NCBI GenBank assembly: GCA_030145385.1
Contig: JAQYVU010000004.1
Span: 1-64,000, forward strand
Length of the DNA stretch: 64,000 bases
DNA from: Desulfococcaceae bacterium
Lineage (GTDB): Bacteria; Desulfobacterota; Desulfobacteria; Desulfobacterales; Desulfosalsimonadaceae
Reading direction: 5' to 3'
A program made the translations under genes and the position numbers. The notes beneath the pieces were generated by a model. That model was not told where the DNA came from and ran no database searches. It was given only the letters and a program-made list of their open reading frames with translations. Within the stretch, counting starts at the first letter, position 1; every line of letters begins with the position of its first letter. Below, one piece after another: positions 1 to 64,000 of this stretch.

Positions 1-17
1 TTTGGCGACGCCATCAA
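1..17 (-). repeat. terminal end of a MITE-like repeat (partial)
   Basis: Read on the minus strand this is TTGATGGCGTCGCCAAA, matching the terminal inverted repeat of the elements at 3095-3224 and 22771-22924. The TGA inside it is the stop codon of the efflux pump gene. The rest of the element lies outside the window. Confidence 0.45.
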
Positions 18-3000
18 TGTTTGATTTTAAAGAATAATGTATAAAGCACCGGCACCACAATCAGGGTCAGCACGGTGGCAAATGCCAGGCCGAACATGAT
101 GGTGACAGCCATGGAAACAAACATGGCATCCGTGATCAGGGGGATCATTCCGCAAATAGTAGTGATGGATGTCATCATCACCGGTCGCATTCTGTCAACG
201 GATGAATCATGCACGGCTTCCAATGGGTCCTGGCCGCTTTTGATTTTAGCGTCAATCTGGTCAATCAGCACCACTGCATTTTTGATCAGCATGCCGATGA
301 GGCTGTAAACGCCGAGGATGGCAAGAAAGCTGAAGTTCTGACCAAATGCCAGCAGTCCGCCGGTAATACCGACCAGGGCCAGGGGAATGGTCAGGATAAT
401 GATCAGCGGCTGCCGGATCGCGTTAAACAGGGCCACCAGAATGAAAAACATTCCAATCAGCACCACCGGCAAATATTTTTGTACGGAAGTCCGGCCATTT
501 AAGGACTCTTCATACACGCCTTCCCATTCCAGGGTGTATCCAGCCGGCAGGGTAATGGCCTTAATATCCGGTCCAATGCGTGCTAATACGGTATCAGCGG
601 TAACGCCCATCACTGGCTCACACTGGGCGCGGATGACCCGGCGACGATCGTAACGCCTTAAAACGGGATCTTCCCATTGAATCGTGTTGTTTGCGACAAC
701 CTGTTGTAACGGTACACTTTTTTCACTGCTCCCCCAAACCGGCAGGGAACCTAATGAATCAATGCCTGTTGACGCATATTTAACGCGAACCGGGATGAGT
801 TCATTTCCTTCGCGATATATATCCACTGTTAGTCCGTCGGTAGCACTCTGGAGCGCATAGGCGATGTCCTGACGTTCCACGCCGGCTTGCCGGGCCTTTC
901 GCTGGGAATAGTCAACATCCATGGTCATGACCCGTTCCCGCCAGTCATCACAGATATTTTTGGTTAGCGGATCCGCTCGCATGATTTGTTTGGCCTGATC
1001 GGCCAGACCGCGAAGAACCAGAGGGTCCGGCCCGGTGAAGCGGGCCTCGATATCATAATCCGCGTTTGGCCCGGAAATGTATTTCCACAGATGCGGCTCT
1101 CCTTCGGGCAGGTTTTCAGCAAACCAGTTCTCCATGTGTACGATCAATTCATCTATTTTCTGAAAATCATGAACATTAACGATGATTTCTCCAAATGAAT
1201 TGTTCGGTGTTTCCGGTGTGATGGATACTGCAAATCGTGGAGGCCCCTGTCCAATGCAGGAGGTATAATTCTTCACCTCAGGCAGGGTGCTTAAATACTG
1301 CTCAACCTTTTTCATGTCTTCGGAAACAATATCAAGCCGGGTGCCTTCCGGCCGGCGGTAATCAATGAAAAACTGGGGTTTATCTGAAGCCGCAAAAAAT
1401 ATTTTGGACACATTTCCAAAACCGATAATAGCCGCTATCAGCATGACAAGCATGAGCAGAAGCGTAGAAAAGCGGTGTTTTAATGAAAATGATAAAATTT
1501 TTCGGTAAATCCGGTAAGGCCGGCTGGAGTGCGGGGTTGCCCGGGATGCCTTGGGCGAAAGTTTTAAAAAATAATGACAAAACAGCGGTGTCTGGGTCAT
1601 GGCCAGCACCCAGCTGATAATCAATGCCACAGATACCACCTGGAACAGGCTGGCACAGAATTCTCCCACATTGCTCGGCGCCATGTAAATCGGTAAAAAT
1701 GCCAGACACGCAATTATGGTGGCCCCTAAAAGCGGCCAGGCTGTCTGGGCCGGTGGCCTGGAAACGGCTGTTTCCCGATCATCACCGCGTTGCAGCCGGA
1801 CCAGTGAGCCCTCGGTCACGACAATCGCATTGTCCACAATCATACCCATCACCAGAATCAGGGCGGCAATGGAAATCCGCTGCAGATCAATACCCCAGAT
1901 CAGCATAATGATCAGTGTGCCCATGATGGAAAGAACCAGGTTGGCGGCGATAATCAGGCCGCTGCGCAATCCCATGGTGACCAGCAAAACACCGACGACA
2001 ATGCCGATGGATTCAGCCAGGTTGGTCATGAATTTTGAAATGGATTGCTGGACCATTTTGGACTGGTAATAAACCCCGTCAACATGGATTCCTACGGGCA
2101 GTTCCAGAATCAGTTCATCCAGCCGCGCCTGAACGGCATCCCCCATGACAACGACATTGGCTCCATTTGATGCGGAAATGCCCATGCCGATGGCCGGCAG
2201 TCCGTCAAACCGCATAAGCGGTTCAGACGGCGTCACATATTCCCGGCTGATTTGTGCAAGATCCTTTAACCGGAATTGTTCTTCTTCCGCACCCTGAATG
2301 AGCAGATCCCCGATGTCTTTTGTTGATAGAAATGAATTTGTTGAATTCAGACGAATCCGGTATTCTCCGGCTTCCAATGCCCCCTGATTAATTATCTTAT
2401 TCTGACGTTGGAGGGTTTCAAAAATTCGCCCCGGGGTCACCCCCAGTTTCGCACAGGTGCTCTGGTCTATTTTAATAAAGATGCATTCGGTTTGGATTCC
2501 GAAAAGATCTATTTTCTCAACATTTTTAACCAGCATCAACTCCCGTTTGATAAAATCGGTCGCCCGTTCAAGGTCTGCATTGGAAAACCCGTCTCCGGTC
2601 AAAGCCAGAAAAATTCCGTATACATCACTGTAATCATCATACACAATGGACGGCCCGGCGCCGGAGGGCAATTGGCCCTGGGCCCGATCCACCTTTCGCC
2701 GGAGGATATCCCATAGCTGCTGGATGACATCTGTTTGGTTGTATTCATATAGATCCACATATACCATGGAGACCCCGGCGCGGGACTCGGAACGGATGGT
2801 TTCCACCTCATCCGACGCCTGGACCGCTTCTTCGATGACCCGGGTTACCTGTTGTTCCACTTCATGGGGCGATGCCCCCGGGTATGGCGTTACGACCAGT
2901 GCTGTTTTAATGGTAAACACCGGGTCTTCCAGTTTGCCGATATGCATGTAGGTATATATTCCACCTGCAAAAATGAGAAACAGGGCAAATATGGTAATGA

Positions 3001-3034
3001 CACGATTTTTAAGTGCAAATTCGGAAAGGTTCAT
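14..3034 (-). CDS. RND-family efflux pump, inner-membrane permease
   Basis: This 1006-residue protein has the length and layout of AcrB/MexB-type resistance-nodulation-division pumps. A first membrane helix lies at about residues 10-30, a large periplasmic loop follows, a helix bundle sits at about 340-530, and the pattern then repeats. In the TM4 region Asp401 (MIVDNAIVV) matches one of the two proton-relay aspartates of AcrB; the second is replaced by Asn. In TM10 Lys918 (LIKNAVVLID) matches the relay lysine. It exchanges protons for export of drugs, lipids or metals; the substrate cannot be read. It lies downstream of its periplasmic adaptor, separated by a MITE-like repeat. No outer-membrane factor gene is visible, and one could lie left of the window. 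Its stop codon TGA is part of the repeat at the window edge. Confidence 0.9.
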   Translation of the reverse strand: MNLSEFALKNRVITIFALFLIFAGGIYTYMHIGKLEDPVFTIKTALVVTPYPGASPHEVEQQVTRVIEEAVQASDEVETIRSESRAGVSMVYVDLYEYNQTDVIQQLWDILRRKVDRAQGQLPSGAGPSIVYDDYSDVYGIFLALTGDGFSNADLERATDFIKRELMLVKNVEKIDLFGIQTECIFIKIDQSTCAKLGVTPGRIFETLQRQNKIINQGALEAGEYRIRLNSTNSFLSTKDIGDLLIQGAEEEQFRLKDLAQISREYVTPSEPLMRFDGLPAIGMGISASNGANVVVMGDAVQARLDELILELPVGIHVDGVYYQSKMVQQSISKFMTNLAESIGIVVGVLLVTMGLRSGLIIAANLVLSIMGTLIIMLIWGIDLQRISIAALILVMGMIVDNAIVVTEGSLVRLQRGDDRETAVSRPPAQTAWPLLGATIIACLAFLPIYMAPSNVGEFCASLFQVVSVALIISWVLAMTQTPLFCHYFLKLSPKASRATPHSSRPYRIYRKILSFSLKHRFSTLLLMLVMLIAAIIGFGNVSKIFFAASDKPQFFIDYRRPEGTRLDIVSEDMKKVEQYLSTLPEVKNYTSCIGQGPPRFAVSITPETPNNSFGEIIVNVHDFQKIDELIVHMENWFAENLPEGEPHLWKYISGPNADYDIEARFTGPDPLVLRGLADQAKQIMRADPLTKNICDDWRERVMTMDVDYSQRKARQAGVERQDIAYALQSATDGLTVDIYREGNELIPVRVKYASTGIDSLGSLPVWGSSEKSVPLQQVVANNTIQWEDPVLRRYDRRRVIRAQCEPVMGVTADTVLARIGPDIKAITLPAGYTLEWEGVYEESLNGRTSVQKYLPVVLIGMFFILVALFNAIRQPLIIILTIPLALVGITGGLLAFGQNFSFLAILGVYSLIGMLIKNAVVLIDQIDAKIKSGQDPLEAVHDSSVDRMRPVMMTSITTICGMIPLITDAMFVSMAVTIMFGLAFATVLTLIVVPVLYTLFFKIKH

Positions 3035-3094
3035 TTAGTGAATATTCTCCTGTGAAATCGCTTCACGATTACTTTTTTTGAAAAACAACTGTTT

Positions 3095-3224
3095 TTGATG
3101 GCAAAGAAAAAAGAATCAAATCCAAGGCGCGCATGTCCTGAGGAATAAGGCGTACTTTTCGTACGCTGAATGACAAAGGACGAAGCGCAACGCAGGAGTT
3201 GGTCTTTTTGCGAAGCCAGCATCA
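3095..3224. repeat. MITE-like palindromic repeat between efflux genes
   Basis: The left end has TTGATGGC followed by an AAAAAAG run. The right end, read in reverse, has TGATGCTGGCTTCGCAAAAAG. Inside is GCGTAC-TTTTC-GTACGC within a wider GTCCT/AGGAC pair. The ends resemble those of 22771-22924. The element separates the adaptor and pump genes, and its right end supplies the adaptor's TGA stop. An open frame of 64 codons across it is not convincing as a gene. Confidence 0.55.
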
Positions 3225-4373
3225 TAATTCATTGCCCACATTGGTTGAACTCGGTGATGTAATCAGGCGGATTTTCTGATTCTTGGTCAGAGAATTAACC
3301 CCGGCAACAACCATCCACTGCCCGGCGAAAATATCCCCGGAAATTTTAAGATTGCCGTCTTTAGCAAATCCGTTGACACTGACCGGTTTTTTGGTCAATT
3401 TTCCGGTATCCGGATCCGCGATCCAGGTAAAACTTTGACGGGTGTGATCATTTCCAACGGCAGACACCGGAACAATAAAGAAGTTCTTTGGTTCTTTTAA
3501 AGAGATGCCGATGGTTACTTCTGCCGACATTCCTGGCCGGATCAGCACACTTTCATCATCTTTTATGGTGAGGGTTAATGGATAGGTGTGGTTGGAAGGA
3601 TTCGGCTGTTTGCCGACTTCCTTGAATCGGGCTGAAAATGTTTTTCCCGGCAACGCATCAAACCGGCATATGTAGGATTCAAAACAATCAATATCCGGCA
3701 GCATGTTTTCAGGGAGTGCAACTTCCATCTCTATTGCAGAAAGATCCATCATGGAAATGACAGGCTGGCCGGCGGCAACAATCTGATGATTTTCAACAAA
3801 TTCCTTATCCACATACCCTGAAAATGGCGCATATAGGGTAGTGTCTTTTAAAGCGTTTTGAGCGGTTTTCAGGTTTTCCGTATCCGTGCGCACCTGGGCC
3901 CCGGCCATTTCAAAAGTCGCTTTGATTTGATCATAAGTGGCTTTGGCTGCAGCATTTTCTTTAATCAACTGCTCATATCGTTTGTACTGAAGTCTGCTTT
4001 CTGAAAGTTGTGCTTTGGATGCATCCAGTCGCGCCTTTAATGTTTTGATTTGAATGTCAAAATCGCGAGGATCAATTTTAGCGATCACGGCATTGCTTTC
4101 AATATACTGGCCGGTTTCCGCGTTAAGCATGATCAAAGGTCCACCTACACGAAAGGAAAGTTGTGTATCCTGTGATGCTTTGGGTGTTCCCGGAAAAATA
4201 CGGCTTGATTGCCCGTTTGAGGATTGGAGGCAAATCGCCTTTATCGGTCTGATGACCTGTTGAATGTTTTTTGCCATGGCATCCTCGTCGCCTTTACCGC
4301 ATGCGCATAAAAAAAATAACATCAGTGTGAATGCGGTAAAAAGTTTTACTTTAAAATTATTACTGGGTTTCAT
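3222..4373 (-). CDS. RND efflux periplasmic adaptor lipoprotein (membrane fusion protein)
   Basis: This 383-residue HlyD/AcrA-type adaptor links the inner-membrane pump to an outer-membrane channel. The N-terminus is a lipoprotein signal ending FFLCAC, so Cys is probably lipidated. A biotinyl-lipoyl-like half follows (FRVGGPLIMLNAETGQYI), then a coiled-coil hairpin at about residues 110-175 (rich in K, Q, A). The second lipoyl half is DTTLYAPFSGYVDKEF, followed by beta-barrel domains. It is transcribed leftward with the 98-residue gene upstream and the pump downstream. The repeat at 3095-3224 begins at its stop codon, which that repeat supplies. Confidence 0.88.
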   Translation of the reverse strand: MKPSNNFKVKLFTAFTLMLFFLCACGKGDEDAMAKNIQQVIRPIKAICLQSSNGQSSRIFPGTPKASQDTQLSFRVGGPLIMLNAETGQYIESNAVIAKIDPRDFDIQIKTLKARLDASKAQLSESRLQYKRYEQLIKENAAAKATYDQIKATFEMAGAQVRTDTENLKTAQNALKDTTLYAPFSGYVDKEFVENHQIVAAGQPVISMMDLSAIEMEVALPENMLPDIDCFESYICRFDALPGKTFSARFKEVGKQPNPSNHTYPLTLTIKDDESVLIRPGMSAEVTIGISLKEPKNFFIVPVSAVGNDHTRQSFTWIADPDTGKLTKKPVSVNGFAKDGNLKISGDIFAGQWMVVAGVNSLTKNQKIRLITSPSSTNVGNEL

Positions 4374-4446
4374 TTATCTTTTTCCTTTCTTAATCTCTTG
4401 TTAAACAGCCATGGGTTTAATTTGATGATTATTCTCTATCGTGTTT

Positions 4447-4532
4447 AAGATAAAGTTTTTGGCCAGGATAGAGGGAGGAAGCTGTATAGGGTATACCGCG
4501 ACGATCGATAACGCCGCCAAAAACTTTATCTT
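4447..4532. repeat. 17-bp perfect inverted repeat element
   Basis: AAGATAAAGTTTTTGGC (4447-4463) is exactly complementary to 4516-4532, with 52 bases between that include smaller symmetry (ATCGAT). It ends two bases from the stop codon of the 98-residue gene, so it could work as a transcript-end hairpin or be a small mobile palindrome. It differs in sequence from the TTGATGGC repeats nearby. Confidence 0.6.
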
Positions 4533-4534
4533 GA

Positions 4535-4831
4535 CTATATGCCTTTTAAAATAACAGGCTGCCATGCATCCCGGTTCACCATGCCGATAGTGCGAAATGT
4601 TTCAGACAGAAGAATCGCCAGGTTTGTGACTTTCTTGTTTGCTGAATTCTTTAAAGAAGCCAGATGAATTGACCAGTCATTTTCAACATTTTCATTTTTT
4701 AACAAAGCAATGAGTATATTTGGATCGTGTGCTTTATTTAATTTGTCTTTAAACTGTTGGAACAGGATCGTTATTTGATCTTTGTCCGACAGGTTAAAAA
4801 GCCGGATGCGTATAATTTCCAGTTTGGTCAT
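4535..4831 (-). CDS. 98-residue protein of unknown function, first gene of the efflux operon
   Basis: I do not recognise this family. It is a soluble, mostly helical-looking 98-residue protein with no signal peptide or membrane segment and no cysteines. The start is supported by an AAAGGA ribosome site about seven bases upstream. It lies between the adaptor gene and the divergent sigma-54 regulator, with a sigma-54-type promoter 53-68 bases upstream, so it is probably co-regulated with the efflux pump. It could be a small cytoplasmic accessory or regulator; that is a guess from position only. Confidence 0.6.
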   Translation of the reverse strand: MTKLEIIRIRLFNLSDKDQITILFQQFKDKLNKAHDPNILIALLKNENVENDWSIHLASLKNSANKKVTNLAILLSETFRTIGMVNRDAWQPVILKGI

Positions 4832-4883
4832 TTGTTATTCCTTTCATTTTCGTTTTCACGAAATCGGGTTTTTTATAAAGCAT

Positions 4884-4899
4884 TGCTAAATCCATGCCA
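4884..4899 (-). promoter_or_regulatory. putative sigma-54 (-24/-12) promoter of the efflux operon
   Basis: On the minus strand the sequence is TGGCATGGATTTAGCA. It keeps GG and GC at the required 11-base spacing and matches TGGCACG-N4-TTGCW with few changes. It would start transcription near 4873, upstream of the 98-residue gene, next to a divergent sigma-54 activator. Confidence 0.5.
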
Positions 4900-4956
4900 A
4901 AATTAAATTCTAATTAATATTAGATAGTTGTGTTTTTTTTAATAATAAAAAGTGTT

Positions 4957-5021
4957 GTATTTGATATTTTAAAGTTTCGTATGTGATATTTTTATGCTAA
5001 AAATGTTATATTTGATATTTA
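4957..5021. promoter_or_regulatory. three direct repeats, probable enhancer/operator sites
   Basis: Three copies of a GTATTTGATATTT-like unit begin at 4957, 4979 and 5008. They lie just upstream of the regulator's start and about 60-140 bases upstream of the divergent sigma-54 promoter, the usual place for activator sites. The region is very AT-rich, so some similarity could be chance. Confidence 0.45.
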
Positions 5022-5033
5022 ATGAGGTGGAGT

Positions 5034-6578
5034 ATGAAAATCGATGACATGACATTTTTTCATGAAGGCACCATGCGGATCTGTGGGAGTCTTGATATAG
5101 ATGAGGTGTTGCAGGATTGCTTGGTGTTTATGAAACACTATATGCCGGTAAATCTCATTCAGCTCTGTGTATATGAAGAAGAATTAAAGGGCGTTCGGGT
5201 CGTCGGCACGGCAACGGATATTGCTTTTAGAAAAACGGATTCAGTCATTCCATTGTCTGAAGCAGCCATTACATTCATGGAAGAAGAACAGGATAAAATC
5301 GTCAAGATTGATGATATATTCGAGCATCCGATTGCCCATGATGTATGTTTGGCAATGGGTTTAAGTGATGTATCAAGCATTGCCCTGCATCTTCAGGTAA
5401 AAAATGTGGGCATGGGGGTGGTGGGCATTATGACAAAACATCCCAATCGATTCACAGACGAGCATGCCCGGCTTCTGGCGTTGCTCCATGATCCGTTTGC
5501 CATTGCCATGTCCAATACCCTGCGCTTTCAGGAAGTCGTCCGCCTGCAAAGCCTGCTCAAGGATGACAATCAATACCTGAACCGGGAATTGCATCATCTC
5601 TCCGGCGATGAAATCATTGGCGAACATTTCGGGCTCCGTAATGTGATGGAGCAGGTTCAGCAGGTTGCTCCGCTTAACAGCCAGGTGCTGCTGTTGGGCG
5701 AAACCGGGGTGGGCAAGGAGGTGATTGCCAATGCCATTCACTATTCCTCCCCCCGCCGTAACGGCCCTTTGATAAAGGTCAACTGCGGCGCGATTCCGGA
5801 AAATCTTTTGGACAGCGAATTGTTTGGTCATGAAAAAGGCGCGTTTACCGGTGCCCTGGAACGAAAAAGGGGACGGTTTGAACGGGCGCATACCGGCACC
5901 ATTTTTTTAGACGAGATTGGAGAGCTTCCGCCGGCCGCCCAGGTGAGATTGCTGAGGGTGCTGGAAAACCGGGAAATTGAGCGGGTCGGCGGTACTGAAA
6001 CAATTAGCGTGGATGTACGAATTATTGCGGCCACCAACCGGAATTTGTCGGAAATGGTGCAGTCAAAAGAATTCCGCGAAGACCTCTGGTTTCGCTTAAA
6101 TGTGTTTCCCATCACCATTCCGCCCCTGCGGCTCCGAAAGGCGGACATTCCGGCGCTGGTGAATTATTTTATTGAACGCAAAACCCGAGAAATGAAACTC
6201 CGGTATCGTCCGGTTCCCGCTCCCGGGGAAATGGAACGGCTGCAGCACTATGAATGGCCGGGCAATGTCCGGGAACTGGAAAATACAGTGGAACGTGAAT
6301 TGATCCGCCACCAGGCCCGAAATCCCGATGAACCGCTTCGGTTTCAGGATTTTGAGAATATAACGGCACCCACCTCCGGACCGTTGGTTTCGCTGTCGCC
6401 AGAAGAAGACCTGTTGAACCTGGATGAAATGACCCGGATGCACATCAGTCGGGTGATGGAAAAAACCAGCGGGAAAATCCAGGGAAACGACGGGGCCGCC
6501 GCCATCCTCGGCATTCATCCCAGCACCCTGCGCCACCGGATGCGAAAATTGGGAATTTCGTTTGGGAGACAGAGTTGA
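5034..6578 (+). CDS. sigma-54-dependent transcriptional activator (GAF-AAA-HTH)
   Basis: This protein of about 514 residues activates RNA polymerase containing sigma-54. An N-terminal GAF-like sensor (about 1-170) would bind a small ligand. The AAA+ domain (about 190-420) has Walker A GETGVGKE near 222, the sigma-54 contact loop GAFTGA near 268 and Walker B GTIFLDEIGE. A Fis-type helix-turn-helix ends the protein (AAAILGIHPSTLRHRMRKLG). I chose the ATG at 5034, which follows a GAGGTGG ribosome site, over the in-frame ATG at 5022. It is divergent from the efflux operon and the likely controller of it. There is no receiver domain, so it is probably ligand-gated rather than phosphorylated. Confidence 0.88.
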   Translation: MKIDDMTFFHEGTMRICGSLDIDEVLQDCLVFMKHYMPVNLIQLCVYEEELKGVRVVGTATDIAFRKTDSVIPLSEAAITFMEEEQDKIVKIDDIFEHPIAHDVCLAMGLSDVSSIALHLQVKNVGMGVVGIMTKHPNRFTDEHARLLALLHDPFAIAMSNTLRFQEVVRLQSLLKDDNQYLNRELHHLSGDEIIGEHFGLRNVMEQVQQVAPLNSQVLLLGETGVGKEVIANAIHYSSPRRNGPLIKVNCGAIPENLLDSELFGHEKGAFTGALERKRGRFERAHTGTIFLDEIGELPPAAQVRLLRVLENREIERVGGTETISVDVRIIAATNRNLSEMVQSKEFREDLWFRLNVFPITIPPLRLRKADIPALVNYFIERKTREMKLRYRPVPAPGEMERLQHYEWPGNVRELENTVERELIRHQARNPDEPLRFQDFENITAPTSGPLVSLSPEEDLLNLDEMTRMHISRVMEKTSGKIQGNDGAAAILGIHPSTLRHRMRKLGISFGRQS

Positions 6579-6656
6579 TGGATTAAATGAATTATCCTTT
6601 CGGTAAGTAGTCTGTAAACGTGATTCGGATCTTCAAGTACTTTCGGGAATGGAGCC

Positions 6657-7712
6657 TTACCGTCCGCCAAACATCAGCTTTCCTGCAATTCGCCACCTTC
6701 GAAGTCGACTGAGCCTGACGAGTCCTATACAGAAAAACCAGGTGATCATGGCCGGAGCTATAGACGCAATCGGCCCCAATGGAAGTTCAATCGCTTTCCA
6801 TGCTTTGAGCAGGAGGTATAGAGGTACAATATGCGCCAGATAGATCCCGAAGGTGTCCTTGCCCTGCTTTGCTAATCCCTCCATACCGGGAAGTCCTTTT
6901 TTTTCCCAATAGACACATACAACCAGGACAAAGGTCGGGGCGATGAACTGGAAAGGCAGGCCGGGCAGGAGAAAGTAGTGGCGGACTATGTCCCCATATA
7001 ATTGCACCTCGGAACTGATCGCCTGCCGAAAAAGTAAAAAGCTGATGACAGTCAGCAGGCCCAATAAGGAGATATGCTTGCAAAGCAATTCAAGACGATC
7101 AGGTGCGGCCGCCAGGTACACTCCCCAGAAATAAAACATAGCCCAGGCAATGCAAATTTTTCCAAAATGCCATTCAAAAAAATGATGGTCATTGCCATGC
7201 GTCATCAACAGGTGACTTGATAAGCCATAAAAACATATACTGAATATCATTGCCACGGCCATAACGATTTCAGGCCCGCGATTTTTAAGACAACGGATAA
7301 GGAGTTTGTGCAGAAGCAGAAATTGCATAAGCACGAATACAAACCAGAGATGAATGTATCCGGTGAGAAGATACCACAGGGTTTTCATGGTCCAGATGGG
7401 CCAGCCCCAAAGTAAATTGAAAAAGATCATGTAAATGATGTTCCAAGTCAAAAACGGAATCAGGATTGTCGAGACTTTGCTGAGAGTAAATGCAAGCCAG
7501 GTGCTGTCAGTAGTGGCAGAAGATTTTTGCGCCAGGTATCCGGAAATGACGAAAAACATGGGCACCGCAAAAGTCAGCACCACGGCCGGGATCTCTGCCC
7601 AGCTGGCAAATCGCCCTTGTGACATGGCCATGACATTGAGTGAATGCCAGGCAACGATCACCGCCATTGCCAGGGTTCTTCCTGTTTCTATCCAAAGTAT
7701 ATTTCGATTCAT
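6657..7712 (-). CDS. acyltransferase family 3 integral membrane protein
   Basis: A 351-residue membrane protein with about ten hydrophobic helices and the usual acyltransferase-3 start: WIETGRTLAMAVIVAWHSLN places the conserved His in helix one. Family members transfer acetyl or other acyl groups to sugars, lipids or peptides at the cytoplasmic membrane. It stands alone on the minus strand between the efflux regulator and a methyltransferase, with no carbohydrate genes nearby, so its acceptor is unknown. Confidence 0.8.
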   Translation of the reverse strand: MNRNILWIETGRTLAMAVIVAWHSLNVMAMSQGRFASWAEIPAVVLTFAVPMFFVISGYLAQKSSATTDSTWLAFTLSKVSTILIPFLTWNIIYMIFFNLLWGWPIWTMKTLWYLLTGYIHLWFVFVLMQFLLLHKLLIRCLKNRGPEIVMAVAMIFSICFYGLSSHLLMTHGNDHHFFEWHFGKICIAWAMFYFWGVYLAAAPDRLELLCKHISLLGLLTVISFLLFRQAISSEVQLYGDIVRHYFLLPGLPFQFIAPTFVLVVCVYWEKKGLPGMEGLAKQGKDTFGIYLAHIVPLYLLLKAWKAIELPLGPIASIAPAMITWFFCIGLVRLSRLRRWRIAGKLMFGGR

Positions 7713-7936
7713 ATCCTGGTCTCCGGTTTGCGAGTTATAAGTGGCATGAATGCCTCTTTTTATTCTAACGTGAAATCAGACACAAGAATAAATGATAAAC
7801 ATGTATTTCTTTGCCGTCTATTGTCCATTCAGGTTGAATTTTACAATATTTATAAGATGTGGTATTTTCCATATCTTGCATGAGATGATGTTGCTGAGAG
7901 TCTCAAAGAGATTGAATCAATGGAGTTTAAATTAAA

Positions 7937-9037
7937 ATGACTGATTTTGCACAAAAGATGACGGATATTCTTAACTATGGTGCGTTAAATCTGGCCATGG
8001 GGATTGGGTATAAAAACCAGATTTTTGATGTTTTAGAAGATGTAAATAAACCGGTGACTATTAAAGAATTATCCGATACATCCGGGTTGAGCCCACGATA
8101 TCTCAGAGAATGGCTGGGGATAATGGTAACTGGCAAGATCATTGAATTAGTACAAGCCGAAGATGCTGAAAATACATATTTTTTGCCGCCGGAACATGCC
8201 TCCTTTCTGACCCGCAAGTCCGGAAACAATAACCTGGGCGTTTATACCCAGGAAATTCCGCTGCTCACATCCTGTTCAATGGAATCGGTGAACAAAGGCT
8301 TTCAAACAGGAGAAGGAATCCCCTTTTCACAATATCCGGATTTTCAACAGTTCATGGGAGAACTGGCTGATGCCAAACACGAGCAGGTGCTGACTCAGCA
8401 TTTTTTGCCGTCGGTGGATAATGGAAAACTGCTTGAACGACTTAAAGACGGCATTCGGGTCTGCGATCTTGGCTGCGGCGAGGGCGTTGCATTAAATATC
8501 ATGGCCAAAGCGTTTCCGAAAAGTACGTTTGTAGGAATCGATAATCATGGAGCTGCCATTGATAAGGGTTTGAAAGCGGCCCGGGAGATAGGGGTGTTCA
8601 ATGTGGTTTATAAAAAACAGGATGCTGCGAAAATTGCTGGCAATAAGGAGTTTTACCAGCAGTTTGATTACATTACCGCTTTTGATGCCATCCATGACCA
8701 GAGCCATCCGTTGGAAGCGTTAAAAGGCATTTTTTATATGCTGGCACCGGGCGGACTTTTTTCAATGATCGATATCAAGGCGTTTTCAAATCATGCGGAA
8801 AACCTGGATCATCCTATGGGGGCGTTTTTATATACCGTAAGCCTGATGCATTGCATGCCCATCGGATTAAATGATAACGGCACCGGGCTGGGCATGATGT
8901 GGGGCCGGGAGCAGGCAGAAGAGATGCTTAAAGAAGCCGGATTTGAACACGTTGAAGTCATAGAAATGGAACATGATGGGTTTAATTTGCATTATTTGTG
9001 CCGGGTATCATCGGTAAGGTTAAAGGCCGAAGACTGA
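7937..9037 (+). CDS. SAM-dependent methyltransferase with N-terminal winged-helix domain
   Basis: This 366-residue protein begins with a winged-helix dimerisation region (about 20-95, VTIKELSDTSGLSPRYLREW), as in small-molecule O- or N-methyltransferases. The Rossmann fold follows, with SAM motif VCDLGCGEGVALNIMAKAF near residue 175 and acidic residue GIDNH at the end of strand two. The later motif LKGIFYMLAPGGLFSMID is typical of class I methyltransferases. A second methyltransferase and a molybdopterin oxidoreductase follow on the same strand with short gaps, suggesting an operon. The substrate is unknown. Confidence 0.85.
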   Translation: MTDFAQKMTDILNYGALNLAMGIGYKNQIFDVLEDVNKPVTIKELSDTSGLSPRYLREWLGIMVTGKIIELVQAEDAENTYFLPPEHASFLTRKSGNNNLGVYTQEIPLLTSCSMESVNKGFQTGEGIPFSQYPDFQQFMGELADAKHEQVLTQHFLPSVDNGKLLERLKDGIRVCDLGCGEGVALNIMAKAFPKSTFVGIDNHGAAIDKGLKAAREIGVFNVVYKKQDAAKIAGNKEFYQQFDYITAFDAIHDQSHPLEALKGIFYMLAPGGLFSMIDIKAFSNHAENLDHPMGAFLYTVSLMHCMPIGLNDNGTGLGMMWGREQAEEMLKEAGFEHVEVIEMEHDGFNLHYLCRVSSVRLKAED

Positions 9038-9076
9038 AGGCTGAAGTAAAAAAATGAAATATAAACAGGCGAAAAA

Positions 9077-10021
9077 ATGAAAAAATGGTTAAAAGAAAAA
9101 CTGATCTGTCCGGAATGTCTGGCCGAAGAAAGTCCATTGGATTTAGTAATAAAAGCCGAAGAAAATGATGATGTGATTGAAGGGGAGCTGACATGCGCAT
9201 CCTGCAAAAGAGCATATCCCATCCGCAAGGGAGTAGCGGTTGTTTTGCCGGAAAAATCGCAATCTGTTTTGTCTGAAACATCTGGATATAATTCAAAAAA
9301 TATGCTGTCCTCGTATTTATGGAGTCATTTTTGTGATTTTTTAAATGACCCGGATGCCACGGATGCATATCAGACATGGTCGTCATTTTTTAAAAAATCA
9401 GATGGGATTGCCCTTGATATCGGATGTGCTGTGGGACGGTTGTCCTTTGAATTAAGCAAAACCCATTCTCAAGTAATCGGTATTGATACGTCCATCTCAT
9501 TTGTTGAAAAAGCAAGGGAATTATTGAGCAATAAAAGGCTGGATTTTGATTTGATCATTGAAGGGTTGATTACCGAAAAACGTTCATGTGATTTTGATGC
9601 GGCCTGGAATTATGATCAGGTTGATTTTATCGTCGCCGACGCATTGGCTCTCCCGTTTCCCCAAAGTTTTTTTTCAACGGTTACCTCGATTAATTTATTG
9701 GAAAAAGTCGTATCTCCCATACAGCATTTAATGGATATCAACCGGGTGTTAAAAGAAGAAAACTCTATGTTTGTGTTTTCAGATCCATTTTCCTGGGATG
9801 AATCGTTTTCACACCCTGACCATTGGTTAAGCGGCGGGACAAATGGCAATGGCAGCTGCCGGGGGATTGACAGTATCAGTAAATATTTTTCGGGCAAGAA
9901 CGAGATATTTCAACCGCCTTTGGAAATACTGGATAAAGGCAATGTGTCCTGGAAAATAAGAAAAACCGAAAATTTATGGGAGCATATCAATTCGCAGTTT
10001 ATTGTGGGAACGCGGCAATAG
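9077..10021 (+). CDS. methyltransferase with Trm112-like zinc-binding N-terminus
   Basis: The 314-residue protein starts with a small zinc module like Trm112 (ICPECL near residue 11, then CASCKRAYPIRKGVAVVLPE near 44). It continues into a class I SAM-binding fold (ALDIGCAVGRLSFELSK near 112, GIDTS). The fusion resembles methyltransferases that carry their own Trm112-like module. The start has a modest GGCG-type upstream region. It lies 39 bases after the preceding methyltransferase and 12 bases before the oxidoreductase. Confidence 0.8.
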   Translation: MKKWLKEKLICPECLAEESPLDLVIKAEENDDVIEGELTCASCKRAYPIRKGVAVVLPEKSQSVLSETSGYNSKNMLSSYLWSHFCDFLNDPDATDAYQTWSSFFKKSDGIALDIGCAVGRLSFELSKTHSQVIGIDTSISFVEKARELLSNKRLDFDLIIEGLITEKRSCDFDAAWNYDQVDFIVADALALPFPQSFFSTVTSINLLEKVVSPIQHLMDINRVLKEENSMFVFSDPFSWDESFSHPDHWLSGGTNGNGSCRGIDSISKYFSGKNEIFQPPLEILDKGNVSWKIRKTENLWEHINSQFIVGTRQ

Positions 10022-10033
10022 GGAGCATTCATC

Positions 10034-12241
10034 TTGGATAAAAAATATGGAATCTGCGGCCTGTGTTTTCATAGCCCGGGCTGCGGTGTTGTTGTACATT
10101 TTGATGAAGAAAATAAAATTGATCACCTGGAACCGGACCCGGATGCGCCAATGGGCAAAATCCTGTGCCCCATGGCAAAAAGCGCCAAACAAATCATTTA
10201 CTCGGATGCCCGGCTGAAACATCCGTTAAAGCGTGTCGGGCAGAAGGGAACCCATGAGTTTGAAGAAATTTCCTGGGATGAAGCATTTGATATCATAGTT
10301 GATAAATTAAATGCGACAAAGGATGAATACGGGCCGGAGGCAGTGGGGTTTTACGCGGGCACCGGCTCATATGAACGATCGTTTAAAGATGTTTATCAAT
10401 TAAGAGGATCGGAAATTTATCTGGCATCGAGCATCCTGTTCCCCTTTGGTTCGCCCAACACATTCGGTGTGGGGGCGCCGTGTTATACCTCCCTGGGGGT
10501 TCTGGCACCGAAATTGACCATGGGATGTCTGCACATTGACATGTTTTCAGATGTGGATAATTCCGACCTGGTTCTGGTGTGGGGCACGGACCCTTCGACA
10601 TCAACACCGCCGGAGATGTTTGAGCGGTTAAAAACCGCTTCTGAAGAAGGGGCGGAAATTATTGTTATTGATCCCAGAAAAACACGAGCCGCCGAACTTG
10701 AAGGCAGTGAGTGGATCACCATCCGGCCGGGATCCGACGGGGCGCTGGCCTTAGGTTTATCGCATATTCTGATCCGTGATGATTTGTATGATGAAACGTT
10801 TGTGGAAGACTGGACCGTCGGCTTTGATGAGTTTGCCGAATATGTTAAGGATTTTACGCCGGAATATGTATCTGCCGTCACCGGCATTGACGAAGACCTG
10901 ATCGAGGATCTGGCCGAACGGATTGCGGATGCGGAAGGGGCGTCGTATGTTATGTATACCGGCCTGGAATATACCCGAAGCGGTGTGCAGAACATCCGTG
11001 CGGTTATGGTGCTGTGGGCATTGGCCGGGCAGATGGATGTGGAGGGGGGCCGGTGCTTTTCCCGACGGGAAAACTGTATTCCCTTAAATAAAAGCGAGCA
11101 AATTAAAACCCCGGGATTCGATAAATCCATCGGCAACGGCAAATTTCCGGTTTATTCACATTACTGCGGCGGCGAACCCCATGCCAGCCTGTTGCCCAAA
11201 TCCATCATAGAAGGAGATCCCTATAAAATAAGGTCTTTGCTGGTTTATGGGGCATCACTTCTCACGTCATGGCCGAATCCTGCTCTATGGCGAAAAACTT
11301 TGGGCGAACTGGATTTTCTGGTGACCATGGACTTGCAGCTGACCGCTGATGCGGCCTATGCCGACATCGTATTGCCGGCCACCACGGCATTTGAGCAGGA
11401 TTCCTATTGTTATTATGGGTGTTCATTGCGAGTGCGGGAAAAAATGATCGAGCCGGTGGGTGAATCAAAACCCGGATTCCGGATTTTAGGAGAACTGGCC
11501 AAGCGCCTGGGGTATGGGGACTTATATCCGCAAAACCAGCAAGAACTGCTGGAAACCGTGTTAAAAGATTCCGGGTTTACAGTCGAAGAACTGATGAACG
11601 CAGAAAAACAGGTAATCAAAAACTGCGCAACTCCCATGGAATATAGAAAATGGGAAAAAGGCCTGCTGCGAAAAGACGGCAAGCCCGGATTTGAAACCCC
11701 GTCCGGCAAGTTTGAAATCAAATCCAGTGTGCTGGAGCAATACGGTTACTGCGGTATCCCGAAATACGAAGAATCCGTGGAAACATCTGTCAGCAACCCG
11801 AAGCTGGCCAAACGCTATCCTTTGATCTTAGGCACCGGTCCGTTTAAGCCTGATATGAAATCCTGCTTGCGCGCTATTCCCGCTTTTATTGAAAGGTATC
11901 CGTATCCGGCTGTTCAAATGAATGAAAAAGACGCAAAAGAACGCGGCATTAAAATGGGGGATCGGGTGAGTATTAAAACCGCCCGGGGATCCGTGAAGAT
12001 GCGGGCCTATGTGACCGGTAACATTATGGCCGGCTTTGTGTATGCGCCGGTGGGCGGCGGTGGGCCGCAGGGTACGGAAGAATGGCAGCAGGCCAATGTG
12101 AATGTTTTAGCGGACATGGAACAGTTTGATGAAATCTCCGGGTTTCCGGTTTACAAAACCTTGTTGTGCCAGATTAAAAAAAAGAAACGCAATCGCAAAG
12201 GCATTGCTGTTCAGGATCCCACCTTGGGCTGCGGGGGGTAA
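10034..12241 (+). CDS. molybdopterin-dependent oxidoreductase (DMSO reductase family)
   Basis: This 735-residue enzyme has an N-terminal Fe4S4 motif (CGLCFHSPGC, with a later Cys in ILCPMAKS) and a bis-MGD-type catalytic core (LVWGTDPSTSTPPE, VIDPRKTRAAE). It ends with a molydopterin-dinucleotide-binding C-terminal domain (PLILGTGPFKPDMKS, GDRVSIKTARGSVKM). No Tat signal is seen, so it is probably cytoplasmic. I accept TTG at 10034 because GGGAG precedes it and the Cys motif begins only eight codons later. It follows two methyltransferase genes. The physiological substrate cannot be told. The C-terminus ends in PTLGCGG after a very basic stretch (KKKKRNRKG), an unusual tail. Confidence 0.88.
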   Translation: MDKKYGICGLCFHSPGCGVVVHFDEENKIDHLEPDPDAPMGKILCPMAKSAKQIIYSDARLKHPLKRVGQKGTHEFEEISWDEAFDIIVDKLNATKDEYGPEAVGFYAGTGSYERSFKDVYQLRGSEIYLASSILFPFGSPNTFGVGAPCYTSLGVLAPKLTMGCLHIDMFSDVDNSDLVLVWGTDPSTSTPPEMFERLKTASEEGAEIIVIDPRKTRAAELEGSEWITIRPGSDGALALGLSHILIRDDLYDETFVEDWTVGFDEFAEYVKDFTPEYVSAVTGIDEDLIEDLAERIADAEGASYVMYTGLEYTRSGVQNIRAVMVLWALAGQMDVEGGRCFSRRENCIPLNKSEQIKTPGFDKSIGNGKFPVYSHYCGGEPHASLLPKSIIEGDPYKIRSLLVYGASLLTSWPNPALWRKTLGELDFLVTMDLQLTADAAYADIVLPATTAFEQDSYCYYGCSLRVREKMIEPVGESKPGFRILGELAKRLGYGDLYPQNQQELLETVLKDSGFTVEELMNAEKQVIKNCATPMEYRKWEKGLLRKDGKPGFETPSGKFEIKSSVLEQYGYCGIPKYEESVETSVSNPKLAKRYPLILGTGPFKPDMKSCLRAIPAFIERYPYPAVQMNEKDAKERGIKMGDRVSIKTARGSVKMRAYVTGNIMAGFVYAPVGGGGPQGTEEWQQANVNVLADMEQFDEISGFPVYKTLLCQIKKKKRNRKGIAVQDPTLGCGG

Positions 12242-12307
12242 TGTCGGGCTGCAGAATCGCCTCAAGGCCTCGAGGGCTAAGATCTGTCTATTCAAAATTT
12301 GTGATTA

Positions 12308-12889
12308 TTAAGTTTTAAAATTGACTTCTATCCCAAATTTTTTAAATTTTTTCTTAATTTCTTTAATAAAGGAAGGAAAGGGAAGGTCATTATTATGGAA
12401 GAGATAGCCGACGATTGCGTTGATGTCATCGATAGTGGCATGGTCGTTTTTATACATTAACTCAAGCAAATCAAGAATGCCCCAAACTTGAATACCGTAA
12501 GTCTTCCCTAAATTTGCCATGCCAAAATCGTCGGTAACGATCGGAATATTTAAACTCCTTGCATAAGCCAATGCTTCGATATCAATTTTTGAAACTCCTA
12601 AGTCATCGGAAATATTTTGTTTCCATAAGTAAGTTTTTGTTAATTCGACTTCTTCCTTTTGTGCTTTTGAAATTTTAAGTTCATGTTTGCGGTTTAGTCT
12701 GTACTCAGGATCGTTGACCCAAAAAAAAGTATTTTTTAGGCGAGTGCTCCTGTCAAATTCAACTTGAAAACCTTTAATTATAGATAGAGTGTAATTTCTG
12801 GTCCCAAAAGGTTTAAATAAGAGAGGGTGTATACTTTGAGCCAGGCGTAAGTATACGTTTGTATCTAAAAGAATTTCGAACTCAGCCAT
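12308..12889 (-). CDS. PIN-domain protein, probable toxin ribonuclease
   Basis: A 193-residue protein with the acidic residues of PIN nucleases: Asp9 in ILLDTNVYL, Asp103/Glu105 in KIDIEALAYA and Asp120/Asp121 in IVTDDFG. PIN toxins cut RNA with metal ions. Its ATG overlaps the stop codon of the upstream regulator gene (TGATG), so the two are translationally coupled like a toxin-antitoxin pair. It is longer than the usual 130-150 residue VapC, with an insertion at about 40-90. Confidence 0.75.
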   Translation of the reverse strand: MAEFEILLDTNVYLRLAQSIHPLLFKPFGTRNYTLSIIKGFQVEFDRSTRLKNTFFWVNDPEYRLNRKHELKISKAQKEEVELTKTYLWKQNISDDLGVSKIDIEALAYARSLNIPIVTDDFGMANLGKTYGIQVWGILDLLELMYKNDHATIDDINAIVGYLFHNNDLPFPSFIKEIKKKFKKFGIEVNFKT

Positions 12890-14013
12890 CAGTTAATCAA
12901 TTCCGCATGAACTTCCTTGGCATCAACAATTGTCAATTGTAGGAGGTTTTGGATAAAACCTGGCGAGTGCTTTTTTTCGGATAAATAGCGCTTAAGCACC
13001 TCAAAAAATGGAGAATCAAAAAAAAATCTGGCTGTATTGATATAATCAGCGGCTGAATATTCCTTGTCGTTATTTATTATTTTACTAAAATTTTTGTTGT
13101 CTTTATTGAAATTAGTAACAGCACCATAAAATGCTTTTCCAAAGTTAATTGGTGCCAAGTTATGTTCGGTTGAATATGAGTCAACTGCCATTCGGATGGT
13201 TACCGGAGAAATCATAAGTTTGTTGGCCAAGCTGAAAATAAATTCCAGACGCTTAGTGATGCCTGACAGCACTTTGAGGTCTGAGTATGCTTTTTTAGAT
13301 GATTTTTCCGGAAAAAGCAGTGCTTGTGCAAACATATCTGCGAAATCCTCACCATCATCACCTCTTAACGAAGGAGCAAGGATATGACCGAACTCATGTG
13401 CCATCCAGAATTTAAAATCATGCAGGTTGCTGTCTAAATTTAAATAAGTCCACGTTGTTTTCGATTTTGGTAAATGGATGTGAAGGGCATTTTCGTGATT
13501 TTTTTTGCTCCCCCATAATACAGGTATGATTATGACTTCAAAATCGAGAAACCGATTAATGAGTTGTTTGAAATCTATTTTACCGGTTTTTTTTGCGCCC
13601 ATTTGTTCTCGAACCATTGAAGCGACTTCCTGGATATAGCGAAAATTGATCTTTGGATTTTTTAAAATTGGTTCTGCTGTAAGGTGTCTGGGAGAAAGGA
13701 AGGGTACCAGTTTTTCAAGCAGTCTTCCCATGTCTTTGGCGCGATCAATATGCTCATCTTTGGTTTTCCGTGTATTCTTTTTTCGAAACGCAATTACCGG
13801 TTCAATCTCTTCTTTGATGACAAGATTTTCAAAAGGAAGCCGCAAGGCAAGACCAAGTCTTAAAAGTTTGTCAGGTCTGGGAAATTTTTCCTCCTTAAAC
13901 CATGCGGTAACAATGCTTCGGGATACATTAATGTTTTTGGCCAGTTGAGCCTTGTTTAATCCCAAGCTTTCCATGGCAAGTTCAATGCGTTTAAAATTTA
14001 ATTGTTTTTCCAT
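12889..14013 (-). CDS. XRE-family regulator with ImmA/IrrE metallopeptidase domain
   Basis: The 374-residue protein starts with an XRE helix-turn-helix (LNKAQLAKNINVSRSIVTAWF, about 18-40). It carries a zinc metallopeptidase domain with AHEFGHILAP (His206, Glu207, His210) and the third-ligand region GEDFADMFAQALL (about 221). ImmA/IrrE proteins cleave repressors or act as antitoxins. It is coupled to the PIN gene downstream. A tandem 10-bp repeat just before its start suggests self-repression. Together these look like a PIN/XRE-ImmA toxin-antitoxin module at the edge of a conflict island. Confidence 0.82.
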   Translation of the reverse strand: MEKQLNFKRIELAMESLGLNKAQLAKNINVSRSIVTAWFKEEKFPRPDKLLRLGLALRLPFENLVIKEEIEPVIAFRKKNTRKTKDEHIDRAKDMGRLLEKLVPFLSPRHLTAEPILKNPKINFRYIQEVASMVREQMGAKKTGKIDFKQLINRFLDFEVIIIPVLWGSKKNHENALHIHLPKSKTTWTYLNLDSNLHDFKFWMAHEFGHILAPSLRGDDGEDFADMFAQALLFPEKSSKKAYSDLKVLSGITKRLEFIFSLANKLMISPVTIRMAVDSYSTEHNLAPINFGKAFYGAVTNFNKDNKNFSKIINNDKEYSAADYINTARFFFDSPFFEVLKRYLSEKKHSPGFIQNLLQLTIVDAKEVHAELIN

Positions 14014-14030
14014 GGTCTATATCCTAACGA

Positions 14031-14050
14031 TTTGTTAACTTTTGTCAACT
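14031..14050. promoter_or_regulatory. tandem 10-bp repeat, probable operator of the XRE-ImmA/PIN operon
   Basis: TTTGTTAACT followed directly by TTTGTCAACT makes a one-helical-turn tandem repeat 18 bases upstream of the regulator's start. The GTTAAC/GTCAAC cores are near-palindromic, as expected for an XRE binding site. Confidence 0.4.
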
Positions 14051-14237
14051 TCTTTCTGGTATTTAGGAAATTACAAAAAGATGTTGAAATATGATTAATC
14101 ATTAAAAATCATTAATGATGCAAAAACAAATGAGTGTTTACGTTTCTCCATTGTGTTATTATTAAAATTATCGAAAAAGAATGAATCTACAATTTGATAT
14201 ATCAATTATAGATTATCCACGAATTTAATGTGACCAT

Positions 14238-17210
14238 ATGAACGACTTCAGCTATGACAAATTATATAAAAAATATCAGGCGCTGCGTGAAGAAAATAAC
14301 CAGCTGAAATCAAAAATAAAAGAACTTGAAAATTTATCTGTTTCTTTTAAATCCCCCCTAAAGACACTTCAAACTCAGGAAGAGTTATTCAAAGAAACCC
14401 CGCAAAATGACCCTGAGAATGACCCAAATAAAGATCAGGACAAACCGCTTGAAAAGAACCTGTTAGAAGCCAGAACAGATCCCGACATCGTTTCCAGAAA
14501 AGTAATAAATCAATATTCTCCGAAAGAAGATAAAATTGCGCTTTTTATGTCCCTGTTTAAGGGCAGAAGCGATGTATATGCCAAACGATGGCAGAATAAA
14601 AAAGGGAAAAACGGATATAGCCCGGTCTGTTTGAATGAATGGTTGCCGGGGGTGTGCCAGAAACCCAAAATCAAATGTTTTAAATGCCGGCACAAACGAT
14701 ATTCAAAACTGGATGAAACGGTTGTTGAAGAACATCTTCGTGGAGACATGGTGATCGGGGTTTATCCGATGAATCTTGATGAAACCTGTTATTTTTTGTC
14801 CATTGATTTTGATGATGAGGGTTGGGAAAAAGATATTGGTGTTGTATGGGAGACGTGTGATGAGTTTGGAATTCCTGTTGCAATTGAACGATCACGGTCA
14901 GGCGCTGGCGGTCATGTATGGTTTTTCTTTGAAGATAAAATATCGGCAGCAATAGCGAGAAAATTTGGAACAGCATTGCTGACATTCGCAATGGGAAAAA
15001 GACATGAGATTTCATTTAAATCCTACGACAGATTGTTTCCCAACCAGGATACAATGCCCAAAGGCGGGTTTGGCAACCTGATTGCCCTGCCGCTTCAGAA
15101 GTCTGCCAGAAAAAAAGGCAACTCTGTTTTTCTTGATAAAAAATTTGTGCCTTATGCGGATCAATGGAAATTTTTATCTGATATTCAAAAATTTGCTGAA
15201 GCGGACGTCGTTTCTTTTGCAACAACGTTCAGCAAGGGAAATGAACTGGGGATGCTTAAATCCGAAGATTCGGATGAAAAAAAACCGTGGAAAAAAAAGC
15301 AAATAGAGTTGCAACACCTTGATTTTCCGGAAACGGTTGAAATCGTTGTATCCGGGATGTTGTATGTCAAAAAAACAGGATTGAGCCAAAAAGCATTAAA
15401 TACGTTGAAGCGGCTGGCCGCTTTTAAAAACCCGGAGTTTTATAAAAATCAGGCAATGCGAATGCCCACATTTAATAAACCACGGGTTATTTCCTGTTCA
15501 GAGGATTTCAAGAACTATCTGGCGATACCCCGTGGATGTGAAGACGATGTTCATCACCTTTTAAAAGAATATAAAGTTAAATGGCACAGGATTGATGAAA
15601 GCAATCATGGACGATTAATTAGTGTCGATTTTAATGGCGTACTCAGCCAGGATCAGTTAGATGCCGTTGATGCCCTGCTTGAAAGGGATAATGGGGTGTT
15701 GGCGGCGGCAACCGCTTTTGGAAAAACAGTTGTCGGGGCGAAATTAATCAGCAGCAGAAAAGTAAATACCCTTATTCTGGTACACCGTCAGCAGCTCTTA
15801 TCTCAATGGGTGGAAAGGCTCTCGGAATTTCTTTTGATTCATGAAGCGTTGCCTGAATTGCCAGTAAAAAGGGGCAGAAAGCAAGAACAACGTTTAATCG
15901 GTCAGTTGGGGGCAGGTAAAAACAGGTTAAATTCCATTGTGGATGTTGCCATTATGCAGTCATTAAATAAGGGCGGTGATGTAAAAGCGTGTATTAAAAA
16001 TTATGGAATGATTATTGTTGATGAATGTCATCATATTCCGGCTTTTAGTTTTGAACAAATTTTTAAAAATGCCACGGCCAGATATGTTTACGGATTAACG
16101 GCAACACCTGCCAGGCCGGATGGGCATCACCCGATTATCTTTTTTTATTGCGGCTCAATAAGATATAGGGTGGATGCGAAAGCTCAGGCGGAAAGAAGAC
16201 CGTTTGATCATTTTTTAATTCCAAGATTTACTTCGTTCAGAATTGGGGGCGCTGAAAACACGGAAACGTTAACAATTCAGGAAATATATTCGAAATTAAT
16301 CGAGGATGATATTCGAAATGAGTTAATCATTGATGATGTTGTGGAAGGCTATAAAAACGGGAGAAATTCTTTGGTCCTGACCGGACGGGTGGCCCATGTG
16401 AAAACATTGAGCGATATGCTGAAAAGAAAAATACCGGATGTCATCAGTCTTACCGGCGGTATGGGAACTAAAAAAACAGCTGAAACATTGCAAAAAATAG
16501 TTTCAATTCCGGAGAACAATCCGTTTGCTTTGGTGGCAACCGGCAGTTTTATCGGGGAAGGATTTGATGAATCACGCCTTGATACCCTGTTTCTGGCAAT
16601 GCCTGTTGCCTGGAAAGGGACATTGCAGCAGTATGCCGGCCGGCTGCATCGTTTGCATCAGAACAAAAAGGATGTGCAGGTATACGACTATATTGATATT
16701 CATGTAAGAATGCTGGAGAAAATGTATGGGAAGCGGCTGAAAGGCTATTCCGCAATCGGATATAAGGCAAAGGTTGAAAGCATCCCTGATTCACCAACGG
16801 ATATTATATTTGATGAGCAGAGTTTTTTTCCGGTTTATTTGAATGATATAGAAAATGCATCAAAACATGTGATGATTGTCAGTCCTTTTGTTACCAAAAA
16901 GCGCGTGACCCAAATGATGGGTTATTTTGAGAATATTTTAAAAAAGCAGTTAAAAATCACAATTGTCACCAGACCGGTAAAAGATTTTGATGCAAAGAAG
17001 AAAAGGAATTTGGAAAAGATATTCTCGCTTTTAAGAGATGCCGGCGTGAATATCGTGTTTAAATCAAGTATCCATCAAAAATTTGCAGTGATTGATGAAA
17101 AAATAATCTGGTATGGCAGTATTAATTTATTGAGTTTTGGATACGCTAAAGAAAGCATCATGCGACTCTCAAGCGGAAATATTTCATATGAACTGACAAA
17201 AAATATTTGA
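14238..17210 (+). CDS. TOTE-type conflict protein: AEP primase-helicase-phospholipase D fusion
   Basis: This 990-residue multidomain protein begins with a coiled coil (1-35). Next is a Cys-rich insert (C140, C147, C150) and an archaeo-eukaryotic primase-like core with the metal-binding pair Asp190/Asp192 (FLSIDFDD) and His226 in RSGAGGHVWFFF. An SF2 helicase follows: ATAFGKTVVGAK near 489, VDECHHIP near 594, GLTATPARPDG and QYAGRLHR. The C-terminus is a phospholipase D-like nuclease half-site (IHQKFAVIDE near 945, then YGSINLLSFG). This order matches the TOTE conflict-system primase-helicase proteins proposed to act against invading DNA. It stands beside a toxin-antitoxin pair. Its low-GC sequence with poly-Lys stretches suggests acquisition. 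Confidence 0.85.
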   Translation: MNDFSYDKLYKKYQALREENNQLKSKIKELENLSVSFKSPLKTLQTQEELFKETPQNDPENDPNKDQDKPLEKNLLEARTDPDIVSRKVINQYSPKEDKIALFMSLFKGRSDVYAKRWQNKKGKNGYSPVCLNEWLPGVCQKPKIKCFKCRHKRYSKLDETVVEEHLRGDMVIGVYPMNLDETCYFLSIDFDDEGWEKDIGVVWETCDEFGIPVAIERSRSGAGGHVWFFFEDKISAAIARKFGTALLTFAMGKRHEISFKSYDRLFPNQDTMPKGGFGNLIALPLQKSARKKGNSVFLDKKFVPYADQWKFLSDIQKFAEADVVSFATTFSKGNELGMLKSEDSDEKKPWKKKQIELQHLDFPETVEIVVSGMLYVKKTGLSQKALNTLKRLAAFKNPEFYKNQAMRMPTFNKPRVISCSEDFKNYLAIPRGCEDDVHHLLKEYKVKWHRIDESNHGRLISVDFNGVLSQDQLDAVDALLERDNGVLAAATAFGKTVVGAKLISSRKVNTLILVHRQQLLSQWVERLSEFLLIHEALPELPVKRGRKQEQRLIGQLGAGKNRLNSIVDVAIMQSLNKGGDVKACIKNYGMIIVDECHHIPAFSFEQIFKNATARYVYGLTATPARPDGHHPIIFFYCGSIRYRVDAKAQAERRPFDHFLIPRFTSFRIGGAENTETLTIQEIYSKLIEDDIRNELIIDDVVEGYKNGRNSLVLTGRVAHVKTLSDMLKRKIPDVISLTGGMGTKKTAETLQKIVSIPENNPFALVATGSFIGEGFDESRLDTLFLAMPVAWKGTLQQYAGRLHRLHQNKKDVQVYDYIDIHVRMLEKMYGKRLKGYSAIGYKAKVESIPDSPTDIIFDEQSFFPVYLNDIENASKHVMIVSPFVTKKRVTQMMGYFENILKKQLKITIVTRPVKDFDAKKKRNLEKIFSLLRDAGVNIVFKSSIHQKFAVIDEKIIWYGSINLLSFGYAKESIMRLSSGNISYELTKNI

Positions 17211-17295
17211 GCGGCTACTTCACTATAGGATGATGCATCCTTGAAGGATGCGGGATTCCCAGTCCCATGAACTTGTAATTTCCAATGAAACTATC

Positions 17296-18681
17296 ATGAA
17301 AAATAAAAACCTGATCAAAGCATTTGAAAATATTTTAGGCCGTCAAAATGTGATGGCTGAAGAGGCTGACCGGCAGGTGTATTCCTATGATTCCGCTGTG
17401 CTGGCACCGGTCATTCCGGCGCTGGTGGTTCGTCCCACAAGCAGTGAACAGCTGGCAAGCGCCATCCGGCTGTGCAGTCAAAACGGACTTCCCATGACCG
17501 TGCGGGGATCGGGAACCAACCTGAGCGGCGGCACCATACCCAGCAGCGAGGAGTCTGTGGTCATTGTGACCAATGGGCTGAATAAAATTTTGGAAATTAA
17601 TGCCGAAGATCTATATGCCGTTGTCCAGCCCGGTGTGATTACCGCTAAGTTTGCCGCCGCAGTAGCAGCAAAAGGACTGTTTTATCCTCCGGATCCGGGC
17701 AGTCAGGCGGTTTCCACTCTTGGCGGCAATGTGGCGGAAAATGCCGGCGGCCTCCGGGGCCTTAAATACGGGGTGACCAAAAACTACGTGATGGGCATGG
17801 ATTTTTTTGATGCCGGCGGTGATTTGATCAGGGCCGGGGGGAAAACCGTTAAATGCGTGACCGGGTTTAATCTCACGGATCTGATGGTGGGATCGGAAGG
17901 TTTGCTCGGCGTATTTAATGAAATTATTTTAAAACTTATCCCCCCGCCGCAGGCTCAACAGGCCATGATGGCTGTTTTTGACTCGGTTGAAAAAGCATCC
18001 GAAACCGTGGCAGCTATTATCGCCAACCGGATTGTGCCGTGCACGCTCGAATTTCTGGATAATTTCACCATCCGGACGGTGGAGGATTTCCGGCATGCCG
18101 GTCTGCCAATGGATGCCGAAGCGTTGCTGCTTATAGAAGTGGACGGCCATCCGGTACAAGTTGCAGAAGATGCCCAAAAAATCAATGATCTGTGCACCCG
18201 CATGGGGGCCACAAAAATCCGGATGGCCGCATCGGAAGCGGAAAAAGACCTGATCTGGCAGGCCCGGCGGGACGCCTTTCCGGCACTGGCCCGGCTCAAG
18301 CCGACCATGGTGTTGGAAGATGCCACGGTTCCCCGAAGCCGGCTGCCGGAAATGGTTGCCGGCATCAATCGCATTTCCCAAAAATATAATCTGGACATCG
18401 GCACCTTCGGCCATGCCGGGGACGGGAATCTGCACCCCACCATCTTAACGGATAAGCGTCTTGAAGATGAATTTAAACGGGTGGAGGCGGCTGTGGATGA
18501 AATTTTTGAAATCGCCCTGAATCTGGGCGGAACCCTTTCCGGTGAGCATGGGATCGGCCTGGGCAAGTCAAAATATCTGGAAAAAGAGACGTCCAAGGGG
18601 ACCATCCTTTATTCAAGGCGCCTGAAATACGCCCTGGATCCTGACAATATTTTAAATCCCGGAAAAATGATCGGAGGGTAA
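17296..18681 (+). CDS. FAD-linked oxidase, glycolate/D-lactate dehydrogenase type (GlcD-like)
   Basis: An FAD-binding type 4 (VAO/PCMH) flavoprotein of about 461 residues that oxidises 2-hydroxy acids. The PCMH domain shows LPMTVRGSGTNLSGGTIP and GNVAENAGGLRGLKYGVTKN. The C-terminal domain has FGHAGDGNLHPT and GGTLSGEHGIGLGK, both typical of GlcD. I prefer the ATG at 17296 (MKNKNLIKAFENILG) because it matches the family start; an upstream in-frame ATG at 17248 would add 16 residues. The Fe-S partner gene starts three bases after its stop, so the two form an operon. Confidence 0.88.
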   Translation: MKNKNLIKAFENILGRQNVMAEEADRQVYSYDSAVLAPVIPALVVRPTSSEQLASAIRLCSQNGLPMTVRGSGTNLSGGTIPSSEESVVIVTNGLNKILEINAEDLYAVVQPGVITAKFAAAVAAKGLFYPPDPGSQAVSTLGGNVAENAGGLRGLKYGVTKNYVMGMDFFDAGGDLIRAGGKTVKCVTGFNLTDLMVGSEGLLGVFNEIILKLIPPPQAQQAMMAVFDSVEKASETVAAIIANRIVPCTLEFLDNFTIRTVEDFRHAGLPMDAEALLLIEVDGHPVQVAEDAQKINDLCTRMGATKIRMAASEAEKDLIWQARRDAFPALARLKPTMVLEDATVPRSRLPEMVAGINRISQKYNLDIGTFGHAGDGNLHPTILTDKRLEDEFKRVEAAVDEIFEIALNLGGTLSGEHGIGLGKSKYLEKETSKGTILYSRRLKYALDPDNILNPGKMIGG

Positions 18682-18684
18682 ATT

Positions 18685-19992
18685 TTGATTCAGGTCCATG
18701 AGCTTGCCCGGGTTTTAAAAACGCTTGAAGATGAGATGATTTGCTGCATGAAATGCGGCATGTGCCAGGCGGTCTGTCCGCTGTACGCGGAAACCGGCAG
18801 GGAAACGGACGTGGCCCGGGGAAAGATTGCCCTGGTGGATAATCTCAGCCAAGAGATACTCAATGATCCGAAAGCCGTCAAAGAACGTCTGGATTGTTGC
18901 CTGCTCTGCGGTTCGTGCGCGGCAAATTGTCCGAGCGGTGTGAAAATAATGGAAATTTTTTTAAAAGCCAGGGTCATTATCACCGGCTATCTGGGGCTTT
19001 CTCCTCTGAAAAAAGCGGTTTTCAGGGGGCTTTTGGCGCACCCGGGACTGTTTGACGGTCTGCTCCAGGCAGCGGCTGCCCTTCAGGCCCCGTTTACCCG
19101 GCAGGTCAACCACACCCTGGGATCATCGTGCGCCCGAATTATTTCACCCCGCATCATGTCAAAACTGATTGGTGGTCGTCATTTTAAGCCGCTGGCCGGC
19201 AAGGCCTGGCATAAGAACAACCAGCGGCAATTGAGCAGTCTAAAAGATGCAAAAATAAAAATGGCGTTTTACCCGGGATGTCTGGTGGATAAGATTTTTC
19301 CAAATATCGCTGATTCGGTCATCAAAATTACCGATTATTATGATGTGGACGTGTTTGTGCCGGGCCAGGTGCCGTGCTGCGGTATTCCGGCCTTATCTTC
19401 CGGGGATATGGCCACGTTTAAAAAACTGGTGCAAAAAAACATCAATCTGTTTGACGCCCGATCGTTTGACTATCTGGTGACCCCCTGCGCCACCTGCACA
19501 TCCACCATTAAAAAAATCTGGCCCATGATGGCCGACTATTTTGATGGCCTCACGGTAAAAAAGATTCATCGTCTGGCTGAAAAAACAATGGATATAAATG
19601 ATTTTTTGATCAATGTGTTAAATGTTGCGCCCATAGGAAACGCAACCGGCCCGGACACTCGGGTGACGTATCATGATCCTTGCCATTTAAGTAAGTCGTT
19701 GGGAATTGTCGAGGCCCCAAGAAGTCTGATTCAAAAATCCGGCAATCATGAACTGGTTCCTATGACAGATGCGGACCAATGCTGCGGCATGGGCGGCAGT
19801 TTTAACCTTGAGCATTATGAAACATCAAATAAAATCGGGCAAAAGAAAATAGAAAATATTGCAGCCACTGAAGCGGAGATCCTGGCTACCGGCTGCCCGG
19901 CCTGCATGCTCCAGATGATTGATTTGCTGTCCCGTGCCGGATGCGATATCCCGGTCCGGCATCCTGTGGAATTATATGCGGATAATCTTTAA
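18685..19992 (+). CDS. Fe-S electron-transfer subunit, GlcF-like
   Basis: The 435-residue protein has two 4Fe-4S motifs near the N-terminus (CMKCGMCQAVCP, then CLLCGSCAANCP). Two CCG domains follow (VPCCGIPALSSGD near 233 and QCCGMGGSFNLEH near 370), the layout of GlcF and heterodisulfide-reductase-like subunits. It would take electrons from the flavoprotein encoded just upstream and pass them to quinone or another carrier. The start is TTG at 18685 after GGAGGG, an alternative start codon set by the ribosome site. Confidence 0.88.
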   Translation: MIQVHELARVLKTLEDEMICCMKCGMCQAVCPLYAETGRETDVARGKIALVDNLSQEILNDPKAVKERLDCCLLCGSCAANCPSGVKIMEIFLKARVIITGYLGLSPLKKAVFRGLLAHPGLFDGLLQAAAALQAPFTRQVNHTLGSSCARIISPRIMSKLIGGRHFKPLAGKAWHKNNQRQLSSLKDAKIKMAFYPGCLVDKIFPNIADSVIKITDYYDVDVFVPGQVPCCGIPALSSGDMATFKKLVQKNINLFDARSFDYLVTPCATCTSTIKKIWPMMADYFDGLTVKKIHRLAEKTMDINDFLINVLNVAPIGNATGPDTRVTYHDPCHLSKSLGIVEAPRSLIQKSGNHELVPMTDADQCCGMGGSFNLEHYETSNKIGQKKIENIAATEAEILATGCPACMLQMIDLLSRAGCDIPVRHPVELYADNL

Positions 19993-20001
19993 CCGGAAAA
20001 A

Positions 20002-21582
20002 CTAATTCAGTATTTCCTGAACTTTGCGGCCCAAAACTTTGGGTGAGATCGGTTTTTGAATAAACGCGATTTCCGAATCCAGAATTGCATGGTGACGGAT
20101 TGCGTTATCCGAGTATCCGGACATGAACAGGATTTTAATGTCCGGCATTTTTTTCTTTATACGGTCCGCCAATTCGCGGCCGCTCATCCCCGGCATCACA
20201 ACATCGGTCACAATGAGATCAAGCCGGTCTTTATGCTGGTCGCAAAGTGCCAGGGCTTCCTGTCCATTCCGGGCCTCAATTACCGTATATCCGTATTGCT
20301 CCAGGACTGTTACCAGCAAGTCTCTGACATACTGCTCATCTTCGACAAGCAGAACTGTTGCAGACCCGCAAAGTATTTCCGGGTCGGTTTGATTTTCCTG
20401 CTTTGCGATGGGGATTTCACATATTTCAGGCATGTAAATTTTAAAACAAGTTCCTTTGCCAGGCTCACTGTAAACCCATATATATCCATTGCTCTGCTTG
20501 ATTATGCCGTATACCGTGGCCAGGCCAAAGCCCGTTCCTTTCCCTTTCTCCTTGGTGGTAAAGAAAGGTTCAAATATTTTTTCCCGGGTTTCCCGGTCCA
20601 TCCCGAATCCGTTATCACTGATAGACATCATTACATATGGACCCGGATTTAATCTAATATCATGTTCATTGGCATATGATTCATCCAGCGTCAGGCTCGA
20701 TGTTTCAATGGTCAGATTTCCACCCAGGGGCATGGCATCGCGGGCATTAACGGCAAGGTTTATGATTACCTGCTGGATCTGTACGCGATCGGCTTTTATT
20801 TGACAAGGAGAGGAAGAAAGGAAAGTGCTCAGCTGGATATCTTCACCGATCAGCCGCTGCAGCATTTTTTCCAGCCCTTTAACTTCCGAATTAAGATCCA
20901 TGATTTCCAGTTCCAAAACCTGGTTTCGGCTGAAAGCAAGAAGCTGCTGTATCAAAGAAGACGCACTTTTCCCGGCTTTGATAATTTCTTCTAAAAATTC
21001 ATGGGAATCATTTTGCGGAAGATTATCATGCATCAGCTCGCTGTAGCCGATGATGGTTGTCAGCAAGTTATTAAAATCATGGGCAATGCCTCCTGAAAGT
21101 CTGCCGATAGCCTCCATCTTCTGGGCTTGAAAAAACTGGGACTCCAAGCTTTTTCTATCGGTTATATCCTGCTGGGTGCCGATAAACCGCAAAGGCTGTC
21201 CTTTTTTATCAAAATCTACGCATTTGCCCCGGGACCAGATCCACCGCCACTTGCCATGATTGTTTTTAATCCGATATTCCAGTTCATAATATCGGGTATG
21301 TCCTTCTATATAGTTTTGGAACGCCTTTTCCATTGCAGGGATGCTGTCCGGGTGTATATGTGCTTTGAGCCATTTGAAGTTGAAGCTCATTGTTTCGGAT
21401 GCATATCCCAGCAGGCGGATCCAGTTGGGGTCAAACCGAATTTCGCCGGAAATTACGTTCCAGTCCCAGATCCCTTCATCCGTGCCATCTAACGCCAGAG
21501 CCATGCGCTCATTTGCCTCGGCAAGTTCGGCATTGCTCTCACTGGCACTAAGTTCAAGTTTTTGTTTTGTTTGATATGTCAT
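20002..21582 (-). CDS. PAS-domain hybrid histidine kinase with C-terminal receiver
   Basis: This 526-residue soluble sensor has a short coiled coil and a PAS/PAC domain (about 28-145, [20 protein letters not shown]). The phosphoacceptor helix has [20 protein letters not shown] (His about 167), and the ATPase domain has [21 protein letters not shown] receiver domain ends the protein ([11 protein letters not shown], phospho-Asp in [13 protein letters not shown]). The lack of membrane helices suggests it senses a cytoplasmic signal. It is downstream of the response regulator on the minus strand and probably co-transcribed from the sigma-54 promoter at 22383. Confidence 0.88.
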
Positions 21583-21678
21583 GTTCTCTCAGTCTGGTCA
21601 AAAGGGCTGGTTTTTTTGTGAGCCGTATGCTGCCGGTTTAACTGTTTGCGTCAATCCTTTCGGATTCGGAGGAATATG

Positions 21679-22293
21679 TTATACGCAAAAATTAAATGTA
21701 AGTGCTCGATTTATAAGGTTTTTTGCTTGTCTTGATGCTTTCAGGGCCTGTTCGATCTGGCTGTGTGACCGGGTGTTTGCTGAAATATCGGTTACAGCAA
21801 GCTCAAATTGTTTTTGAAAAACAGTCGCTTCCTTTGTCCATATTTTTAATTGAACTTCAATGGACTTTTGATGGTCTTTGAGTTTTTTTGTTTTTAATTT
21901 AAGGAAGTCCTGATTATGTTTGAGGTTAATCAGTTTATTGATTCTTGCGATTAATTCATCCACATCAAAAGGTTTTCGAAGATAGTCATCAGCCCCCATC
22001 CGTAAAGCTTTTACAGCATTGTCCGGGGCGGTCTTAACCGTCAGGACCATAACCGGTATGTCTGATAAATCCGGATCTTTCCTGAGTTTTTCAAGCATCT
22101 GGAATCCGTCCATGACCGGCATCATGATATCGAGTAAAATAATATCCGGCATGATTTCCCTGGCTAAGTGCAGTCCCTGTTTGCCGTCTTCCGCAAAATG
22201 AACCGCATAGCCCTCCATTTCCAGGTATATTTCAAACATATCCCTGTTGTTTTCGTTGTCATCCACAATCAGGATGGATTCTTTCTCAGCCAT
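21679..22293 (-). CDS. response regulator with coiled-coil output region
   Basis: A 204-residue protein. Residues 1-125 are a canonical receiver (ILIVDDNENNRD, phospho-Asp in DIILLDIMMPVMDG, Lys in YLRKPFDVDEL). The rest is an amphipathic coiled coil without a DNA-binding domain (LKLKTKKLKDHQKSIEVQLK). It probably works by protein contact, for example with the PAS hybrid kinase encoded 96 bases downstream. AAAGGGA precedes the start. A strong sigma-54 promoter match and several palindromic sites lie upstream. Confidence 0.85.
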   Translation of the reverse strand: MAEKESILIVDDNENNRDMFEIYLEMEGYAVHFAEDGKQGLHLAREIMPDIILLDIMMPVMDGFQMLEKLRKDPDLSDIPVMVLTVKTAPDNAVKALRMGADDYLRKPFDVDELIARINKLINLKHNQDFLKLKTKKLKDHQKSIEVQLKIWTKEATVFQKQFELAVTDISANTRSHSQIEQALKASRQAKNLINRALTFNFCV

Positions 22294-22382
22294 GGTTTTT
22301 ATTTTCCCTTTCTTTGAATAGCTGCTTTAAAAATTCTAAAAACTGTTTTGTGTATTATTTTGACCAAACCCACATATTAAAA

Positions 22383-22398
22383 AGCAAATTGCATGCCA
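22383..22398 (-). promoter_or_regulatory. sigma-54 promoter of the response regulator-kinase operon
   Basis: The minus strand reads TGGCATGCAATTTGCT, differing from TGGCACG-N4-TTGCW at one defined position. Transcription would begin near 22372, 79 bases before the response regulator's ATG. Confidence 0.65.
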
Positions 22399-22419
22399 TG
22401 TAGCAGGGATTTTCATGGT

Positions 22420-22538
22420 TTGTAACGTTTCGCAATTAATGGACATTCTTTTTAATAAAAAACAGCCGTGAGTCAACTGTAACGATTTTACACAAAAACA
22501 ATCATTCTGCCGGAAAAATTGTGTTACGTTTTTACACG
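22420..22538. promoter_or_regulatory. cluster of TGTAACG-type palindromes, probable enhancer sites
   Basis: Three related sites lie 20-140 bases upstream of the sigma-54 promoter: TTGTAACGTTTCGCAA at 22420, TGTAACGATTTTACACA at 22478 and GTGTTACGTTTTTACACG at 22521. The last two share TGT-N9-ACA symmetry. A related site, with longer spacing, lies at 27890 upstream of the peptide gene. The NtrC-type regulator encoded at 22988 is the obvious candidate binder. Confidence 0.5.
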
Positions 22539-22770
22539 CTTGGCTGGTATCCGGCTTTGAATTATCTTCAGGTTTTCAAAACGCATTGTTCCTGGAAAAT
22601 TTTGTTTTTAAAGGGTTTGCATACAAAGAAAAATGGATTTGTGAATGAGTCGACAATTAAAAATTTATATGATAGAAAAACTATTTAATCTCTTCGCTTT
22701 GATTTTCCGGGGACGGGTTTTTCCTGCGGAGTATTTTTTTAAGAAGCCATTAAAAATTAAAAATTAAAAA
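22539..22770. other. intergenic stretch without recognised features
   Basis: I see no gene, RNA or clear promoter here. The only pattern is a short AAATTAA-rich tract at about 22750-22770, next to the left end of the MITE-like repeat. Confidence 0.4.
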
Positions 22771-22924
22771 TTGATGGCCCCATAAAAAGTAGCAGGATGG
22801 CTAAGTTAAAAGTTTCATATACAAGGCGTAGTGGTTTTTCAGGCTCGAAATCATACATGTAGTATCTTGAGTGTCTGAAAAACCGCTACAACGCAGTAGA
22901 TGGGACTTTTTACGACGCCATCAA
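22771..22924. repeat. MITE-like element with terminal inverted repeats
   Basis: The left end TTGATGGCCCCATAAAAAGT and the reverse complement of the right end TTGATGGCGTCGTAAAAAGT are near-identical. Inside is a second inverted repeat (GTAGTGGTTTTTCAG against CTGAAAAACCGCTAC, one mismatch). Total length is about 154 bases. It resembles 3095-3224 and the window's left edge. The open frame upstream of the NtrC gene runs through it and should not be taken as coding. Confidence 0.6.
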
Positions 22925-22987
22925 AATTGTCTGAATACCCGTATGCTGGTCCTGGCCGGAGGAATAAATAACTGTTCGGAAGTATTT

Positions 22988-24364
22988 ATGAAAAAATCCA
23001 GAATCCTGATGATTGACGATAATGAAATTTTTCTTGAGCTGTTTCTTTGTCAGTCAGAGGCACAAGAGTTTGAAATTATAACGTTTACATCAGCCGAAGA
23101 AGCCCTTGAGCTTCTTGATAGGGAATTTGCGGACCTGATTGTGTCTGATATCCAAATGCCGGGAATGTCCGGCACGGAACTTTTTGAACGTGTTCAGGAT
23201 CGGTATCCGGATATTCCCTTTATCTTTGTAACAGCCTACGGTTCTTCGGAAATGGCAATTCAGTCGGTCAAGAAGGGCGCGTTTCATTATTTTGAAAAAC
23301 CCATTGATAATAAACTGGATCTTTTCTGGGCTACGGTAAAAGAAGCGCTGGATAAGCGCCGGCGTCTTGAGGAAATCGAATCCCTGCGAAAGGAAAAATC
23401 CCTTCGGTTAAATACCTCTGCATCGATCATCGGCCGGTCCAAAGGGATGAAAAAGGTTTTTCAATCTATTCGGGAAGTGGCCGACCTTCCGGTTACCGTA
23501 CTGGTATACGGTGAAACCGGGACAGGAAAAGAGCTTGTGGCCAGGGCCATTCACGAGACAGGACAACGGCGGGACAAGGCTTTTTTTGCGATTAACTGCA
23601 ATGAATTTTCGCCGGGGCTCCTTGAAAGTGAGCTGTTCGGGCATGAGCGAGGGGCCTTTACCGGGGCTGTCAGCCAGAAAAAAGGTTTGTTTGAAATTGC
23701 GGATAACGGGACTCTTTTTTTAGATGAAATCAGCAACTCGCCCACGGCATTACAGTCAAAATTATTGAGAGTGCTTGAAACCCATGATTTCTCAAGGGTC
23801 GGCGGTACGTCAATCGTATCATCGGATTTTCGAATCGTTGCCGCCACCAACACCCGGCTTGAATCTGAAGTTTCCAAAGGCCGTTTCCGTCAGGATCTTT
23901 TGTATCGATTAAATGTTTATACCATAGAAATCCCCCCCTTGAGAGAGCGCAAGGAAGACATCCCCCTGTTGGCTGAATATTATTTTAACCGGTTTAATAA
24001 GGCCTATCACCGGTCGATTGAGGGAGTTTCGGAAAAAGCCATGTTGTCTCTGGGAGCATATGACTGGCCGGGCAATGTCCGGGAACTGGTCAATGTTATG
24101 GAAAGGGCCGTGATTACCTGCCATGAAAATATGATCACTACAAAAGATCTTCCGTTTGATGCCGGCGAAGGATTTACACTTTCCAGCTTTAATTTAAAGG
24201 AAATGGAAAAATTTTTTATTGGTCTGGCCCTTGAAAAATCAAATTACAACAAGACCCATGCGTCTGTGCGGCTCGGCATCAGCCGAAAAACACTGATTGA
24301 AAAAGTAAAAAAATATGAAATAAACGATTCTAAGAATCAAATGGACGCAATTTTGCAAAAATAG
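22988..24364 (+). CDS. NtrC-family sigma-54-dependent response regulator
   Basis: A 458-residue activator. The receiver domain (1-120) has LMIDDNEIF and phospho-Asp54 in LIVSDIQMPGMSG. The AAA+ domain has Walker A GETGTGKE, the GAFTGA loop (GHERGAFTGAVSQ) and Walker B GTLFLDEISN. A short Fis-type helix-turn-helix ends it (THASVRLGISRKTLIEKVKKY). I chose the ATG at 22988, preceded by GGAAG, because upstream in-frame sequence is a mobile repeat. It opens the peptide cluster and is the natural activator of its sigma-54 promoters. The Cache histidine kinase at 30823 has no regulator of its own and may phosphorylate it. Confidence 0.88.
   Translation: MKKSRILMIDDNEIFLELFLCQSEAQEFEIITFTSAEEALELLDREFADLIVSDIQMPGMSGTELFERVQDRYPDIPFIFVTAYGSSEMAIQSVKKGAFHYFEKPIDNKLDLFWATVKEALDKRRRLEEIESLRKEKSLRLNTSASIIGRSKGMKKVFQSIREVADLPVTVLVYGETGTGKELVARAIHETGQRRDKAFFAINCNEFSPGLLESELFGHERGAFTGAVSQKKGLFEIADNGTLFLDEISNSPTALQSKLLRVLETHDFSRVGGTSIVSSDFRIVAATNTRLESEVSKGRFRQDLLYRLNVYTIEIPPLRERKEDIPLLAEYYFNRFNKAYHRSIEGVSEKAMLSLGAYDWPGNVRELVNVMERAVITCHENMITTKDLPFDAGEGFTLSSFNLKEMEKFFIGLALEKSNYNKTHASVRLGISRKTLIEKVKKYEINDSKNQMDAILQK
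24342..24357 (+). promoter_or_regulatory. possible sigma-54 promoter for the TonB receptor gene
   Basis: TGGACGCAATTTTGCA keeps TGG and TTGCA at exact sigma-54 spacing, although the middle of the -24 element differs. It lies inside the last codons of the NtrC gene and would start transcription near 24368, before the receptor's ATG at 24407. Confidence 0.35.
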
Positions 24365-24406
24365 AATATTCAGGAACGGATATAAAAGAAGGTGTAATTT
24401 TCTCAG

Positions 24407-26266
24407 ATGGTAAGATTGAAATTTGGATCGGTATTGATTGCTGTTATAGTGACGATGACAATGTTTTTAAATACGGCTTGGGCGGCTGAAAATTTCGCCA
24501 AGCCGTTTTCAGAAGAAAATAATAACGTTTATCAATTACAGGAGATTGTGGTGTCCGCCACCCGGGAGCAGACCCCAAAGCAGGATGTGGCGGCAAATAT
24601 CACGATCATCACCCGGGAAGATATTGAAAAAATGCCGGCATCCACAGCCGCTGAAGTGCTTCAATATATACCCGGTGTGTCCGTGGAATTTGCCGGGGGC
24701 ATAGGTAGTAATTCTTCGGCAAGAATCCAGGGATCCGAGGTCCGGCATGTGGCCGTTTATGTGGATGGGGTTCCCCATAACCTGCTGGCAAATCCAGTGA
24801 CGGATCTTTCCTATGTGCCTGTTGATTCCATTGACCGGATCGAGATCTACAAGGGCGCCGCATCTTCCGCCTGGGGATCTTCCCTTGGCGGTGTCATCAA
24901 CATCATTACAAAAGAACCGAATGCAGCAAAGCCCATTGCGGCGGATATTCGGGCGTCATACGGAAAATCCGGTACGTCAAAGAACCGGGGAAATATCAGC
25001 GGGACCCTGGACCGGTTCGGGTATCTGCTTTCTATGACCCATGACGAGAGTGACGGTTTTGTTGATAATGCGGCCTATGATCAGACCGCTGTGTACGGTA
25101 AAATGAATTATGATATTAATGATGCCAGTCGCCTGAATTTCGTCTACTCCTATGATGACGGGCATAATCAAGATCCGGTTAATGATTATCCGGAATTCTG
25201 GGATGACATTAACCAGAAGCGATCTTATCAGCGGCTGCTTTTTGAAACCTTTTTTGCGGACAATCTCGGCGTCACCGTGGAAGGGCGTCATCATGACTAT
25301 GATGGTCTGGTGGAAGATGTTTATATTGATCACCGGGAAACCTTTAATGATTACAAAGAGGAATCCTGGGGCGGCAGCGTGAGGGTAAATTACGCACCCA
25401 CCCGGACAAATATCCTTAACCTGGGGTTTGACGGCGACTGGGGCCGTTTTGACTGGAGTCATTATGCCAAAGAATATAAAACCGGAAACTGGGCAGTGTA
25501 TGCCAACGACACATTGAATATGGATAAATTTTCTTTTAACGCCGGTCTCCGGTATGATGACAACCGGGATTTCGACTCAGCGGTCAGTCCTTCCGCAGGG
25601 CTGGTCTGGCGAATATGGGATAACCGCGCGCTGGTCCGGGCTCAGGTGTCAAAAGGTTTCTCAGTTCCGTCTGCTGCCTGGGTGAAAGATCCTGTCTATG
25701 GTACGCCGGACCTGGATCCTGAAACAGCTGTTAATTATCAGCTGGGCAGTGATGTTCAGATTTTGAGGTTTCTGCGGCTGGAACTGAATGTGTTTCACGC
25801 GAATGTGAAAGACTTGATCCGATATGATCCGGACACGCGCAAATTTGAAAATATCGACAAGGTCACCCGGCAGGGCATGGAAGGAATTTTGACCGCAACA
25901 TTTGATTTTGGACTTGATTTGTCGGTTTCCGGAAATTTTACGGATGTAGAAGATGATAAAACCGGCAAAGAGATCAAGGATATCCCTAAAATCCAGTATC
26001 AGGTGTCTGGAGCATATACATATAAATGGATGACCCATTCGGTTTTCGGAAAATACAGTGATTATAATTCCTCATATCCTGAAACCAAAGACAAAAAATT
26101 CGTGTTTGACTACCTGTTCAAGGTGCAATTGCCCAAAATGAAATATGTGGGCAATCCCAGCCTTTTTTGCGCAATCTATAATATCTTCAACTCAAACACA
26201 CTTTACCGGGAAGTCTGGCCTCAGCCGGACCGGTGGGCTGAGGCCGGTATCCGGCTGGCATTTTAA
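24407..26266 (+). CDS. TonB-dependent outer-membrane receptor
   Basis: This 619-residue protein has a signal peptide ending NTAWA, a TonB-box-like stretch (LQEIVVSATREQTPK) and a plug domain (ITREDIEKMPASTAAEVLQY, YKGAASSAWGSSLGGVINI). A 22-strand-type barrel follows, ending with a terminal Phe (GIRLAF). It imports scarce ligands such as metallophores, cobalamin or peptides, powered by TonB. It is small for a siderophore receptor and closer to BtuB-sized members. It is followed 15 bases later by a solute-binding lipoprotein and then the peptide-maturase genes, so its ligand may be the peptide product or a metal complex of it. Confidence 0.88.
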   Translation: MVRLKFGSVLIAVIVTMTMFLNTAWAAENFAKPFSEENNNVYQLQEIVVSATREQTPKQDVAANITIITREDIEKMPASTAAEVLQYIPGVSVEFAGGIGSNSSARIQGSEVRHVAVYVDGVPHNLLANPVTDLSYVPVDSIDRIEIYKGAASSAWGSSLGGVINIITKEPNAAKPIAADIRASYGKSGTSKNRGNISGTLDRFGYLLSMTHDESDGFVDNAAYDQTAVYGKMNYDINDASRLNFVYSYDDGHNQDPVNDYPEFWDDINQKRSYQRLLFETFFADNLGVTVEGRHHDYDGLVEDVYIDHRETFNDYKEESWGGSVRVNYAPTRTNILNLGFDGDWGRFDWSHYAKEYKTGNWAVYANDTLNMDKFSFNAGLRYDDNRDFDSAVSPSAGLVWRIWDNRALVRAQVSKGFSVPSAAWVKDPVYGTPDLDPETAVNYQLGSDVQILRFLRLELNVFHANVKDLIRYDPDTRKFENIDKVTRQGMEGILTATFDFGLDLSVSGNFTDVEDDKTGKEIKDIPKIQYQVSGAYTYKWMTHSVFGKYSDYNSSYPETKDKKFVFDYLFKVQLPKMKYVGNPSLFCAIYNIFNSNTLYREVWPQPDRWAEAGIRLAF

Positions 26267-26281
26267 TAAAACGATGTCAAA

Positions 26282-27856
26282 ATGCTTAAAAACTTATGTT
26301 TAATCATTATTTGCTTTTTACTTTTTGTTTTCATCGCGTCCTGCGATAAAACGGAAACTCCTTCCACGGCAGTCGACTCAGCAAATGAAAATATCCTCCG
26401 GTTTGATGTGGCAGCCCCGTTTACTTCCCTGAATCCGTCAGAAGTCGAAGCTTCCGGATCAACGGTAATTTTTCCCCTTCTATACAGCTACCTGTTTGTG
26501 CCGGATATTAACGGAAATCTGAAACCGGATCTGGCCGAATCATGGATTTATGATCCGGAGACATTCACGTGGATTATTCATTTAAGAACAGATGCATTTT
26601 TCCACAACGGGCAGCCGGTGACATCCAAAGACGTTAAATATTCTATTGAAACAACATTGAGAAAGCTGCGTCCTGCATTGCTTGAGCCGGTTAAAGAGAT
26701 ATCGATTATATCAGATTCAAGCTTAAGCTTTCATTTAAATAAAAATGATCCTGGTTTCTTAATAAAAATCTGGGATGTGGAGATCATTTCCATATTGGAT
26801 AAAGGACTTATTGACTATTATGAACATCCCATCGGGTCAGGTCCGTTTAAATTTAATCGCCGAAATAATGATCAACAGGTCGTTTTGACAGTAAATAAAA
26901 TCTATTATGGCGATTCTCCCTCTTTAGATGGCGTGATTTTTTATTACCAACCGGACAAGGAAAAATCATGGACTCGCCTTCTGTCCGGGGCCACGGACAT
27001 TGCTCAGGAAATTTCGCCAAAAAATTTCGAAATCATGAGACAGTATGAAGAACTATTTTATTTTGATCATCATGCATTAAGTTATTATTCTATCCTCCTT
27101 TATAATACCAACGATCCACTGTTTTCAGATCCCACCGTTCGACAGGCTTTAACCCATGCCATTGACAGGGATTATATAGTAAAAGATATTCTACACGGTT
27201 ACGGAAAAGTGGCTGTCGGTCCTATGGGAATTGACTCACCGTATCACAATCCGGAATTAACCCCCATTCCCTATGATCCGCAAAAAAGTTTGGAACTGTT
27301 ACGGCAGGCCGGGTGGTTGTTAAATAGAAATGATCATTATTTATATAAAGAACAAAAGCGCTTTGAATTTAACCTGCTGACAATTAAAGAATCCCAGATT
27401 GAAAAAAAAATCGTTCAGTATTTTAAGCTTTGTTTAAATGACATTGGCATTAAAATGAAGATACTATCAGTTCCGTACGATGAGTTTACTCAAAGATACA
27501 TTAATAATAATGAATTTCAGGCAATGTTAACCGAGTTTACAGGAATTTATCGCCGGCCCGAATATTTAAAAGAATTATGGAGTCCTTATTTTTCCGATAA
27601 ATCCGAAGCCGGAGGATTTGTCGATGCTGAAGTTACGTATATGATCAACAAAGCAATTATAGAAAAAGATCCCATTCAACAAAAGGTCTATTTGCACCGT
27701 ATTGACTCCCAGATTGCATCACTCCAGCCCGGAACGTTTCTTTTTCATAAAACCGCCATTGACGTACTCTCTAAGCGGTTTTATCTTCCCTCTCTTTTTT
27801 CTTTATCTCACGAAGGAATTTATCGGCTCCAGTTTGCTTCGCTTTCAAAAAATTAG
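26282..27856 (+). CDS. ABC-type solute-binding lipoprotein, family 5 (peptide/nickel)
   Basis: A 524-residue SBP_bac_5 protein with a lipoprotein signal ending FIASC. Family features include LNPSEVEASGSTVIFPLLYSY, PDLAESW and the stretch VRQALTHAIDRDYIVKDIL. Relatives bind oligopeptides or metal-chelate complexes in the periplasm. No permease or ATPase genes accompany it, so it is an orphan receptor. It could hand ligand to a distant transporter, or act as the ligand-sensing partner of the membrane kinase at 30823. It is probably co-transcribed with the TonB receptor. Confidence 0.85.
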   Translation: MLKNLCLIIICFLLFVFIASCDKTETPSTAVDSANENILRFDVAAPFTSLNPSEVEASGSTVIFPLLYSYLFVPDINGNLKPDLAESWIYDPETFTWIIHLRTDAFFHNGQPVTSKDVKYSIETTLRKLRPALLEPVKEISIISDSSLSFHLNKNDPGFLIKIWDVEIISILDKGLIDYYEHPIGSGPFKFNRRNNDQQVVLTVNKIYYGDSPSLDGVIFYYQPDKEKSWTRLLSGATDIAQEISPKNFEIMRQYEELFYFDHHALSYYSILLYNTNDPLFSDPTVRQALTHAIDRDYIVKDILHGYGKVAVGPMGIDSPYHNPELTPIPYDPQKSLELLRQAGWLLNRNDHYLYKEQKRFEFNLLTIKESQIEKKIVQYFKLCLNDIGIKMKILSVPYDEFTQRYINNNEFQAMLTEFTGIYRRPEYLKELWSPYFSDKSEAGGFVDAEVTYMINKAIIEKDPIQQKVYLHRIDSQIASLQPGTFLFHKTAIDVLSKRFYLPSLFSLSHEGIYRLQFASLSKN

Positions 27857-27889
27857 TGTGAAGCTGTGTGGCATGGCAAAATCGGTCGA

Positions 27890-27908
27890 GTGTAACGTCT
27901 TGTAACAC
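27890..27908. promoter_or_regulatory. TGTAACG palindrome, probable enhancer site
   Basis: GTGTAACGTCTTGTAACAC resembles the sites at 22420-22538, with slightly longer spacing between the half-sites. It lies about 80-100 bases upstream of the sigma-54 promoter of the peptide gene. Confidence 0.45.
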
Positions 27909-27956
27909 TGCCTGTCTTTATTATTCCTATTTTTAAAAATTATCCTTTTAATACAA

Positions 27957-27978
27957 TCGGTTATTATGTTTTAACCGA
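27957..27978. promoter_or_regulatory. inverted repeat TCGGTTA-N8-TAACCGA
   Basis: A perfect 7-bp inverted repeat, ending 12 bases before the -24 element of the sigma-54 promoter. This may be a second regulator site, or a hairpin ending the upstream transcript, though no T-run follows. Confidence 0.4.
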
Positions 27979-27989
27979 ATCGGATTATT

Positions 27990-28005
27990 CGGCATCAAGC
28001 TTGCA
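27990..28005 (+). promoter_or_regulatory. sigma-54 promoter of the peptide-maturase operon
   Basis: CGGCATCAAGCTTGCA has GG and GC at exact spacing and a perfect TTGCA -12 element. The start would be near 28016, giving a leader of about 58 bases before the peptide gene. Confidence 0.6.
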
Positions 28006-28073
28006 ATGAAGTAAACGCAAAATGCAAATTGATGTTTGATATGTAACCCATAAATTTTAAAAGGAGAATTAAG

Positions 28074-28175
28074 ATGAAAAAAGCAAAAAAAGTTATCGTG
28101 GTCAAAAAAGGCAATCACACCACCAGAAAAACCGCCATGATGTGCTGTGCTAATGCCCCATTTTCCCGTCATTAA
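28074..28175 (+). CDS. putative RiPP precursor peptide (33 residues)
   Basis: A 33-codon gene with a strong AAAAGGAGA ribosome site. The first 19 residues are rich in Lys and Val and could be a leader. The C-terminal part is TAMMCCANAPFSRH, with two adjacent cysteines. It lies directly upstream of a radical SAM/SPASM enzyme, is separated from it by a GC-rich hairpin, and has its own sigma-54 promoter: the standard layout of a ribosomally made, post-translationally modified peptide. I do not recognise the family. The Cys pair is the likely modification site, perhaps thioether cross-links. No double-Gly protease site is evident. Confidence 0.7.
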   Translation: MKKAKKVIVVKKGNHTTRKTAMMCCANAPFSRH

Positions 28176-28193
28176 TCAAAATTTTGTTTTGTT

Positions 28194-28223
28194 TTCCCCG
28201 GGCATCTGTTGATGCCCGGGGGG
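28194..28223 (+). terminator. GC-rich hairpin between peptide and maturase genes
   Basis: CCCCGGGCATC (28196-28206) pairs perfectly with GATGCCCGGGG (28211-28221) around a TGTT loop. No T-run follows directly. It may be a partial terminator or RNA-stabilising hairpin that makes the peptide transcript more abundant than the enzyme transcript. Confidence 0.6.
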
Positions 28224-28251
28224 GAACAACCGATTTTTACGCAAAGGACAG

Positions 28252-29601
28252 ATGATGCACGATCTGAAAAAATCACGATTTACCATTGAAATGCCCATTA
28301 AAGCGGACATGGAAACTTATATGGCTTTGTATCAGACCATGACCGGCGCTTTTGTGCTGGTACCTGAATCCGACTGGTCGGATATTTTTAATCCCTCATT
28401 TGATTTATCTGATCCGGAACTCATTGATGATCTGCGGGACCAGGGATTTCTGGTCAAAGCAGACGTGGATGAAACCGTTGTATTTGAGCACTGGAAGCAG
28501 CAGCATGTGCATAATTACGATACCATTACCTCCAAGGTCAATGTGACCCGCAAATGCAACAATCGCTGCACTTATTGCATTCTGGATTATGAAGCCAGGG
28601 AAATGACCCCGGATACGGCCCGGGCCATGGATGAGTTTTATATTGATACCATCAACTACCGGCGTCCCTTTTATGTCCGGGATGATTACCTGGGGGGCGA
28701 ACCCCTGTTAAATACCCGGGTTCTGATGGCCAGCGCTGGCCGGCGGTTTGCTCACTGCCGGAAAAACAATATTGATTACGCATTTACCATCACCACCAAC
28801 GGGGTATTGCTGACACCGGCCATTGTGTCAAAGATGAAGGCCGTCGGTCTTGCCGGCATCCGCGTCAGTCTGGCCGGCCCGGCCCAGGTTCATGATCCGC
28901 TGCGGCCGTCGGCAACCCAGGCAAAGACCTATGATACGATTATTAAGAATTTAAAATCCGTATCCGGCATGACGCCGATTACCATTGAGTGTCAGTATGA
29001 CAGCGGAGCCACGGATTACCGGTTGATGCCGGAGATGTATGATGATTTTAAAAAACATGATATCGCCATCAATGATATTCATTTTACACCCATATTGAAA
29101 AAACGCGGCGAATGCCGTTTTAATACCGGTCTGGGAGACCCGCAAATTGCGCTGGACCTGATGAAACAAGCGCGGGAATATGGATATTGCTCGGAACGCG
29201 AGGCTCCTGCCAGTTTATGCCGGGCGGATTTCAAGGCCATGTTTGTGTTTGATACGGACGGGTCGATTATTCCCTGCCCGGGCCTGCAGGAAGGGGAAAT
29301 GGCCTATGGCCATGTCTTCAAAGGGGTCGATTTTATCGCAGAATCCCAGCTTCTCACCCGGAAACTGCCGGAAAAATGTCTGGACCAGTGCGATTTATTG
29401 CCCATCTGCATGGGCGGATGCCGCCAGCAGGCCCTGGTGTATCAGGGTGATTTTGCGGGAATCGACTGTCAGTATGACACCCAGCGGCTTTTTTTAGATG
29501 ATTATATCCGGGAAATGGCGGTTGGCGCCCTGGCTCAGGATGAAGAGGCTCAGGAAGAAGAGGCGCAGGAAGAAGTCACCTGCATGGAGAAAGCTGCCTG
29601 A
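28252..29601 (+). CDS. radical SAM/SPASM peptide maturase
   Basis: A 449-residue enzyme. Residues 1-95 resemble the N-terminal segment of peptide-modifying radical SAM proteins (LYQTMTGAFVLVPE, LIDDLRDQGFLVKADVDE). The radical SAM motif is CNNRCTYC (Cys102, Cys106, Cys109). The C-terminal SPASM region (about 320-410) binds auxiliary Fe-S clusters: LCRADFKAMFVF, IIPCPG, CLDQCDLLPICMGGC and DCQ. The tail is acidic with repeated EEAQEE. It would use SAM radical chemistry on the upstream peptide. AAAGGA precedes two adjacent ATGs (28252 and 28255); the second has better spacing. Its stop overlaps the exporter's start (TGATG). Confidence 0.88.
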   Translation: MMHDLKKSRFTIEMPIKADMETYMALYQTMTGAFVLVPESDWSDIFNPSFDLSDPELIDDLRDQGFLVKADVDETVVFEHWKQQHVHNYDTITSKVNVTRKCNNRCTYCILDYEAREMTPDTARAMDEFYIDTINYRRPFYVRDDYLGGEPLLNTRVLMASAGRRFAHCRKNNIDYAFTITTNGVLLTPAIVSKMKAVGLAGIRVSLAGPAQVHDPLRPSATQAKTYDTIIKNLKSVSGMTPITIECQYDSGATDYRLMPEMYDDFKKHDIAINDIHFTPILKKRGECRFNTGLGDPQIALDLMKQAREYGYCSEREAPASLCRADFKAMFVFDTDGSIIPCPGLQEGEMAYGHVFKGVDFIAESQLLTRKLPEKCLDQCDLLPICMGGCRQQALVYQGDFAGIDCQYDTQRLFLDDYIREMAVGALAQDEEAQEEEAQEEVTCMEKAA

Positions 29602-30779
29602 TGAAAGCCGGGCAGATGCATCCCAAATACCTGATGATCAGTGTGGATTTTTTTTCAGACATCGGGAACAAATTCATCGGCCTGATCCTTCTGGATCTTC
29701 TCGTGTTTAAAGGCGCGAGCGCATTGTCCAGCCTGGTACTGCTGTGCGTCATTGATCAGCTGCCCTCTGTTCTGTTGAGTCCGTTGGCCGGGATTTACAT
29801 TGACCGGGTGGGGCCGAAAAAATGGCTGATGCTTGTGAACATGAGCAAGTGCGTGCTCGTGGCCGTGATTGCGGCAACCGCATCCCAATGGGCGATTTTT
29901 CCGGTTTATTTCTGCTTTATCGTGGCCTCGCTGTTTTTTTCCATCGGCCAGCTTTCCCTGGTGCCGATGCTGATACCCAAAAACCGCCTGATGGCCTTTA
30001 ACGCGTTAAATGAACGGATTGCCATTGCCGGGGGCATCCTGTCCCCCTGGCTCATCGGCATGATGCTTGAAAAAACCGGCCGCTCAACCGCGCTGGGTCT
30101 AACCTGCCTGATTTTTGCTTTCACGGTTTTGCTGATTGCCGGGTTGCCGAAAATCAATAAAAGCCGGGCTTCTGAAAAGGCCGGACAGATATTAAAGCAA
30201 AAAACCGGCCCCTTTTTTTCCAGGACCCGGGCAGCGTTTAATGGATGTCAGATCAATTATGTTTATTTTTTAATGCTGGGAGTCGTGCTGCTGGGAGGCG
30301 GGGTGCTGAATATCGGTCTGCCTTTTTATTTTAAGACGAACCTGAATGGGGATATTGCCCGGTGGGGATTTATTATGTCTGCATTTCAGGCAGGGGCTTT
30401 TTCTTCCACCCTTTTGCTCCCTTTATGCGAAGCAAAATTAAAACAGCCGGCAATTCCTTCGTTCAGTTTTCTGGTCCTCGGCGGGGCCATGTTTGTCCTT
30501 CCTTATGCGACAGACTACCTTCAGGTGTCGGTGCTGATGTTTTTTCTGGGATGCGGTTTCACCATGCTCCATATTTTCTGGGAAAGCCTGATCCAGCAGT
30601 ACAGTCCGCGCCATATGATCGGCAAAACCATGTCATTGCTGTCTTCCTATAAAGGTCTTTGCTATCTGGGTACGGTGCTAACCGGCGCGATGATCTCCAG
30701 TATCTGGGGGGCGGAATCGTTTTTGATGATCGGATCCCTGGTGGTCGGTGCCGCTTTTTTTATTCCCCAAAAGCAGTAA
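29601..30779 (+). CDS. MFS transporter, probable exporter of the modified peptide
   Basis: A 392-residue protein with about twelve hydrophobic helices and an MFS-type loop 2-3 motif (LAGIYIDRVGPKKWLMLVN). It resembles the MFS_3/enterobactin-exporter-like group. It is translationally coupled to the maturase, which is the main reason to assign it to export of the peptide product from the cytoplasm. It lacks an ABC or peptidase domain, so any leader removal must be done by another protein. Confidence 0.82.
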   Translation: MKAGQMHPKYLMISVDFFSDIGNKFIGLILLDLLVFKGASALSSLVLLCVIDQLPSVLLSPLAGIYIDRVGPKKWLMLVNMSKCVLVAVIAATASQWAIFPVYFCFIVASLFFSIGQLSLVPMLIPKNRLMAFNALNERIAIAGGILSPWLIGMMLEKTGRSTALGLTCLIFAFTVLLIAGLPKINKSRASEKAGQILKQKTGPFFSRTRAAFNGCQINYVYFLMLGVVLLGGGVLNIGLPFYFKTNLNGDIARWGFIMSAFQAGAFSSTLLLPLCEAKLKQPAIPSFSFLVLGGAMFVLPYATDYLQVSVLMFFLGCGFTMLHIFWESLIQQYSPRHMIGKTMSLLSSYKGLCYLGTVLTGAMISSIWGAESFLMIGSLVVGAAFFIPQKQ

Positions 30780-30822
30780 GTACCTCTTTACATCCCATGG
30801 GCTAATCCTCTATTGTCTTTTT

Positions 30823-32574
30823 ATGATTCGCCATAAAAAGAAAAAACTGATTTATAAATTCCTGTCTTTTATTCTTCCGTTTATTATCTCATCGATTCTT
30901 ATCACAAGCGTTATTTTGTCTTTGACAAACTATAATTTTTTTCAAAAAACCATTAATCAGGATTACCGCAATATCATAAAAAGTTCAGCCGGAGAGATCC
31001 AGCTGTTCATGGACAATGCACAGCGCAATCTGGAAAGCCTTGCATTGCTGATGGCATCAATAAAGCTGGATCCGTGGCAGAAAGAAATCGCCCTGACAGC
31101 GTTTTTGCATACCAATTCCCAATTTGTGTCGATCGATCTGTTTTCTGCTCAAGGGGAAAAAATCGTATCCACCATTTCAGAAGACCGGCCGCCAGATAAC
31201 ACTGCCCCGGAAATGTTTGCCAAAGTCCTTTCCGGACAGGTGGCGATTTCCGACGTCATGCTGGCTGAAAACGATATCCCCCATGTACTTGTGGCCGTTC
31301 CGATATTTTCTTTGGGAAAAGTCAACGAAGTCCTGTGGGCGGAATTAAATCTTAAAGCCATCTGGGATGTTCTGGAGGGAATTACGATCGGCGATACCGG
31401 CCAGGTCTATATTATGGATTTATCCGGCCGTTACATTGCCCACAGGGAAATCGACCGGGTGCTTCGAACACCGCCGGCTGAAAAACCGGATATTTTAGAA
31501 GAAATCCGCGGCGCGAAAGTGCCGGTTGAATGGTTTGAGGACAAAGAAGGCAGCACGTCTTACAATCTGGGGGCTTATGTTCCGGGGCTTGACTGGGTTG
31601 TGGTTTTAAGTCAGCCGGGCACGGAAATTTACGCGTATCTGTACCGCAATATCTTATGGGCGGTGCTGGTAACGTTATCAATCTGCATTGTGGCTGTTTT
31701 TTTAGGGTGGAGCTGGATCAGGCGCTTTCTGGTTCCCATTCAGACCCTGCATCGCCAGGTTCAGGTAATCGGCCAGGGAGATCTTGATCAGAAAGTATCC
31801 ATTGAAACGGAAGATGAAATCGGCGATCTGGGCAGTGCGTTTAATGAAATGACGGATTCGCTCAAGGAACACATCGCCCGGGAAGTCGAAAGCGCCCGGG
31901 CTCTGGTGCACACGAAAAATCTGGCGATTCTCGGCACGGCATCGAGCAAGGTGACCCATGAAGTGGGAAATTTTTTAAACAATACCCATATGGCCCTGTC
32001 CGGCCTGAAAAGAGAGGCACTCAGTCAACGAGGTGAAAAAATACTCAAGATTATCGACAATGAATCCGGCCGGGTAAAGGAGTTCATCCAGAAATTTCTG
32101 CAGTTTGCCAAAAAACCCGACCTGCATTTACAAAAAACCCCCCTGGATCTGATCATCAAAGAAATCCTGACAATCGTCGGGCCGGAAGCTGAAAAAAGAG
32201 GGATTGAAATTGCGCTGAACTGGGATGCAAAAATTCCCCTTGTCAACATTGATGCCGGCCTGATGAGCCAGATCATGAACAACCTGGTCAAAAACAGCAT
32301 AGAGGCCATTCCGGGTGACGGGACAATATCAATCAAAGGAATCCTTGAAAATGAAAATCTTGTGATTTCCGTCAAAGATACCGGTGCGGGCATTGACGCT
32401 GAAAACGCAGAAAAGATTTTTGAGCCGTTTTTTACCACAAAAGGGGTTAAGGGGACAGGGCTGGGCATGCCGATCGTGAAAACAAATGTGGAAGCCCACG
32501 GCGGGACCATTGAATGCAGGAGCGCCTTCGGTAAAGGTACCACATTTATTATCCGGTTGCCTATTGACAGCTAA
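30823..32574 (+). CDS. membrane histidine kinase with periplasmic Cache-type sensor
   Basis: A 583-residue sensor kinase. The first membrane helix is at about 15-40 and the periplasmic Cache-like domain at about 45-270 (VLLAENDIPHVLVAVPIFSLG-like region, GDTGQVYIMDLSGRYIAHRE). A second helix sits near 285-305, then HAMP, a phosphoacceptor helix with His in KVTHEVGNFLNN, and an ATPase domain ([43 protein letters not shown]). No receiver domain is present. The ATG at 30823 gives a start just before the membrane helix; a GTG inside the upstream gene is less likely. It is probably the partner of the NtrC regulator at 22988 and may sense the peptide or its metal complex. Confidence 0.82.
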   Translation: MIRHKKKKLIYKFLSFILPFIISSILITSVILSLTNYNFFQKTINQDYRNIIKSSAGEIQLFMDNAQRNLESLALLMASIKLDPWQKEIALTAFLHTNSQFVSIDLFSAQGEKIVSTISEDRPPDNTAPEMFAKVLSGQVAISDVMLAENDIPHVLVAVPIFSLGKVNEVLWAELNLKAIWDVLEGITIGDTGQVYIMDLSGRYIAHREIDRVLRTPPAEKPDILEEIRGAKVPVEWFEDKEGSTSYNLGAYVPGLDWVVVLSQPGTEIYAYLYRNILWAVLVTLSICIVAVFLGWSWIRRFLVPIQTLHRQVQVIGQGDLDQKVSIETEDEIGDLGSAFNEMTDSLKEHIAREVESARALVHTKNLAILGTASSKVTHEVGNFLNNTHMALSGLKREALSQRGEKILKIIDNESGRVKEFIQKFLQFAKKPDLHLQKTPLDLIIKEILTIVGPEAEKRGIEIALNWDAKIPLVNIDAGLMSQIMNNLVKNSIEAIPGDGTISIKGILENENLVISVKDTGAGIDAENAEKIFEPFFTTKGVKGTGLGMPIVKTNVEAHGGTIECRSAFGKGTTFIIRLPIDS

Positions 32575-32590
32575 TTTAATTTGATATAAT
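32564..32590 (+). promoter_or_regulatory. probable promoter of the tRNA-Leu gene
   Basis: TTGACA (32564-32569, overlapping the end of the kinase gene) and TATAAT (32585-32590) are both perfect hexamers with a slightly short 15-base spacer, 24 bases before the tRNA start. Confidence 0.5.
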
Positions 32591-32613
32591 AACGCAATTA
32601 TCAAAAAAATCGT

Positions 32614-32652
32614 GCCGGAGTGGTGGAATTGGTAGACGCAGAGGACTCAAAA
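32614..32652 (+). pseudogene. tRNA-Leu(CAA), 5' half only
   Basis: The sequence starts like a class II tRNA-Leu: acceptor 5' strand GCCGGAG, D-arm with GGTAGACGC and anticodon stem GAGGA with loop CTCAAAA (anticodon CAA). The expected TCCTC of the anticodon 3' stem is replaced by AACGA, and no variable arm, T-arm or 3' acceptor follows. The gene is therefore cut in or just after the anticodon loop, at the junction with the phage-like DNA. Confidence 0.75.
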
Positions 32653-32686
32653 AACGACCAGCACTAAAATCATAAGCACCTAATAG

Positions 32687-32720
32687 CCCTTAACAATCTA
32701 ATTTGTTAGGGGTTTTTTTT
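32687..32720 (+). terminator. rho-independent terminator at the junction
   Basis: CCCTTAACAA pairs with TTGTTAGGGG (one G-T wobble) around a six-base loop, followed by eight T residues. It would stop transcription entering the phage DNA from the tRNA-Leu promoter. Confidence 0.75.
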
Positions 32721-32794
32721 ATTTCTTTATTTTCTTCATATTCTCTATTTTACCCACTTTTCTAAGTTTTCTTTCCCTATTTTGGAACCAAAAG

Positions 32795-32803
32795 TTATCC
32801 ACA
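32795..32803 (+). promoter_or_regulatory. DnaA box (TTATCCACA)
   Basis: A perfect consensus DnaA box in an AT-rich intergenic stretch beside the folded element at 32944. Five further exact copies occur in the phage part of the window. Confidence 0.45.
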
Positions 32804-32813
32804 GTTTAGTAGC

Positions 32814-32841
32814 TTGAATAGCTATAAATATATGATATAAT
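32814..32841 (+). promoter_or_regulatory. phage promoter with extended -10
   Basis: TTGAAT (32814) and TATAAT (32836) with a 16-base spacer and a TG one base before the -10. A second TGATATAAT follows at 32863-32871. It would read through the folded element into the first small genes. Confidence 0.5.
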
Positions 32842-32943
32842 AAAAATACAAGCCTTTATCGGTGATATAATCGAAAAACCAGATATACCCCGCATCTTAC
32901 GTCCTCAAAAATTTTCAGCGTTTCACGCAAAAATATAAATAGT

Positions 32944-33063
32944 GTCCGCATTATGTTGGTATGGGAACTTCGTTCCACCTATCCAACAGCTCCCTCTTTC
33001 GGTTGGCTAATCCTAGCACAACACCAAATAGGGAGCTGTTGGCTACGCCAAACAAATGCGGAC
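32944..33063. ncRNA. strongly folded intergenic element (origin or structured RNA candidate)
   Basis: Outer stem GTCCGCATT (32944-32952) pairs with AATGCGGAC (33055-33063). Inside are a hairpin GGAAC-TTC-GTTCC (32964-32976) and a 13-bp perfect stem CCAACAGCTCCCT (32983-32995) with 33030-33042. GTTGG at 32955-32959 could alternatively pair with CCAAC at 32983-32987, competing with the 13-bp stem. It has no coding potential. It may be a leader RNA, a single-strand origin or a packaging/resolution site. Confidence 0.5.
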
Positions 33064-33077
33064 TAATAAAATAAAAT

Positions 33078-33221
33078 ATGGATTATAGAAAAAACGAAAC
33101 TAATAATATCAACGTCAAGGCTGAAAATAATTATGAAATTGCCTATTTAGATGACGAAAAAGTGTTTGTTTTGGATAGGCATAGCGGAGATTTAAAAATA
33201 TATAAAAATAAAATAAATTAA
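33078..33221 (+). CDS. 47-residue phage protein, unknown
   Basis: A short open frame (MDYRKNETNN...) after the folded element, in tight series with the next gene. The composition is charged, with no motif. There is no Shine-Dalgarno site, as for most neighbours. It is supported by its placement in a same-strand run of small genes. Confidence 0.45.
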   Translation: MDYRKNETNNINVKAENNYEIAYLDDEKVFVLDRHSGDLKIYKNKIN

Positions 33222-33225
33222 TAAT

Positions 33226-33381
33226 ATGAATGATGAAATTAAACATTACCTGCTGATTATAGCTAGCCAAAGCTTAGTTATTTCGGCTATTATTTATGCT
33301 GATTCTTGGGTTTCTAAGATTTTTCTATGTGCGGTCGCCGTTGGATTATTAAAAGAATTTACAATTATAAAAAATAAATAA
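33226..33381 (+). CDS. 51-residue membrane protein, unknown
   Basis: It starts four bases after the previous stop and holds two hydrophobic segments (YLLIIASQSLVISAIIYA and IFLCAVAVGLL). It is a small phage membrane protein of unknown role; inner-membrane modification or superinfection exclusion are possible but unproven. Confidence 0.5.
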   Translation: MNDEIKHYLLIIASQSLVISAIIYADSWVSKIFLCAVAVGLLKEFTIIKNK

Positions 33382-33386
33382 CCCCA

Positions 33387-33457
33387 GGTGGCAGATATTT
33401 TGTGCGTCTTTTATCTCGTTGATGTTTTCACTATAATTTCATCACGCCCACGCCACC
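33387..33457. repeat. nested inverted repeat between small genes
   Basis: GGTGGC (33387-33392) pairs with GCCACC (33452-33457), and TGATG (33420-33424) with CATCA (33440-33444) inside. The spacing is loose, so the fold is uncertain. It fills most of the 98-base gap between two genes. Confidence 0.3.
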
Positions 33458-33479
33458 ACCTAATTGGTAAATAAAATAT

Positions 33480-33653
33480 ATGAAACAATACGAATTACCA
33501 AACAATTCAAAAATTAAGTTACCAGACGGAGAATTTGCTACCTTTCTTAAGATGGATGGAATGTATGCTCAATGGGACTTTGATGGAGAGATGAGGATTG
33601 GAAATTTTATGGAATTTGAAAAAAGAGACGGTTATTACGAAGTAAGTAAATAA
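33480..33653 (+). CDS. 57-residue phage protein, unknown
   Basis: A small beta-rich looking protein (KLPDGEFATFLKMDGMYAQW). It lies six bases before the next gene. No recognisable domain and no ribosome site. Confidence 0.5.
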   Translation: MKQYELPNNSKIKLPDGEFATFLKMDGMYAQWDFDGEMRIGNFMEFEKRDGYYEVSK

Positions 33654-33658
33654 AATAT

Positions 33659-33907
33659 ATGTTTTATTGGGTGAAGTTTGAATGCAATTTTTGTGCTGAA
33701 GTCGGTGGTTATCAAGGATGGTGCTTATGTAGAAAAAGCGTCATTGGAGACCCGACAATTAAAACTGATAAAAATGGTTTTAAGTATACAGATGGAGAAA
33801 TTCAGATGTGGCCAGTATTAGATAAAGACATAATAGACCCTTGGCATTATACAAAATATTATTGGATTTTTGACTTAAGAATTATATCAGAGTTTTTAAA
33901 TAATTAA
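33659..33907 (+). CDS. 82-residue Cys-containing phage protein, unknown
   Basis: It contains four cysteines in two clusters (ECNFCAEV and WCLC), a possible zinc site, in a small acidic and aromatic-rich protein. It is not recognised. The two tRNA genes follow. Confidence 0.5.
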   Translation: MFYWVKFECNFCAEVGGYQGWCLCRKSVIGDPTIKTDKNGFKYTDGEIQMWPVLDKDIIDPWHYTKYYWIFDLRIISEFLNN

Positions 33908-33920
33908 ATAAATCAAAAGG

Positions 33921-33992
33921 CAGGGTGAGCGTAACTGGCAACCTAACAGTCTCCAAAACCGAGTAATGGAGGTTCAATTCCTCCCACCCTGA
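33921..33992 (+). tRNA. tRNA-Trp (CCA), phage-encoded, irregular arms
   Basis: Acceptor CAGGGTG/CACCCTG pairs over 7 bp, and the T-arm is perfect (GGAGG-TTCAATT-CCTCC). The anticodon loop CTCCAAA gives CCA, Trp. The anticodon stem has two mismatches and the D-stem is poor, so it may be decaying or unusual. The 3' CCA is not encoded. Confidence 0.6.
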
Positions 33993-33997
33993 CATAA

Positions 33998-34069
33998 TTC
34001 TCTGTGGTGAAATTGGTATCACGGCTGACTGTTAATCAGCTATTTCTGGTTCGAATCCAGGCGGAGGAG
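33998..34069 (+). tRNA. tRNA-Asn (GTT), phage-encoded
   Basis: Complete cloverleaf: acceptor TTCTCTG/CGGAGGA (with G-T wobbles), D-arm GTGA/TCAC, anticodon arm GCTGA-CTGTTAA-TCAGC, and T-arm closed with loop TTCGAAT. The 3' CCA is not encoded. It starts six bases after the Trp-like tRNA. Confidence 0.85.
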
Positions 34070-34091
34070 CATATATATGTAACATTTCAAT

Positions 34092-34898
34092 ATGAGACAC
34101 AAAGACAATCATCATGACATCCTGAATTTTATTCTTGATTTAGACAACTTAATACAGGTTAAAAACCTTGCCTCTTACAAAGCCAAAAGAGTTGACGGTT
34201 CTTTACTTAGACCAAGAAAAAAATTTGAATTACTGGAAAACGAAGGGTTGATCCGAAAAGTCCCAAATTTAGGCGAGGCTCATTTAACGGCTGAACAATT
34301 GAAAAAGAAGCCTTTAGATGTAAATAACCGCTGGTGGCAGGTAACACGCTTAGGAGCCAGGGAAATAGGCAGAGAAAGCGATTATAAAAGGGTTCGTGAA
34401 GTAAAATCAGTCAGAGATAAAGAACACGAATCCCAAATAAGGGATGTTTGCGTAGCCTTTAAACGGTTATATCCTGATTATAAGTTTGAATTCGACTTAA
34501 ACGCCGAAATTGACGGTGTTAAGCCCGATATAGCTATAAAGATTAGCAACGGAATAGATACCCATCATTTCGTTGTGGAAGTCGAAAGAAAAGACTGGGG
34601 AGTAAGAACTTACCGGGAAACCGTCTTGAAATATGAAAAAGCCAAGCTCAAAGCTAAAGTTTTAATTGTTTACTCCGACAGGGATTTTGATCAAGGACAC
34701 CCACGGCCCCAGTGTTATAGCGACTTTATAGTAGCCCAAAGAAAGGAAATGCTCATGAGGCAGTTTCAATGTCTCTTGAAAGCCTCTAAAGATTTACCAG
34801 GATACCGTTATTTATTTCTCCCTTATCCCGATTATCACCGACTTAATGAAAGAGTTTGGTATCTCCCAAATGGGCATCAAATTAATTTAATCAGTTAA
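34092..34898 (+). CDS. replication-relaxation-like protein (winged helix plus nuclease-like domain)
   Basis: A 268-residue protein resembling the replication-relaxation family of mobile elements. The N-terminal part (about 1-100) looks like a winged helix (FELLENEGLIRKVPNLGEAHLT, WWQVTRLGAREIGRE). The C-terminal part has a PD-(D/E)XK-like core: DGVKPDIAIKI, then HHFVVEVERKDW with an acidic pair and Lys. Such proteins bind origin DNA or replication partners in plasmids and integrative elements. A second protein of similar plan is encoded at 42218. It follows the tRNA genes and has no Shine-Dalgarno site. Confidence 0.6.
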   Translation: MRHKDNHHDILNFILDLDNLIQVKNLASYKAKRVDGSLLRPRKKFELLENEGLIRKVPNLGEAHLTAEQLKKKPLDVNNRWWQVTRLGAREIGRESDYKRVREVKSVRDKEHESQIRDVCVAFKRLYPDYKFEFDLNAEIDGVKPDIAIKISNGIDTHHFVVEVERKDWGVRTYRETVLKYEKAKLKAKVLIVYSDRDFDQGHPRPQCYSDFIVAQRKEMLMRQFQCLLKASKDLPGYRYLFLPYPDYHRLNERVWYLPNGHQINLIS

Positions 34899-34955
34899 TT
34901 TACACTTCTTTGTTTGCGGTTCTTTAACAACAACCATAAACGATGGAGGTGTAAA

Positions 34956-35681
34956 ATGAGTAATTTATTGCTTCACTGCGGCGGACAGTCCGCTACCCTT
35001 GAAGACCTTGATTTAATCCCTTTACCCGAAGCTACTGAAAGCTACCAGCCAGTATCCCACCATGACCTTGCAGTATCCCTCAAAACAATTGGACAGGACA
35101 TTTTAACTGATTACACGTTAATTGGTGAAAATTACGGATTAGCCCGGAATGGTAACCAGATGTTTGCCGTTCTCAAATTCAAAAATGACAATACTGAAAT
35201 GGCAATGTGTATCGGCTTCCGGAATTCTTATGACCGTTCGATGTCAATTGGTATGGCACTGGGGGCATCGGTATTTGTGTGCGATAATCTCGCTCTTAAC
35301 GGTGATATCGCTGTTATGAAGAAGCACACCAAGAAAGTGATGACTTCTCTTGAAGACTTGGCTATTTCCACTCTTTACCGCTCCCAACGTAATTTTCATT
35401 CTATTCTTGAGGATGCTGGAAAGATGAAGCATGTCGGATTTACCGATAACAGGGCTTATGAGCTTATTGGCTTGTTATTTGGTAATGGTATCCTTTCCCC
35501 CCGGCAATTGCCTGTTGTCCGTGATAATTGGCTTAAGCCTGATCATGAAGCATTTCAACCCCGTAACGCCTGGAGTTTTTACAACGCTTGCACAGAAGCT
35601 CTTAAAAGCTCTCCCCCAATGCAGGTAATGGAAAGACATTGCAAACTCCATGAAACTTTAACGGGGGTGATCGATGTTTAA
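34956..35681 (+). CDS. DUF932 phage/plasmid-like protein
   Basis: A 241-residue member of the DUF932 (TIGR03299-like) family found on phages and plasmids, of unknown biochemical role: QPVSHHDLAVSLKTIGQDIL, MFAVLKFKN, NSYDRSMSIGMALGASVFVCDNL. I start at the ATG at 34956, which has a clear GGAGGTG site; an upstream ATG at 34914 is less likely. The gene and the three after it have strong ribosome sites and higher GC than neighbours, suggesting a separately acquired cassette. Confidence 0.75.
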   Translation: MSNLLLHCGGQSATLEDLDLIPLPEATESYQPVSHHDLAVSLKTIGQDILTDYTLIGENYGLARNGNQMFAVLKFKNDNTEMAMCIGFRNSYDRSMSIGMALGASVFVCDNLALNGDIAVMKKHTKKVMTSLEDLAISTLYRSQRNFHSILEDAGKMKHVGFTDNRAYELIGLLFGNGILSPRQLPVVRDNWLKPDHEAFQPRNAWSFYNACTEALKSSPPMQVMERHCKLHETLTGVIDV

Positions 35682-35868
35682 AGAAGATGAGGGCAAGGAG
35701 ATACTTACAACGGAGGATTTACAAGTCCTTTTAGTTGGTAATCGTTTTAAGCTTGATTGTAATCACTACGCCACCCCCGGGCATAACTTCGCCAACACGA
35801 TTGTTATTATATCTTTAGGGGGAGGTAAAATAAAAACCCAGTGTTCGGAATGTTATCAGGGCTATTAA
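35674..35868 (+). CDS. 64-residue protein, unknown
   Basis: It overlaps the end of the DUF932 gene by eight bases and uses a GGGGGTGAT ribosome site inside it. A late CSEC pair and an earlier Cys-His (LDCNHYA) could bind metal. Unknown function; probably part of the same cassette. Confidence 0.6.
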   Translation: MFKEDEGKEILTTEDLQVLLVGNRFKLDCNHYATPGHNFANTIVIISLGGGKIKTQCSECYQGY

Positions 35869-35897
35869 TCTGCTTAGGTTAAGAAGAGGGAGGAGAA

Positions 35898-36068
35898 ATG
35901 TATTCACCGAAAATTAAGGAGGATCTTATCCCTATTCTTTACAGGATAGGCAAGGCAGAGGGCAAAACAATGACGAAAATCGTTGATGAGCTTTTGAGGA
36001 AACAACTGACAAGGAGGAAACGAAATGTCATTAAAACAAATCGGCAGTCTTTGGAAAAAGACAGGTAA
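35898..36068 (+). CDS. 56-residue putative ribbon-helix-helix protein
   Basis: GGGAGGAG precedes the start. The pattern YRIGKAEGKTMTKIVDELLRKQL looks like a CopG/Arc-type ribbon-helix-helix segment followed by a basic tail. It overlaps the next gene by 44 bases in another frame. It may be a small repressor of the cassette. Confidence 0.5.
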   Translation: MYSPKIKEDLIPILYRIGKAEGKTMTKIVDELLRKQLTRRKRNVIKTNRQSLEKDR

Positions 36069-36207
36069 AAGAGGCGATTACCTTGCAGGTGAAATTGATT
36101 TAGGGCTTATGGGCAAGGTAAAAGTCGCTATCTTCCCAAACGAGCTTGATGAGGCAGATAAGGAAAAGAACAAGCCAAACGCTTCAATCGTGCTTTTCGA
36201 GGAATAG
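36025..36207 (+). CDS. 60-residue DUF736-like protein
   Basis: The layout IGSLWKKTGKRGDYLAGEID...GKVKVAIFPNE...ASIVLFEE resembles small beta-barrel DUF736-type proteins of mobile elements. AAGGAGG lies eight bases before the ATG. Function unknown. It ends in a terminator preceded by a DnaA box. Confidence 0.55.
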   Translation: MSLKQIGSLWKKTGKRGDYLAGEIDLGLMGKVKVAIFPNELDEADKEKNKPNASIVLFEE

Positions 36208-36216
36208 TTATCCACA
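36208..36216 (+). promoter_or_regulatory. DnaA box (TTATCCACA)
   Basis: A perfect consensus copy directly after the stop codon of the DUF736-like gene and before the terminator. Confidence 0.35.
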
Positions 36217-36222
36217 ACCAAC

Positions 36223-36262
36223 AAAGGGATTTTGCTTTTGAATTAGCAAATCCCTTTTTTTC
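36223..36262 (+). terminator. rho-independent terminator
   Basis: AAAGGGATTTTGC and GCAAATCCCTTT form a stem with one bulged T around a ten-base loop, followed by T residues. It closes the DUF932 cassette. Confidence 0.75.
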
Positions 36263-36290
36263 TTGCATAAAACCCAATAAATACAGGGTA

Positions 36291-36318
36291 TTGCAATATT
36301 ATACAGTTATGCTATAAT
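36291..36318 (+). promoter_or_regulatory. promoter TTGCAA-N16-TATAAT with extended -10
   Basis: TTGCAA at 36291 and TGCTATAAT ending at 36318 are well spaced. It starts the next run of small genes (from 36352). Confidence 0.6.
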
Positions 36319-36351
36319 AATAACAGATATAACAAATTAAATTAAACACTT

Positions 36352-36558
36352 ATGAAAAAAAATATTTATCCAGACGGGATAGAAACAATACTTGTTGAAA
36401 GAGATATAGAATGCCCAATGTGTGGTAAAGACCTTATTAAAGGAGATGTATTATATAAAGATAATTACAGAGGAGAAACATTTTGTGCTTATTGTTGTGA
36501 TGAATACGAAGAAACTATAATTTTAGAGGAGGGAGAGTTTGGAGAAAAATTAAAATAA
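36352..36558 (+). CDS. 68-residue zinc-ribbon protein, unknown
   Basis: Cys pairs CPMCGK and FCAYCCDE suggest one treble-clef or ribbon zinc site, followed by an acidic tail. First gene after the promoter at 36291; leader of about 25 bases without a ribosome site. Confidence 0.55.
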   Translation: MKKNIYPDGIETILVERDIECPMCGKDLIKGDVLYKDNYRGETFCAYCCDEYEETIILEEGEFGEKLK

Positions 36559-36574
36559 CTAAATATATAAATTT

Positions 36575-36880
36575 ATGAAAAAATTATTCATCATCGATTA
36601 TTTTTACGGAGGCGATAACAATTTTGACTGGTATTGGGCTGAAAACGAAAAAGAAGCGTGGGAATGTTTGTATGAAGCCCACGAAATAAATAAAGGTGAG
36701 ATAGACCCTTATCAATTCAGTATAGTGGATACTTATCAAGTCTTTGAAGCATTAGAGAAAGACGATGTTAAATACTTCATTGATCGGTTATGGGATATGG
36801 CGGAAGCACACCCAAAATATCACTCAAGCGATTTTATACTTGAGTTAAGTGATTGGTATAAAAAATTATTTGATAAATAA
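36575..36880 (+). CDS. 101-residue phage protein, unknown
   Basis: An acidic, Trp- and Tyr-rich protein (FDWYWAENEKEAWECLYEAHE) without a recognised domain. It is two bases upstream of the next gene. Confidence 0.5.
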   Translation: MKKLFIIDYFYGGDNNFDWYWAENEKEAWECLYEAHEINKGEIDPYQFSIVDTYQVFEALEKDDVKYFIDRLWDMAEAHPKYHSSDFILELSDWYKKLFDK

Positions 36881-36881
36881 T

Positions 36882-37079
36882 ATGAAATTTAAAAGATTAA
36901 TTATTTGGATAAAGCATTATTTAAATAGCAGGTGTTGGCATGATTTTGAGGTGTATGGTTGGTGGAATAGGTTTAATAATTTTGGTCATCCATATAAAAT
37001 GGTTCAGTTTAAATGTAAAAAATGCGGATGTTTTAAAATTGAGAGCTATCCCAATAATATTAATATAGAAAATTTATGA
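36882..37079 (+). CDS. 65-residue Cys-pair protein, unknown
   Basis: A short basic protein with a single FKCKKCGCFK knuckle near the C-terminus. I start at 36882; an in-frame ATG at 36849 would overlap the previous gene. It overlaps the next gene by four bases (ATGA). Confidence 0.5.
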   Translation: MKFKRLIIWIKHYLNSRCWHDFEVYGWWNRFNNFGHPYKMVQFKCKKCGCFKIESYPNNINIENL

Positions 37080-37357
37080 AGGAAATAAAAGGAGTGTGTT
37101 TTTCTTTAAATGAAATTTTAGCTCATAGTCATATTGATGAATTTTCAGAAGTAAAAAATCCAATAGATAAGATTTCCAGAATAATGGCTAAATTTTTAAC
37201 TGAAAGACATCATTATCCAGAATATAGTAGAAAAAAGTTTTTTGAAGAAATTGACAGAAGAATAAAACCGAAAATAGATTTTAAAAATTATAAAATATTA
37301 AAATGCGATATTGATAAGTTAAACAATAAAGTATTTATCAAATTTGTAATAAGTTAA
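37076..37357 (+). CDS. 93-residue phage protein, unknown
   Basis: A Lys- and Ile-rich soluble protein with no recognised motif. Its start overlaps the stop of the preceding gene, which supports translation. Confidence 0.5.
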   Translation: MKEIKGVCFSLNEILAHSHIDEFSEVKNPIDKISRIMAKFLTERHHYPEYSRKKFFEEIDRRIKPKIDFKNYKILKCDIDKLNNKVFIKFVIS

Positions 37358-37365
37358 TAAAACAT

Positions 37366-37494
37366 ATGGATAAAGAACAATTAAGATGTGAACTTTGTGG
37401 TCTCTACTTCGAAAAAGACCAACAAGAATTAGATTATAATAATATTGATGAAACTGGCAGGTGCGTTGATTGCTACGCTCCGCTGGTAAAATAA
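37366..37494 (+). CDS. 42-residue zinc-knuckle protein, unknown
   Basis: Two CxxC pairs (RCELCG and GRCVDCY) at suitable spacing indicate a single zinc site. It is packed between neighbours with gaps of eight and four bases. Confidence 0.5.
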   Translation: MDKEQLRCELCGLYFEKDQQELDYNNIDETGRCVDCYAPLVK

Positions 37495-37498
37495 ACTT

Positions 37499-37963
37499 AT
37501 GAGACCAATAAAATTTAGAGCTTGGGATAGAATAAAGAAAGTAATGTTTAGTGTTTATTCAATTACATATTTAAACGGTGGAGTAATAATAAGTGCTCCT
37601 GGTCATTTTATCGCAGATGATGAGTCGGAAGTATGGGTTGAATTAAAAAACGATAACAACAATGAAATCAAAGCAGATTTAATGCAATACACAGGGCTTA
37701 AAGACAAAAACGGAAAAGAGATTTATGAGGGGGATATTGTTAGAATACATAAATTTACGCAAGAACTCGGAGAAAATATGGGAGTTATTGAGGGGGAAAA
37801 AGAATTTTTGGCAAAAATAGAATTTTCAATGTATGGAGGAATTTATTTAAATTCTAGAGAAAATGATAGTTGCCCACTTTGGGAATATGAAAATGGATTT
37901 CACGAAGAATCTATAGAAGTAATAGGAAACATACACGAAAACCCTGAATTATTAAATAATTAA
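37499..37963 (+). CDS. YopX-family phage protein
   Basis: A 154-residue protein with the YopX hallmarks: start RPIKFRAWDRIKKVMF, then LMQYTGLKDKNGKEIYEGDIV and the ending EVIGNIHENPELL. YopX proteins are common on phages of Gram-positive and other bacteria. The role is unknown; the fold contains an SH3-like barrel. Confidence 0.8.
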   Translation: MRPIKFRAWDRIKKVMFSVYSITYLNGGVIISAPGHFIADDESEVWVELKNDNNNEIKADLMQYTGLKDKNGKEIYEGDIVRIHKFTQELGENMGVIEGEKEFLAKIEFSMYGGIYLNSRENDSCPLWEYENGFHEESIEVIGNIHENPELLNN

Positions 37964-37969
37964 AAACTT

Positions 37970-38203
37970 ATGATCAAAGTAAAAGAAACAACAACCATAA
38001 TCCATAAAAAGGATTTGGACAAATTATCTCGTAAAGCAGGGCTTTCATTAAGGCAGTTAAGCAAAAAAGCAGGTATCAATTATATTTACCTTATTAACTG
38101 CAACAACGGTAAGGGCTACTTATCCACAGATAAATGGAATGATATTAAAAAAGTTTTAGAAACTTATCCACAGATAAGCGAAAATAGGCTAATATTAGAG
38201 TAA
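37970..38203 (+). CDS. 77-residue HTH protein
   Basis: The segment DKLSRKAGLSLRQLSKKAGINYIYLINC fits a Cro/XRE-like helix-turn-helix. It might be a small repressor. Two exact DnaA boxes, 44 bases apart, lie within its 3' half and overlap the codons. Confidence 0.55.
   Translation: MIKVKETTTIIHKKDLDKLSRKAGLSLRQLSKKAGINYIYLINCNNGKGYLSTDKWNDIKKVLETYPQISENRLILE
38120..38172 (+). promoter_or_regulatory. pair of DnaA boxes
   Basis: TTATCCACA occurs exactly at 38120-38128 and 38164-38172, each followed by GATAA. This is the only close pair in the window and lies just before a promoter at 38214. Confidence 0.45.
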
Positions 38204-38213
38204 TTTCAGTGGG

Positions 38214-38241
38214 TTGATTTATTGTGGTGTTATGCTATTAT
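38214..38241 (+). promoter_or_regulatory. promoter TTGATT-N16-TATTAT with extended -10
   Basis: TTGATT at 38214 and TGCTATTAT ending at 38241, followed by AAGTA as at several other phage promoters. It starts the block that includes the SSB-tail protein. Confidence 0.5.
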
Positions 38242-38270
38242 ATAAGTATAAGTAATTAAACAAAACACCT

Positions 38271-38507
38271 ATGGAAAAACCATCACTCAATCAAATCTCA
38301 TCTTTAATTGAAATTCTGCAAGCCAACGAAAACATCAGCAAACACTTCATCTTAGAATTTGATGACATGTGGGATAAGCTTATAGAAATATCCCTTAAGC
38401 AATACAGATATATTCTTTATCTGCTCTGCAATAGAAAATATGCCAAATTAAATCAAGTATTAACTAATCTTAATTTCAAACAATATGAAAATTCAAGAAT
38501 TAATTAA
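38271..38507 (+). CDS. 78-residue phage protein, unknown
   Basis: A helical protein (QISSLIEILQANENISKHFIL) lying 30 bases after the promoter's -10. It is not recognised and overlaps the next gene by 23 bases. Confidence 0.5.
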   Translation: MEKPSLNQISSLIEILQANENISKHFILEFDDMWDKLIEISLKQYRYILYLLCNRKYAKLNQVLTNLNFKQYENSRIN

Positions 38508-38664
38508 ACAAGAAGAAGCAACAAGGTTTGATGAAAAAAGAGGAATAGTTGGGAAAGTGGTTGAGTGGGAAGAAACAGACCTTTCAAAAAACTTTTGGGA
38601 GTTTATCCTTGGACAAAAGAGAGTTGAACAGCCAAAAGTGGAGAGAGTTAATATATTAAAATAA
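38485..38664 (+). CDS. 59-residue phage protein, unknown
   Basis: A short charged protein (MKIQELIKQEEATRFDEKRG) overlapping the end of the previous gene in another frame. No motif. Support comes from its full open frame in the compact gene run. Confidence 0.4.
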   Translation: MKIQELIKQEEATRFDEKRGIVGKVVEWEETDLSKNFWEFILGQKRVEQPKVERVNILK

Positions 38665-38697
38665 TAATTAATAAGCGAAATATCGCTAACAAAAATT

Positions 38698-39327
38698 ATG
38701 TTAAATGAAAATTTAGTAATCGAAAAAAAGGAGGGAAAAACTTATCCACCTTTACCAAAGGATATTTACCAAGCTGAATTGTTGGACATTACAAGTGAAG
38801 AAAGACCAACATACGACACAAGGAACAAACCAGAGACCGAACAAGAAAAAGAAACTGTCTTGAGTTTTCAATTCACTTTGCTTGACGGTATGGATGGCGA
38901 GGAAAAGTTAAGAGGTCGTAATGTATGGGCTAACTTTGTTCCAACATTCCTTTATATCGGCAAGAACGGAAAAAATAATCTCTATCGGATCATAGAAGCG
39001 TTAATCGGTCGAGAATTAACTCAAGAGGAAGAGGTTAAAGGTATAACTGGCAAGCGGTTGAACACGTTAATCAATAAACAGTGCCGAATTTCAGTAGAGC
39101 CTAAGCAAAAAAATGACAAAACTTATGATGTAATAACTGACTGGCTTAAAGCAAATGGAGACTTGGATTCATTAACAGATGAAGAAAGGGAAAACGCAAG
39201 AGTTAAAAAAGATGACGAGAAAGAAGAATCAGAAGAATATAGCCAGCCAGTAAATGAAGAACAGCAACCGCCTGTATCAGAGCCACCAGCTGAACAAGAA
39301 GTCGATGTAAGCAACATACCATTTTAA
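38698..39327 (+). CDS. putative ssDNA-binding-like protein with SSB-type C-terminal tip
   Basis: A 209-residue protein. The N-terminal 135 residues look like a single beta-barrel domain (TYPPLPKDIYQAELLDI, GRNVWANFVPTFL, GKRLNTLINKQCRISVEPK), similar in style to phage DUF669-type proteins. A disordered acidic Gln/Pro-rich tail follows and ends DVSNIPF. The final hydrophobic IPF after acidic residues mimics the DDDIPF tip of bacterial SSB, which recruits replication and repair enzymes. It is therefore probably a ssDNA- or replication-associated protein. Confidence 0.55.
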   Translation: MLNENLVIEKKEGKTYPPLPKDIYQAELLDITSEERPTYDTRNKPETEQEKETVLSFQFTLLDGMDGEEKLRGRNVWANFVPTFLYIGKNGKNNLYRIIEALIGRELTQEEEVKGITGKRLNTLINKQCRISVEPKQKNDKTYDVITDWLKANGDLDSLTDEERENARVKKDDEKEESEEYSQPVNEEQQPPVSEPPAEQEVDVSNIPF

Positions 39328-39386
39328 AATTTAATCGGGAGGTGTGAGCTTGCTTTTCGGGGGCAGGCTCCCCTCCTATTAATCAA

Positions 39387-39740
39387 ATGTTTCAATTACA
39401 AGCCGTCTTAGACGGAGTAAAAACTCTCAAAAACAATACCTTAAAAATCACCTTAGAAACTCAAGATATTTCATCTTTTTCTTCCGAAGAATTAGCCGAG
39501 CTTTTTAAACTGAATGACAAGCTGATCTGGGCAGTATTTAAAGAAACTCCAGTAAAGGCAGAAGATATAAAAATAGAGGAAGTCAAAGAGTTTAAGACAG
39601 ATAAAAGCCCCTCTCAAAGGCTTAGGGCAAGTCTATATGTTTTATGGGAGCAGTCCGGAAAGCCAGGGGATTTTCAAACAGAATATTACCCTAAGCAGAT
39701 GAATAAATTAATAGATTTTATAAAAGAGAAGTTAAATTAA
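39387..39740 (+). CDS. 117-residue phage protein, unknown
   Basis: The first half looks beta-rich (FQLQAVLDGVKTLKNNTLKI). The second contains helices (SPSQRLRASLYVLWEQSGKP, YYPKQMNKLIDFIKEKL). It resembles small phage proteins encoded beside ssDNA-binding proteins, but I cannot name it. Confidence 0.5.
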   Translation: MFQLQAVLDGVKTLKNNTLKITLETQDISSFSSEELAELFKLNDKLIWAVFKETPVKAEDIKIEEVKEFKTDKSPSQRLRASLYVLWEQSGKPGDFQTEYYPKQMNKLIDFIKEKLN

Positions 39741-39799
39741 TCAATAGCCACACAGGAGAATAATTCTCAGGCTTATTCTCTAGAGGTTGTTTATTAAAG

Positions 39800-39956
39800 A
39801 GTTATATAGAGTAAATGATGCTCTTACAGGCTTCTATGCTAGTCCAATTTATTGTAAGATAAATAAATCTATCGCTTGGTTCGTAGCCAAGAGAAGTGTG
39901 TGGGCGACACCCAAGCTTTATGGTGCGGGGGATAGGTAGCATATCTCTATATAACT
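39800..39956 (+). ncRNA. candidate structured RNA in a 260-base gap
   Basis: AGTTATATAGAG (39800-39811) pairs perfectly with CTCTATATAACT (39945-39956). Inside lie CTTGG/CCAAG (39875-39891) and GTGT/ACAC (39898-39910), with a GC-rich tract. The gap has no open frame. TCTCTAT near 39944 could instead pair with ATAGAGA downstream, giving a competing fold. Confidence 0.35.
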
Positions 39957-40000
39957 TTCTAGTAAATAACCATAGAGATTATTAATTAAATATAAGATAT

Positions 40001-40294
40001 ATGAAAACATTTGAAGAGAGATTTGATGAGAAGTTTGAAACAAAAGAAATAATCACTACTCAAAAAAATATTATTGAAGTAGCAATTAAAAAAGATAAAA
40101 GGTCAAGCACAAGAGATAGTGTTAAAAATATTAAAAAATTCTTCAAAGAAGAAATAAAGAGAATTACAGATGAGATGATAGGGGAAGAACAGAAAACAAC
40201 TATTATAAGGGGAGATTTACACGGAATATATCCAATGGGCTACAACAATCACAGACAACACTGCATAGACACTATAAATAAATATTTAAAATAA
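40001..40294 (+). CDS. 97-residue basic phage protein, unknown
   Basis: A Lys- and Glu-rich helical protein (MKTFEERFDEKFETKEIITT) with no recognised domain, four bases upstream of the 3D-domain gene. Confidence 0.45.
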   Translation: MKTFEERFDEKFETKEIITTQKNIIEVAIKKDKRSSTRDSVKNIKKFFKEEIKRITDEMIGEEQKTTIIRGDLHGIYPMGYNNHRQHCIDTINKYLK

Positions 40295-40298
40295 AAAT

Positions 40299-40820
40299 AT
40301 GAAAAACAAAAAAAGAAACAAAACATACGCTGGTAAACTGACAAAATATCAGCGAAAAAAAGAAGTCCTTAAGATTAAACTATCAATCTTAATGGCCATA
40401 TCTATTGTCTCCGCCTGTGCGATTATGGGCAATTCAATAATGCCTGAATCATCATTTGTAGAAATCAGCTATAAAGCTCAAAAGGATTTACCGGTTGCAG
40501 AAGATAAAGCAGAACTAATTGACGTAAATAACGGAACAATCCGGGAAATCACGATGTTTAACAGTTTGCCGGAACAAACAGATGACACGCCTTGTATATC
40601 GGCAGACGGAACGAATATTTGTGAAGTTGATTACAATGTGTGTGCAACAAACGCTTTCCCTTTTGGGACAAAGCTTTATGTGGATGGATTGGGCGAATGT
40701 ATTGTTAAAGATCGAATGAATACAAGATATAGAAATGCCGTTGATTTTTATGCTGGTATGGATGTTGAAAGGGCAAAAAAATTTGGGAGGCAGAATTTAT
40801 TAGTAAGTGTTTTAAATTAA
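40299..40820 (+). CDS. 3D-domain (RlpA-like beta-barrel) cell-wall protein
   Basis: A 173-residue protein with a basic N-terminus, one membrane anchor (LSILMAISIVSACAIMGNSI, about 29-48) and a C-terminal 3D/double-psi barrel: EITMFNSLPEQTDDTP, CATNAFPFGTKLYV, CIVKDRMNTRYRNAVDFY. Such domains act on peptidoglycan. The 3' end looks recombinant: a second, diverged copy of its last 24 codons lies beyond the HNH gene at 41443-41517. Confidence 0.7.
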   Translation: MKNKKRNKTYAGKLTKYQRKKEVLKIKLSILMAISIVSACAIMGNSIMPESSFVEISYKAQKDLPVAEDKAELIDVNNGTIREITMFNSLPEQTDDTPCISADGTNICEVDYNVCATNAFPFGTKLYVDGLGECIVKDRMNTRYRNAVDFYAGMDVERAKKFGRQNLLVSVLN

Positions 40821-41444
40821 ATGCACATAAAAAAATGCAGGAGTTGTGGAAAAACTTTTGAAACTAAGAAAAATTATCAAATTTATTGCTCTGAAAGTTG
40901 TTATTACGAAAGTCTAAAAGGGAAAAAAAGAAGTTGGATAAAATTAAAGTGTGAAAAGTGTGGAAAAACTTTTGAGGTAATGAAACATTTAAAATATAGA
41001 AAATATTGCAGTAAAGAATGTTCATATTCAATGCCAACAAGAAAACCAACGTATGGAAGATGTAAAAAATGTGGGAAAAAATTTAAAAAGGATCGTTTGA
41101 AAAGAAAATATTGTTCAATGGAATGCAAGAATAAATTTTTTAAAGGGAAAAATCATCCAAGTTGGAATGGTGGATTATCTTCAAAATATGATAGGTTAAT
41201 GCAAACAAAGAATTGGAAGAAGTGGAGAATCGGTGTTTTTGAAAGAGATAATTATACTTGCCAACATTGTGGTTTTAGGAGTGGTAATGGTGAACATAGG
41301 GATTTACACGCTCACCACATTAAAAGTGCAAATAAGTATCCGAAATTAGTTTTCGTATTAACAAACGGAATTACATTATGTAATAAATGTCACGGAAGAG
41401 TGCATTCTATAAACTTCAAAAATAAGGTTTATAGGTATAATTGA
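40821..41444 (+). CDS. HNH endonuclease with zinc ribbons (free-standing homing-type)
   Basis: A 207-residue protein. Three zinc-binding repeats (CRSCGKTF, CEKCGKTF, CKKCGKKF, each with a later CSxxC pair) lead to an HNH domain: NYTCQHCG, LHAHHIKSANKYP and NGITLCNKCHGRVH. It begins immediately after the 3D gene stop and ends on the remnant of that gene's tail, as expected for an inserted homing endonuclease. Confidence 0.85.
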   Translation: MHIKKCRSCGKTFETKKNYQIYCSESCYYESLKGKKRSWIKLKCEKCGKTFEVMKHLKYRKYCSKECSYSMPTRKPTYGRCKKCGKKFKKDRLKRKYCSMECKNKFFKGKNHPSWNGGLSSKYDRLMQTKNWKKWRIGVFERDNYTCQHCGFRSGNGEHRDLHAHHIKSANKYPKLVFVLTNGITLCNKCHGRVHSINFKNKVYRYN

Positions 41445-41517
41445 TTGGTATGCCGGAATGGACAAAGACCGGGCGGTAAACTTCGGATTACAAAGATTAT
41501 TAGTAACTAATATATAA
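41443..41517 (+). pseudogene. remnant 3' end of a 3D-domain gene
   Basis: Reading frame DWYAGMDKDRAVNFGLQRLL aligns with DFYAGMDVERAKKFGRQNLL at the end of the 3D protein. There is no start codon or upstream part. It is probably the original end of the gene before the HNH gene inserted. Confidence 0.65.
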
Positions 41518-41519
41518 AT

Positions 41520-41825
41520 ATGACCAAAGAAGAATTATTAAAACAAAATGCGAAGTTGCAACAAGAAGTTGAATTATGGGAAGAAAAAACAAAAAGATTA
41601 AGAGCGGAGTTTGCGAAAGCATTTAACTGGTATGAGTCAAAAAAGCAATTTGATTATGGTGATAGAAAATTAAAGAGTCCAAGTTGGGAGGAGATTTTTG
41701 TAGAGGTTGGTAAGTTATTATCTGCAAGGACATTTTATGATTTAGAGGGGAACGTTTCAGAAAATAAATGTGCGATAGGTGATTTAAGGAGGCTGATTGA
41801 GGAGATTGAAGTAAATAATAATTAA
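41520..41825 (+). CDS. 101-residue coiled-coil protein, unknown
   Basis: The N-terminal third is a coiled coil (LLKQNAKLQQEVELWEEKTK), then a charged region. It starts three bases after the remnant's stop. Confidence 0.45.
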   Translation: MTKEELLKQNAKLQQEVELWEEKTKRLRAEFAKAFNWYESKKQFDYGDRKLKSPSWEEIFVEVGKLLSARTFYDLEGNVSENKCAIGDLRRLIEEIEVNNN

Positions 41826-41829
41826 ATAT

Positions 41830-42144
41830 ATGATCGGTGAAGTGATAAAAGTTCATAAGCCAAAGAAAGGCAGAAAAGGGAATGTTTATGTGAGAGTAGA
41901 ATTTAAGTTGGAAAATGGGAATTGGGCAAAGACTGATGTTTGTCCTGGATTCAGAAATTATAATAGAATGTGGAAACGATTAATTGGATGGGGTGATGAC
42001 TTGATTGGATATAAACTGGATGGTTTGAAATTAAAAAACGAATTTACAGTTGATGCGGATAGTGATATAAGCATTGTCCCAGAAAAGAATATTAACCCGA
42101 TTGAAACCCCAAACCCAAAAACAAGGCTTTGCAAAAGACCATAA
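41830..42144 (+). CDS. 104-residue phage protein, possibly an OB-fold-like barrel
   Basis: The pattern IGEVIKVHKPKKGRKGNVYV, WAKTDVCPGFRNY, LIGYKLDGLKLKNEF suggests a small nucleic-acid-type beta barrel, but there is no firm family match. The C-terminal tail is basic. Confidence 0.4.
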   Translation: MIGEVIKVHKPKKGRKGNVYVRVEFKLENGNWAKTDVCPGFRNYNRMWKRLIGWGDDLIGYKLDGLKLKNEFTVDADSDISIVPEKNINPIETPNPKTRLCKRP

Positions 42145-42217
42145 ACGAAAATAAAAAATAAGGAGTGTTAATAGTCTAAGCAGCAGCCTTGATAAAAGCC
42201 TTTTATATACGCCTGTA

Positions 42218-42877
42218 ATGATTGATAAGCTGATAACTGATGCCAGAACAGAGAATCGAATAATTGAAGGGCTTTATATCCTGTCTTTGGTTAAATACGC
42301 CACTGTAAAACAGCTCAAAACCTGTAAGAAATTATCCCTACCAACTCATATCTTTACCAAGCCTTTTTTACAGATCCTTGAAACAGAGGATTTGTGTGTA
42401 AAAAACGGTGAAGCATACAGTCCCACTCCTAAGACCAAGGAATTATTAAGACAATTCGGCAAACCCACTAAGCACCTGATGAAACGCCAACGGGGTGAGT
42501 TTAAAGAACACCAGGAAAAACTTACAGAGACCATTTTAAATTTTACAAACGATAAAGATTTTTTTACAGTATTTTATCCTGTATTTAAAACATCTTATGG
42601 AGAACTGAGACCAGATGCTTGTCTGGTCTTTTATAACGGTGCTTACAAGATTCAATTCTTAGAAGTTGAGGTCAGTGAAAAAGAAAAAGCTTATCTGCAT
42701 CGCAAAAAACAGAAATATGATGAGATAGCTTCAAAATATGAAACTTATGACGGCTGGTGGAGGAAATGGGCAAAAGTTTTTGAATTGCCGTTTCCAAGTG
42801 AAGAAGAATTCAAATTTACAGTTATGGTGGTCGGAGAAAAAACAGACTTCGGAAAGGGGTGGATATGGCGAGTATAA
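42218..42877 (+). CDS. winged-helix plus PD-(D/E)XK-like protein, first gene of the ATPase operon
   Basis: A 219-residue protein. The N-terminal winged-helix-like part (LYILSLVKYATVKQLKTCKK, ILETEDLCVKNGEAYS) is followed by a nuclease-like core: LRPDACLVFYNGAYKIQFLE continuing into VEVSEKEKAYLHRKKQKYDE, with D, E-x-E and Lys in suitable order. The same plan is seen in the replication-relaxation-like protein at 34092. It overlaps the next gene by 19 bases. Confidence 0.5.
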   Translation: MIDKLITDARTENRIIEGLYILSLVKYATVKQLKTCKKLSLPTHIFTKPFLQILETEDLCVKNGEAYSPTPKTKELLRQFGKPTKHLMKRQRGEFKEHQEKLTETILNFTNDKDFFTVFYPVFKTSYGELRPDACLVFYNGAYKIQFLEVEVSEKEKAYLHRKKQKYDEIASKYETYDGWWRKWAKVFELPFPSEEEFKFTVMVVGEKTDFGKGWIWRV

Positions 42878-43278
42878 GGGAAAAATTTGATAAGAAAATT
42901 AAAACGATGTATGCGGTGCTTATTATTTCTTCTTTAATAGGAGGTGCTTGTTTGCTTTCAGTATTTTCTAATTTAGATCCAGCACTTAAATCAGCATGTG
43001 GTTTAGTTGCACTGGCTACTTTGAGTTTTCTTTTTGCTTTTTCTGTGAGAATGATGAGCAGTCGCCCTTATCATTTTTTAAAATACATTGATTGTCCTCA
43101 TTGCAAGAAATCTATCACTGCTGATAAATGGAATGTTAAGTGTGCAAGTTGTGATAATGATTTGTGGGACCAATTTTGGATATTTGGAAAATGCCCTAAA
43201 TGCGAAAAAAAACTTGATGGTCTTTTATGTTATTACTGCAACCAACCTATAGATTTTGATGAGGATATAGATGGTTAA
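42859..43278 (+). CDS. membrane protein with C-terminal zinc ribbons
   Basis: A 139-residue protein. Two membrane helices (about 17-33 and 42-62) lead to a cytoplasmic part with four CxxC knuckles (CPHCKK, CASCDN, CPKCEK, CYYCNQ). It overlaps genes on both sides, so it is made in proportion with the nuclease-like and coiled-coil partners. It may anchor the ATPase complex at the membrane. Confidence 0.6.
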   Translation: MDMASIREKFDKKIKTMYAVLIISSLIGGACLLSVFSNLDPALKSACGLVALATLSFLFAFSVRMMSSRPYHFLKYIDCPHCKKSITADKWNVKCASCDNDLWDQFWIFGKCPKCEKKLDGLLCYYCNQPIDFDEDIDG

Positions 43279-43978
43279 GAAATATGGACGTATAATTTCA
43301 AGTGGTTCAAATTTACCGACTGATTTAGCATCAGATGTTGTTAATCTTGAAAGCGACCTTTCTCTTCAAGAGCTTTACCAGCAGTTAAAACAATCTATTA
43401 ACTCTCCCAAGCCGAGACTTTTAAAAGTATGGGGTAATAGAAAACTTGAGCTGGATGCAGAGAGAACCCGTTGGCTGATTTCTCAAATTGATGCCTTTGG
43501 CGATTCTATTGATTCATTAGCGAGAGTAAAAGCTAAAATGCTTCTTACTCCTCAAATGATTCAAGATTTAGTCAATGGCTATTACGCTGAGGCTAAATTA
43601 AAAGCCGAAGAAATGGTTACTAAGTTGCACGAACAAGATATGCAACGCAAAACCAGAGAAGCTGAATTAAAGAGAAAAGACCTTGAGAATGAGAAGTTGG
43701 AAGCCGAGAACACACTGATTAAATTACAAGCCGAACTTCTTAAAAAAGTTGTTAATGAAATGGAAATTGAGAACATTACAGCCTCACAAGCCTTTGTTCT
43801 TATTAAAGCTCTTGACCCTAAAAGTGACGATAACCTTGACTTTCAATCGAAAGAAAAAATGGTGGAAGAAGAACTTGCTAAGATGAGGGAGGAGAACCGC
43901 ATAATCAGATCAGAGGCAGAATTGGCGGAGCTTAATGTTCAACAAAGAAAAGACGATAAGGCACAAAAGAAATTATAA
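43271..43978 (+). CDS. coiled-coil protein of the ATPase operon
   Basis: A 235-residue protein with a short N-terminal region and a long charged coiled coil (about 115-235: LKRKDLENEKLEAENTLIKL, KMREENRIIRSEAELAELNV). Unknown family. It shares an overlapping stop/start (TAATG) with the ATPase gene. Confidence 0.6.
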   Translation: MVKKYGRIISSGSNLPTDLASDVVNLESDLSLQELYQQLKQSINSPKPRLLKVWGNRKLELDAERTRWLISQIDAFGDSIDSLARVKAKMLLTPQMIQDLVNGYYAEAKLKAEEMVTKLHEQDMQRKTREAELKRKDLENEKLEAENTLIKLQAELLKKVVNEMEIENITASQAFVLIKALDPKSDDNLDFQSKEKMVEEELAKMREENRIIRSEAELAELNVQQRKDDKAQKKL

Positions 43979-45105
43979 TGCTTTTAGGCTCTCCAAACGA
44001 CATAACAACTTATGCTAATGTATCAGAAGAGGATAGATACCGACACCTTTTTTTAATGGGGGGAACTGGAAGTGGTAAAACTTCTTATATGTTGTGGTTA
44101 ATTTCTCAGGAAATTCACAACGGGATGATTGTTTTAGACCCTCATGGAGACCTTGCTGAACGAGTAGCCAGCTTAGCGGGTGATAGAGTTATATACGTAG
44201 ATAAAGACCATCCGATGTCTTTTAACCCTCTGTATAAAAGGAATTTAACAAAAAGTGCTATAGCCCGTGAATTGTTTATGACGGTCAATAGTGCTGTTGA
44301 TGCAGTCACGCAAAATGTGGAGTTCACCGTGTTACACCGTAAGATAATCCGTAACGCCTTGGAAGTATTTGATGATAGCGAAATGTCGATGGAATACTTA
44401 GGTGATTTTATGGATGATATAAATTTGCGGGAAAAAAAACGCTATCATAAATTTTGGAAGTCTTTTGAAAAAAAGAAGGAAATGGTAGATGCTTGTAACC
44501 GTATATCAGCCCGTTTGTCGATGTATTATGAGGATGAGGATTTAGCACCGTTTGTAAAAGGGAGAAACGAGTTTGACCCAGGGGAAATAGCCAAACAAAA
44601 AAAAGTATTGGTGATTAATCTTGAGGGCTTAGATGAGGAGAGCCTTGCTTTTGTTGGTAACTTAATAACTCATCAAATAAAAACTTATTACAGAAGTAAC
44701 CCAGTTGGGCATCCTTTATATGTTTACATAGACGAATTTCATCTTTTTATTAATAAAAAATATTCGGCATTTCTTACAGAGGGTAGGAAGCACCTGTTAT
44801 CATTTAATTTTAGCTGTCATAACTTCGCACAAATCGACAAGAAGCTTGCCTCTGCAATAATGGGGAGTTGTTTTGTCAAAGTCCTTTTAGGGGCTAATGC
44901 TTATGATGCTGAAATCCTCTCAAAGCAGTTTAATTTAGATGAAAAAATAATAATGAGCATCGGTAAACGAGAAGCTTATATTAATGTCGGAAAAGAAACC
45001 TGCTATGTCAGAACTTACAAAGCCCCAGAAGTAGAGCCTTTTGTCTATACACCTATATCCCCCAAAGGTATCAACTGGCTCAAAGACGGCTGGATAAACG
45101 TGTAG
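43978..45105 (+). CDS. VirD4/HerA-like DNA-translocating ATPase
   Basis: A 375-residue AAA-type motor of the type IV coupling-protein (TraD/VirD4, HerA-FtsK) superfamily. Walker A is GGTGSGKT (28-35), then MIVLDPHGDLAERVASLAGD, typical of coupling proteins. Walker B is VYIDEFHLF near 250. The distal motif HNFAQIDKKLASAIMGSCFV is also typical. It lacks membrane helices, but a membrane partner is encoded two genes upstream. It could pump DNA at the membrane or drive an effector nuclease; no relaxase is seen. Confidence 0.82.
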   Translation: MLLGSPNDITTYANVSEEDRYRHLFLMGGTGSGKTSYMLWLISQEIHNGMIVLDPHGDLAERVASLAGDRVIYVDKDHPMSFNPLYKRNLTKSAIARELFMTVNSAVDAVTQNVEFTVLHRKIIRNALEVFDDSEMSMEYLGDFMDDINLREKKRYHKFWKSFEKKKEMVDACNRISARLSMYYEDEDLAPFVKGRNEFDPGEIAKQKKVLVINLEGLDEESLAFVGNLITHQIKTYYRSNPVGHPLYVYIDEFHLFINKKYSAFLTEGRKHLLSFNFSCHNFAQIDKKLASAIMGSCFVKVLLGANAYDAEILSKQFNLDEKIIMSIGKREAYINVGKETCYVRTYKAPEVEPFVYTPISPKGINWLKDGWINV

Positions 45106-45108
45106 CCG

Positions 45109-45117
45109 TGGTATAAT
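45109..45117 (+). promoter_or_regulatory. extended -10 promoter TGGTATAAT
   Basis: TGGTATAAT just after the ATPase stop codon, with no clear -35. It would start the structured RNA that ends at the terminator at 45321. Confidence 0.5.
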
Positions 45118-45123
45118 AGAAGT

Positions 45124-45355
45124 AACTATACAAGGCAACACCGGGCAAATGCTCTGTCTTAACTCAACGTGCCTGAGACCACAGGCCAATATATCATCCG
45201 ACCTAAAAATTTAACCGTAAGAATACGGAAATTTGGATGTAACGACCATAGTTGGGTTGCGTTGCAACTTGAGTTGCTGGTCGATGCTTAATTTGTTTCG
45301 TTGTATAGCCAAAACAAACCGAAAACCCCGCTAAACTGCGGGGTTTTCCCTTTTT
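45124..45355 (+). ncRNA. candidate structured non-coding RNA
   Basis: Bounded by its own extended -10 promoter and a strong terminator, about 230 bases without an open frame. Hairpins: GCCTG-AGACCA-CAGGC (45171-45186), and a long stem CATCC...AAATTT-AA-CCGTA-AGAA-TACGG-AAATTT-GGATG (45195-45239). I know no family with this sequence. Confidence 0.5.
45321..45355 (+). terminator. rho-independent terminator
   Basis: GAAAACCCCGC and GCGGGGTTTTC form a perfect 11-bp stem with a six-base loop, followed by TTTTT. Confidence 0.85.
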
Positions 45356-45364
45356 ATCCCCTTG

Positions 45365-45373
45365 TGGTATAAT
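45365..45373 (+). promoter_or_regulatory. extended -10 promoter TGGTATAAT
   Basis: TGGTATAAT, then AAGTA, 36 bases upstream of the primase-like gene. Confidence 0.5.
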
Positions 45374-45409
45374 ATAAGTATCTAAGAACATTAAAAAAAG
45401 GAGGGTAAA

Positions 45410-46195
45410 ATGGCTAAAAAAGAATTTCTTAATTTTGACCAAATAAGCAAGGATATACCGTTTGAGAATGTTTTAAATTGGCTCAATGTTCCCTATGAAA
45501 AAAAAGGGAATCAGATCAAAGGAGAAGGCTTTTCAGTAGATGTTAAGAAGAATATGTTTTTTTGGTTTGCCACCGAGAAAGGCGGGGGCGTTATTAATTT
45601 TGTTCAGGATTATAATAAGCTCGATAATCCCAGAGAAGCAGCAAAACTCCTGCAAAAACAGTTTTTGGCTCAAGAACACAAACCAAAAAGGGAAATTCCG
45701 GAACTTACGCTCCATTACTGCAAAGATCTTGAGGAATATGGAATATCAGAAGAAACCGCCAAACAATATGAAGTCGGTTTGGTAAAAGACCGGGGAGTAA
45801 TGGCAAAGAAAATAGCTTTTAAATGCTATGATCAAGATGAAAAAAAGATTGGTTATGTTGGTTGGAACAAGAAAGATGGTTGGTTTTATCCCAAAGGATT
45901 CAAGCGACCTCTTTACAATTCTCATCGGGTAAATACTGAATATGGAATTGTCGTTATATCAGCTTTTGATGTTCTCTATCTTCATGAGCAAGGCTTTCCT
46001 TTTACAATGGCCCTCCTAGGGAAATCGGCAACGGATACCCAAATTGATCTTTTAAAACGATTTAAAAGGCTTCTAATTATTCATGATGAACCGCAAAACA
46101 TAAATATGCGGTTGTCTGAATACTGTTTTTGCAAAACAATTAAGAAGAATAGTGTTGAGGGGCTGGGGAAAGAGCAGATAAAAGCTTTTTTCTAA
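45410..46195 (+). CDS. primase-like protein with CHC2-type region and degenerate TOPRIM
   Basis: A 261-residue protein that resembles the ends of DnaG without its polymerase core. The start resembles the zinc-binding domain but lacks its cysteines (FENVLNWLNVPYEKKGNQIK, MFFWFATEKGGGVINFVQDY). A TOPRIM-like segment follows: YGIVVISAFDVLYLHEQGFP, LLGKSATDTQIDLLKRFKR, LLIIHDEP. The usual catalytic Glu is replaced (ISAFD). It may be a replication cofactor rather than an active primase. AAGGAGGG precedes the ATG. Confidence 0.65.
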   Translation: MAKKEFLNFDQISKDIPFENVLNWLNVPYEKKGNQIKGEGFSVDVKKNMFFWFATEKGGGVINFVQDYNKLDNPREAAKLLQKQFLAQEHKPKREIPELTLHYCKDLEEYGISEETAKQYEVGLVKDRGVMAKKIAFKCYDQDEKKIGYVGWNKKDGWFYPKGFKRPLYNSHRVNTEYGIVVISAFDVLYLHEQGFPFTMALLGKSATDTQIDLLKRFKRLLIIHDEPQNINMRLSEYCFCKTIKKNSVEGLGKEQIKAFF

Positions 46196-46201
46196 GCCTA
46201 T

Positions 46202-46246
46202 ACCCCCTGGAGGTGTGGATAACCATACTAGACAGGGGGTTTTTTA
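46202..46246 (+). terminator. rho-independent terminator with DnaA box in the loop
   Basis: ACCCCCTG (46202) pairs with CAGGGGGT (46233) and six T residues follow. The loop contains TGTGGATAA (46214-46222), the reverse complement of a perfect DnaA box. Confidence 0.75.
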
Positions 46247-46248
46247 TT

Positions 46249-46257
46249 TGGTATAAT
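46249..46257 (+). promoter_or_regulatory. extended -10 promoter TGGTATAAT
   Basis: TGGTATAAT then TTAAGTAATTAA, 24 bases before the HTH gene. Confidence 0.5.
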
Positions 46258-46280
46258 TTAAGTAATTAATTAAAGGAGGT

Positions 46281-46556
46281 ATGGAACAAGAAGTATTATT
46301 AGACTTTTTAATCTCAAAAAACATATCGGATAAAACAAAAATCCGTTATCTTCTCTTTCACGCTGGAATGTCAGCACCATCCATAGCAAGAGAGTTTGGC
46401 TGTTCTCCATCAGCAGTCCGTCATACTCTTAAAAAAGCACGTTATGAAATTCAACAAATAAGCGAACAAGAATGTCAAATGAGAACCCTCACTGAGTTAT
46501 TAAGTGGGGATTTTTTTTATTTTAATGAAAAGCCCCTAATACAACTCACTATTTAG
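46281..46556 (+). CDS. 91-residue helix-turn-helix protein
   Basis: The segment MSAPSIAREFGCSPSAVRHTLKKARYEI is a clear helix-turn-helix. AAAGGAGGT precedes the ATG. It sits between two promoters at the start of the late (virion) region and may be the late-gene regulator. The 3' end forms half of a CCCCTAA/TTAGGGG hairpin. Confidence 0.6.
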   Translation: MEQEVLLDFLISKNISDKTKIRYLLFHAGMSAPSIAREFGCSPSAVRHTLKKARYEIQQISEQECQMRTLTELLSGDFFYFNEKPLIQLTI

Positions 46557-46564
46557 GGGTGTCG

Positions 46565-46573
46565 TGTTATAAT
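46565..46573 (+). promoter_or_regulatory. extended -10 promoter TGTTATAAT
   Basis: TGTTATAAT followed by an AAATAAAGGGAAG leader, upstream of the folded leader and the terminase block. Probable late promoter. Confidence 0.45.
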
Positions 46574-46603
46574 TAAATAAAGGGAAGTAATATGTATTCG
46601 CGT

Positions 46604-46655
46604 TAGGGAATACCACATCGAAGAGCCACATAAAAATAATGTGGCTATTTCCCTA
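46604..46655 (+). promoter_or_regulatory. folded leader with two alternative pairings
   Basis: TAGGGAA (46604) pairs with TTCCCTA (46649) around a hairpin AGCCACAT (46624)/ATGTGGCT (46639). A second CCACAT at 46613 can compete for the same ATGTGG. It lies eight bases before the next start codon, so it could control its translation. Confidence 0.45.
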
Positions 46656-46662
46656 TAAACCT

Positions 46663-46821
46663 ATGAATAAATGTCCTGAATGTGGTCGCAAATGTAAAAA
46701 GACCGCTTATAAAAACGCTTATTACTGTTCTAATTGCCAAGAGTTATTTGGTTATAAGGTAATAAGTAAAATAGATGAAGAAACAGCAGATAGCTATAAT
46801 TTAATCAGACCAAAATGTTAA
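46663..46821 (+). CDS. 52-residue zinc-ribbon protein
   Basis: MNKCPECGRKCKK and YYCSNCQELFG give two CxxC pairs of a zinc ribbon. I start at 46663, after the folded leader; an in-frame ATG at 46639 lies inside the hairpin. It overlaps the next gene's start. Confidence 0.55.
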   Translation: MNKCPECGRKCKKTAYKNAYYCSNCQELFGYKVISKIDEETADSYNLIRPKC

Positions 46822-46961
46822 CAAACGGGATTGTAGATGGTTTGGCTCATTATCGGAAAGCACCAAACAAGGAACAACGAAAGAAGTTAGATGAATTTTG
46901 GGAAAGATATGAAGAAAATAAAAAATTACAATCTGATATACAGCCAGACGATAAAAGCTAA
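46815..46961 (+). CDS. 48-residue phage protein, unknown
   Basis: Starts within the last codons of the zinc-ribbon gene (ATGTTAA). Charged helical C-terminus. No motif. Confidence 0.45.
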   Translation: MLTNGIVDGLAHYRKAPNKEQRKKLDEFWERYEENKKLQSDIQPDDKS

Positions 46962-47103
46962 CTCTTTGGAGGAGGCTGTTTTAAAAGGAAAAAAGAAACG
47001 CCCAGAGCTTATTCAAGTTCTTCCTCACAGGGAAGAAATAGAATGTGGGCAATCAGCCGTGGGGCAATGGACAGAAGACCCTATTGGCTTTGAAGATGAA
47101 TAA
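46909..47103 (+). CDS. 64-residue phage protein, unknown
   Basis: MKKIKNYNLIYSQTIKANSL begins after GGGAAAG. An in-frame ATG at 46891 is an alternative. It overlaps both neighbours in other frames. Unknown role. Confidence 0.45.
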   Translation: MKKIKNYNLIYSQTIKANSLEEAVLKGKKKRPELIQVLPHREEIECGQSAVGQWTEDPIGFEDE

Positions 47104-47467
47104 AAATATGAAACTGAATGAAGAAACTGTAAATAAATTAGAAGAGGCTTTCTCAATCGGAGCTGATGTTTCAAGTGCTTGTTATTACGCTAATATTAGC
47201 AGACAAACATATTATAACTGGGAAAAAGATAATCCAGATTTAAAAGAAAAGTTTGACAGATTAAAAGAAAAGCCAATTTTAAAGGCTTACAAAACAATAT
47301 CAGATGATTTAGATAACAAAGAAACAGCTAAATGGTATCTAGAAAGAAAGCGTAAAAAGGAGTTTAGCACGAGAGTAGAAACAGATATTACGAGCAACAA
47401 CAAAGAGCTTTCAGCACTTACAAAAGAGGAGGAGGAAGTTATAGATGAAGCAATAAATAATTTATGA
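47096..47467 (+). CDS. terminase small subunit
   Basis: A protein of about 123 residues with a helix-turn-helix (FSIGADVSSACYYANISRQT, then YYNWEKDNPDLKEKFDRLKE) and an acidic helical C-terminus. This is typical of phi29_gp3/TerS-like proteins that recognise the packaging site. The ATG at 47096 overlaps the previous stop; 47108 is an alternative. It overlaps the large subunit by four bases. Confidence 0.75.
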   Translation: MNKNMKLNEETVNKLEEAFSIGADVSSACYYANISRQTYYNWEKDNPDLKEKFDRLKEKPILKAYKTISDDLDNKETAKWYLERKRKKEFSTRVETDITSNNKELSALTKEEEEVIDEAINNL

Positions 47468-48954
47468 ATTTAAAGAATATTCTAAAAGTTAAAGAGAAGA
47501 GAATATATGCTTGTCAAAAATCAATTCTATTATTTAGCCTTTATTATTTCACAAAGTATCACACCTTTAAAATACCACAATTCCATAAAGAATTTTACAA
47601 AGATTTAGAGTTTAAAAATACAATTGGTGCGATTTGGATTACTTTTAGAGAGAGTGCAAAAACATCTCTTGCTAAAATAAAAATAATCCACTCGATCGTT
47701 TATAATTACAAGCACTTTATAATTTGGACGTCTTTTGACCAGTCAAAAGCAAAAGCTAATTTATTTGATGTAGCCCTGGAGCTTCAAACAAATAAAAGGC
47801 TTATAGCTGATTTCGGTCAATTATTTTTTGGAAATAAAGACGAAAAGAAGAGTGAAAAAAAGAGTATTGGTGAGTTTATTACTGAAAATAATATTAAGGT
47901 TAAAGCATATTCGACAGGGCAGACACCAAGAGGGGAGGTTCACGGAGAATTTAGACCAGATTTAATTGTTCTTGATGATATTGAAACAATGACCACAGCC
48001 GAAAGCGAGGCTAAGACAGAACAAGTCAAGAAATACATAGATGAATTGTTATCAGGTTTAGCGAACACAGCAAATGTTTTAATTCTTGCTAATAGAATAA
48101 TATTTGGCGGAACAATAAATTATTTAGAGGACAGATTAAAAGACGATAATGACTTTGTTATTAGAGATATAGCAGTAATCCAGAATGGCGAGATTGTTTG
48201 GAAAGATAAATATGTCCATACAGACCAAGAAGCACAAGAATTAAATGAAAATATAGAAGATAAGCGAAAGCATAAAGTCAGTTTAGAGACGAAAAAAAGG
48301 TTACTTGGTCATCAAGTCTACAATAGGGAGATGTTAAATACCCCTATAACTGATGAAGAAAGGGAGTTTAAAAAGGACTGGTTTAAAGAAAGACCGAGAG
48401 CAGATATTGAAAGAATGAATACAAGGCGGTTTTTAACAATAGATACCGCAATGAGTGAAAAGGAGAGTGCTGATTTTACGGGATTTTGTGAAAATTATAT
48501 AGATAGTGAGAATTTTTGGAATTTGGCTGCTTATAAAATGAAGCTTAATCCAAAAGACCTAGTTGATTATTTATTTACGCTACACAGTAAAAGAAGTTTT
48601 GAGAAGATAGGTATTGAAAAAACAACATTTACAGAGGGTTTAAAACCTTATTTAGAAGAAGAAATGAGAAAGCGTAACTCATTTTTGCCTATTGTTGAGC
48701 TGTCACACGGAGGAACAAAAAAAGAAACAAGAATAAGAGGCTTAATACCAAGATATAGTAGTAAATCAGTTTTCCACATCATAGGTGAATGTAAAGATTT
48801 AGAAGAAGAACTTTATAATTTCCCTAAAAGCCTACACGATGATGTTTCAGACGCAACAGCTTATCAATTACAAATATCAGAAGGTGGCAATAATCAATTT
48901 ACACAGGTGATGGACTCAAACGAATCATCTTATATAGAAAACCCTTATGAATAA
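47464..48954 (+). CDS. terL: terminase large subunit
   Basis: A 496-residue packaging motor. The ATPase half has a variant Walker A (WITFRESAKTSLAKI, near 58-72) and Walker B DLIVLDDIET near 172. The RNase H-like nuclease half has its first acidic residue in FLTIDTAMSEKESADFTG near 323, a later acidic site near IGIEKTTF and the last in HDDVSDATAYQL near 460. It cuts and pumps phage DNA into the prohead. Overlaps the portal gene by eight bases. Confidence 0.9.
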   Translation: MNLKNILKVKEKRIYACQKSILLFSLYYFTKYHTFKIPQFHKEFYKDLEFKNTIGAIWITFRESAKTSLAKIKIIHSIVYNYKHFIIWTSFDQSKAKANLFDVALELQTNKRLIADFGQLFFGNKDEKKSEKKSIGEFITENNIKVKAYSTGQTPRGEVHGEFRPDLIVLDDIETMTTAESEAKTEQVKKYIDELLSGLANTANVLILANRIIFGGTINYLEDRLKDDNDFVIRDIAVIQNGEIVWKDKYVHTDQEAQELNENIEDKRKHKVSLETKKRLLGHQVYNREMLNTPITDEEREFKKDWFKERPRADIERMNTRRFLTIDTAMSEKESADFTGFCENYIDSENFWNLAAYKMKLNPKDLVDYLFTLHSKRSFEKIGIEKTTFTEGLKPYLEEEMRKRNSFLPIVELSHGGTKKETRIRGLIPRYSSKSVFHIIGECKDLEEELYNFPKSLHDDVSDATAYQLQISEGGNNQFTQVMDSNESSYIENPYE

Positions 48955-50767
48955 CTATGAAAAATCAATAATCGACAAGATTGTAGCTGAGTTGAATGAC
49001 TATGAAAGCTCATATGTCTATTTAACAGACAAAGTTAAATATAATCAGCACGAAACAGTTAAAAAGATTATTACTCATCAAAACAATGGATTTACGAAGA
49101 AATCTAATAAAAAGAGATTCTTTTTTAATATTGGAAATTCAAGAGTAGACACCATTGTTAAGAAAATAGACTTTGACACAAAGGATATTCAATTAACCAC
49201 TTTAGAGGGTGGTTTTGATACACAAGACTTCCTTTTAAAATCAGAGTTAAAACAATTTTTAAAAGAAACAAAACAAGCAATTAAGATTAATGAGCTTGTT
49301 GAAATGTTCTCAGACTTCGGAAATGCAGTTGTTAAAAAAGACTCTAATGAAGTTTATAAGAAAGTTAATCTGGCTAATTTAAAGATTATAGACCAAACAG
49401 CCGAAACTTTAGAAGACACCACAGTTATTGAAGAACACAAATATAATCCGACTGAGTTTAGAAGAATAGGAAATCAAAGTGAATGGGATAATATCCAAGA
49501 AAGTCTTGAAGAGTTAATTGATGATAACGATAAAAGCCCGAAGATACACGTTTACGAACGATACGGTGAAATGACTGTTGAAGAGTTTAAAAAAGCCAAA
49601 GGAGAAAAAGCAAGCGATGGCGATGGAGATAGATATATTCAAACAATGTCTGTTGTAGCTATTGACCGAAAAAAGGCTACTGATTGGTATTACACCGAGA
49701 ACACCGAAGGATACGGCAGAATACTTTTCATTGAAGAATTAGACGGAGATAAAAACGTAGACGGTAGAATTTACTTTAAACCTTACAGGGAAGCTCACTT
49801 TGATGCTTATCAAGGCAGATGGTTACGAAAAGGTATCAGAGAAAAATTATTTGACATCCAAGATAGAGCCAATGTTTTAGGAAACCAGATTTATGAGGCG
49901 ATGAAATGGAGTCAGTTGCATATTTTCTGGTCATCAGATCAAAAGATAGCAGGTAGAAATGTTTTAGAGAGTTTGGAACAAGGACAAATTATTTTTACAG
50001 ATAACTTGCAAACATTGCCGGTAGAGGAACGGAACTTATCAGCCAATGTAAACGAATGGAATCGTTTAATGGAATTAGCAGACAGGGAATCACAAGCTTT
50101 TGAAGTAGCCACAGGAGAAGGTTTACCATCAGGAACAACACTTGGACAGGTCCAGATACAAGCAAATGCAGTTGGAGAACACTTTAACTTTAAAAGAGAG
50201 AAGCTGGCTTTGATGTTTAAGGAGATATTTAACGATTGGATGATTGATGAGTTGATTAACAAGATTAATCAGAAACACACCTTAGAGCTTAAAGGCTCTC
50301 CTGAATATTTTGAACAATTCTTTGAAGCCGCTGCAACTGGCTGGGTAATCACCAATTATATGAAAATGGTAGCTTTAGCAGGTGGTGTAGTTACTAAAGA
50401 CCAAGTTGAACAGTTAAAACAGGTTAAGAAAGATGAATTAATTAAGAGACCTAAGCAAACTATTGAGATATTAAAAGATTATTATCGCAAGGTTAAGATG
50501 AAATTCGACATTGATATAACGGGCGAAAGTATTAACAAACAGACAAAGGTGTCAAATGGAATAGCTTTACTTCCGTATATCACAAATCCCCAAATAATGG
50601 ATGACCCAATGGCAAGAGGTATTTTGTCAGATGTTGCAGATAGTTTAGGTTTTAATGTCAGTAAGTCAGGCACAGCCCCTAAAACACAACAACAGCAACC
50701 ACAGAAACAACCGCAACCAAAAGCTAATGCTATTCCAGAGCAAGATAATAATTCGCAAACATTATGA
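48947..50767 (+). CDS. portal protein
   Basis: A 606-residue protein in the portal position between terminase and scaffold/capsid. Segments such as FYYTENTEGYGRILFIEELD-like beta regions, the long helix near EWNRLMELADRESQAFEVAT and the Gln-rich C-terminal tail fit large portal proteins. The assignment rests on length, position and predicted helices rather than a signature motif. Confidence 0.75.
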   Translation: MNNYEKSIIDKIVAELNDYESSYVYLTDKVKYNQHETVKKIITHQNNGFTKKSNKKRFFFNIGNSRVDTIVKKIDFDTKDIQLTTLEGGFDTQDFLLKSELKQFLKETKQAIKINELVEMFSDFGNAVVKKDSNEVYKKVNLANLKIIDQTAETLEDTTVIEEHKYNPTEFRRIGNQSEWDNIQESLEELIDDNDKSPKIHVYERYGEMTVEEFKKAKGEKASDGDGDRYIQTMSVVAIDRKKATDWYYTENTEGYGRILFIEELDGDKNVDGRIYFKPYREAHFDAYQGRWLRKGIREKLFDIQDRANVLGNQIYEAMKWSQLHIFWSSDQKIAGRNVLESLEQGQIIFTDNLQTLPVEERNLSANVNEWNRLMELADRESQAFEVATGEGLPSGTTLGQVQIQANAVGEHFNFKREKLALMFKEIFNDWMIDELINKINQKHTLELKGSPEYFEQFFEAAATGWVITNYMKMVALAGGVVTKDQVEQLKQVKKDELIKRPKQTIEILKDYYRKVKMKFDIDITGESINKQTKVSNGIALLPYITNPQIMDDPMARGILSDVADSLGFNVSKSGTAPKTQQQQPQKQPQPKANAIPEQDNNSQTL

Positions 50768-50967
50768 TAGATTTCAACAATCCAAAAGAAGTTAAGCAAT
50801 TAAAAAAAATAGCTTCTTATCCTGAATTTAAAGAATTTAAGGAATATGTTGAGGATAAAATTAAATGCTTAGATAAGGTTGAAAATGTGGAATCAATGGA
50901 AGAATTAATCGGAAGAAAGATGGCTATTAAGTTATTAAAAGATATTTTAAGTTTTATTTATAATTAG
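50764..50967 (+). CDS. 67-residue virion-region protein, unknown
   Basis: Overlaps the portal stop by four bases (ATGA). Helical and acidic-basic (SYPEFKEFKEYVEDKIKCLD). Unknown. Confidence 0.5.
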   Translation: MIDFNNPKEVKQLKKIASYPEFKEFKEYVEDKIKCLDKVENVESMEELIGRKMAIKLLKDILSFIYN

Positions 50968-50996
50968 CTCGTAAGCATACACGAGCCTAAAAAACT

Positions 50997-51575
50997 ATGT
51001 CAGAAGAATATAATGAGGACGTTCAGCCTCAAGAAACTGAACAGGAGGAAACTCCAGACTTCCAAGAGGAAGAAGGTGAAGACACCCCTGGCGAGGGTGA
51101 GGAAACCACAGATTATAAAGCTCTTTATGAGGACTTGCTACCAAAGTATGAACAAACAAAGAAAGACAAGAATGGTTTGTTAAACAAGGTTAGCAAGGTA
51201 ACTAAAAAGAGCCAGCCAACGTCTGGTATTTCAGATGAAAGACTAGACAAACTTGAATTAAGGCAGATAGACTCAAATCTAACTGCTGACCAAATTCAAG
51301 ATATATTAGTAATTAAGAAAGCTAAGGGATTAGACGATGTTACGGAAGCTTATCAAAACCCTATGGTTCAATCTTTTTTAAAGGATTTCAGAGCTACACA
51401 GGAAAAGAAAGACAAAGTTAACAAAGCTACCCCGAAGGCTCAAGGCGGAAGTGCCGTGTCTTCTGGAGGTGCAAAAAGATTACCGAGTCAAAACAAAGAC
51501 TGGTTAAATAAATTACCAGGGAAAGGTGATGATGCGGTAGTCAATGAACTCCAAGAACGGTTCTTTGCCAACTAA
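50997..51575 (+). CDS. capsid scaffolding protein
   Basis: A 192-residue protein with a very acidic, Glu-rich N-terminus (about 1-45), a central coiled coil and a Gly/Ser-rich linker to a basic C-terminus. It is directly upstream of the major capsid protein, which is the classic scaffold composition and position. Confidence 0.7.
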   Translation: MSEEYNEDVQPQETEQEETPDFQEEEGEDTPGEGEETTDYKALYEDLLPKYEQTKKDKNGLLNKVSKVTKKSQPTSGISDERLDKLELRQIDSNLTADQIQDILVIKKAKGLDDVTEAYQNPMVQSFLKDFRATQEKKDKVNKATPKAQGGSAVSSGGAKRLPSQNKDWLNKLPGKGDDAVVNELQERFFAN

Positions 51576-51579
51576 ATAA

Positions 51580-52470
51580 ATGGCAGACACATTTTTTAAG
51601 AGTTATGATGCTGCTGGTTTGCGAGAGGATTTAATTGATTTGATAGTGAATATCAGCCCAACTGAAACTCCAATGCTTTCCCGTTTTGGTAAAGTAAAAG
51701 CTAGTGGAAAATATCATGAGTGGCAAACTGATTCTTTGGCAGCAGCAGCTTCAAATGCAGTTGTTGAGGGAACAGATGCTACTTCTAGTGCGTTAACAGC
51801 CACTTCAAGAACAGGTAACTACTGTCAGATTTCAAGAAAAATCTGGAGAGTAACAGATACAATGGAGGCTGTTAATAAAGCTGGTAGAGGTTCAGAATAC
51901 GCATACCAAATGGCTAAACACATGAAAGAGTTAGCCCGTGATATGGAATACGCAGTAGTAAACGGAACAGGTAATAGCGGAGCATCAGCAACAGCAAGAG
52001 AGCTTAAAGGTGTTCTTAGTTGGGTTTCAACTAATGTTGAAACAGGGACAGGAACAGGAACAGAAGCATTAACTGAAACAATGTATAACAACTTGTTACA
52101 GGATATTTATGATCAAGGCGGAAACCCTGATGTAACTTATGCTAACGGCTTCCAAAAGAGAAAAATTTCAGCTTTCTCAACTCCTTCAACAAGAAATATC
52201 AATGTTGAAGATAAGAGATTGGTAGCAACAGTCGATGTTTATGATTCAGACTTCGGCTTACAGCAAGTTATCTTAGACAGATACATGCCAACAGATAAGG
52301 TGGCAGTATTACAAGAGGATTTGTGGAAAGTAGGTATGTTAAGACCTGTAAAATACAAAGAACTTCCAGATAATGGAGGTGGTCCAAAAGGACAAGTAGA
52401 ATCAGAATTTACACTTGAATCTTTAAATGAGAAAGCAAGTGGTAAAATTACCGGATTAACTACAAGCTAA
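51580..52470 (+). CDS. major capsid protein (DUF5309 / SU10-like)
   Basis: A 296-residue HK97-fold capsid protein. The start MADTFFKSYDAAGLREDLID and INISPTETPMLSRFGK-like region, a central RDMEYAVVNGTGNSG and DLWKVGMLRPVKYKELPDNG match the DUF5309 capsid group. It is placed four bases after the scaffold gene and has no cleaved delta domain. Confidence 0.85.
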   Translation: MADTFFKSYDAAGLREDLIDLIVNISPTETPMLSRFGKVKASGKYHEWQTDSLAAAASNAVVEGTDATSSALTATSRTGNYCQISRKIWRVTDTMEAVNKAGRGSEYAYQMAKHMKELARDMEYAVVNGTGNSGASATARELKGVLSWVSTNVETGTGTGTEALTETMYNNLLQDIYDQGGNPDVTYANGFQKRKISAFSTPSTRNINVEDKRLVATVDVYDSDFGLQQVILDRYMPTDKVAVLQEDLWKVGMLRPVKYKELPDNGGGPKGQVESEFTLESLNEKASGKITGLTTS

Positions 52471-52485
52471 ACATTAAATTGTTCC

Positions 52486-52533
52486 TTGATTGGGTGGTCA
52501 GTCCGAACCGACTTACCCAATCAATGGTTCGGA
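52486..52533 (+). promoter_or_regulatory. overlapping inverted repeats after the capsid gene
   Basis: TTGATTGGGT (52486-52495) pairs with ACCCAATCAA (52515-52524); TCCGAACC (52502-52509) pairs with GGTTCGGA (52526-52533). The stems interleave. With only one base between the last two arms both cannot form fully as a pseudoknot, so they are probably alternative hairpins. Confidence 0.55.
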
Positions 52534-52539
52534 AACAAT

Positions 52540-52857
52540 ATGGGATTATTAGATGAAATGCTTAAACTTCCACCAGAGAAGTTAAAACCTATAATTGATA
52601 GGCTTAAGCAATTACAAAAAAACAAAGAAGATTTTTATAAAAAATACGATAAAAAACAATTTGGAGATTTCTCTAAATCTATTAAAAAAGAGGATGGATG
52701 GACTGATAACAAATCAATGAAAAAGGTGTTTAGTGTTCCTTTAGAGGTGTATATGTCAAATCCTGAATACTGGGATAAGGTTTGTAGAGATAAAAAACTC
52801 CAAAAAAATCACCCAGAATGGAAAGTCGGAAAGAGTATTAATAAATTTACAAAATAA
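52540..52857 (+). CDS. 105-residue phage protein, unknown
   Basis: MGLLDEMLKLPPEKLKPIID and a basic C-terminus. I start at 52540, after the switch-like hairpins; an in-frame ATG at 52486 would run through them. Function unknown. Confidence 0.55.
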   Translation: MGLLDEMLKLPPEKLKPIIDRLKQLQKNKEDFYKKYDKKQFGDFSKSIKKEDGWTDNKSMKKVFSVPLEVYMSNPEYWDKVCRDKKLQKNHPEWKVGKSINKFTK

Positions 52858-52858
52858 T

Positions 52859-53965
52859 ATGAATATACTTTCTTTAGTTGTTGGTAGGGATGGTTGTTCC
52901 GGATACCGAGTTAGAAAACCATTAAACGCAATCGAGAAGGGGAAAAATGAACATCAGGTTTATTATGTTAATCACGGAGATTCAGGGGAGCAAATTTTAG
53001 ACCTTTTAATAGGTGCAAATATAATTGTATTAAGACAACAACATGACCAGATGTTTCATTACCTTAAAAACCAAACAATTGTTGATATAAGCAAAAAATT
53101 GTTTGTGGTTGATATGGATGACGACATTTTTAATATAACCCCTTTTGCTGATACTTACCGTTGGGGAGGAGTTGAAGAAGTAAAATATGACGGTAAGTGG
53201 TTATGGAAGAATGGAGAGAATAACTTTGACGCTGAAAGAAATTTAAAAAACTTGCAAAGCATTATTACTATGCTTGCCCAGGCTGATTTGATTACTTGCA
53301 CAACTTCTTATTTGAAAGAAAGATTAACTGAAATATCTGGAAATAAAAACATAGCAGTATTGCCAAATGCTATTGACTTCAACCATTGGAAAAAATGGAA
53401 TTTAAAAAAGCATAAAGAAATTCGTATTGGTTGGACTGGTGGAGCTACTCACTATATTGACTGGCACACTATAAAAAACGGATTACAGAGAGTTTTTAAA
53501 AAATATGACAACCTTAAATTGGTTTTACAGGGTTGTAAATGGGATGGAACAATAAAGGATCTACCTTATGAATACCACGACTGGATTGATTTTGATGGAC
53601 ACCCTTACAAAACAGCGTCCTTAGACATTGATATAGCAATTATACCTCTAAAGGACACAAAGTTTAACAAGTCTAAATCGTGTATTAAATGGTATGAATT
53701 TTCATCTTTGGGAATACCGTCAGTTGTATCAAATGTTTTACCTTATTCAAACGAGATTGAACACGATAAAACAGCTCTTGTATTCAAAGATGAAGAGGAA
53801 TTTGTTGAGCAGTTAAGTAGATTGATAGAGGATGAGAAATTAAGACGAAAAATCGGTTCAGAAGCTCAAAAATGGGTGAATAATAATAGGGATTTAGACC
53901 ATATCAAAGAAGATTATATAAAGGCTTACGCCGAAGCGTTAAAAAAGAAAAAAAATGCAAAATAA
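52859..53965 (+). CDS. glycosyltransferase (GT-B type)
   Basis: A 368-residue protein of the GT4-like fold. The donor half has IRIGWTGGATHYIDWHTIKN, IAIIPLKDTKFNKSKSCIKW and YEFSSLGIPSVVSNVLPYS, the usual sugar-nucleotide region. It transfers a sugar to an unknown acceptor. Its place between capsid and tail genes suggests virion-protein or host-surface modification. Its last 11 bases overlap the methyltransferase gene. Confidence 0.8.
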   Translation: MNILSLVVGRDGCSGYRVRKPLNAIEKGKNEHQVYYVNHGDSGEQILDLLIGANIIVLRQQHDQMFHYLKNQTIVDISKKLFVVDMDDDIFNITPFADTYRWGGVEEVKYDGKWLWKNGENNFDAERNLKNLQSIITMLAQADLITCTTSYLKERLTEISGNKNIAVLPNAIDFNHWKKWNLKKHKEIRIGWTGGATHYIDWHTIKNGLQRVFKKYDNLKLVLQGCKWDGTIKDLPYEYHDWIDFDGHPYKTASLDIDIAIIPLKDTKFNKSKSCIKWYEFSSLGIPSVVSNVLPYSNEIEHDKTALVFKDEEEFVEQLSRLIEDEKLRRKIGSEAQKWVNNNRDLDHIKEDYIKAYAEALKKKKNAK

Positions 53966-54410
53966 AGTCTATAATTACGTTAAACAACAAGTTGAATATA
54001 AAGAAATAAAAGGAAAAACGCTTGATATAGGCTCATTGGATGTAAACGGCTCTCTGAGGTCAATATTTGAAGATTATACGGGTATTGATATGAGGGAAGG
54101 AGATAATGTTGATATAGTCGCCAACTCTCATAAGTTGCCGTTTAAGGCGAATACATTTGATTGTATTACCTGTGTTGAAACTCTTGAACATGATGACAAC
54201 CCATTTCAGACCTTGAAAGAGGTATACAGAGTTTTAAAACCTGGGGGATGGGTGATTTTATCAGCAAGTGGCATTTCATTCCCTAAACACGATTACCCAG
54301 GAGATTATTTTAGATATACCCCAGAGGGATTGGGAGTTTTACTTAAAGGATTTAAAAATATAGAGGTTAGCGGAGATGATGATGAGGTTTATGGTATTGG
54401 TCAAAAATAA
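53955..54410 (+). CDS. class I SAM-dependent methyltransferase
   Basis: A 151-residue compact methyltransferase: GKTLDIGSLDVNGSLRSIF (variant motif I), GIDMREGDNVDIV, FDCITCVETLEHDDNPFQTL and LKPGGWVILSA. Coupled to the glycosyltransferase, so it may cap the same glycan. Confidence 0.75.
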   Translation: MQNKVYNYVKQQVEYKEIKGKTLDIGSLDVNGSLRSIFEDYTGIDMREGDNVDIVANSHKLPFKANTFDCITCVETLEHDDNPFQTLKEVYRVLKPGGWVILSASGISFPKHDYPGDYFRYTPEGLGVLLKGFKNIEVSGDDDEVYGIGQK

Positions 54411-54426
54411 ATTTTAATTTAAAAAT

Positions 54427-54603
54427 ATGAAAATTTTACAATCAGCATCAAAAATCGTTTTTATTCTCATGGCAATGGCAGTTGTTGTTTTAACTGCGAT
54501 AGGCACAGTAGAGGCTAAAGACTTTATAGTGTTAGCAAGTATGGCTTTCGCTTTCTATTTTTCTAATAAAGGAAATACAAACGAACCATATGCAGGTAAA
54601 TAA
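54427..54603 (+). CDS. 58-residue membrane protein, possible holin
   Basis: Two hydrophobic segments (IVFILMAMAVVVLTAIGTV and FIVLASMAFAFYF) in a 58-residue protein. Position next to a coiled-coil membrane protein suggests a lysis pair. Confidence 0.45.
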   Translation: MKILQSASKIVFILMAMAVVVLTAIGTVEAKDFIVLASMAFAFYFSNKGNTNEPYAGK

Positions 54604-54617
54604 TTAATAATAGACCA

Positions 54618-54818
54618 ATGGAAAAAGACATTAAAGAAAGAGTTTCACTACTCGAATTAAGCTATAAAACGCTTCATAAAACTTTGGAAGAGGCTTGCCA
54701 GGAAATAAAGGAGATGAAAGAAAAGCTGTTGGCAAGACCTTCTTGGGCGGTAATGTTTATAATTTCAAGCCTAACAACAATTTGTGGGAGTTTAATAGTT
54801 TATATAATAACAAAATAA
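54618..54818 (+). CDS. XhlA-like coiled-coil membrane protein
   Basis: 66 residues: a coiled coil (RVSLLELSYKTLHKTLEEAC) followed by one C-terminal membrane helix (WAVMFIISSLTTICGSLIVY). This is the plan of XhlA/haemolysin-like lysis proteins. Confidence 0.5.
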   Translation: MEKDIKERVSLLELSYKTLHKTLEEACQEIKEMKEKLLARPSWAVMFIISSLTTICGSLIVYIITK

Positions 54819-55685
54819 ATGCAGGCTAAAATAGCGACATCTAAACGCTTTAATATTGTATCATTAACTGATTGGCACTGCCCATATCACGATGAAAAGG
54901 CTTTAGAGGTGGCGTTAGCCTTTTGTAAATTAATTCAACCCCAGATAATCATAATCCACGAAGCACACGACTTTTACAGCCTTTCAAGCTTTGATAAAGA
55001 CCCCAACCGGATCAACTCACTTCAAGAAGAAATAGACCAAGTAACCAAATATTTTTGGGCTTTGCGTAAACTTTGCCCAAAATCACGGATAATCTTATTA
55101 GGGTCAAATCACTTATACCGTTTGAGAAAATATCTTTGGAGGCAAGCCCCGGCTTTTGCTGGGCTAAGAAGCCTTGAAATACCTAAGTTATTGGACTTAG
55201 ATACATTCAAAATTGAATATAAAGATACTTTTACCTTTAGAGATGTTCTCTTTAAACACGGAAATAAAGTCAGTAGTCATTCAGCTTATACAGCCAAAAA
55301 GGAATTTGAAAAAGAAGGAATGAGCGGAGTAACCGGACACACGCATAGGCTTGGTCAGTATTACGCCACCAAAAGAGGTGGCTCATATACTTGGATTGAA
55401 AGCGGGTGTCTTTGCGACCTTAATCCAGAATACATAGAAGGAACACCGGATTGGCAACATGGTATAAGTCTTGTCAGTTTTGAACCAAAAGGAAAGCATT
55501 TTTACGCTTATCCTATACCAATTGTAAATTATGAGATTCATTGGGGCGACACAACAATATGCCTAAAAGACAAGAGTGCCAAATATACAGTAGGGTTAAC
55601 GGCTGGTATACGCCGACCTCAAGCTGGAACAAAGGGAAAAAAGCAGAATGGGAGGATAGAAAAGAATATAAAGCCAAATAAATGA
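54819..55685 (+). CDS. calcineurin-like metallophosphoesterase
   Basis: A 288-residue protein with motif I SLTDWHCPYHDE, a variant motif II (IIIIHEAHDFYSL in place of GDxxD), motif III ILLGSNHLYRLRK and late motif GVTGHTHRLG. The C-terminus is basic. It cleaves phosphoesters; the target is unknown. Within the virion operon it may process nucleic acid. Confidence 0.75.
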   Translation: MQAKIATSKRFNIVSLTDWHCPYHDEKALEVALAFCKLIQPQIIIIHEAHDFYSLSSFDKDPNRINSLQEEIDQVTKYFWALRKLCPKSRIILLGSNHLYRLRKYLWRQAPAFAGLRSLEIPKLLDLDTFKIEYKDTFTFRDVLFKHGNKVSSHSAYTAKKEFEKEGMSGVTGHTHRLGQYYATKRGGSYTWIESGCLCDLNPEYIEGTPDWQHGISLVSFEPKGKHFYAYPIPIVNYEIHWGDTTICLKDKSAKYTVGLTAGIRRPQAGTKGKKQNGRIEKNIKPNK

Positions 55686-56659
55686 AATTTAAAAACACAG
55701 TAAAATTAGAGACCCCCCAGGGGTGTCGATTTGGAGGAATAAACGGGATATATAAAATCTCAAATCCTGATGGTTGGCTTGATTACTTGCCATCAACGGA
55801 AGTCCAAAGGTTTCGTTCTTTAGAAACAATGGCTTGCGTTTCTTTTTCAGCTATTAACACGCTTGAAATGCAGTTCAAATATCTAATTAAAAACAAATTA
55901 ATAGATGATGAAGATTTAAAGTGGTTGGAGGATAACGGATACATGTTAGACGGAGAAGTGAATTTTTCAGACCGATTTATAGCTACTCTTTCAGAAACAA
56001 AAAAGTCAGGTAATTATTTAAGCAAAGTAGCAGAAACAATTAAACAGTTTGGCTTAGTGCCAGAGGTTGTTTGGGATTATCCACGCCCAGATGATGACCC
56101 AGACTTTAAATGGAACGACTATTACAGAGAAATACCAGAAAGTGTAATCGAACTTGGAAAGAAGTTTTTAGAGAGGTTTGATATTCAGTATGAATATGTG
56201 CCTCAAAGTGATTTCAGCAAAGCTTTAGAGTTTGCCCCTATTCAAGTGATTGTCTACGCTTGGGTTTTGATGAACGGAAAATACCAGAAAGATGGAACTT
56301 TTAACCACGCAACTACCTTATTTGATGATTACATGGTGTTTGACACTTATTCACCTTACGTTAAGCAGTTGGCTGTGGATAACTTATACACATACGGTTA
56401 TCAATACACAATTACAAATAAAATTAACTATACCAATATGTTATTAAAAGAAAACTATCTTTATTTACTTGTCGAGGGAAACGAGATGAAAACAGGTGTC
56501 GTGGTAAACGGCAAATTATTGGTTGATGACTGGTTGAATGTGCAAAAAATTTGGATTGGTCGAACCAAAGGAGATATCAAAGACAAGGTTGTAAGTGTTA
56601 AGCTTGCTGATTGGAACAGCGTTGACCATTACAATTTGAAGATGGAAAAATTAACTTAA
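55682..56659 (+). CDS. papain-like (C1) cysteine peptidase-like protein
   Basis: A 325-residue protein with a candidate nucleophile in ETMACVSFSAINTLE (Cys about 52), a candidate His in GTFNHATTLFDD and an Asp/Asn context in MVFDTYSPYVKQL. The order fits a C1-like fold. It could process virion proteins or cut host surface peptides. Overlaps the previous gene by four bases. Confidence 0.6.
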   Translation: MKFKNTVKLETPQGCRFGGINGIYKISNPDGWLDYLPSTEVQRFRSLETMACVSFSAINTLEMQFKYLIKNKLIDDEDLKWLEDNGYMLDGEVNFSDRFIATLSETKKSGNYLSKVAETIKQFGLVPEVVWDYPRPDDDPDFKWNDYYREIPESVIELGKKFLERFDIQYEYVPQSDFSKALEFAPIQVIVYAWVLMNGKYQKDGTFNHATTLFDDYMVFDTYSPYVKQLAVDNLYTYGYQYTITNKINYTNMLLKENYLYLLVEGNEMKTGVVVNGKLLVDDWLNVQKIWIGRTKGDIKDKVVSVKLADWNSVDHYNLKMEKLT

Positions 56660-56663
56660 ATTT

Positions 56664-57362
56664 ATGACTTTAGAAACATTACGCTCAGCGGTAAGATTTA
56701 TAGTCTTTGGAGACTCAAGTAATACCCAATATGAAAACACCGATTTAGACCGCAATATTAATCTTTGGTATAAAACAGCCCTTAGCTGGATATTGCCAAT
56801 TAATGGAGATTGGCAGGTAAACGGATCAGTTGCTACCACTGATATAGAAGCGGGAGTAAGAAAATATCAAATACCAACAGACATTTTAAAACTTAATGAA
56901 GTTTATATTAAATACGGAACTTCATCAGAATATGTGAAAGCCACCCAGAGAGACCCCAAAAATATCAGTGTTGAGCCTGATCAAGACACCTATGGATATT
57001 ACCCTGAAACCCCTGAATTTGACCTTAAAGGCGATTATATTTACATCTACACCCCTGAAACAACTATCGCAGCAGTAACCGCAGGGCTTAAAATCCATTA
57101 CCAAACAGAGATTACCGAATTATCCAGCACATCAGACGAACCGAATTTAGCAGAACCTTTTGAGAAGTTATTAATTAAAGGTCCAGCTTATGACTATCCG
57201 TTTATTGACTCAGGCAAGAAAAGAGATCTGAAAAGAGAAATATATGGAGATCCGACAATAAAGAATGATGACGGTGTAAAAGGAGATTTACAGAAGCACT
57301 ATGCGACCCGCTCAACAGTAAGGAGGAATAAAATATCACCAAAAGTGGAAAATTATTTTTAA
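56664..57362 (+). CDS. head-tail adaptor protein
   Basis: A 232-residue protein with the style of phage connector proteins: helical start LETLRSAVRFIVFGDSSNT, DLDRNINLWYKTALSWIL, and a beta part. The position after capsid genes and before tail genes supports the call; there is no strict signature. Confidence 0.55.
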   Translation: MTLETLRSAVRFIVFGDSSNTQYENTDLDRNINLWYKTALSWILPINGDWQVNGSVATTDIEAGVRKYQIPTDILKLNEVYIKYGTSSEYVKATQRDPKNISVEPDQDTYGYYPETPEFDLKGDYIYIYTPETTIAAVTAGLKIHYQTEITELSSTSDEPNLAEPFEKLLIKGPAYDYPFIDSGKKRDLKREIYGDPTIKNDDGVKGDLQKHYATRSTVRRNKISPKVENYF

Positions 57363-57373
57363 CTTTCAAATTT

Positions 57374-57529
57374 ATGAAAACAACAAAAAGAGATGAAAAA
57401 GGGCAAATAATCCGTTCAAAAGAATGGAATAAAGAAAGAATCGAGTTATTAAAAAACAAAATAACCGATTACAAAAACAGAATCAAAAACGCTCAAGAGG
57501 AGATTAAACAAAGAGAAATTAATAAATAA
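57374..57529 (+). CDS. 51-residue coiled-coil protein, unknown
   Basis: A highly charged helix (ERIELLKNKITDYKNRIKNA). Compact placement supports it as a gene; function unknown. Confidence 0.45.
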   Translation: MKTTKRDEKGQIIRSKEWNKERIELLKNKITDYKNRIKNAQEEIKQREINK

Positions 57530-57539
57530 CTAAAAATAT

Positions 57540-57962
57540 ATGGCAAATGTAGTTTATAACGCCCTTAAGAAAAACATAATGAATGGAGGAATTGACCTTG
57601 ATTCAGACACAATCAAGGTCGCTTTAGTAACAAGCTCATACACTCCCGATCAAGACTCTGATGAAGACTTCGCTGATGTTACCAACGAGGTATCCGGCAC
57701 AGGCTACACCGCAGGCGGTGCTGAATTAGCAAATAAAGCGGTAACAGCCGATAATACCGATGATGAAGGTGTTTTTGATGCTGATAATGTAACTTGGAGT
57801 TCATCTTCAATTACTGCCAGGGGTGCAGTTATTTACAAATCAACAGGCACACCAGCTAATGACTTGCTTATCGCCTATATAGATTTCGGTGAAGATAAGG
57901 TCAGCTCAGATGGTGATTTTACAATTACTTGGGATGCTGAGGGGATACTTAATTTAGGTTAA
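57540..57962 (+). CDS. virion decoration or tail protein
   Basis: A 140-residue beta-rich protein (VYNALKKNIMNGGIDLDSDT, VALVTSSYTPDQDSDE, DLLIAYIDFGED) resembling common small phage structural proteins. The exact role is unclear. Confidence 0.55.
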   Translation: MANVVYNALKKNIMNGGIDLDSDTIKVALVTSSYTPDQDSDEDFADVTNEVSGTGYTAGGAELANKAVTADNTDDEGVFDADNVTWSSSSITARGAVIYKSTGTPANDLLIAYIDFGEDKVSSDGDFTITWDAEGILNLG

Positions 57963-58015
57963 ATTCCTTACCCTGCTTCTTTTGAAAAAAGGAGTAGGAA
58001 TAAGTAATTTATTTT

Positions 58016-60598
58016 ATGGCATTCCCTACTGGCTATACAAAATATCAGGAAGTCACAATAGACAGCTCTAAAGTCAGCGCTGATTTAACAGACTTTCCAA
58101 TTTTAATTGATTTATCAGACCTTGTTAAAACCGGATCTGATATTTTTGATACTTGTAGAAGCGATGGCGGTGATATCCGAGTAACCAAAAGTGATGGCAC
58201 AACCCAGTTGGCAAGAGAAATTGTTTCAATAGATACTTCCTCAAAAACTGGCGAAATGTGGGTTAAGTTTTCAGGAACTTTGTCAGGCTCTTCTGATACC
58301 AAAATAAGGATATATTATAATGGCACAGACACTGAACCAGCCAGCGATGCAACCTATGGAAGTGAGAATGTCTGGAAGAGTGCTTATAAAGGCGTTTGGC
58401 ACATGGGAGAAAGTTCAGGAGGGGCAAATGATAGCACGGCCAACGGAAATAATTTAACTGACAATAACACAGTAGGAAGTGGAGCAGGGAAAATAGGAGG
58501 AGCAAGAGATTTTGAATTAAGTAATTCAGAATATTTTTCAATAACCGATGCTAATCAAACTGGATTAGATTTTACTGGGGATTTGATATTTAAGGCTAAG
58601 ATTAAATTAGAACAGTTACCATCAACAGCTGGAAGCACATTTACTATTTTAGCTAAGGATGACGTTACTAACAGGGCATATTTATTACAAATAGGGTCAA
58701 ATGATGATAAATTAGATATCCTTTGGTGGTCTGGTGGTGATGGGACTAGTAATCTCAACAGATGGACGATGGATGAGGCTTTTGATTCTAATGATGTTGG
58801 CGAATGGATACATATTGCTGTAAGTTTAGATGTATCAACAGAAACCGCTGTTTTTTATAAAGGAGATGATAGCACTGCTCCCACCGTTAAAACTGGAACG
58901 CATGACAAAGATAATAACGGAACTTCAATAGATGATGAATCATCTCCTTTCACAATAGGAGGGAGAGGAGACGGAGATAATTATTTTGATGGATTAATAG
59001 ATGAGGTTAGAGTAGCAAATGAAATTCAATCAAGTGACTGGATAGCCACAGAATACAACAATGAAAATAGCCCGTCGACATTCTATTCAACAAGTGATGA
59101 GCAAGGCGGTTCAACAAACGCCTCAGTAACAGCATCCGTTCAAACTTTAACATTTTCAATCCAAAGCCCTACTATAACAGAAGGTAGCGGGGTTTCTGTT
59201 GATGTAATAACAGAGCAAGCAACAGCCGATAGTTATGGTGAGAGTAATTATTCAGCTGATAATTCTCTTGATGATTTGGATAATGGATTTGGGCAAAGTT
59301 TTGAAAGCAACGTAACCCAAAAGATAAATAGTTGTAAATTTAATTTAAAAAAAATAGGCTCTCCAACTGGTAATGCAGTTGCTAAGCTTTATGCTCATAC
59401 AGGAACTTTTGGAGCTTCAAGTAAACCAACAGGAACTCCGTTAGCAACATCAAACAATTTTGATGTTTCAACACTTACTAGCAGTATGCAACTTATTACA
59501 TTTGAATTTCCTGAGTCGCAACGATATGAAATGCAGGAAAATACTTATTATGTGATAAGTATAGAATATTCAGATGGTGATGTAAGCAATAAAGTCCATG
59601 TTGGAATTGATTATACTAGCCCTACTCATTCTGGAAATGAATCTTATTATAGAAATTCAGTTTGGACAGAAAGCTCTTCTTATGATTTGATTTTTTATGT
59701 TTATGGAGAAGAACAGACAACTTTTTCTTTAACATTTTCCGTTCAAGATCCAACTATTATAGTGACAGGGGGGAACGCTTCGGTATCACCGACCGTTCAG
59801 TCATTAGCTTTTTCTGTTCAAAATCCAAGCATTACAACCATAAAAAATATTGAAATCAGCCTTTCCACATTGACATTAACTTTTTCAGCACCCGAGGCAT
59901 CTGTAACAGGTGGTCAAAATGTTTCAGTATCAGCCGATGCACAGTTATTAAGTTTTAGTATATCAGATCCAGTAATATTAACCCAAGATTCAGTATTGAT
60001 CACAGCGACAGTTCAGGCTTTAGCTTTTGTGATTCAGGACCCGAGTATATCAACAGTAAAAAATCTAAGCGTATCAGCCGATCCAGTATCTCTCTCTTTT
60101 TCTGTTCAATCACCGGAAATAGAAATCACAGGAGCAACGATTGTTAATGTATCAGTTCAATCACTAACTTTTTCAACTCTCGAGGTTTCAGTTTTAGCAG
60201 TTAAAAATATCAGTATAACAGCGACTGCCCAAAGTATCGTTTTTGCCCTTAACAACCCAAGTGTTTCAGCCGCAGTGAATATAACGGCAAGTGCAACAGT
60301 CCAAGAATTAAGTTTTACAATACCTGATGTCACAATAAAACTTCCTATTTCTGTGCCTGTATTTGAATTGTCTTTTTCCACTTTAAACCCACTAATAACG
60401 GCTATTAGAAATGTTAATATAGCTTTATCAAGCTCAGGGCTTACATTTACAATACCAACACATTTAATTTATGTCGGCACGGGAATATGGCTTAAAGACG
60501 GAAGCCCAACAGGTATGGGCGATTGGGAAAAGGAAGGAGCTGTTACCAGCGACTGGTCAAAGGAAAGTGATGTAACAACTATTTGGAATAAAGAATAA
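58016..60598 (+). CDS. LamG/DUF2341 tail protein with beta-repeat stalk
   Basis: An 860-residue protein. Residues 1-110 match DUF2341 (PTGYTKYQEVTIDSSKVSAD, TKIRIYYNG). Residues 120-350 form a LamG/concanavalin-like lectin domain (VWHMGESSGGANDSTANGNN, DGLIDEVRVANE). A carbohydrate-binding-like domain follows at about 400-560. Then come about nine diverged repeats of roughly 28 residues built on SVSADVQLLSFSIQDPSI-type units, and a short C-terminal domain. It is probably a receptor-binding tail or fibre protein. Confidence 0.7.
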   Translation: MAFPTGYTKYQEVTIDSSKVSADLTDFPILIDLSDLVKTGSDIFDTCRSDGGDIRVTKSDGTTQLAREIVSIDTSSKTGEMWVKFSGTLSGSSDTKIRIYYNGTDTEPASDATYGSENVWKSAYKGVWHMGESSGGANDSTANGNNLTDNNTVGSGAGKIGGARDFELSNSEYFSITDANQTGLDFTGDLIFKAKIKLEQLPSTAGSTFTILAKDDVTNRAYLLQIGSNDDKLDILWWSGGDGTSNLNRWTMDEAFDSNDVGEWIHIAVSLDVSTETAVFYKGDDSTAPTVKTGTHDKDNNGTSIDDESSPFTIGGRGDGDNYFDGLIDEVRVANEIQSSDWIATEYNNENSPSTFYSTSDEQGGSTNASVTASVQTLTFSIQSPTITEGSGVSVDVITEQATADSYGESNYSADNSLDDLDNGFGQSFESNVTQKINSCKFNLKKIGSPTGNAVAKLYAHTGTFGASSKPTGTPLATSNNFDVSTLTSSMQLITFEFPESQRYEMQENTYYVISIEYSDGDVSNKVHVGIDYTSPTHSGNESYYRNSVWTESSSYDLIFYVYGEEQTTFSLTFSVQDPTIIVTGGNASVSPTVQSLAFSVQNPSITTIKNIEISLSTLTLTFSAPEASVTGGQNVSVSADAQLLSFSISDPVILTQDSVLITATVQALAFVIQDPSISTVKNLSVSADPVSLSFSVQSPEIEITGATIVNVSVQSLTFSTLEVSVLAVKNISITATAQSIVFALNNPSVSAAVNITASATVQELSFTIPDVTIKLPISVPVFELSFSTLNPLITAIRNVNIALSSSGLTFTIPTHLIYVGTGIWLKDGSPTGMGDWEKEGAVTSDWSKESDVTTIWNKE

Positions 60599-60607
60599 TT
60601 AAAATAT

Positions 60608-61945
60608 ATGAAATTATTATACAACTTAAAACCAAAGGACTTTTTAAAAGGATTGTCCGCAGGAAAATACATACAAAATGGAATGTTTCAATCAATGACT
60701 GATATTGACTTGTTTAGAGATAAAGACTCTTACGGGTTATTAATACCTGGATTTAAGGCGGAAGAAAAAACAGGTTCAACAGTAGAGGACCAAATAAGGC
60801 ATTTTGTAAAAGCAGGAAGTTATTTTTATGGATACGGGGATGAGGGATATTTATACAAAATCACCAGTGCTGGTGTGCCGACAGTTTTAGATTCCGGTAA
60901 TGAATCAAGCAGAACAGGAGCAATGGGCTTGTGTGTTTACCGGGATAGCACAGGGGAACGACTATTTTACATGGATGATAGCGGGAATATCGGTTATCAC
61001 GATTTTGCTTCAACTTTTAATGACACCTATAAAACCGGATTAGAAAGTGGTGTTGAGCATCCAGCCGTTGTTTTTCAAGGGGTAATGTATATCTGTAATG
61101 ACGATAAGGTGGCTACTTTGGATGGATCAACCTTAACGACCGATGCTTTAACCATAACCCCAGGCTTTAACTGTAAAGATATAAAAGTTTTTAACAACTT
61201 TTTAGCAATACTGGCGATTGATAACGGAAAATCCAAGATATTTTTGTGGGATGGTTTTTCTCCAAATTATAGTTATGAATATGACCTGCCAGAACAATGC
61301 TTTTCTTTGGAAAATTATAAAAACGATTTAGCGATATTCGGTGATGTTGGCGGTAATGTCAGGCTTTTTAGTGGTGGTGAGTTTCCAGTGATTAAGGATG
61401 GATTAGAAAGAAGGGTAACCGCCGGAGGAACAGCCTATAAAAATAATACTCTTTATTGGTTTGATAAAGACCGAATCTACTCATATGGAAGCCCAACAGC
61501 TTTTATAAGCCCATTAATACAAGCACCTTTGAGTTTGAGAGGAACTGATGCAGAATCAGGCGTTACTTACGGTGCTATTATCCCAATAGACACAGAAACG
61601 AATCAGTTTTTATCGGGAAATTCAAATGATGAATTATATATTTGGGCATCCGGAAGATATGGCGGTAACTGCCAAACCATAGAATTACCACTCGATGGGG
61701 CTACAGTCTCAAAAGTAAGAATATATACTGAAAGCACCGCAACTACAGAGGCAACAGCAGAATTAACAGCTCGAATTTATGGAGATGGTAATTATATATG
61801 TGGAGGAACAAAATATTTAACTGAATCAATGAATATAGTTGATATAGGTGTGTGTAGAGGAAATTTGAATACTATTTCTTTGTATTTAGGCTTGGATGGC
61901 ACATCTGATTTAGCAATTAAACAAATTGAAATATATGGAGAATAA
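60608..61945 (+). CDS. beta-propeller-like tail protein
   Basis: A 445-residue protein with many short beta-rich repeats (YFYGYGDEGYLYKITSAGVP, RLFYMDDSGNIGYHD, KIFLWDGFSPNY, LYWFDKDRIYSYG) suggesting a propeller, plus a C-terminal jelly-roll-like part. Similar proteins form the tail hub or nozzle of short-tailed phages. The assignment is by layout and position. Confidence 0.5.
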   Translation: MKLLYNLKPKDFLKGLSAGKYIQNGMFQSMTDIDLFRDKDSYGLLIPGFKAEEKTGSTVEDQIRHFVKAGSYFYGYGDEGYLYKITSAGVPTVLDSGNESSRTGAMGLCVYRDSTGERLFYMDDSGNIGYHDFASTFNDTYKTGLESGVEHPAVVFQGVMYICNDDKVATLDGSTLTTDALTITPGFNCKDIKVFNNFLAILAIDNGKSKIFLWDGFSPNYSYEYDLPEQCFSLENYKNDLAIFGDVGGNVRLFSGGEFPVIKDGLERRVTAGGTAYKNNTLYWFDKDRIYSYGSPTAFISPLIQAPLSLRGTDAESGVTYGAIIPIDTETNQFLSGNSNDELYIWASGRYGGNCQTIELPLDGATVSKVRIYTESTATTEATAELTARIYGDGNYICGGTKYLTESMNIVDIGVCRGNLNTISLYLGLDGTSDLAIKQIEIYGE

Positions 61946-62120
61946 AAATTTAGATTTAACAGCCCTTGATTTATTAACCCGCTTCAAGAAACATATCACA
62001 TCCGCCCCGACATTTTCACCCCGTAATTTAAATGAACAAATCCAGCTCTATGATGACGGAACAAATCAGCGTTTATATGTTTATGTAAACGGAAGCTGGA
62101 AATATTCATCATTAACATAA
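61935..62120 (+). CDS. 61-residue phage protein, unknown
   Basis: MENKNLDLTALDLLTRFKKH then a short beta part (IQLYDDGTNQRLYVYVNGSW). The ATG lies within the last codons of the preceding gene. Unknown. Confidence 0.5.
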   Translation: MENKNLDLTALDLLTRFKKHITSAPTFSPRNLNEQIQLYDDGTNQRLYVYVNGSWKYSSLT

Positions 62121-62130
62121 AATTAATTAT

Positions 62131-64000
62131 ATGGCATTTACAACCGATCAAACAAAGGAGCTTGATATAGCTTCTCAAAGAAAAATAAAAGGCACAGCCA
62201 ACGATACGGATATAAAAAATTTAGATTACGCCCAATCCAAAGGCTATGAATATAAAGCCCCTACCACCGGCACTTTAGAGGCCGGTATTAGTGGTGATAT
62301 TACTTCAATGCTACCGGATGGTTCAGCTTCTAATAAAGCTTTGGAGATTATGGGCAAACAAGCTCAAGAGGCTTCAACTGATGCAGGGAAACGATTAGCC
62401 GAGCTTCAAAAAACCCAATTTGAACAAAACAAAGTAGACCAACAAAAACAACAAAATATCATCGATACCGAGCAAGCAAATCAAGATCAGGTGATGAAAG
62501 ATTATGACACTCTTTCAACTCCTTTTTATCAGGATACCTTTGATAAATATAATGATCAGTTTGATACGGAACAGATGATCAATGACTACAAGACACTGGC
62601 TTATGACCTGGCTAATTACGGAAAGGAAATGACCAATGCTTTAGAGGTTGAGAGTGAAAGACCTTCTCTTTTATCTGTTTCTCAAGGTAGACAAGCCAAT
62701 ATAACATCAACTTATACTTCAAAAATTGCTACTGCTCAGGCTGCGATGGACGCTTTATCAGGTTCAATTAATCTTGTTTATACTCACATAAACAATGCTA
62801 CTTCCGCAATACAAGCCGACAGAGAGCAAAGGATTAGCTATCTTGATACTGTAATGAGTTTATCTCAAACCCGTGAAGGCAAGGCAGAGACAGCTTTATT
62901 AACTTTAACCACAGAAGAAAAGAGTCAAATTGAAAACTTAAAAACACAGTTACAAAGCGAAGTAGATACAATAGAAGAAACAAAAGAATACGTTGTTGAA
63001 TTAATGACAGACCCTGCAACCGCTTCAATCGTTCATAATGCAGGGGTTGAGCTTACCGATACAAAAGAAGAAATAGCCCGTAAAATAAACGATTATCTGG
63101 TTAAAAATCCTCAAACTGCAACAAATACAGACTTCGGTATTGTCGGCTATGATGACAATGGTAAAGGCATTTACGGATTTATTGACTCTGCAAACCAAAC
63201 AGTTACACCAGTTGGAAATACAGACTTAAGCCAAGGAATAGTCGGTGGTTATGATATCGGCGTTTACGCCACAGATCCAAATCATGAGGCTGCGGTGGCT
63301 TCTATTTTACAAAAGATTGGTAAATTCAACACTATAGGGGAAATGGATAATTATATCCAGAGTGTTGCCCCTGGAAGCCCTATCACTGGTCAAATGATTG
63401 CCAATGCCTCTACTAAATATGGGGTAAGTTGGGAAATGATGACAGCTATGATGCAACAGGATTCAGCTTTGGGAACGAAAGGCTTAGGAGCTACAAACCA
63501 TAATCCCGGTAATATCGCTCAATATGATAGTTTAGGCACTACACCGACAGCGGGATATAACAACTGGCAAGAAGGCGTTGATGCAGTTGCTCAGTGGTTA
63601 TCAAATCATAAAGTTGAAGAAACAAAGGAGAATGAAACTGCTACAAATTACGCAACTATGATTAATGATGGGAAAGTGAAACTTGAAAATGTGCCATCAG
63701 AATTAAGGGATGATGTTGTAAATGAATTAGCGACAATGCCATCACCACAAGATACTAAACAAGATGAGATTGCGAAAGAGAAAGCACAACAAGCAAAAGA
63801 TTTAATGTCTAACCCTGGATTAAATTCAGCGGTTGGACCGACTGCTTTAACAAGAGGAAATAAATTAAATTGGTGGGATAACTTTACCGGTAATACACAA
63901 AACTTTATTTCGGGTGTTGAACAATTAGTTAGTGGTCTGTCTTTAGACGCTTTAATTAAGGCTAAGGAACAAGGAGCTACCTTTGGAGCTTTGTCTGAAG
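62131..64000 (+). CDS. large virion protein with transglycosylase-like domain (runs off window)
   Basis: An open frame of at least 623 codons that continues past the edge. Residues about 1-300 are Gln- and Lys-rich helices. At about 425-495 lies a lysozyme/transglycosylase-like domain (IANASTKYGVSWEMMTAMMQ, GATNHNPGNIAQYD, NWQEGVDAVAQWLSNH). This fits an internal virion or tail protein that opens peptidoglycan during DNA entry, as in T7-like phages. Confidence 0.7.
   Translation, partial: MAFTTDQTKELDIASQRKIKGTANDTDIKNLDYAQSKGYEYKAPTTGTLEAGISGDITSMLPDGSASNKALEIMGKQAQEASTDAGKRLAELQKTQFEQNKVDQQKQQNIIDTEQANQDQVMKDYDTLSTPFYQDTFDKYNDQFDTEQMINDYKTLAYDLANYGKEMTNALEVESERPSLLSVSQGRQANITSTYTSKIATAQAAMDALSGSINLVYTHINNATSAIQADREQRISYLDTVMSLSQTREGKAETALLTLTTEEKSQIENLKTQLQSEVDTIEETKEYVVELMTDPATASIVHNAGVELTDTKEEIARKINDYLVKNPQTATNTDFGIVGYDDNGKGIYGFIDSANQTVTPVGNTDLSQGIVGGYDIGVYATDPNHEAAVASILQKIGKFNTIGEMDNYIQSVAPGSPITGQMIANASTKYGVSWEMMTAMMQQDSALGTKGLGATNHNPGNIAQYDSLGTTPTAGYNNWQEGVDAVAQWLSNHKVEETKENETATNYATMINDGKVKLENVPSELRDDVVNELATMPSPQDTKQDEIAKEKAQQAKDLMSNPGLNSAVGPTALTRGNKLNWWDNFTGNTQNFISGVEQLVSGLSLDALIKAKEQGATFGALSE

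Follow-up and report, generated by a model that had tools for sequence, protein, structure and literature searches.

A prophage of a Desulfococcaceae bacterium that very probably brings the 5' half of the tRNA-Leu(CAA) gene at which it is integrated

The broken tRNA gene at the left junction

The window that we have analysed, 64,000 nucleotides in all, is the beginning of a contig (C83) of 113,985 bp, which belongs to a draft genome of 5.24 Mb in 209 contigs. It corresponds to C83:1-64000, so that the same numbering is valid for both. The host belongs to an order which, judging by its named relatives, we take to be Desulfobacterales. Near the middle of the window the chromosome ends in one half of a tRNA gene and phage DNA begins. 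The features found at this end are the following:

30748..32574, + strand: sensor histidine kinase gene of the host left flank, with dCache, HAMP and HATPase domains (Pfam PF02743, PF00672, PF02518)
32564..32590, + strand: native tRNA-Leu promoter (TTGACA, 15 nt, TATAAT; 12/12 consensus letters), which now stands only before a dead 5' fragment
32612..32652, + strand: very probable attL, a 41-bp repeat with the host-born 5' half of tRNA-Leu(CAA); exact copy at C83:72804-72844
32685..32714, + strand: terminator-like hairpin in the phage arm, 33 bp past the junction, with 12 pairs and then a T run

The 5' half of the tRNA occupies positions 32614-32652. Base 1 of the tRNA is at 32614, and position 32652 is the final one in the anticodon loop (CTCAAAA). 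The sequence past 32652 is unrelated to a tRNA, and ARAGORN reports no tRNA-Leu in the 64-kb window. An earlier note on this DNA had described a tRNA intact up to about 32652 with no continuation, followed by a change to AT-rich sequence, and it was accurate on both counts: in windows of 2 kb the G+C content is 46-49% across 28-33 kb and 30-41% to the right of there. The promoter match has an unusual spacer of 15 nt and comes from a permissive scan without shuffle control. In the case of the hairpin, one was observed against 0.3 expected from shuffles. Other repeats are also present near the left end of the prophage: an imperfect 31-nt inverted repeat at 32969-33056 (77% complementary, 26 nt between the arms) and two repeats which contain TGATATAAT, at 32833 and 32863.

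The rebuilt tRNA gene at the right end

When the region 32580-32720 was searched against the draft genome, the segment 32612-32652 was found to recur once, 100% identical and far beyond chance, at C83:72804-72844. There it is part of an intact tRNA gene, which begins 8.8 kb past the right edge of the window. At this end we have found:

C83:70986-71201, - strand: excisionase-like HTH gene (PF12728, E 5.7e-9; phrog_66, E 6.3e-6)
C83:71776-72738, + strand: tyrosine integrase gene (PF00589, E 5.5e-14; phrog_1, E 4.9e-32)
C83:72804-72844: very probable attR, exact 41-bp direct repeat of attL
C83:72806-72892, + strand: rebuilt intact tRNA-Leu(CAA) (ARAGORN)

The integrase gene stops 67 bp upstream of the rebuilt tRNA. 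Residues R202, K225, H276, R279, H302 and Y311 of the integrase are invariant among four kin and are presumably those with catalytic roles. The G+C content is back to 45-50% some 2 kb to the right of the tRNA.

These features change the picture given by the left end. The earlier note had seen no integrase or excisionase, which is correct for the 31 kb of phage DNA shown; both genes lie just outside the window, so their absence is an effect of framing. It had also proposed to look to the right of the window for the 3' half of the tRNA and an integrase, and both are found there. Its statement that the tRNA is not rebuilt must be withdrawn, and its suggestion that the tRNA is dispensable is unsupported, given the intact copy at the other end. 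In the draft genome there are 41 tRNA matches (150 of 276 first-look candidates were scored). Nine of them have class-II length: leucine CAA, TAA, CAG, GAG and TAG, one each among those identified, and four serine. Since a single one is CAA, the rebuilt gene is the only copy of tRNA-Leu(CAA) found in the draft.

The prophage

Between the two repeats lies the DNA of a tailed phage:

C83:32653-72844: prophage of 40,192 bp with direct repeats at both ends; the part in the window is 32653..64000, + strand
33921..33992, + strand: phage tRNA-like gene, Trp-like (CCA in the anticodon place, by eye; Rfam RF00005, 34.2 bits)
33998..34070, + strand: phage tRNA-Asn(GTT) (ARAGORN; Rfam, 56 bits)
47045..47467, + strand: terminase small subunit (phrog_4102, E 7.4e-18)
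47464..48954, + strand: terminase large subunit (phrog_38, E 1.7e-56)
51580..52470, + strand: major head protein (phrog_1328, E 5.3e-96)

A primase-like protein is also encoded between the repeats. The comparison with PHROGs covered 18 of the prophage proteins encoded in the window. The Trp-like gene is divergent, with several mismatched pairs; it ends five bases before the phage tRNA-Asn and ARAGORN reports none at its position. At E 1e-30 the major head protein is present in one of 242 genomes of the order, its own, and the junction is found in one of 36 genomes of the family, again its own. A pattern for attP, as expected in an excised circle, had no matches in viral contigs. A prophage-like region at tRNA-Phe in Desulfobacteraceae bacterium SURF_4 (L095-L098, on G699:C11) has several proteins in common with this prophage, with 24-66% identity; it is a distant relative which docks in the usual direction.

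The unbroken locus in the same genus and a probable second element

The tRNA-Leu locus could be aligned in seven of ten genomes of the same genus which we searched. In one of them, G005, the segment 30778-32652 of the window has a counterpart with 79.8% identity over 1,922 aligned positions, which leads directly into an uninterrupted tRNA-Leu(CAA). In six of the seven aligned genomes the intact tRNA is preceded by TTGACA and a TATAAT-like hexamer, just as attL is; in G007 the hexamer is TATAAA. The alignment of the locus shows that this native promoter is replaced at attR. Another genome, G002, has a different sequence upstream of tRNA-Leu and was considered as a second reversed case. It was rejected: the integrase profile found nothing in the 22 relative loci scanned, while it detected all three known integrase loci used as positive control.

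On the 3' side of the rebuilt tRNA we have found:

C83:72893-73887 (L006:8893-9887): second element with genes for a ParE-type toxin and a Phd-type antitoxin, period 1,053 bp
C83:73888-73945: displaced distal 3' half of the tRNA

There are therefore two 3' halves at this end, each with a different flank. When the flank after the distal half is compared with the flank in G005 the score is 97, against 30 for the best of 200 shuffles. The flank which follows the rebuilt tRNA hardly matches, with 34 against a best shuffle of 33. In G005 the contig with the kinase gene and the contig with the distal-type flank have an exact overlap of 119 bp at the tRNA, so kinase and flank form one locus there. 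The distal copy is thus probably the native 3' half, because its flank matches a flank which is linked to the kinase in G005. On the other hand, G002, G004, G007 and G009 have flanks similar to the one after the rebuilt tRNA (scores 72, 59, 59 and 42), and three of these four genomes keep the native promoter: both types of flank circulate in the genus. The opposite order, with a native flank behind the rebuilt tRNA and a later arrival of the distal copy, is also conceivable.

A similar arrangement is found in G004, where a stretch of 246 bp which spans the end of the second element and a second 3' half is 89% identical. The insertions behind tRNA-Leu(CAA) differ in size: the period is 1.05 kb in our genome and about 3 kb in G004 (L089:1485-4605). 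Their 89%-identical end holds the direct repeat AAATTGTGCC, which is present twice in the insertion of our genome. No integrase gene was seen in C83:72893-73887 or in the G004 insertion, and both may be non-autonomous elements moved by an integrase acting in trans. It seems probable that an earlier element carrying ParE and Phd entered the same anticodon loop from the 3' side. The working tRNA gene may then be built from the halves of two mobile elements, with the native halves stranded 41 kb apart. In a limited search of the literature we noticed no case in which two elements, one from each side, had rebuilt a tRNA.

Direction of docking in related integrases

Phages which dock at tRNA genes usually bring the 3' half of the tRNA, so that the rebuilt gene keeps its native promoter. 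We searched for relatives of the integrase in 395 genomes of the phylum, of which 26 gave a match, and in 389 genomes of the order, of which 45 did, our own genome being included in each. We compared 59 loci, our own and 58 others, some of which hardly differ from one another; the comparison covers those matches for which a locus was given. A search of 389 genomes of the class at E 1e-30 gave loci in 37 of them, mostly the same places, and these are left out of the count of orientations. A tRNA is found at most 250 bp past the integrase stop in 45 of the 59 loci: it is convergent in all 44 relatives and codirectional in our locus alone. The remaining 14 loci have no adjacent tRNA; in two of them, L039 and L057, tRNAs stand before the integrase. 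Reversed docking has a single instance in the data compared here. The earlier note had offered an unusual site as one possibility. The site itself, the anticodon loop of a tRNA, is an ordinary one; it is the direction of docking which is unusual.

A quick tree of 54 rows of at least 250 aa, with SH-aLRT support only, places our integrase in a supported group with the convergent L058 (tRNA-Phe), L059 (tRNA-Arg) and L060 (tRNA-Lys), and with L061 and L062, which have no tRNA. A set with a single exception can only give one change of orientation; the contribution of the tree is to show that the closest kin are convergent. A further relative from Ignavibacteria, L113, is also convergent. The spacing between integrase and tRNA is 67 bp in our locus and 67 to 78 bp in L058, L059 and L060.

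Convergence alone does not prove which half of the tRNA is carried, so we checked the far ends of the L058 and L060 elements. In L058, whose integrase is 52% identical to ours, the displaced 3' fragment at the far end starts with the very first base of the anticodon loop; that of L060, whose integrase is 40-41% identical, starts one base before the loop. The far end of L059 was not found within the 20 kb fetched. The 5' fragment of our prophage, which ends at the last base of the loop, is the mirror image of these displaced 3' fragments, and such fragment ends point to a crossover in the anticodon loop.

With the single integrase protein as query no relative was found in genome and viral contigs; an alignment of four integrases detected four and one loci, respectively. 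Among named phages there are weak matches in 40 records, all from Staphylococcus, with about 25% identity in the 30 matches listed. The motif CGTAGCC is present near the integrase stop in our locus, in L112 and in L113, and is possibly an arm site. L112 (Ignavibacteriae contig PNBM01000007.1) has, about 100 bp after its integrase, which is a relative of ours, a sequence which by eye looks like the 3' half of a tRNA. ARAGORN finds no intact tRNA in this 3.9-kb locus: it is either the attP of a free phage or a tRNA which has not been rebuilt.

Interpretation and alternative explanations

We consider it almost certain that the junction in the window is the attL of an integrated temperate tailed phage, which has docked in the reverse direction, its attP bringing the 5' half of the tRNA. 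The segment 32612-32652 is recognized as attL because it has an exact repeat, because the second copy is part of an intact tRNA-Leu(CAA), and because an integrase gene stands beside that copy. The whole arrangement is that of a prophage at a tRNA gene: part of the tRNA is repeated at both ends, one end has an intact tRNA, a tyrosine integrase with its conserved residues lies inside near one end, genes for packaging and head proteins are found between the repeats, and the site is unbroken in relatives. It is also that of an element which carries the 5' half, since a displaced 5' half lies upstream of the intact tRNA and element DNA, instead of the native promoter, precedes the rebuilt gene.

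The process is very probably as follows. The neighbouring tyrosine integrase, which we infer to have carried out the integration, would recombine attP and attB within the seven bases that form the anticodon loop in the host tRNA-Leu(CAA), where the sequences place the likely crossover. The phage attP holds the 5' half of the tRNA on the integrase side. At the left end the 5' half of the host and its promoter are left as a dead fragment; at the right end the phage-borne 5' half is joined to the resident 3' half and gives a whole tRNA. Excision would presumably reverse these steps.

The earlier note had also considered a chimeric contig, in which the assembler has joined the chromosome and a free phage through their common 41-bp tRNA half. 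A crossover of the assembler at such a repeat is conceivable in a draft of 209 contigs. However, it is contradicted by the exact repeats at both ends, by the position of the integrase next to the rebuilt tRNA, and by a genome of the same genus in which the locus is unbroken. Furthermore, both junctions lie within one contig of 113,985 bp and the G+C content rises again to 45-50% beyond the rebuilt tRNA; the flank of the distal 3' half matches one which in G005 is joined to the same kinase gene, and both sides are thus parts of a single locus. We would also expect a mixture of free phage and empty site to break the assembly graph at the repeat. A chimera is thus highly improbable. An even smaller probability, practically negligible, corresponds to tRNA-dependent lysogeny, in which the host tRNA is destroyed and its function is taken over by a phage copy of the same isotype. 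Taken by itself, the left junction looks unrepaired, and the phage does have tRNA genes, but these are only Asn and Trp-like, and ARAGORN detects no further tRNA-Leu in the window and in C83:64001-84000. The shared core measures 41 bp instead of about 10, and attR holds a rebuilt tRNA.

A third alternative concerns the origin of the phage arm: the phage might once have held a whole tRNA-Leu with attP inside it, so that the arm past the loop would be a decayed 3' half. The letters CCAGC and GCACC can be loosely aligned with such a half. Nevertheless shuffled sequences score as high as the arm itself in 406 and 241 cases out of 500 when 33 nt are compared, and in 63 and 59 out of 500 when 68 nt are compared, including the terminator; no related phages with a better preserved 3' half in the arm were found. 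We consider this origin very unlikely, if somewhat less so than a chimera.

Transcription of the rebuilt tRNA

In reversed docking the phage supplies the 5' half; the dead fragment thus keeps the native promoter, and phage DNA lies upstream of the rebuilt gene. A scan which covers one type of promoter found no sigma-70-like site of at least 9/12 before the rebuilt tRNA, which is surprising if expression of the tRNA is required. Nor did we find a terminator-like site from the integrase to the tRNA, so that read-through from the integrase gene is possible. We infer that the rebuilt tRNA would be transcribed from phage DNA, either from a promoter which we do not recognize or by such read-through. 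If it lacks a promoter, a gene for a host tRNA would have come under phage transcriptional control. At the other end, a transcript which starts at the native promoter would be stopped by the hairpin at 32685-32714, about 107 nt on.

A bolder proposal, which we regard as rather unlikely, combines these elements. The host tRNA-Leu(CAA) gene would be wholly replaced, its 5' half by the phage and its 3' half by the second element, and would be transcribed by read-through from the integrase gene; the native promoter would produce a short hybrid RNA of tRNA half and phage sequence, ended by the phage terminator. If the read-through is true, the supply of tRNA-Leu(CAA) in the lysogen would be tied to phage control.

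Comparison with known systems

In the accessible part of the Islander report, 159 of 3,919 islands have a 5' tDNA fragment (PMC4383910). Another paper, as far as its available text goes, considers recombination with the 5' region of tRNA genes considerably less frequent and cites Zhao and Williams 2002 (PMC6563490). In the sections available on pTN3-like archaeal integrases, attB is in the 5' half of the tRNA and the rebuilt tRNA is reported to be expressed from the integrase promoter, an arrangement which is seldom met in bacteria (PMC8371274). To judge from these excerpts, reversed docking is already known, though uncommon, and this prophage is a new and well-delimited case. The suspicion of an assembly error is removed: a tRNA which appears to be unrepaired can be one end of a reversed docking.

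The islands with 5' fragments, as the Islander excerpt presents them, are similar to our prophage: the 5' fragment is displaced upstream, the intact tRNA is downstream and the element supplies the 5' half. They differ in that here we have a tailed-phage prophage, its nearest integrase kin dock in the usual way and the tRNA probably also carries an element on its 3' side. The pTN3-like integrases, in the sections cited, have in common with our case an attB in the 5' half of the tRNA; their genes are described as split by integration, whereas here the integrase is one open frame beside the core. In tRNA-dependent lysogeny of actinobacteriophages a cognate phage tRNA takes the place of the host tRNA, which is not rebuilt; the site of phage Gaia is at tRNA-Leu-CAA (PMC10865867, in its accessible part). 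Phage-encoded tRNAs and integration at a tRNA gene are common features; the rebuilding of the tRNA makes the difference.

The conventional anticodon-loop prophages at tRNA-Phe in SURF_4 (G699) and at tRNA-Lys in G672 belong to the same integrase clade, have about 100-117 bp from the integrase stop to the anticodon loop, and leave a far fragment which starts at the loop or one base before it. They carry the 3' half, unlike our prophage, and the upstream side of the host stays on the rebuilt tRNA. The prophage of G699 and our own, with integrases which are 52% identical and dock in opposite directions on the tRNA, offer a natural comparison for a change of target polarity.
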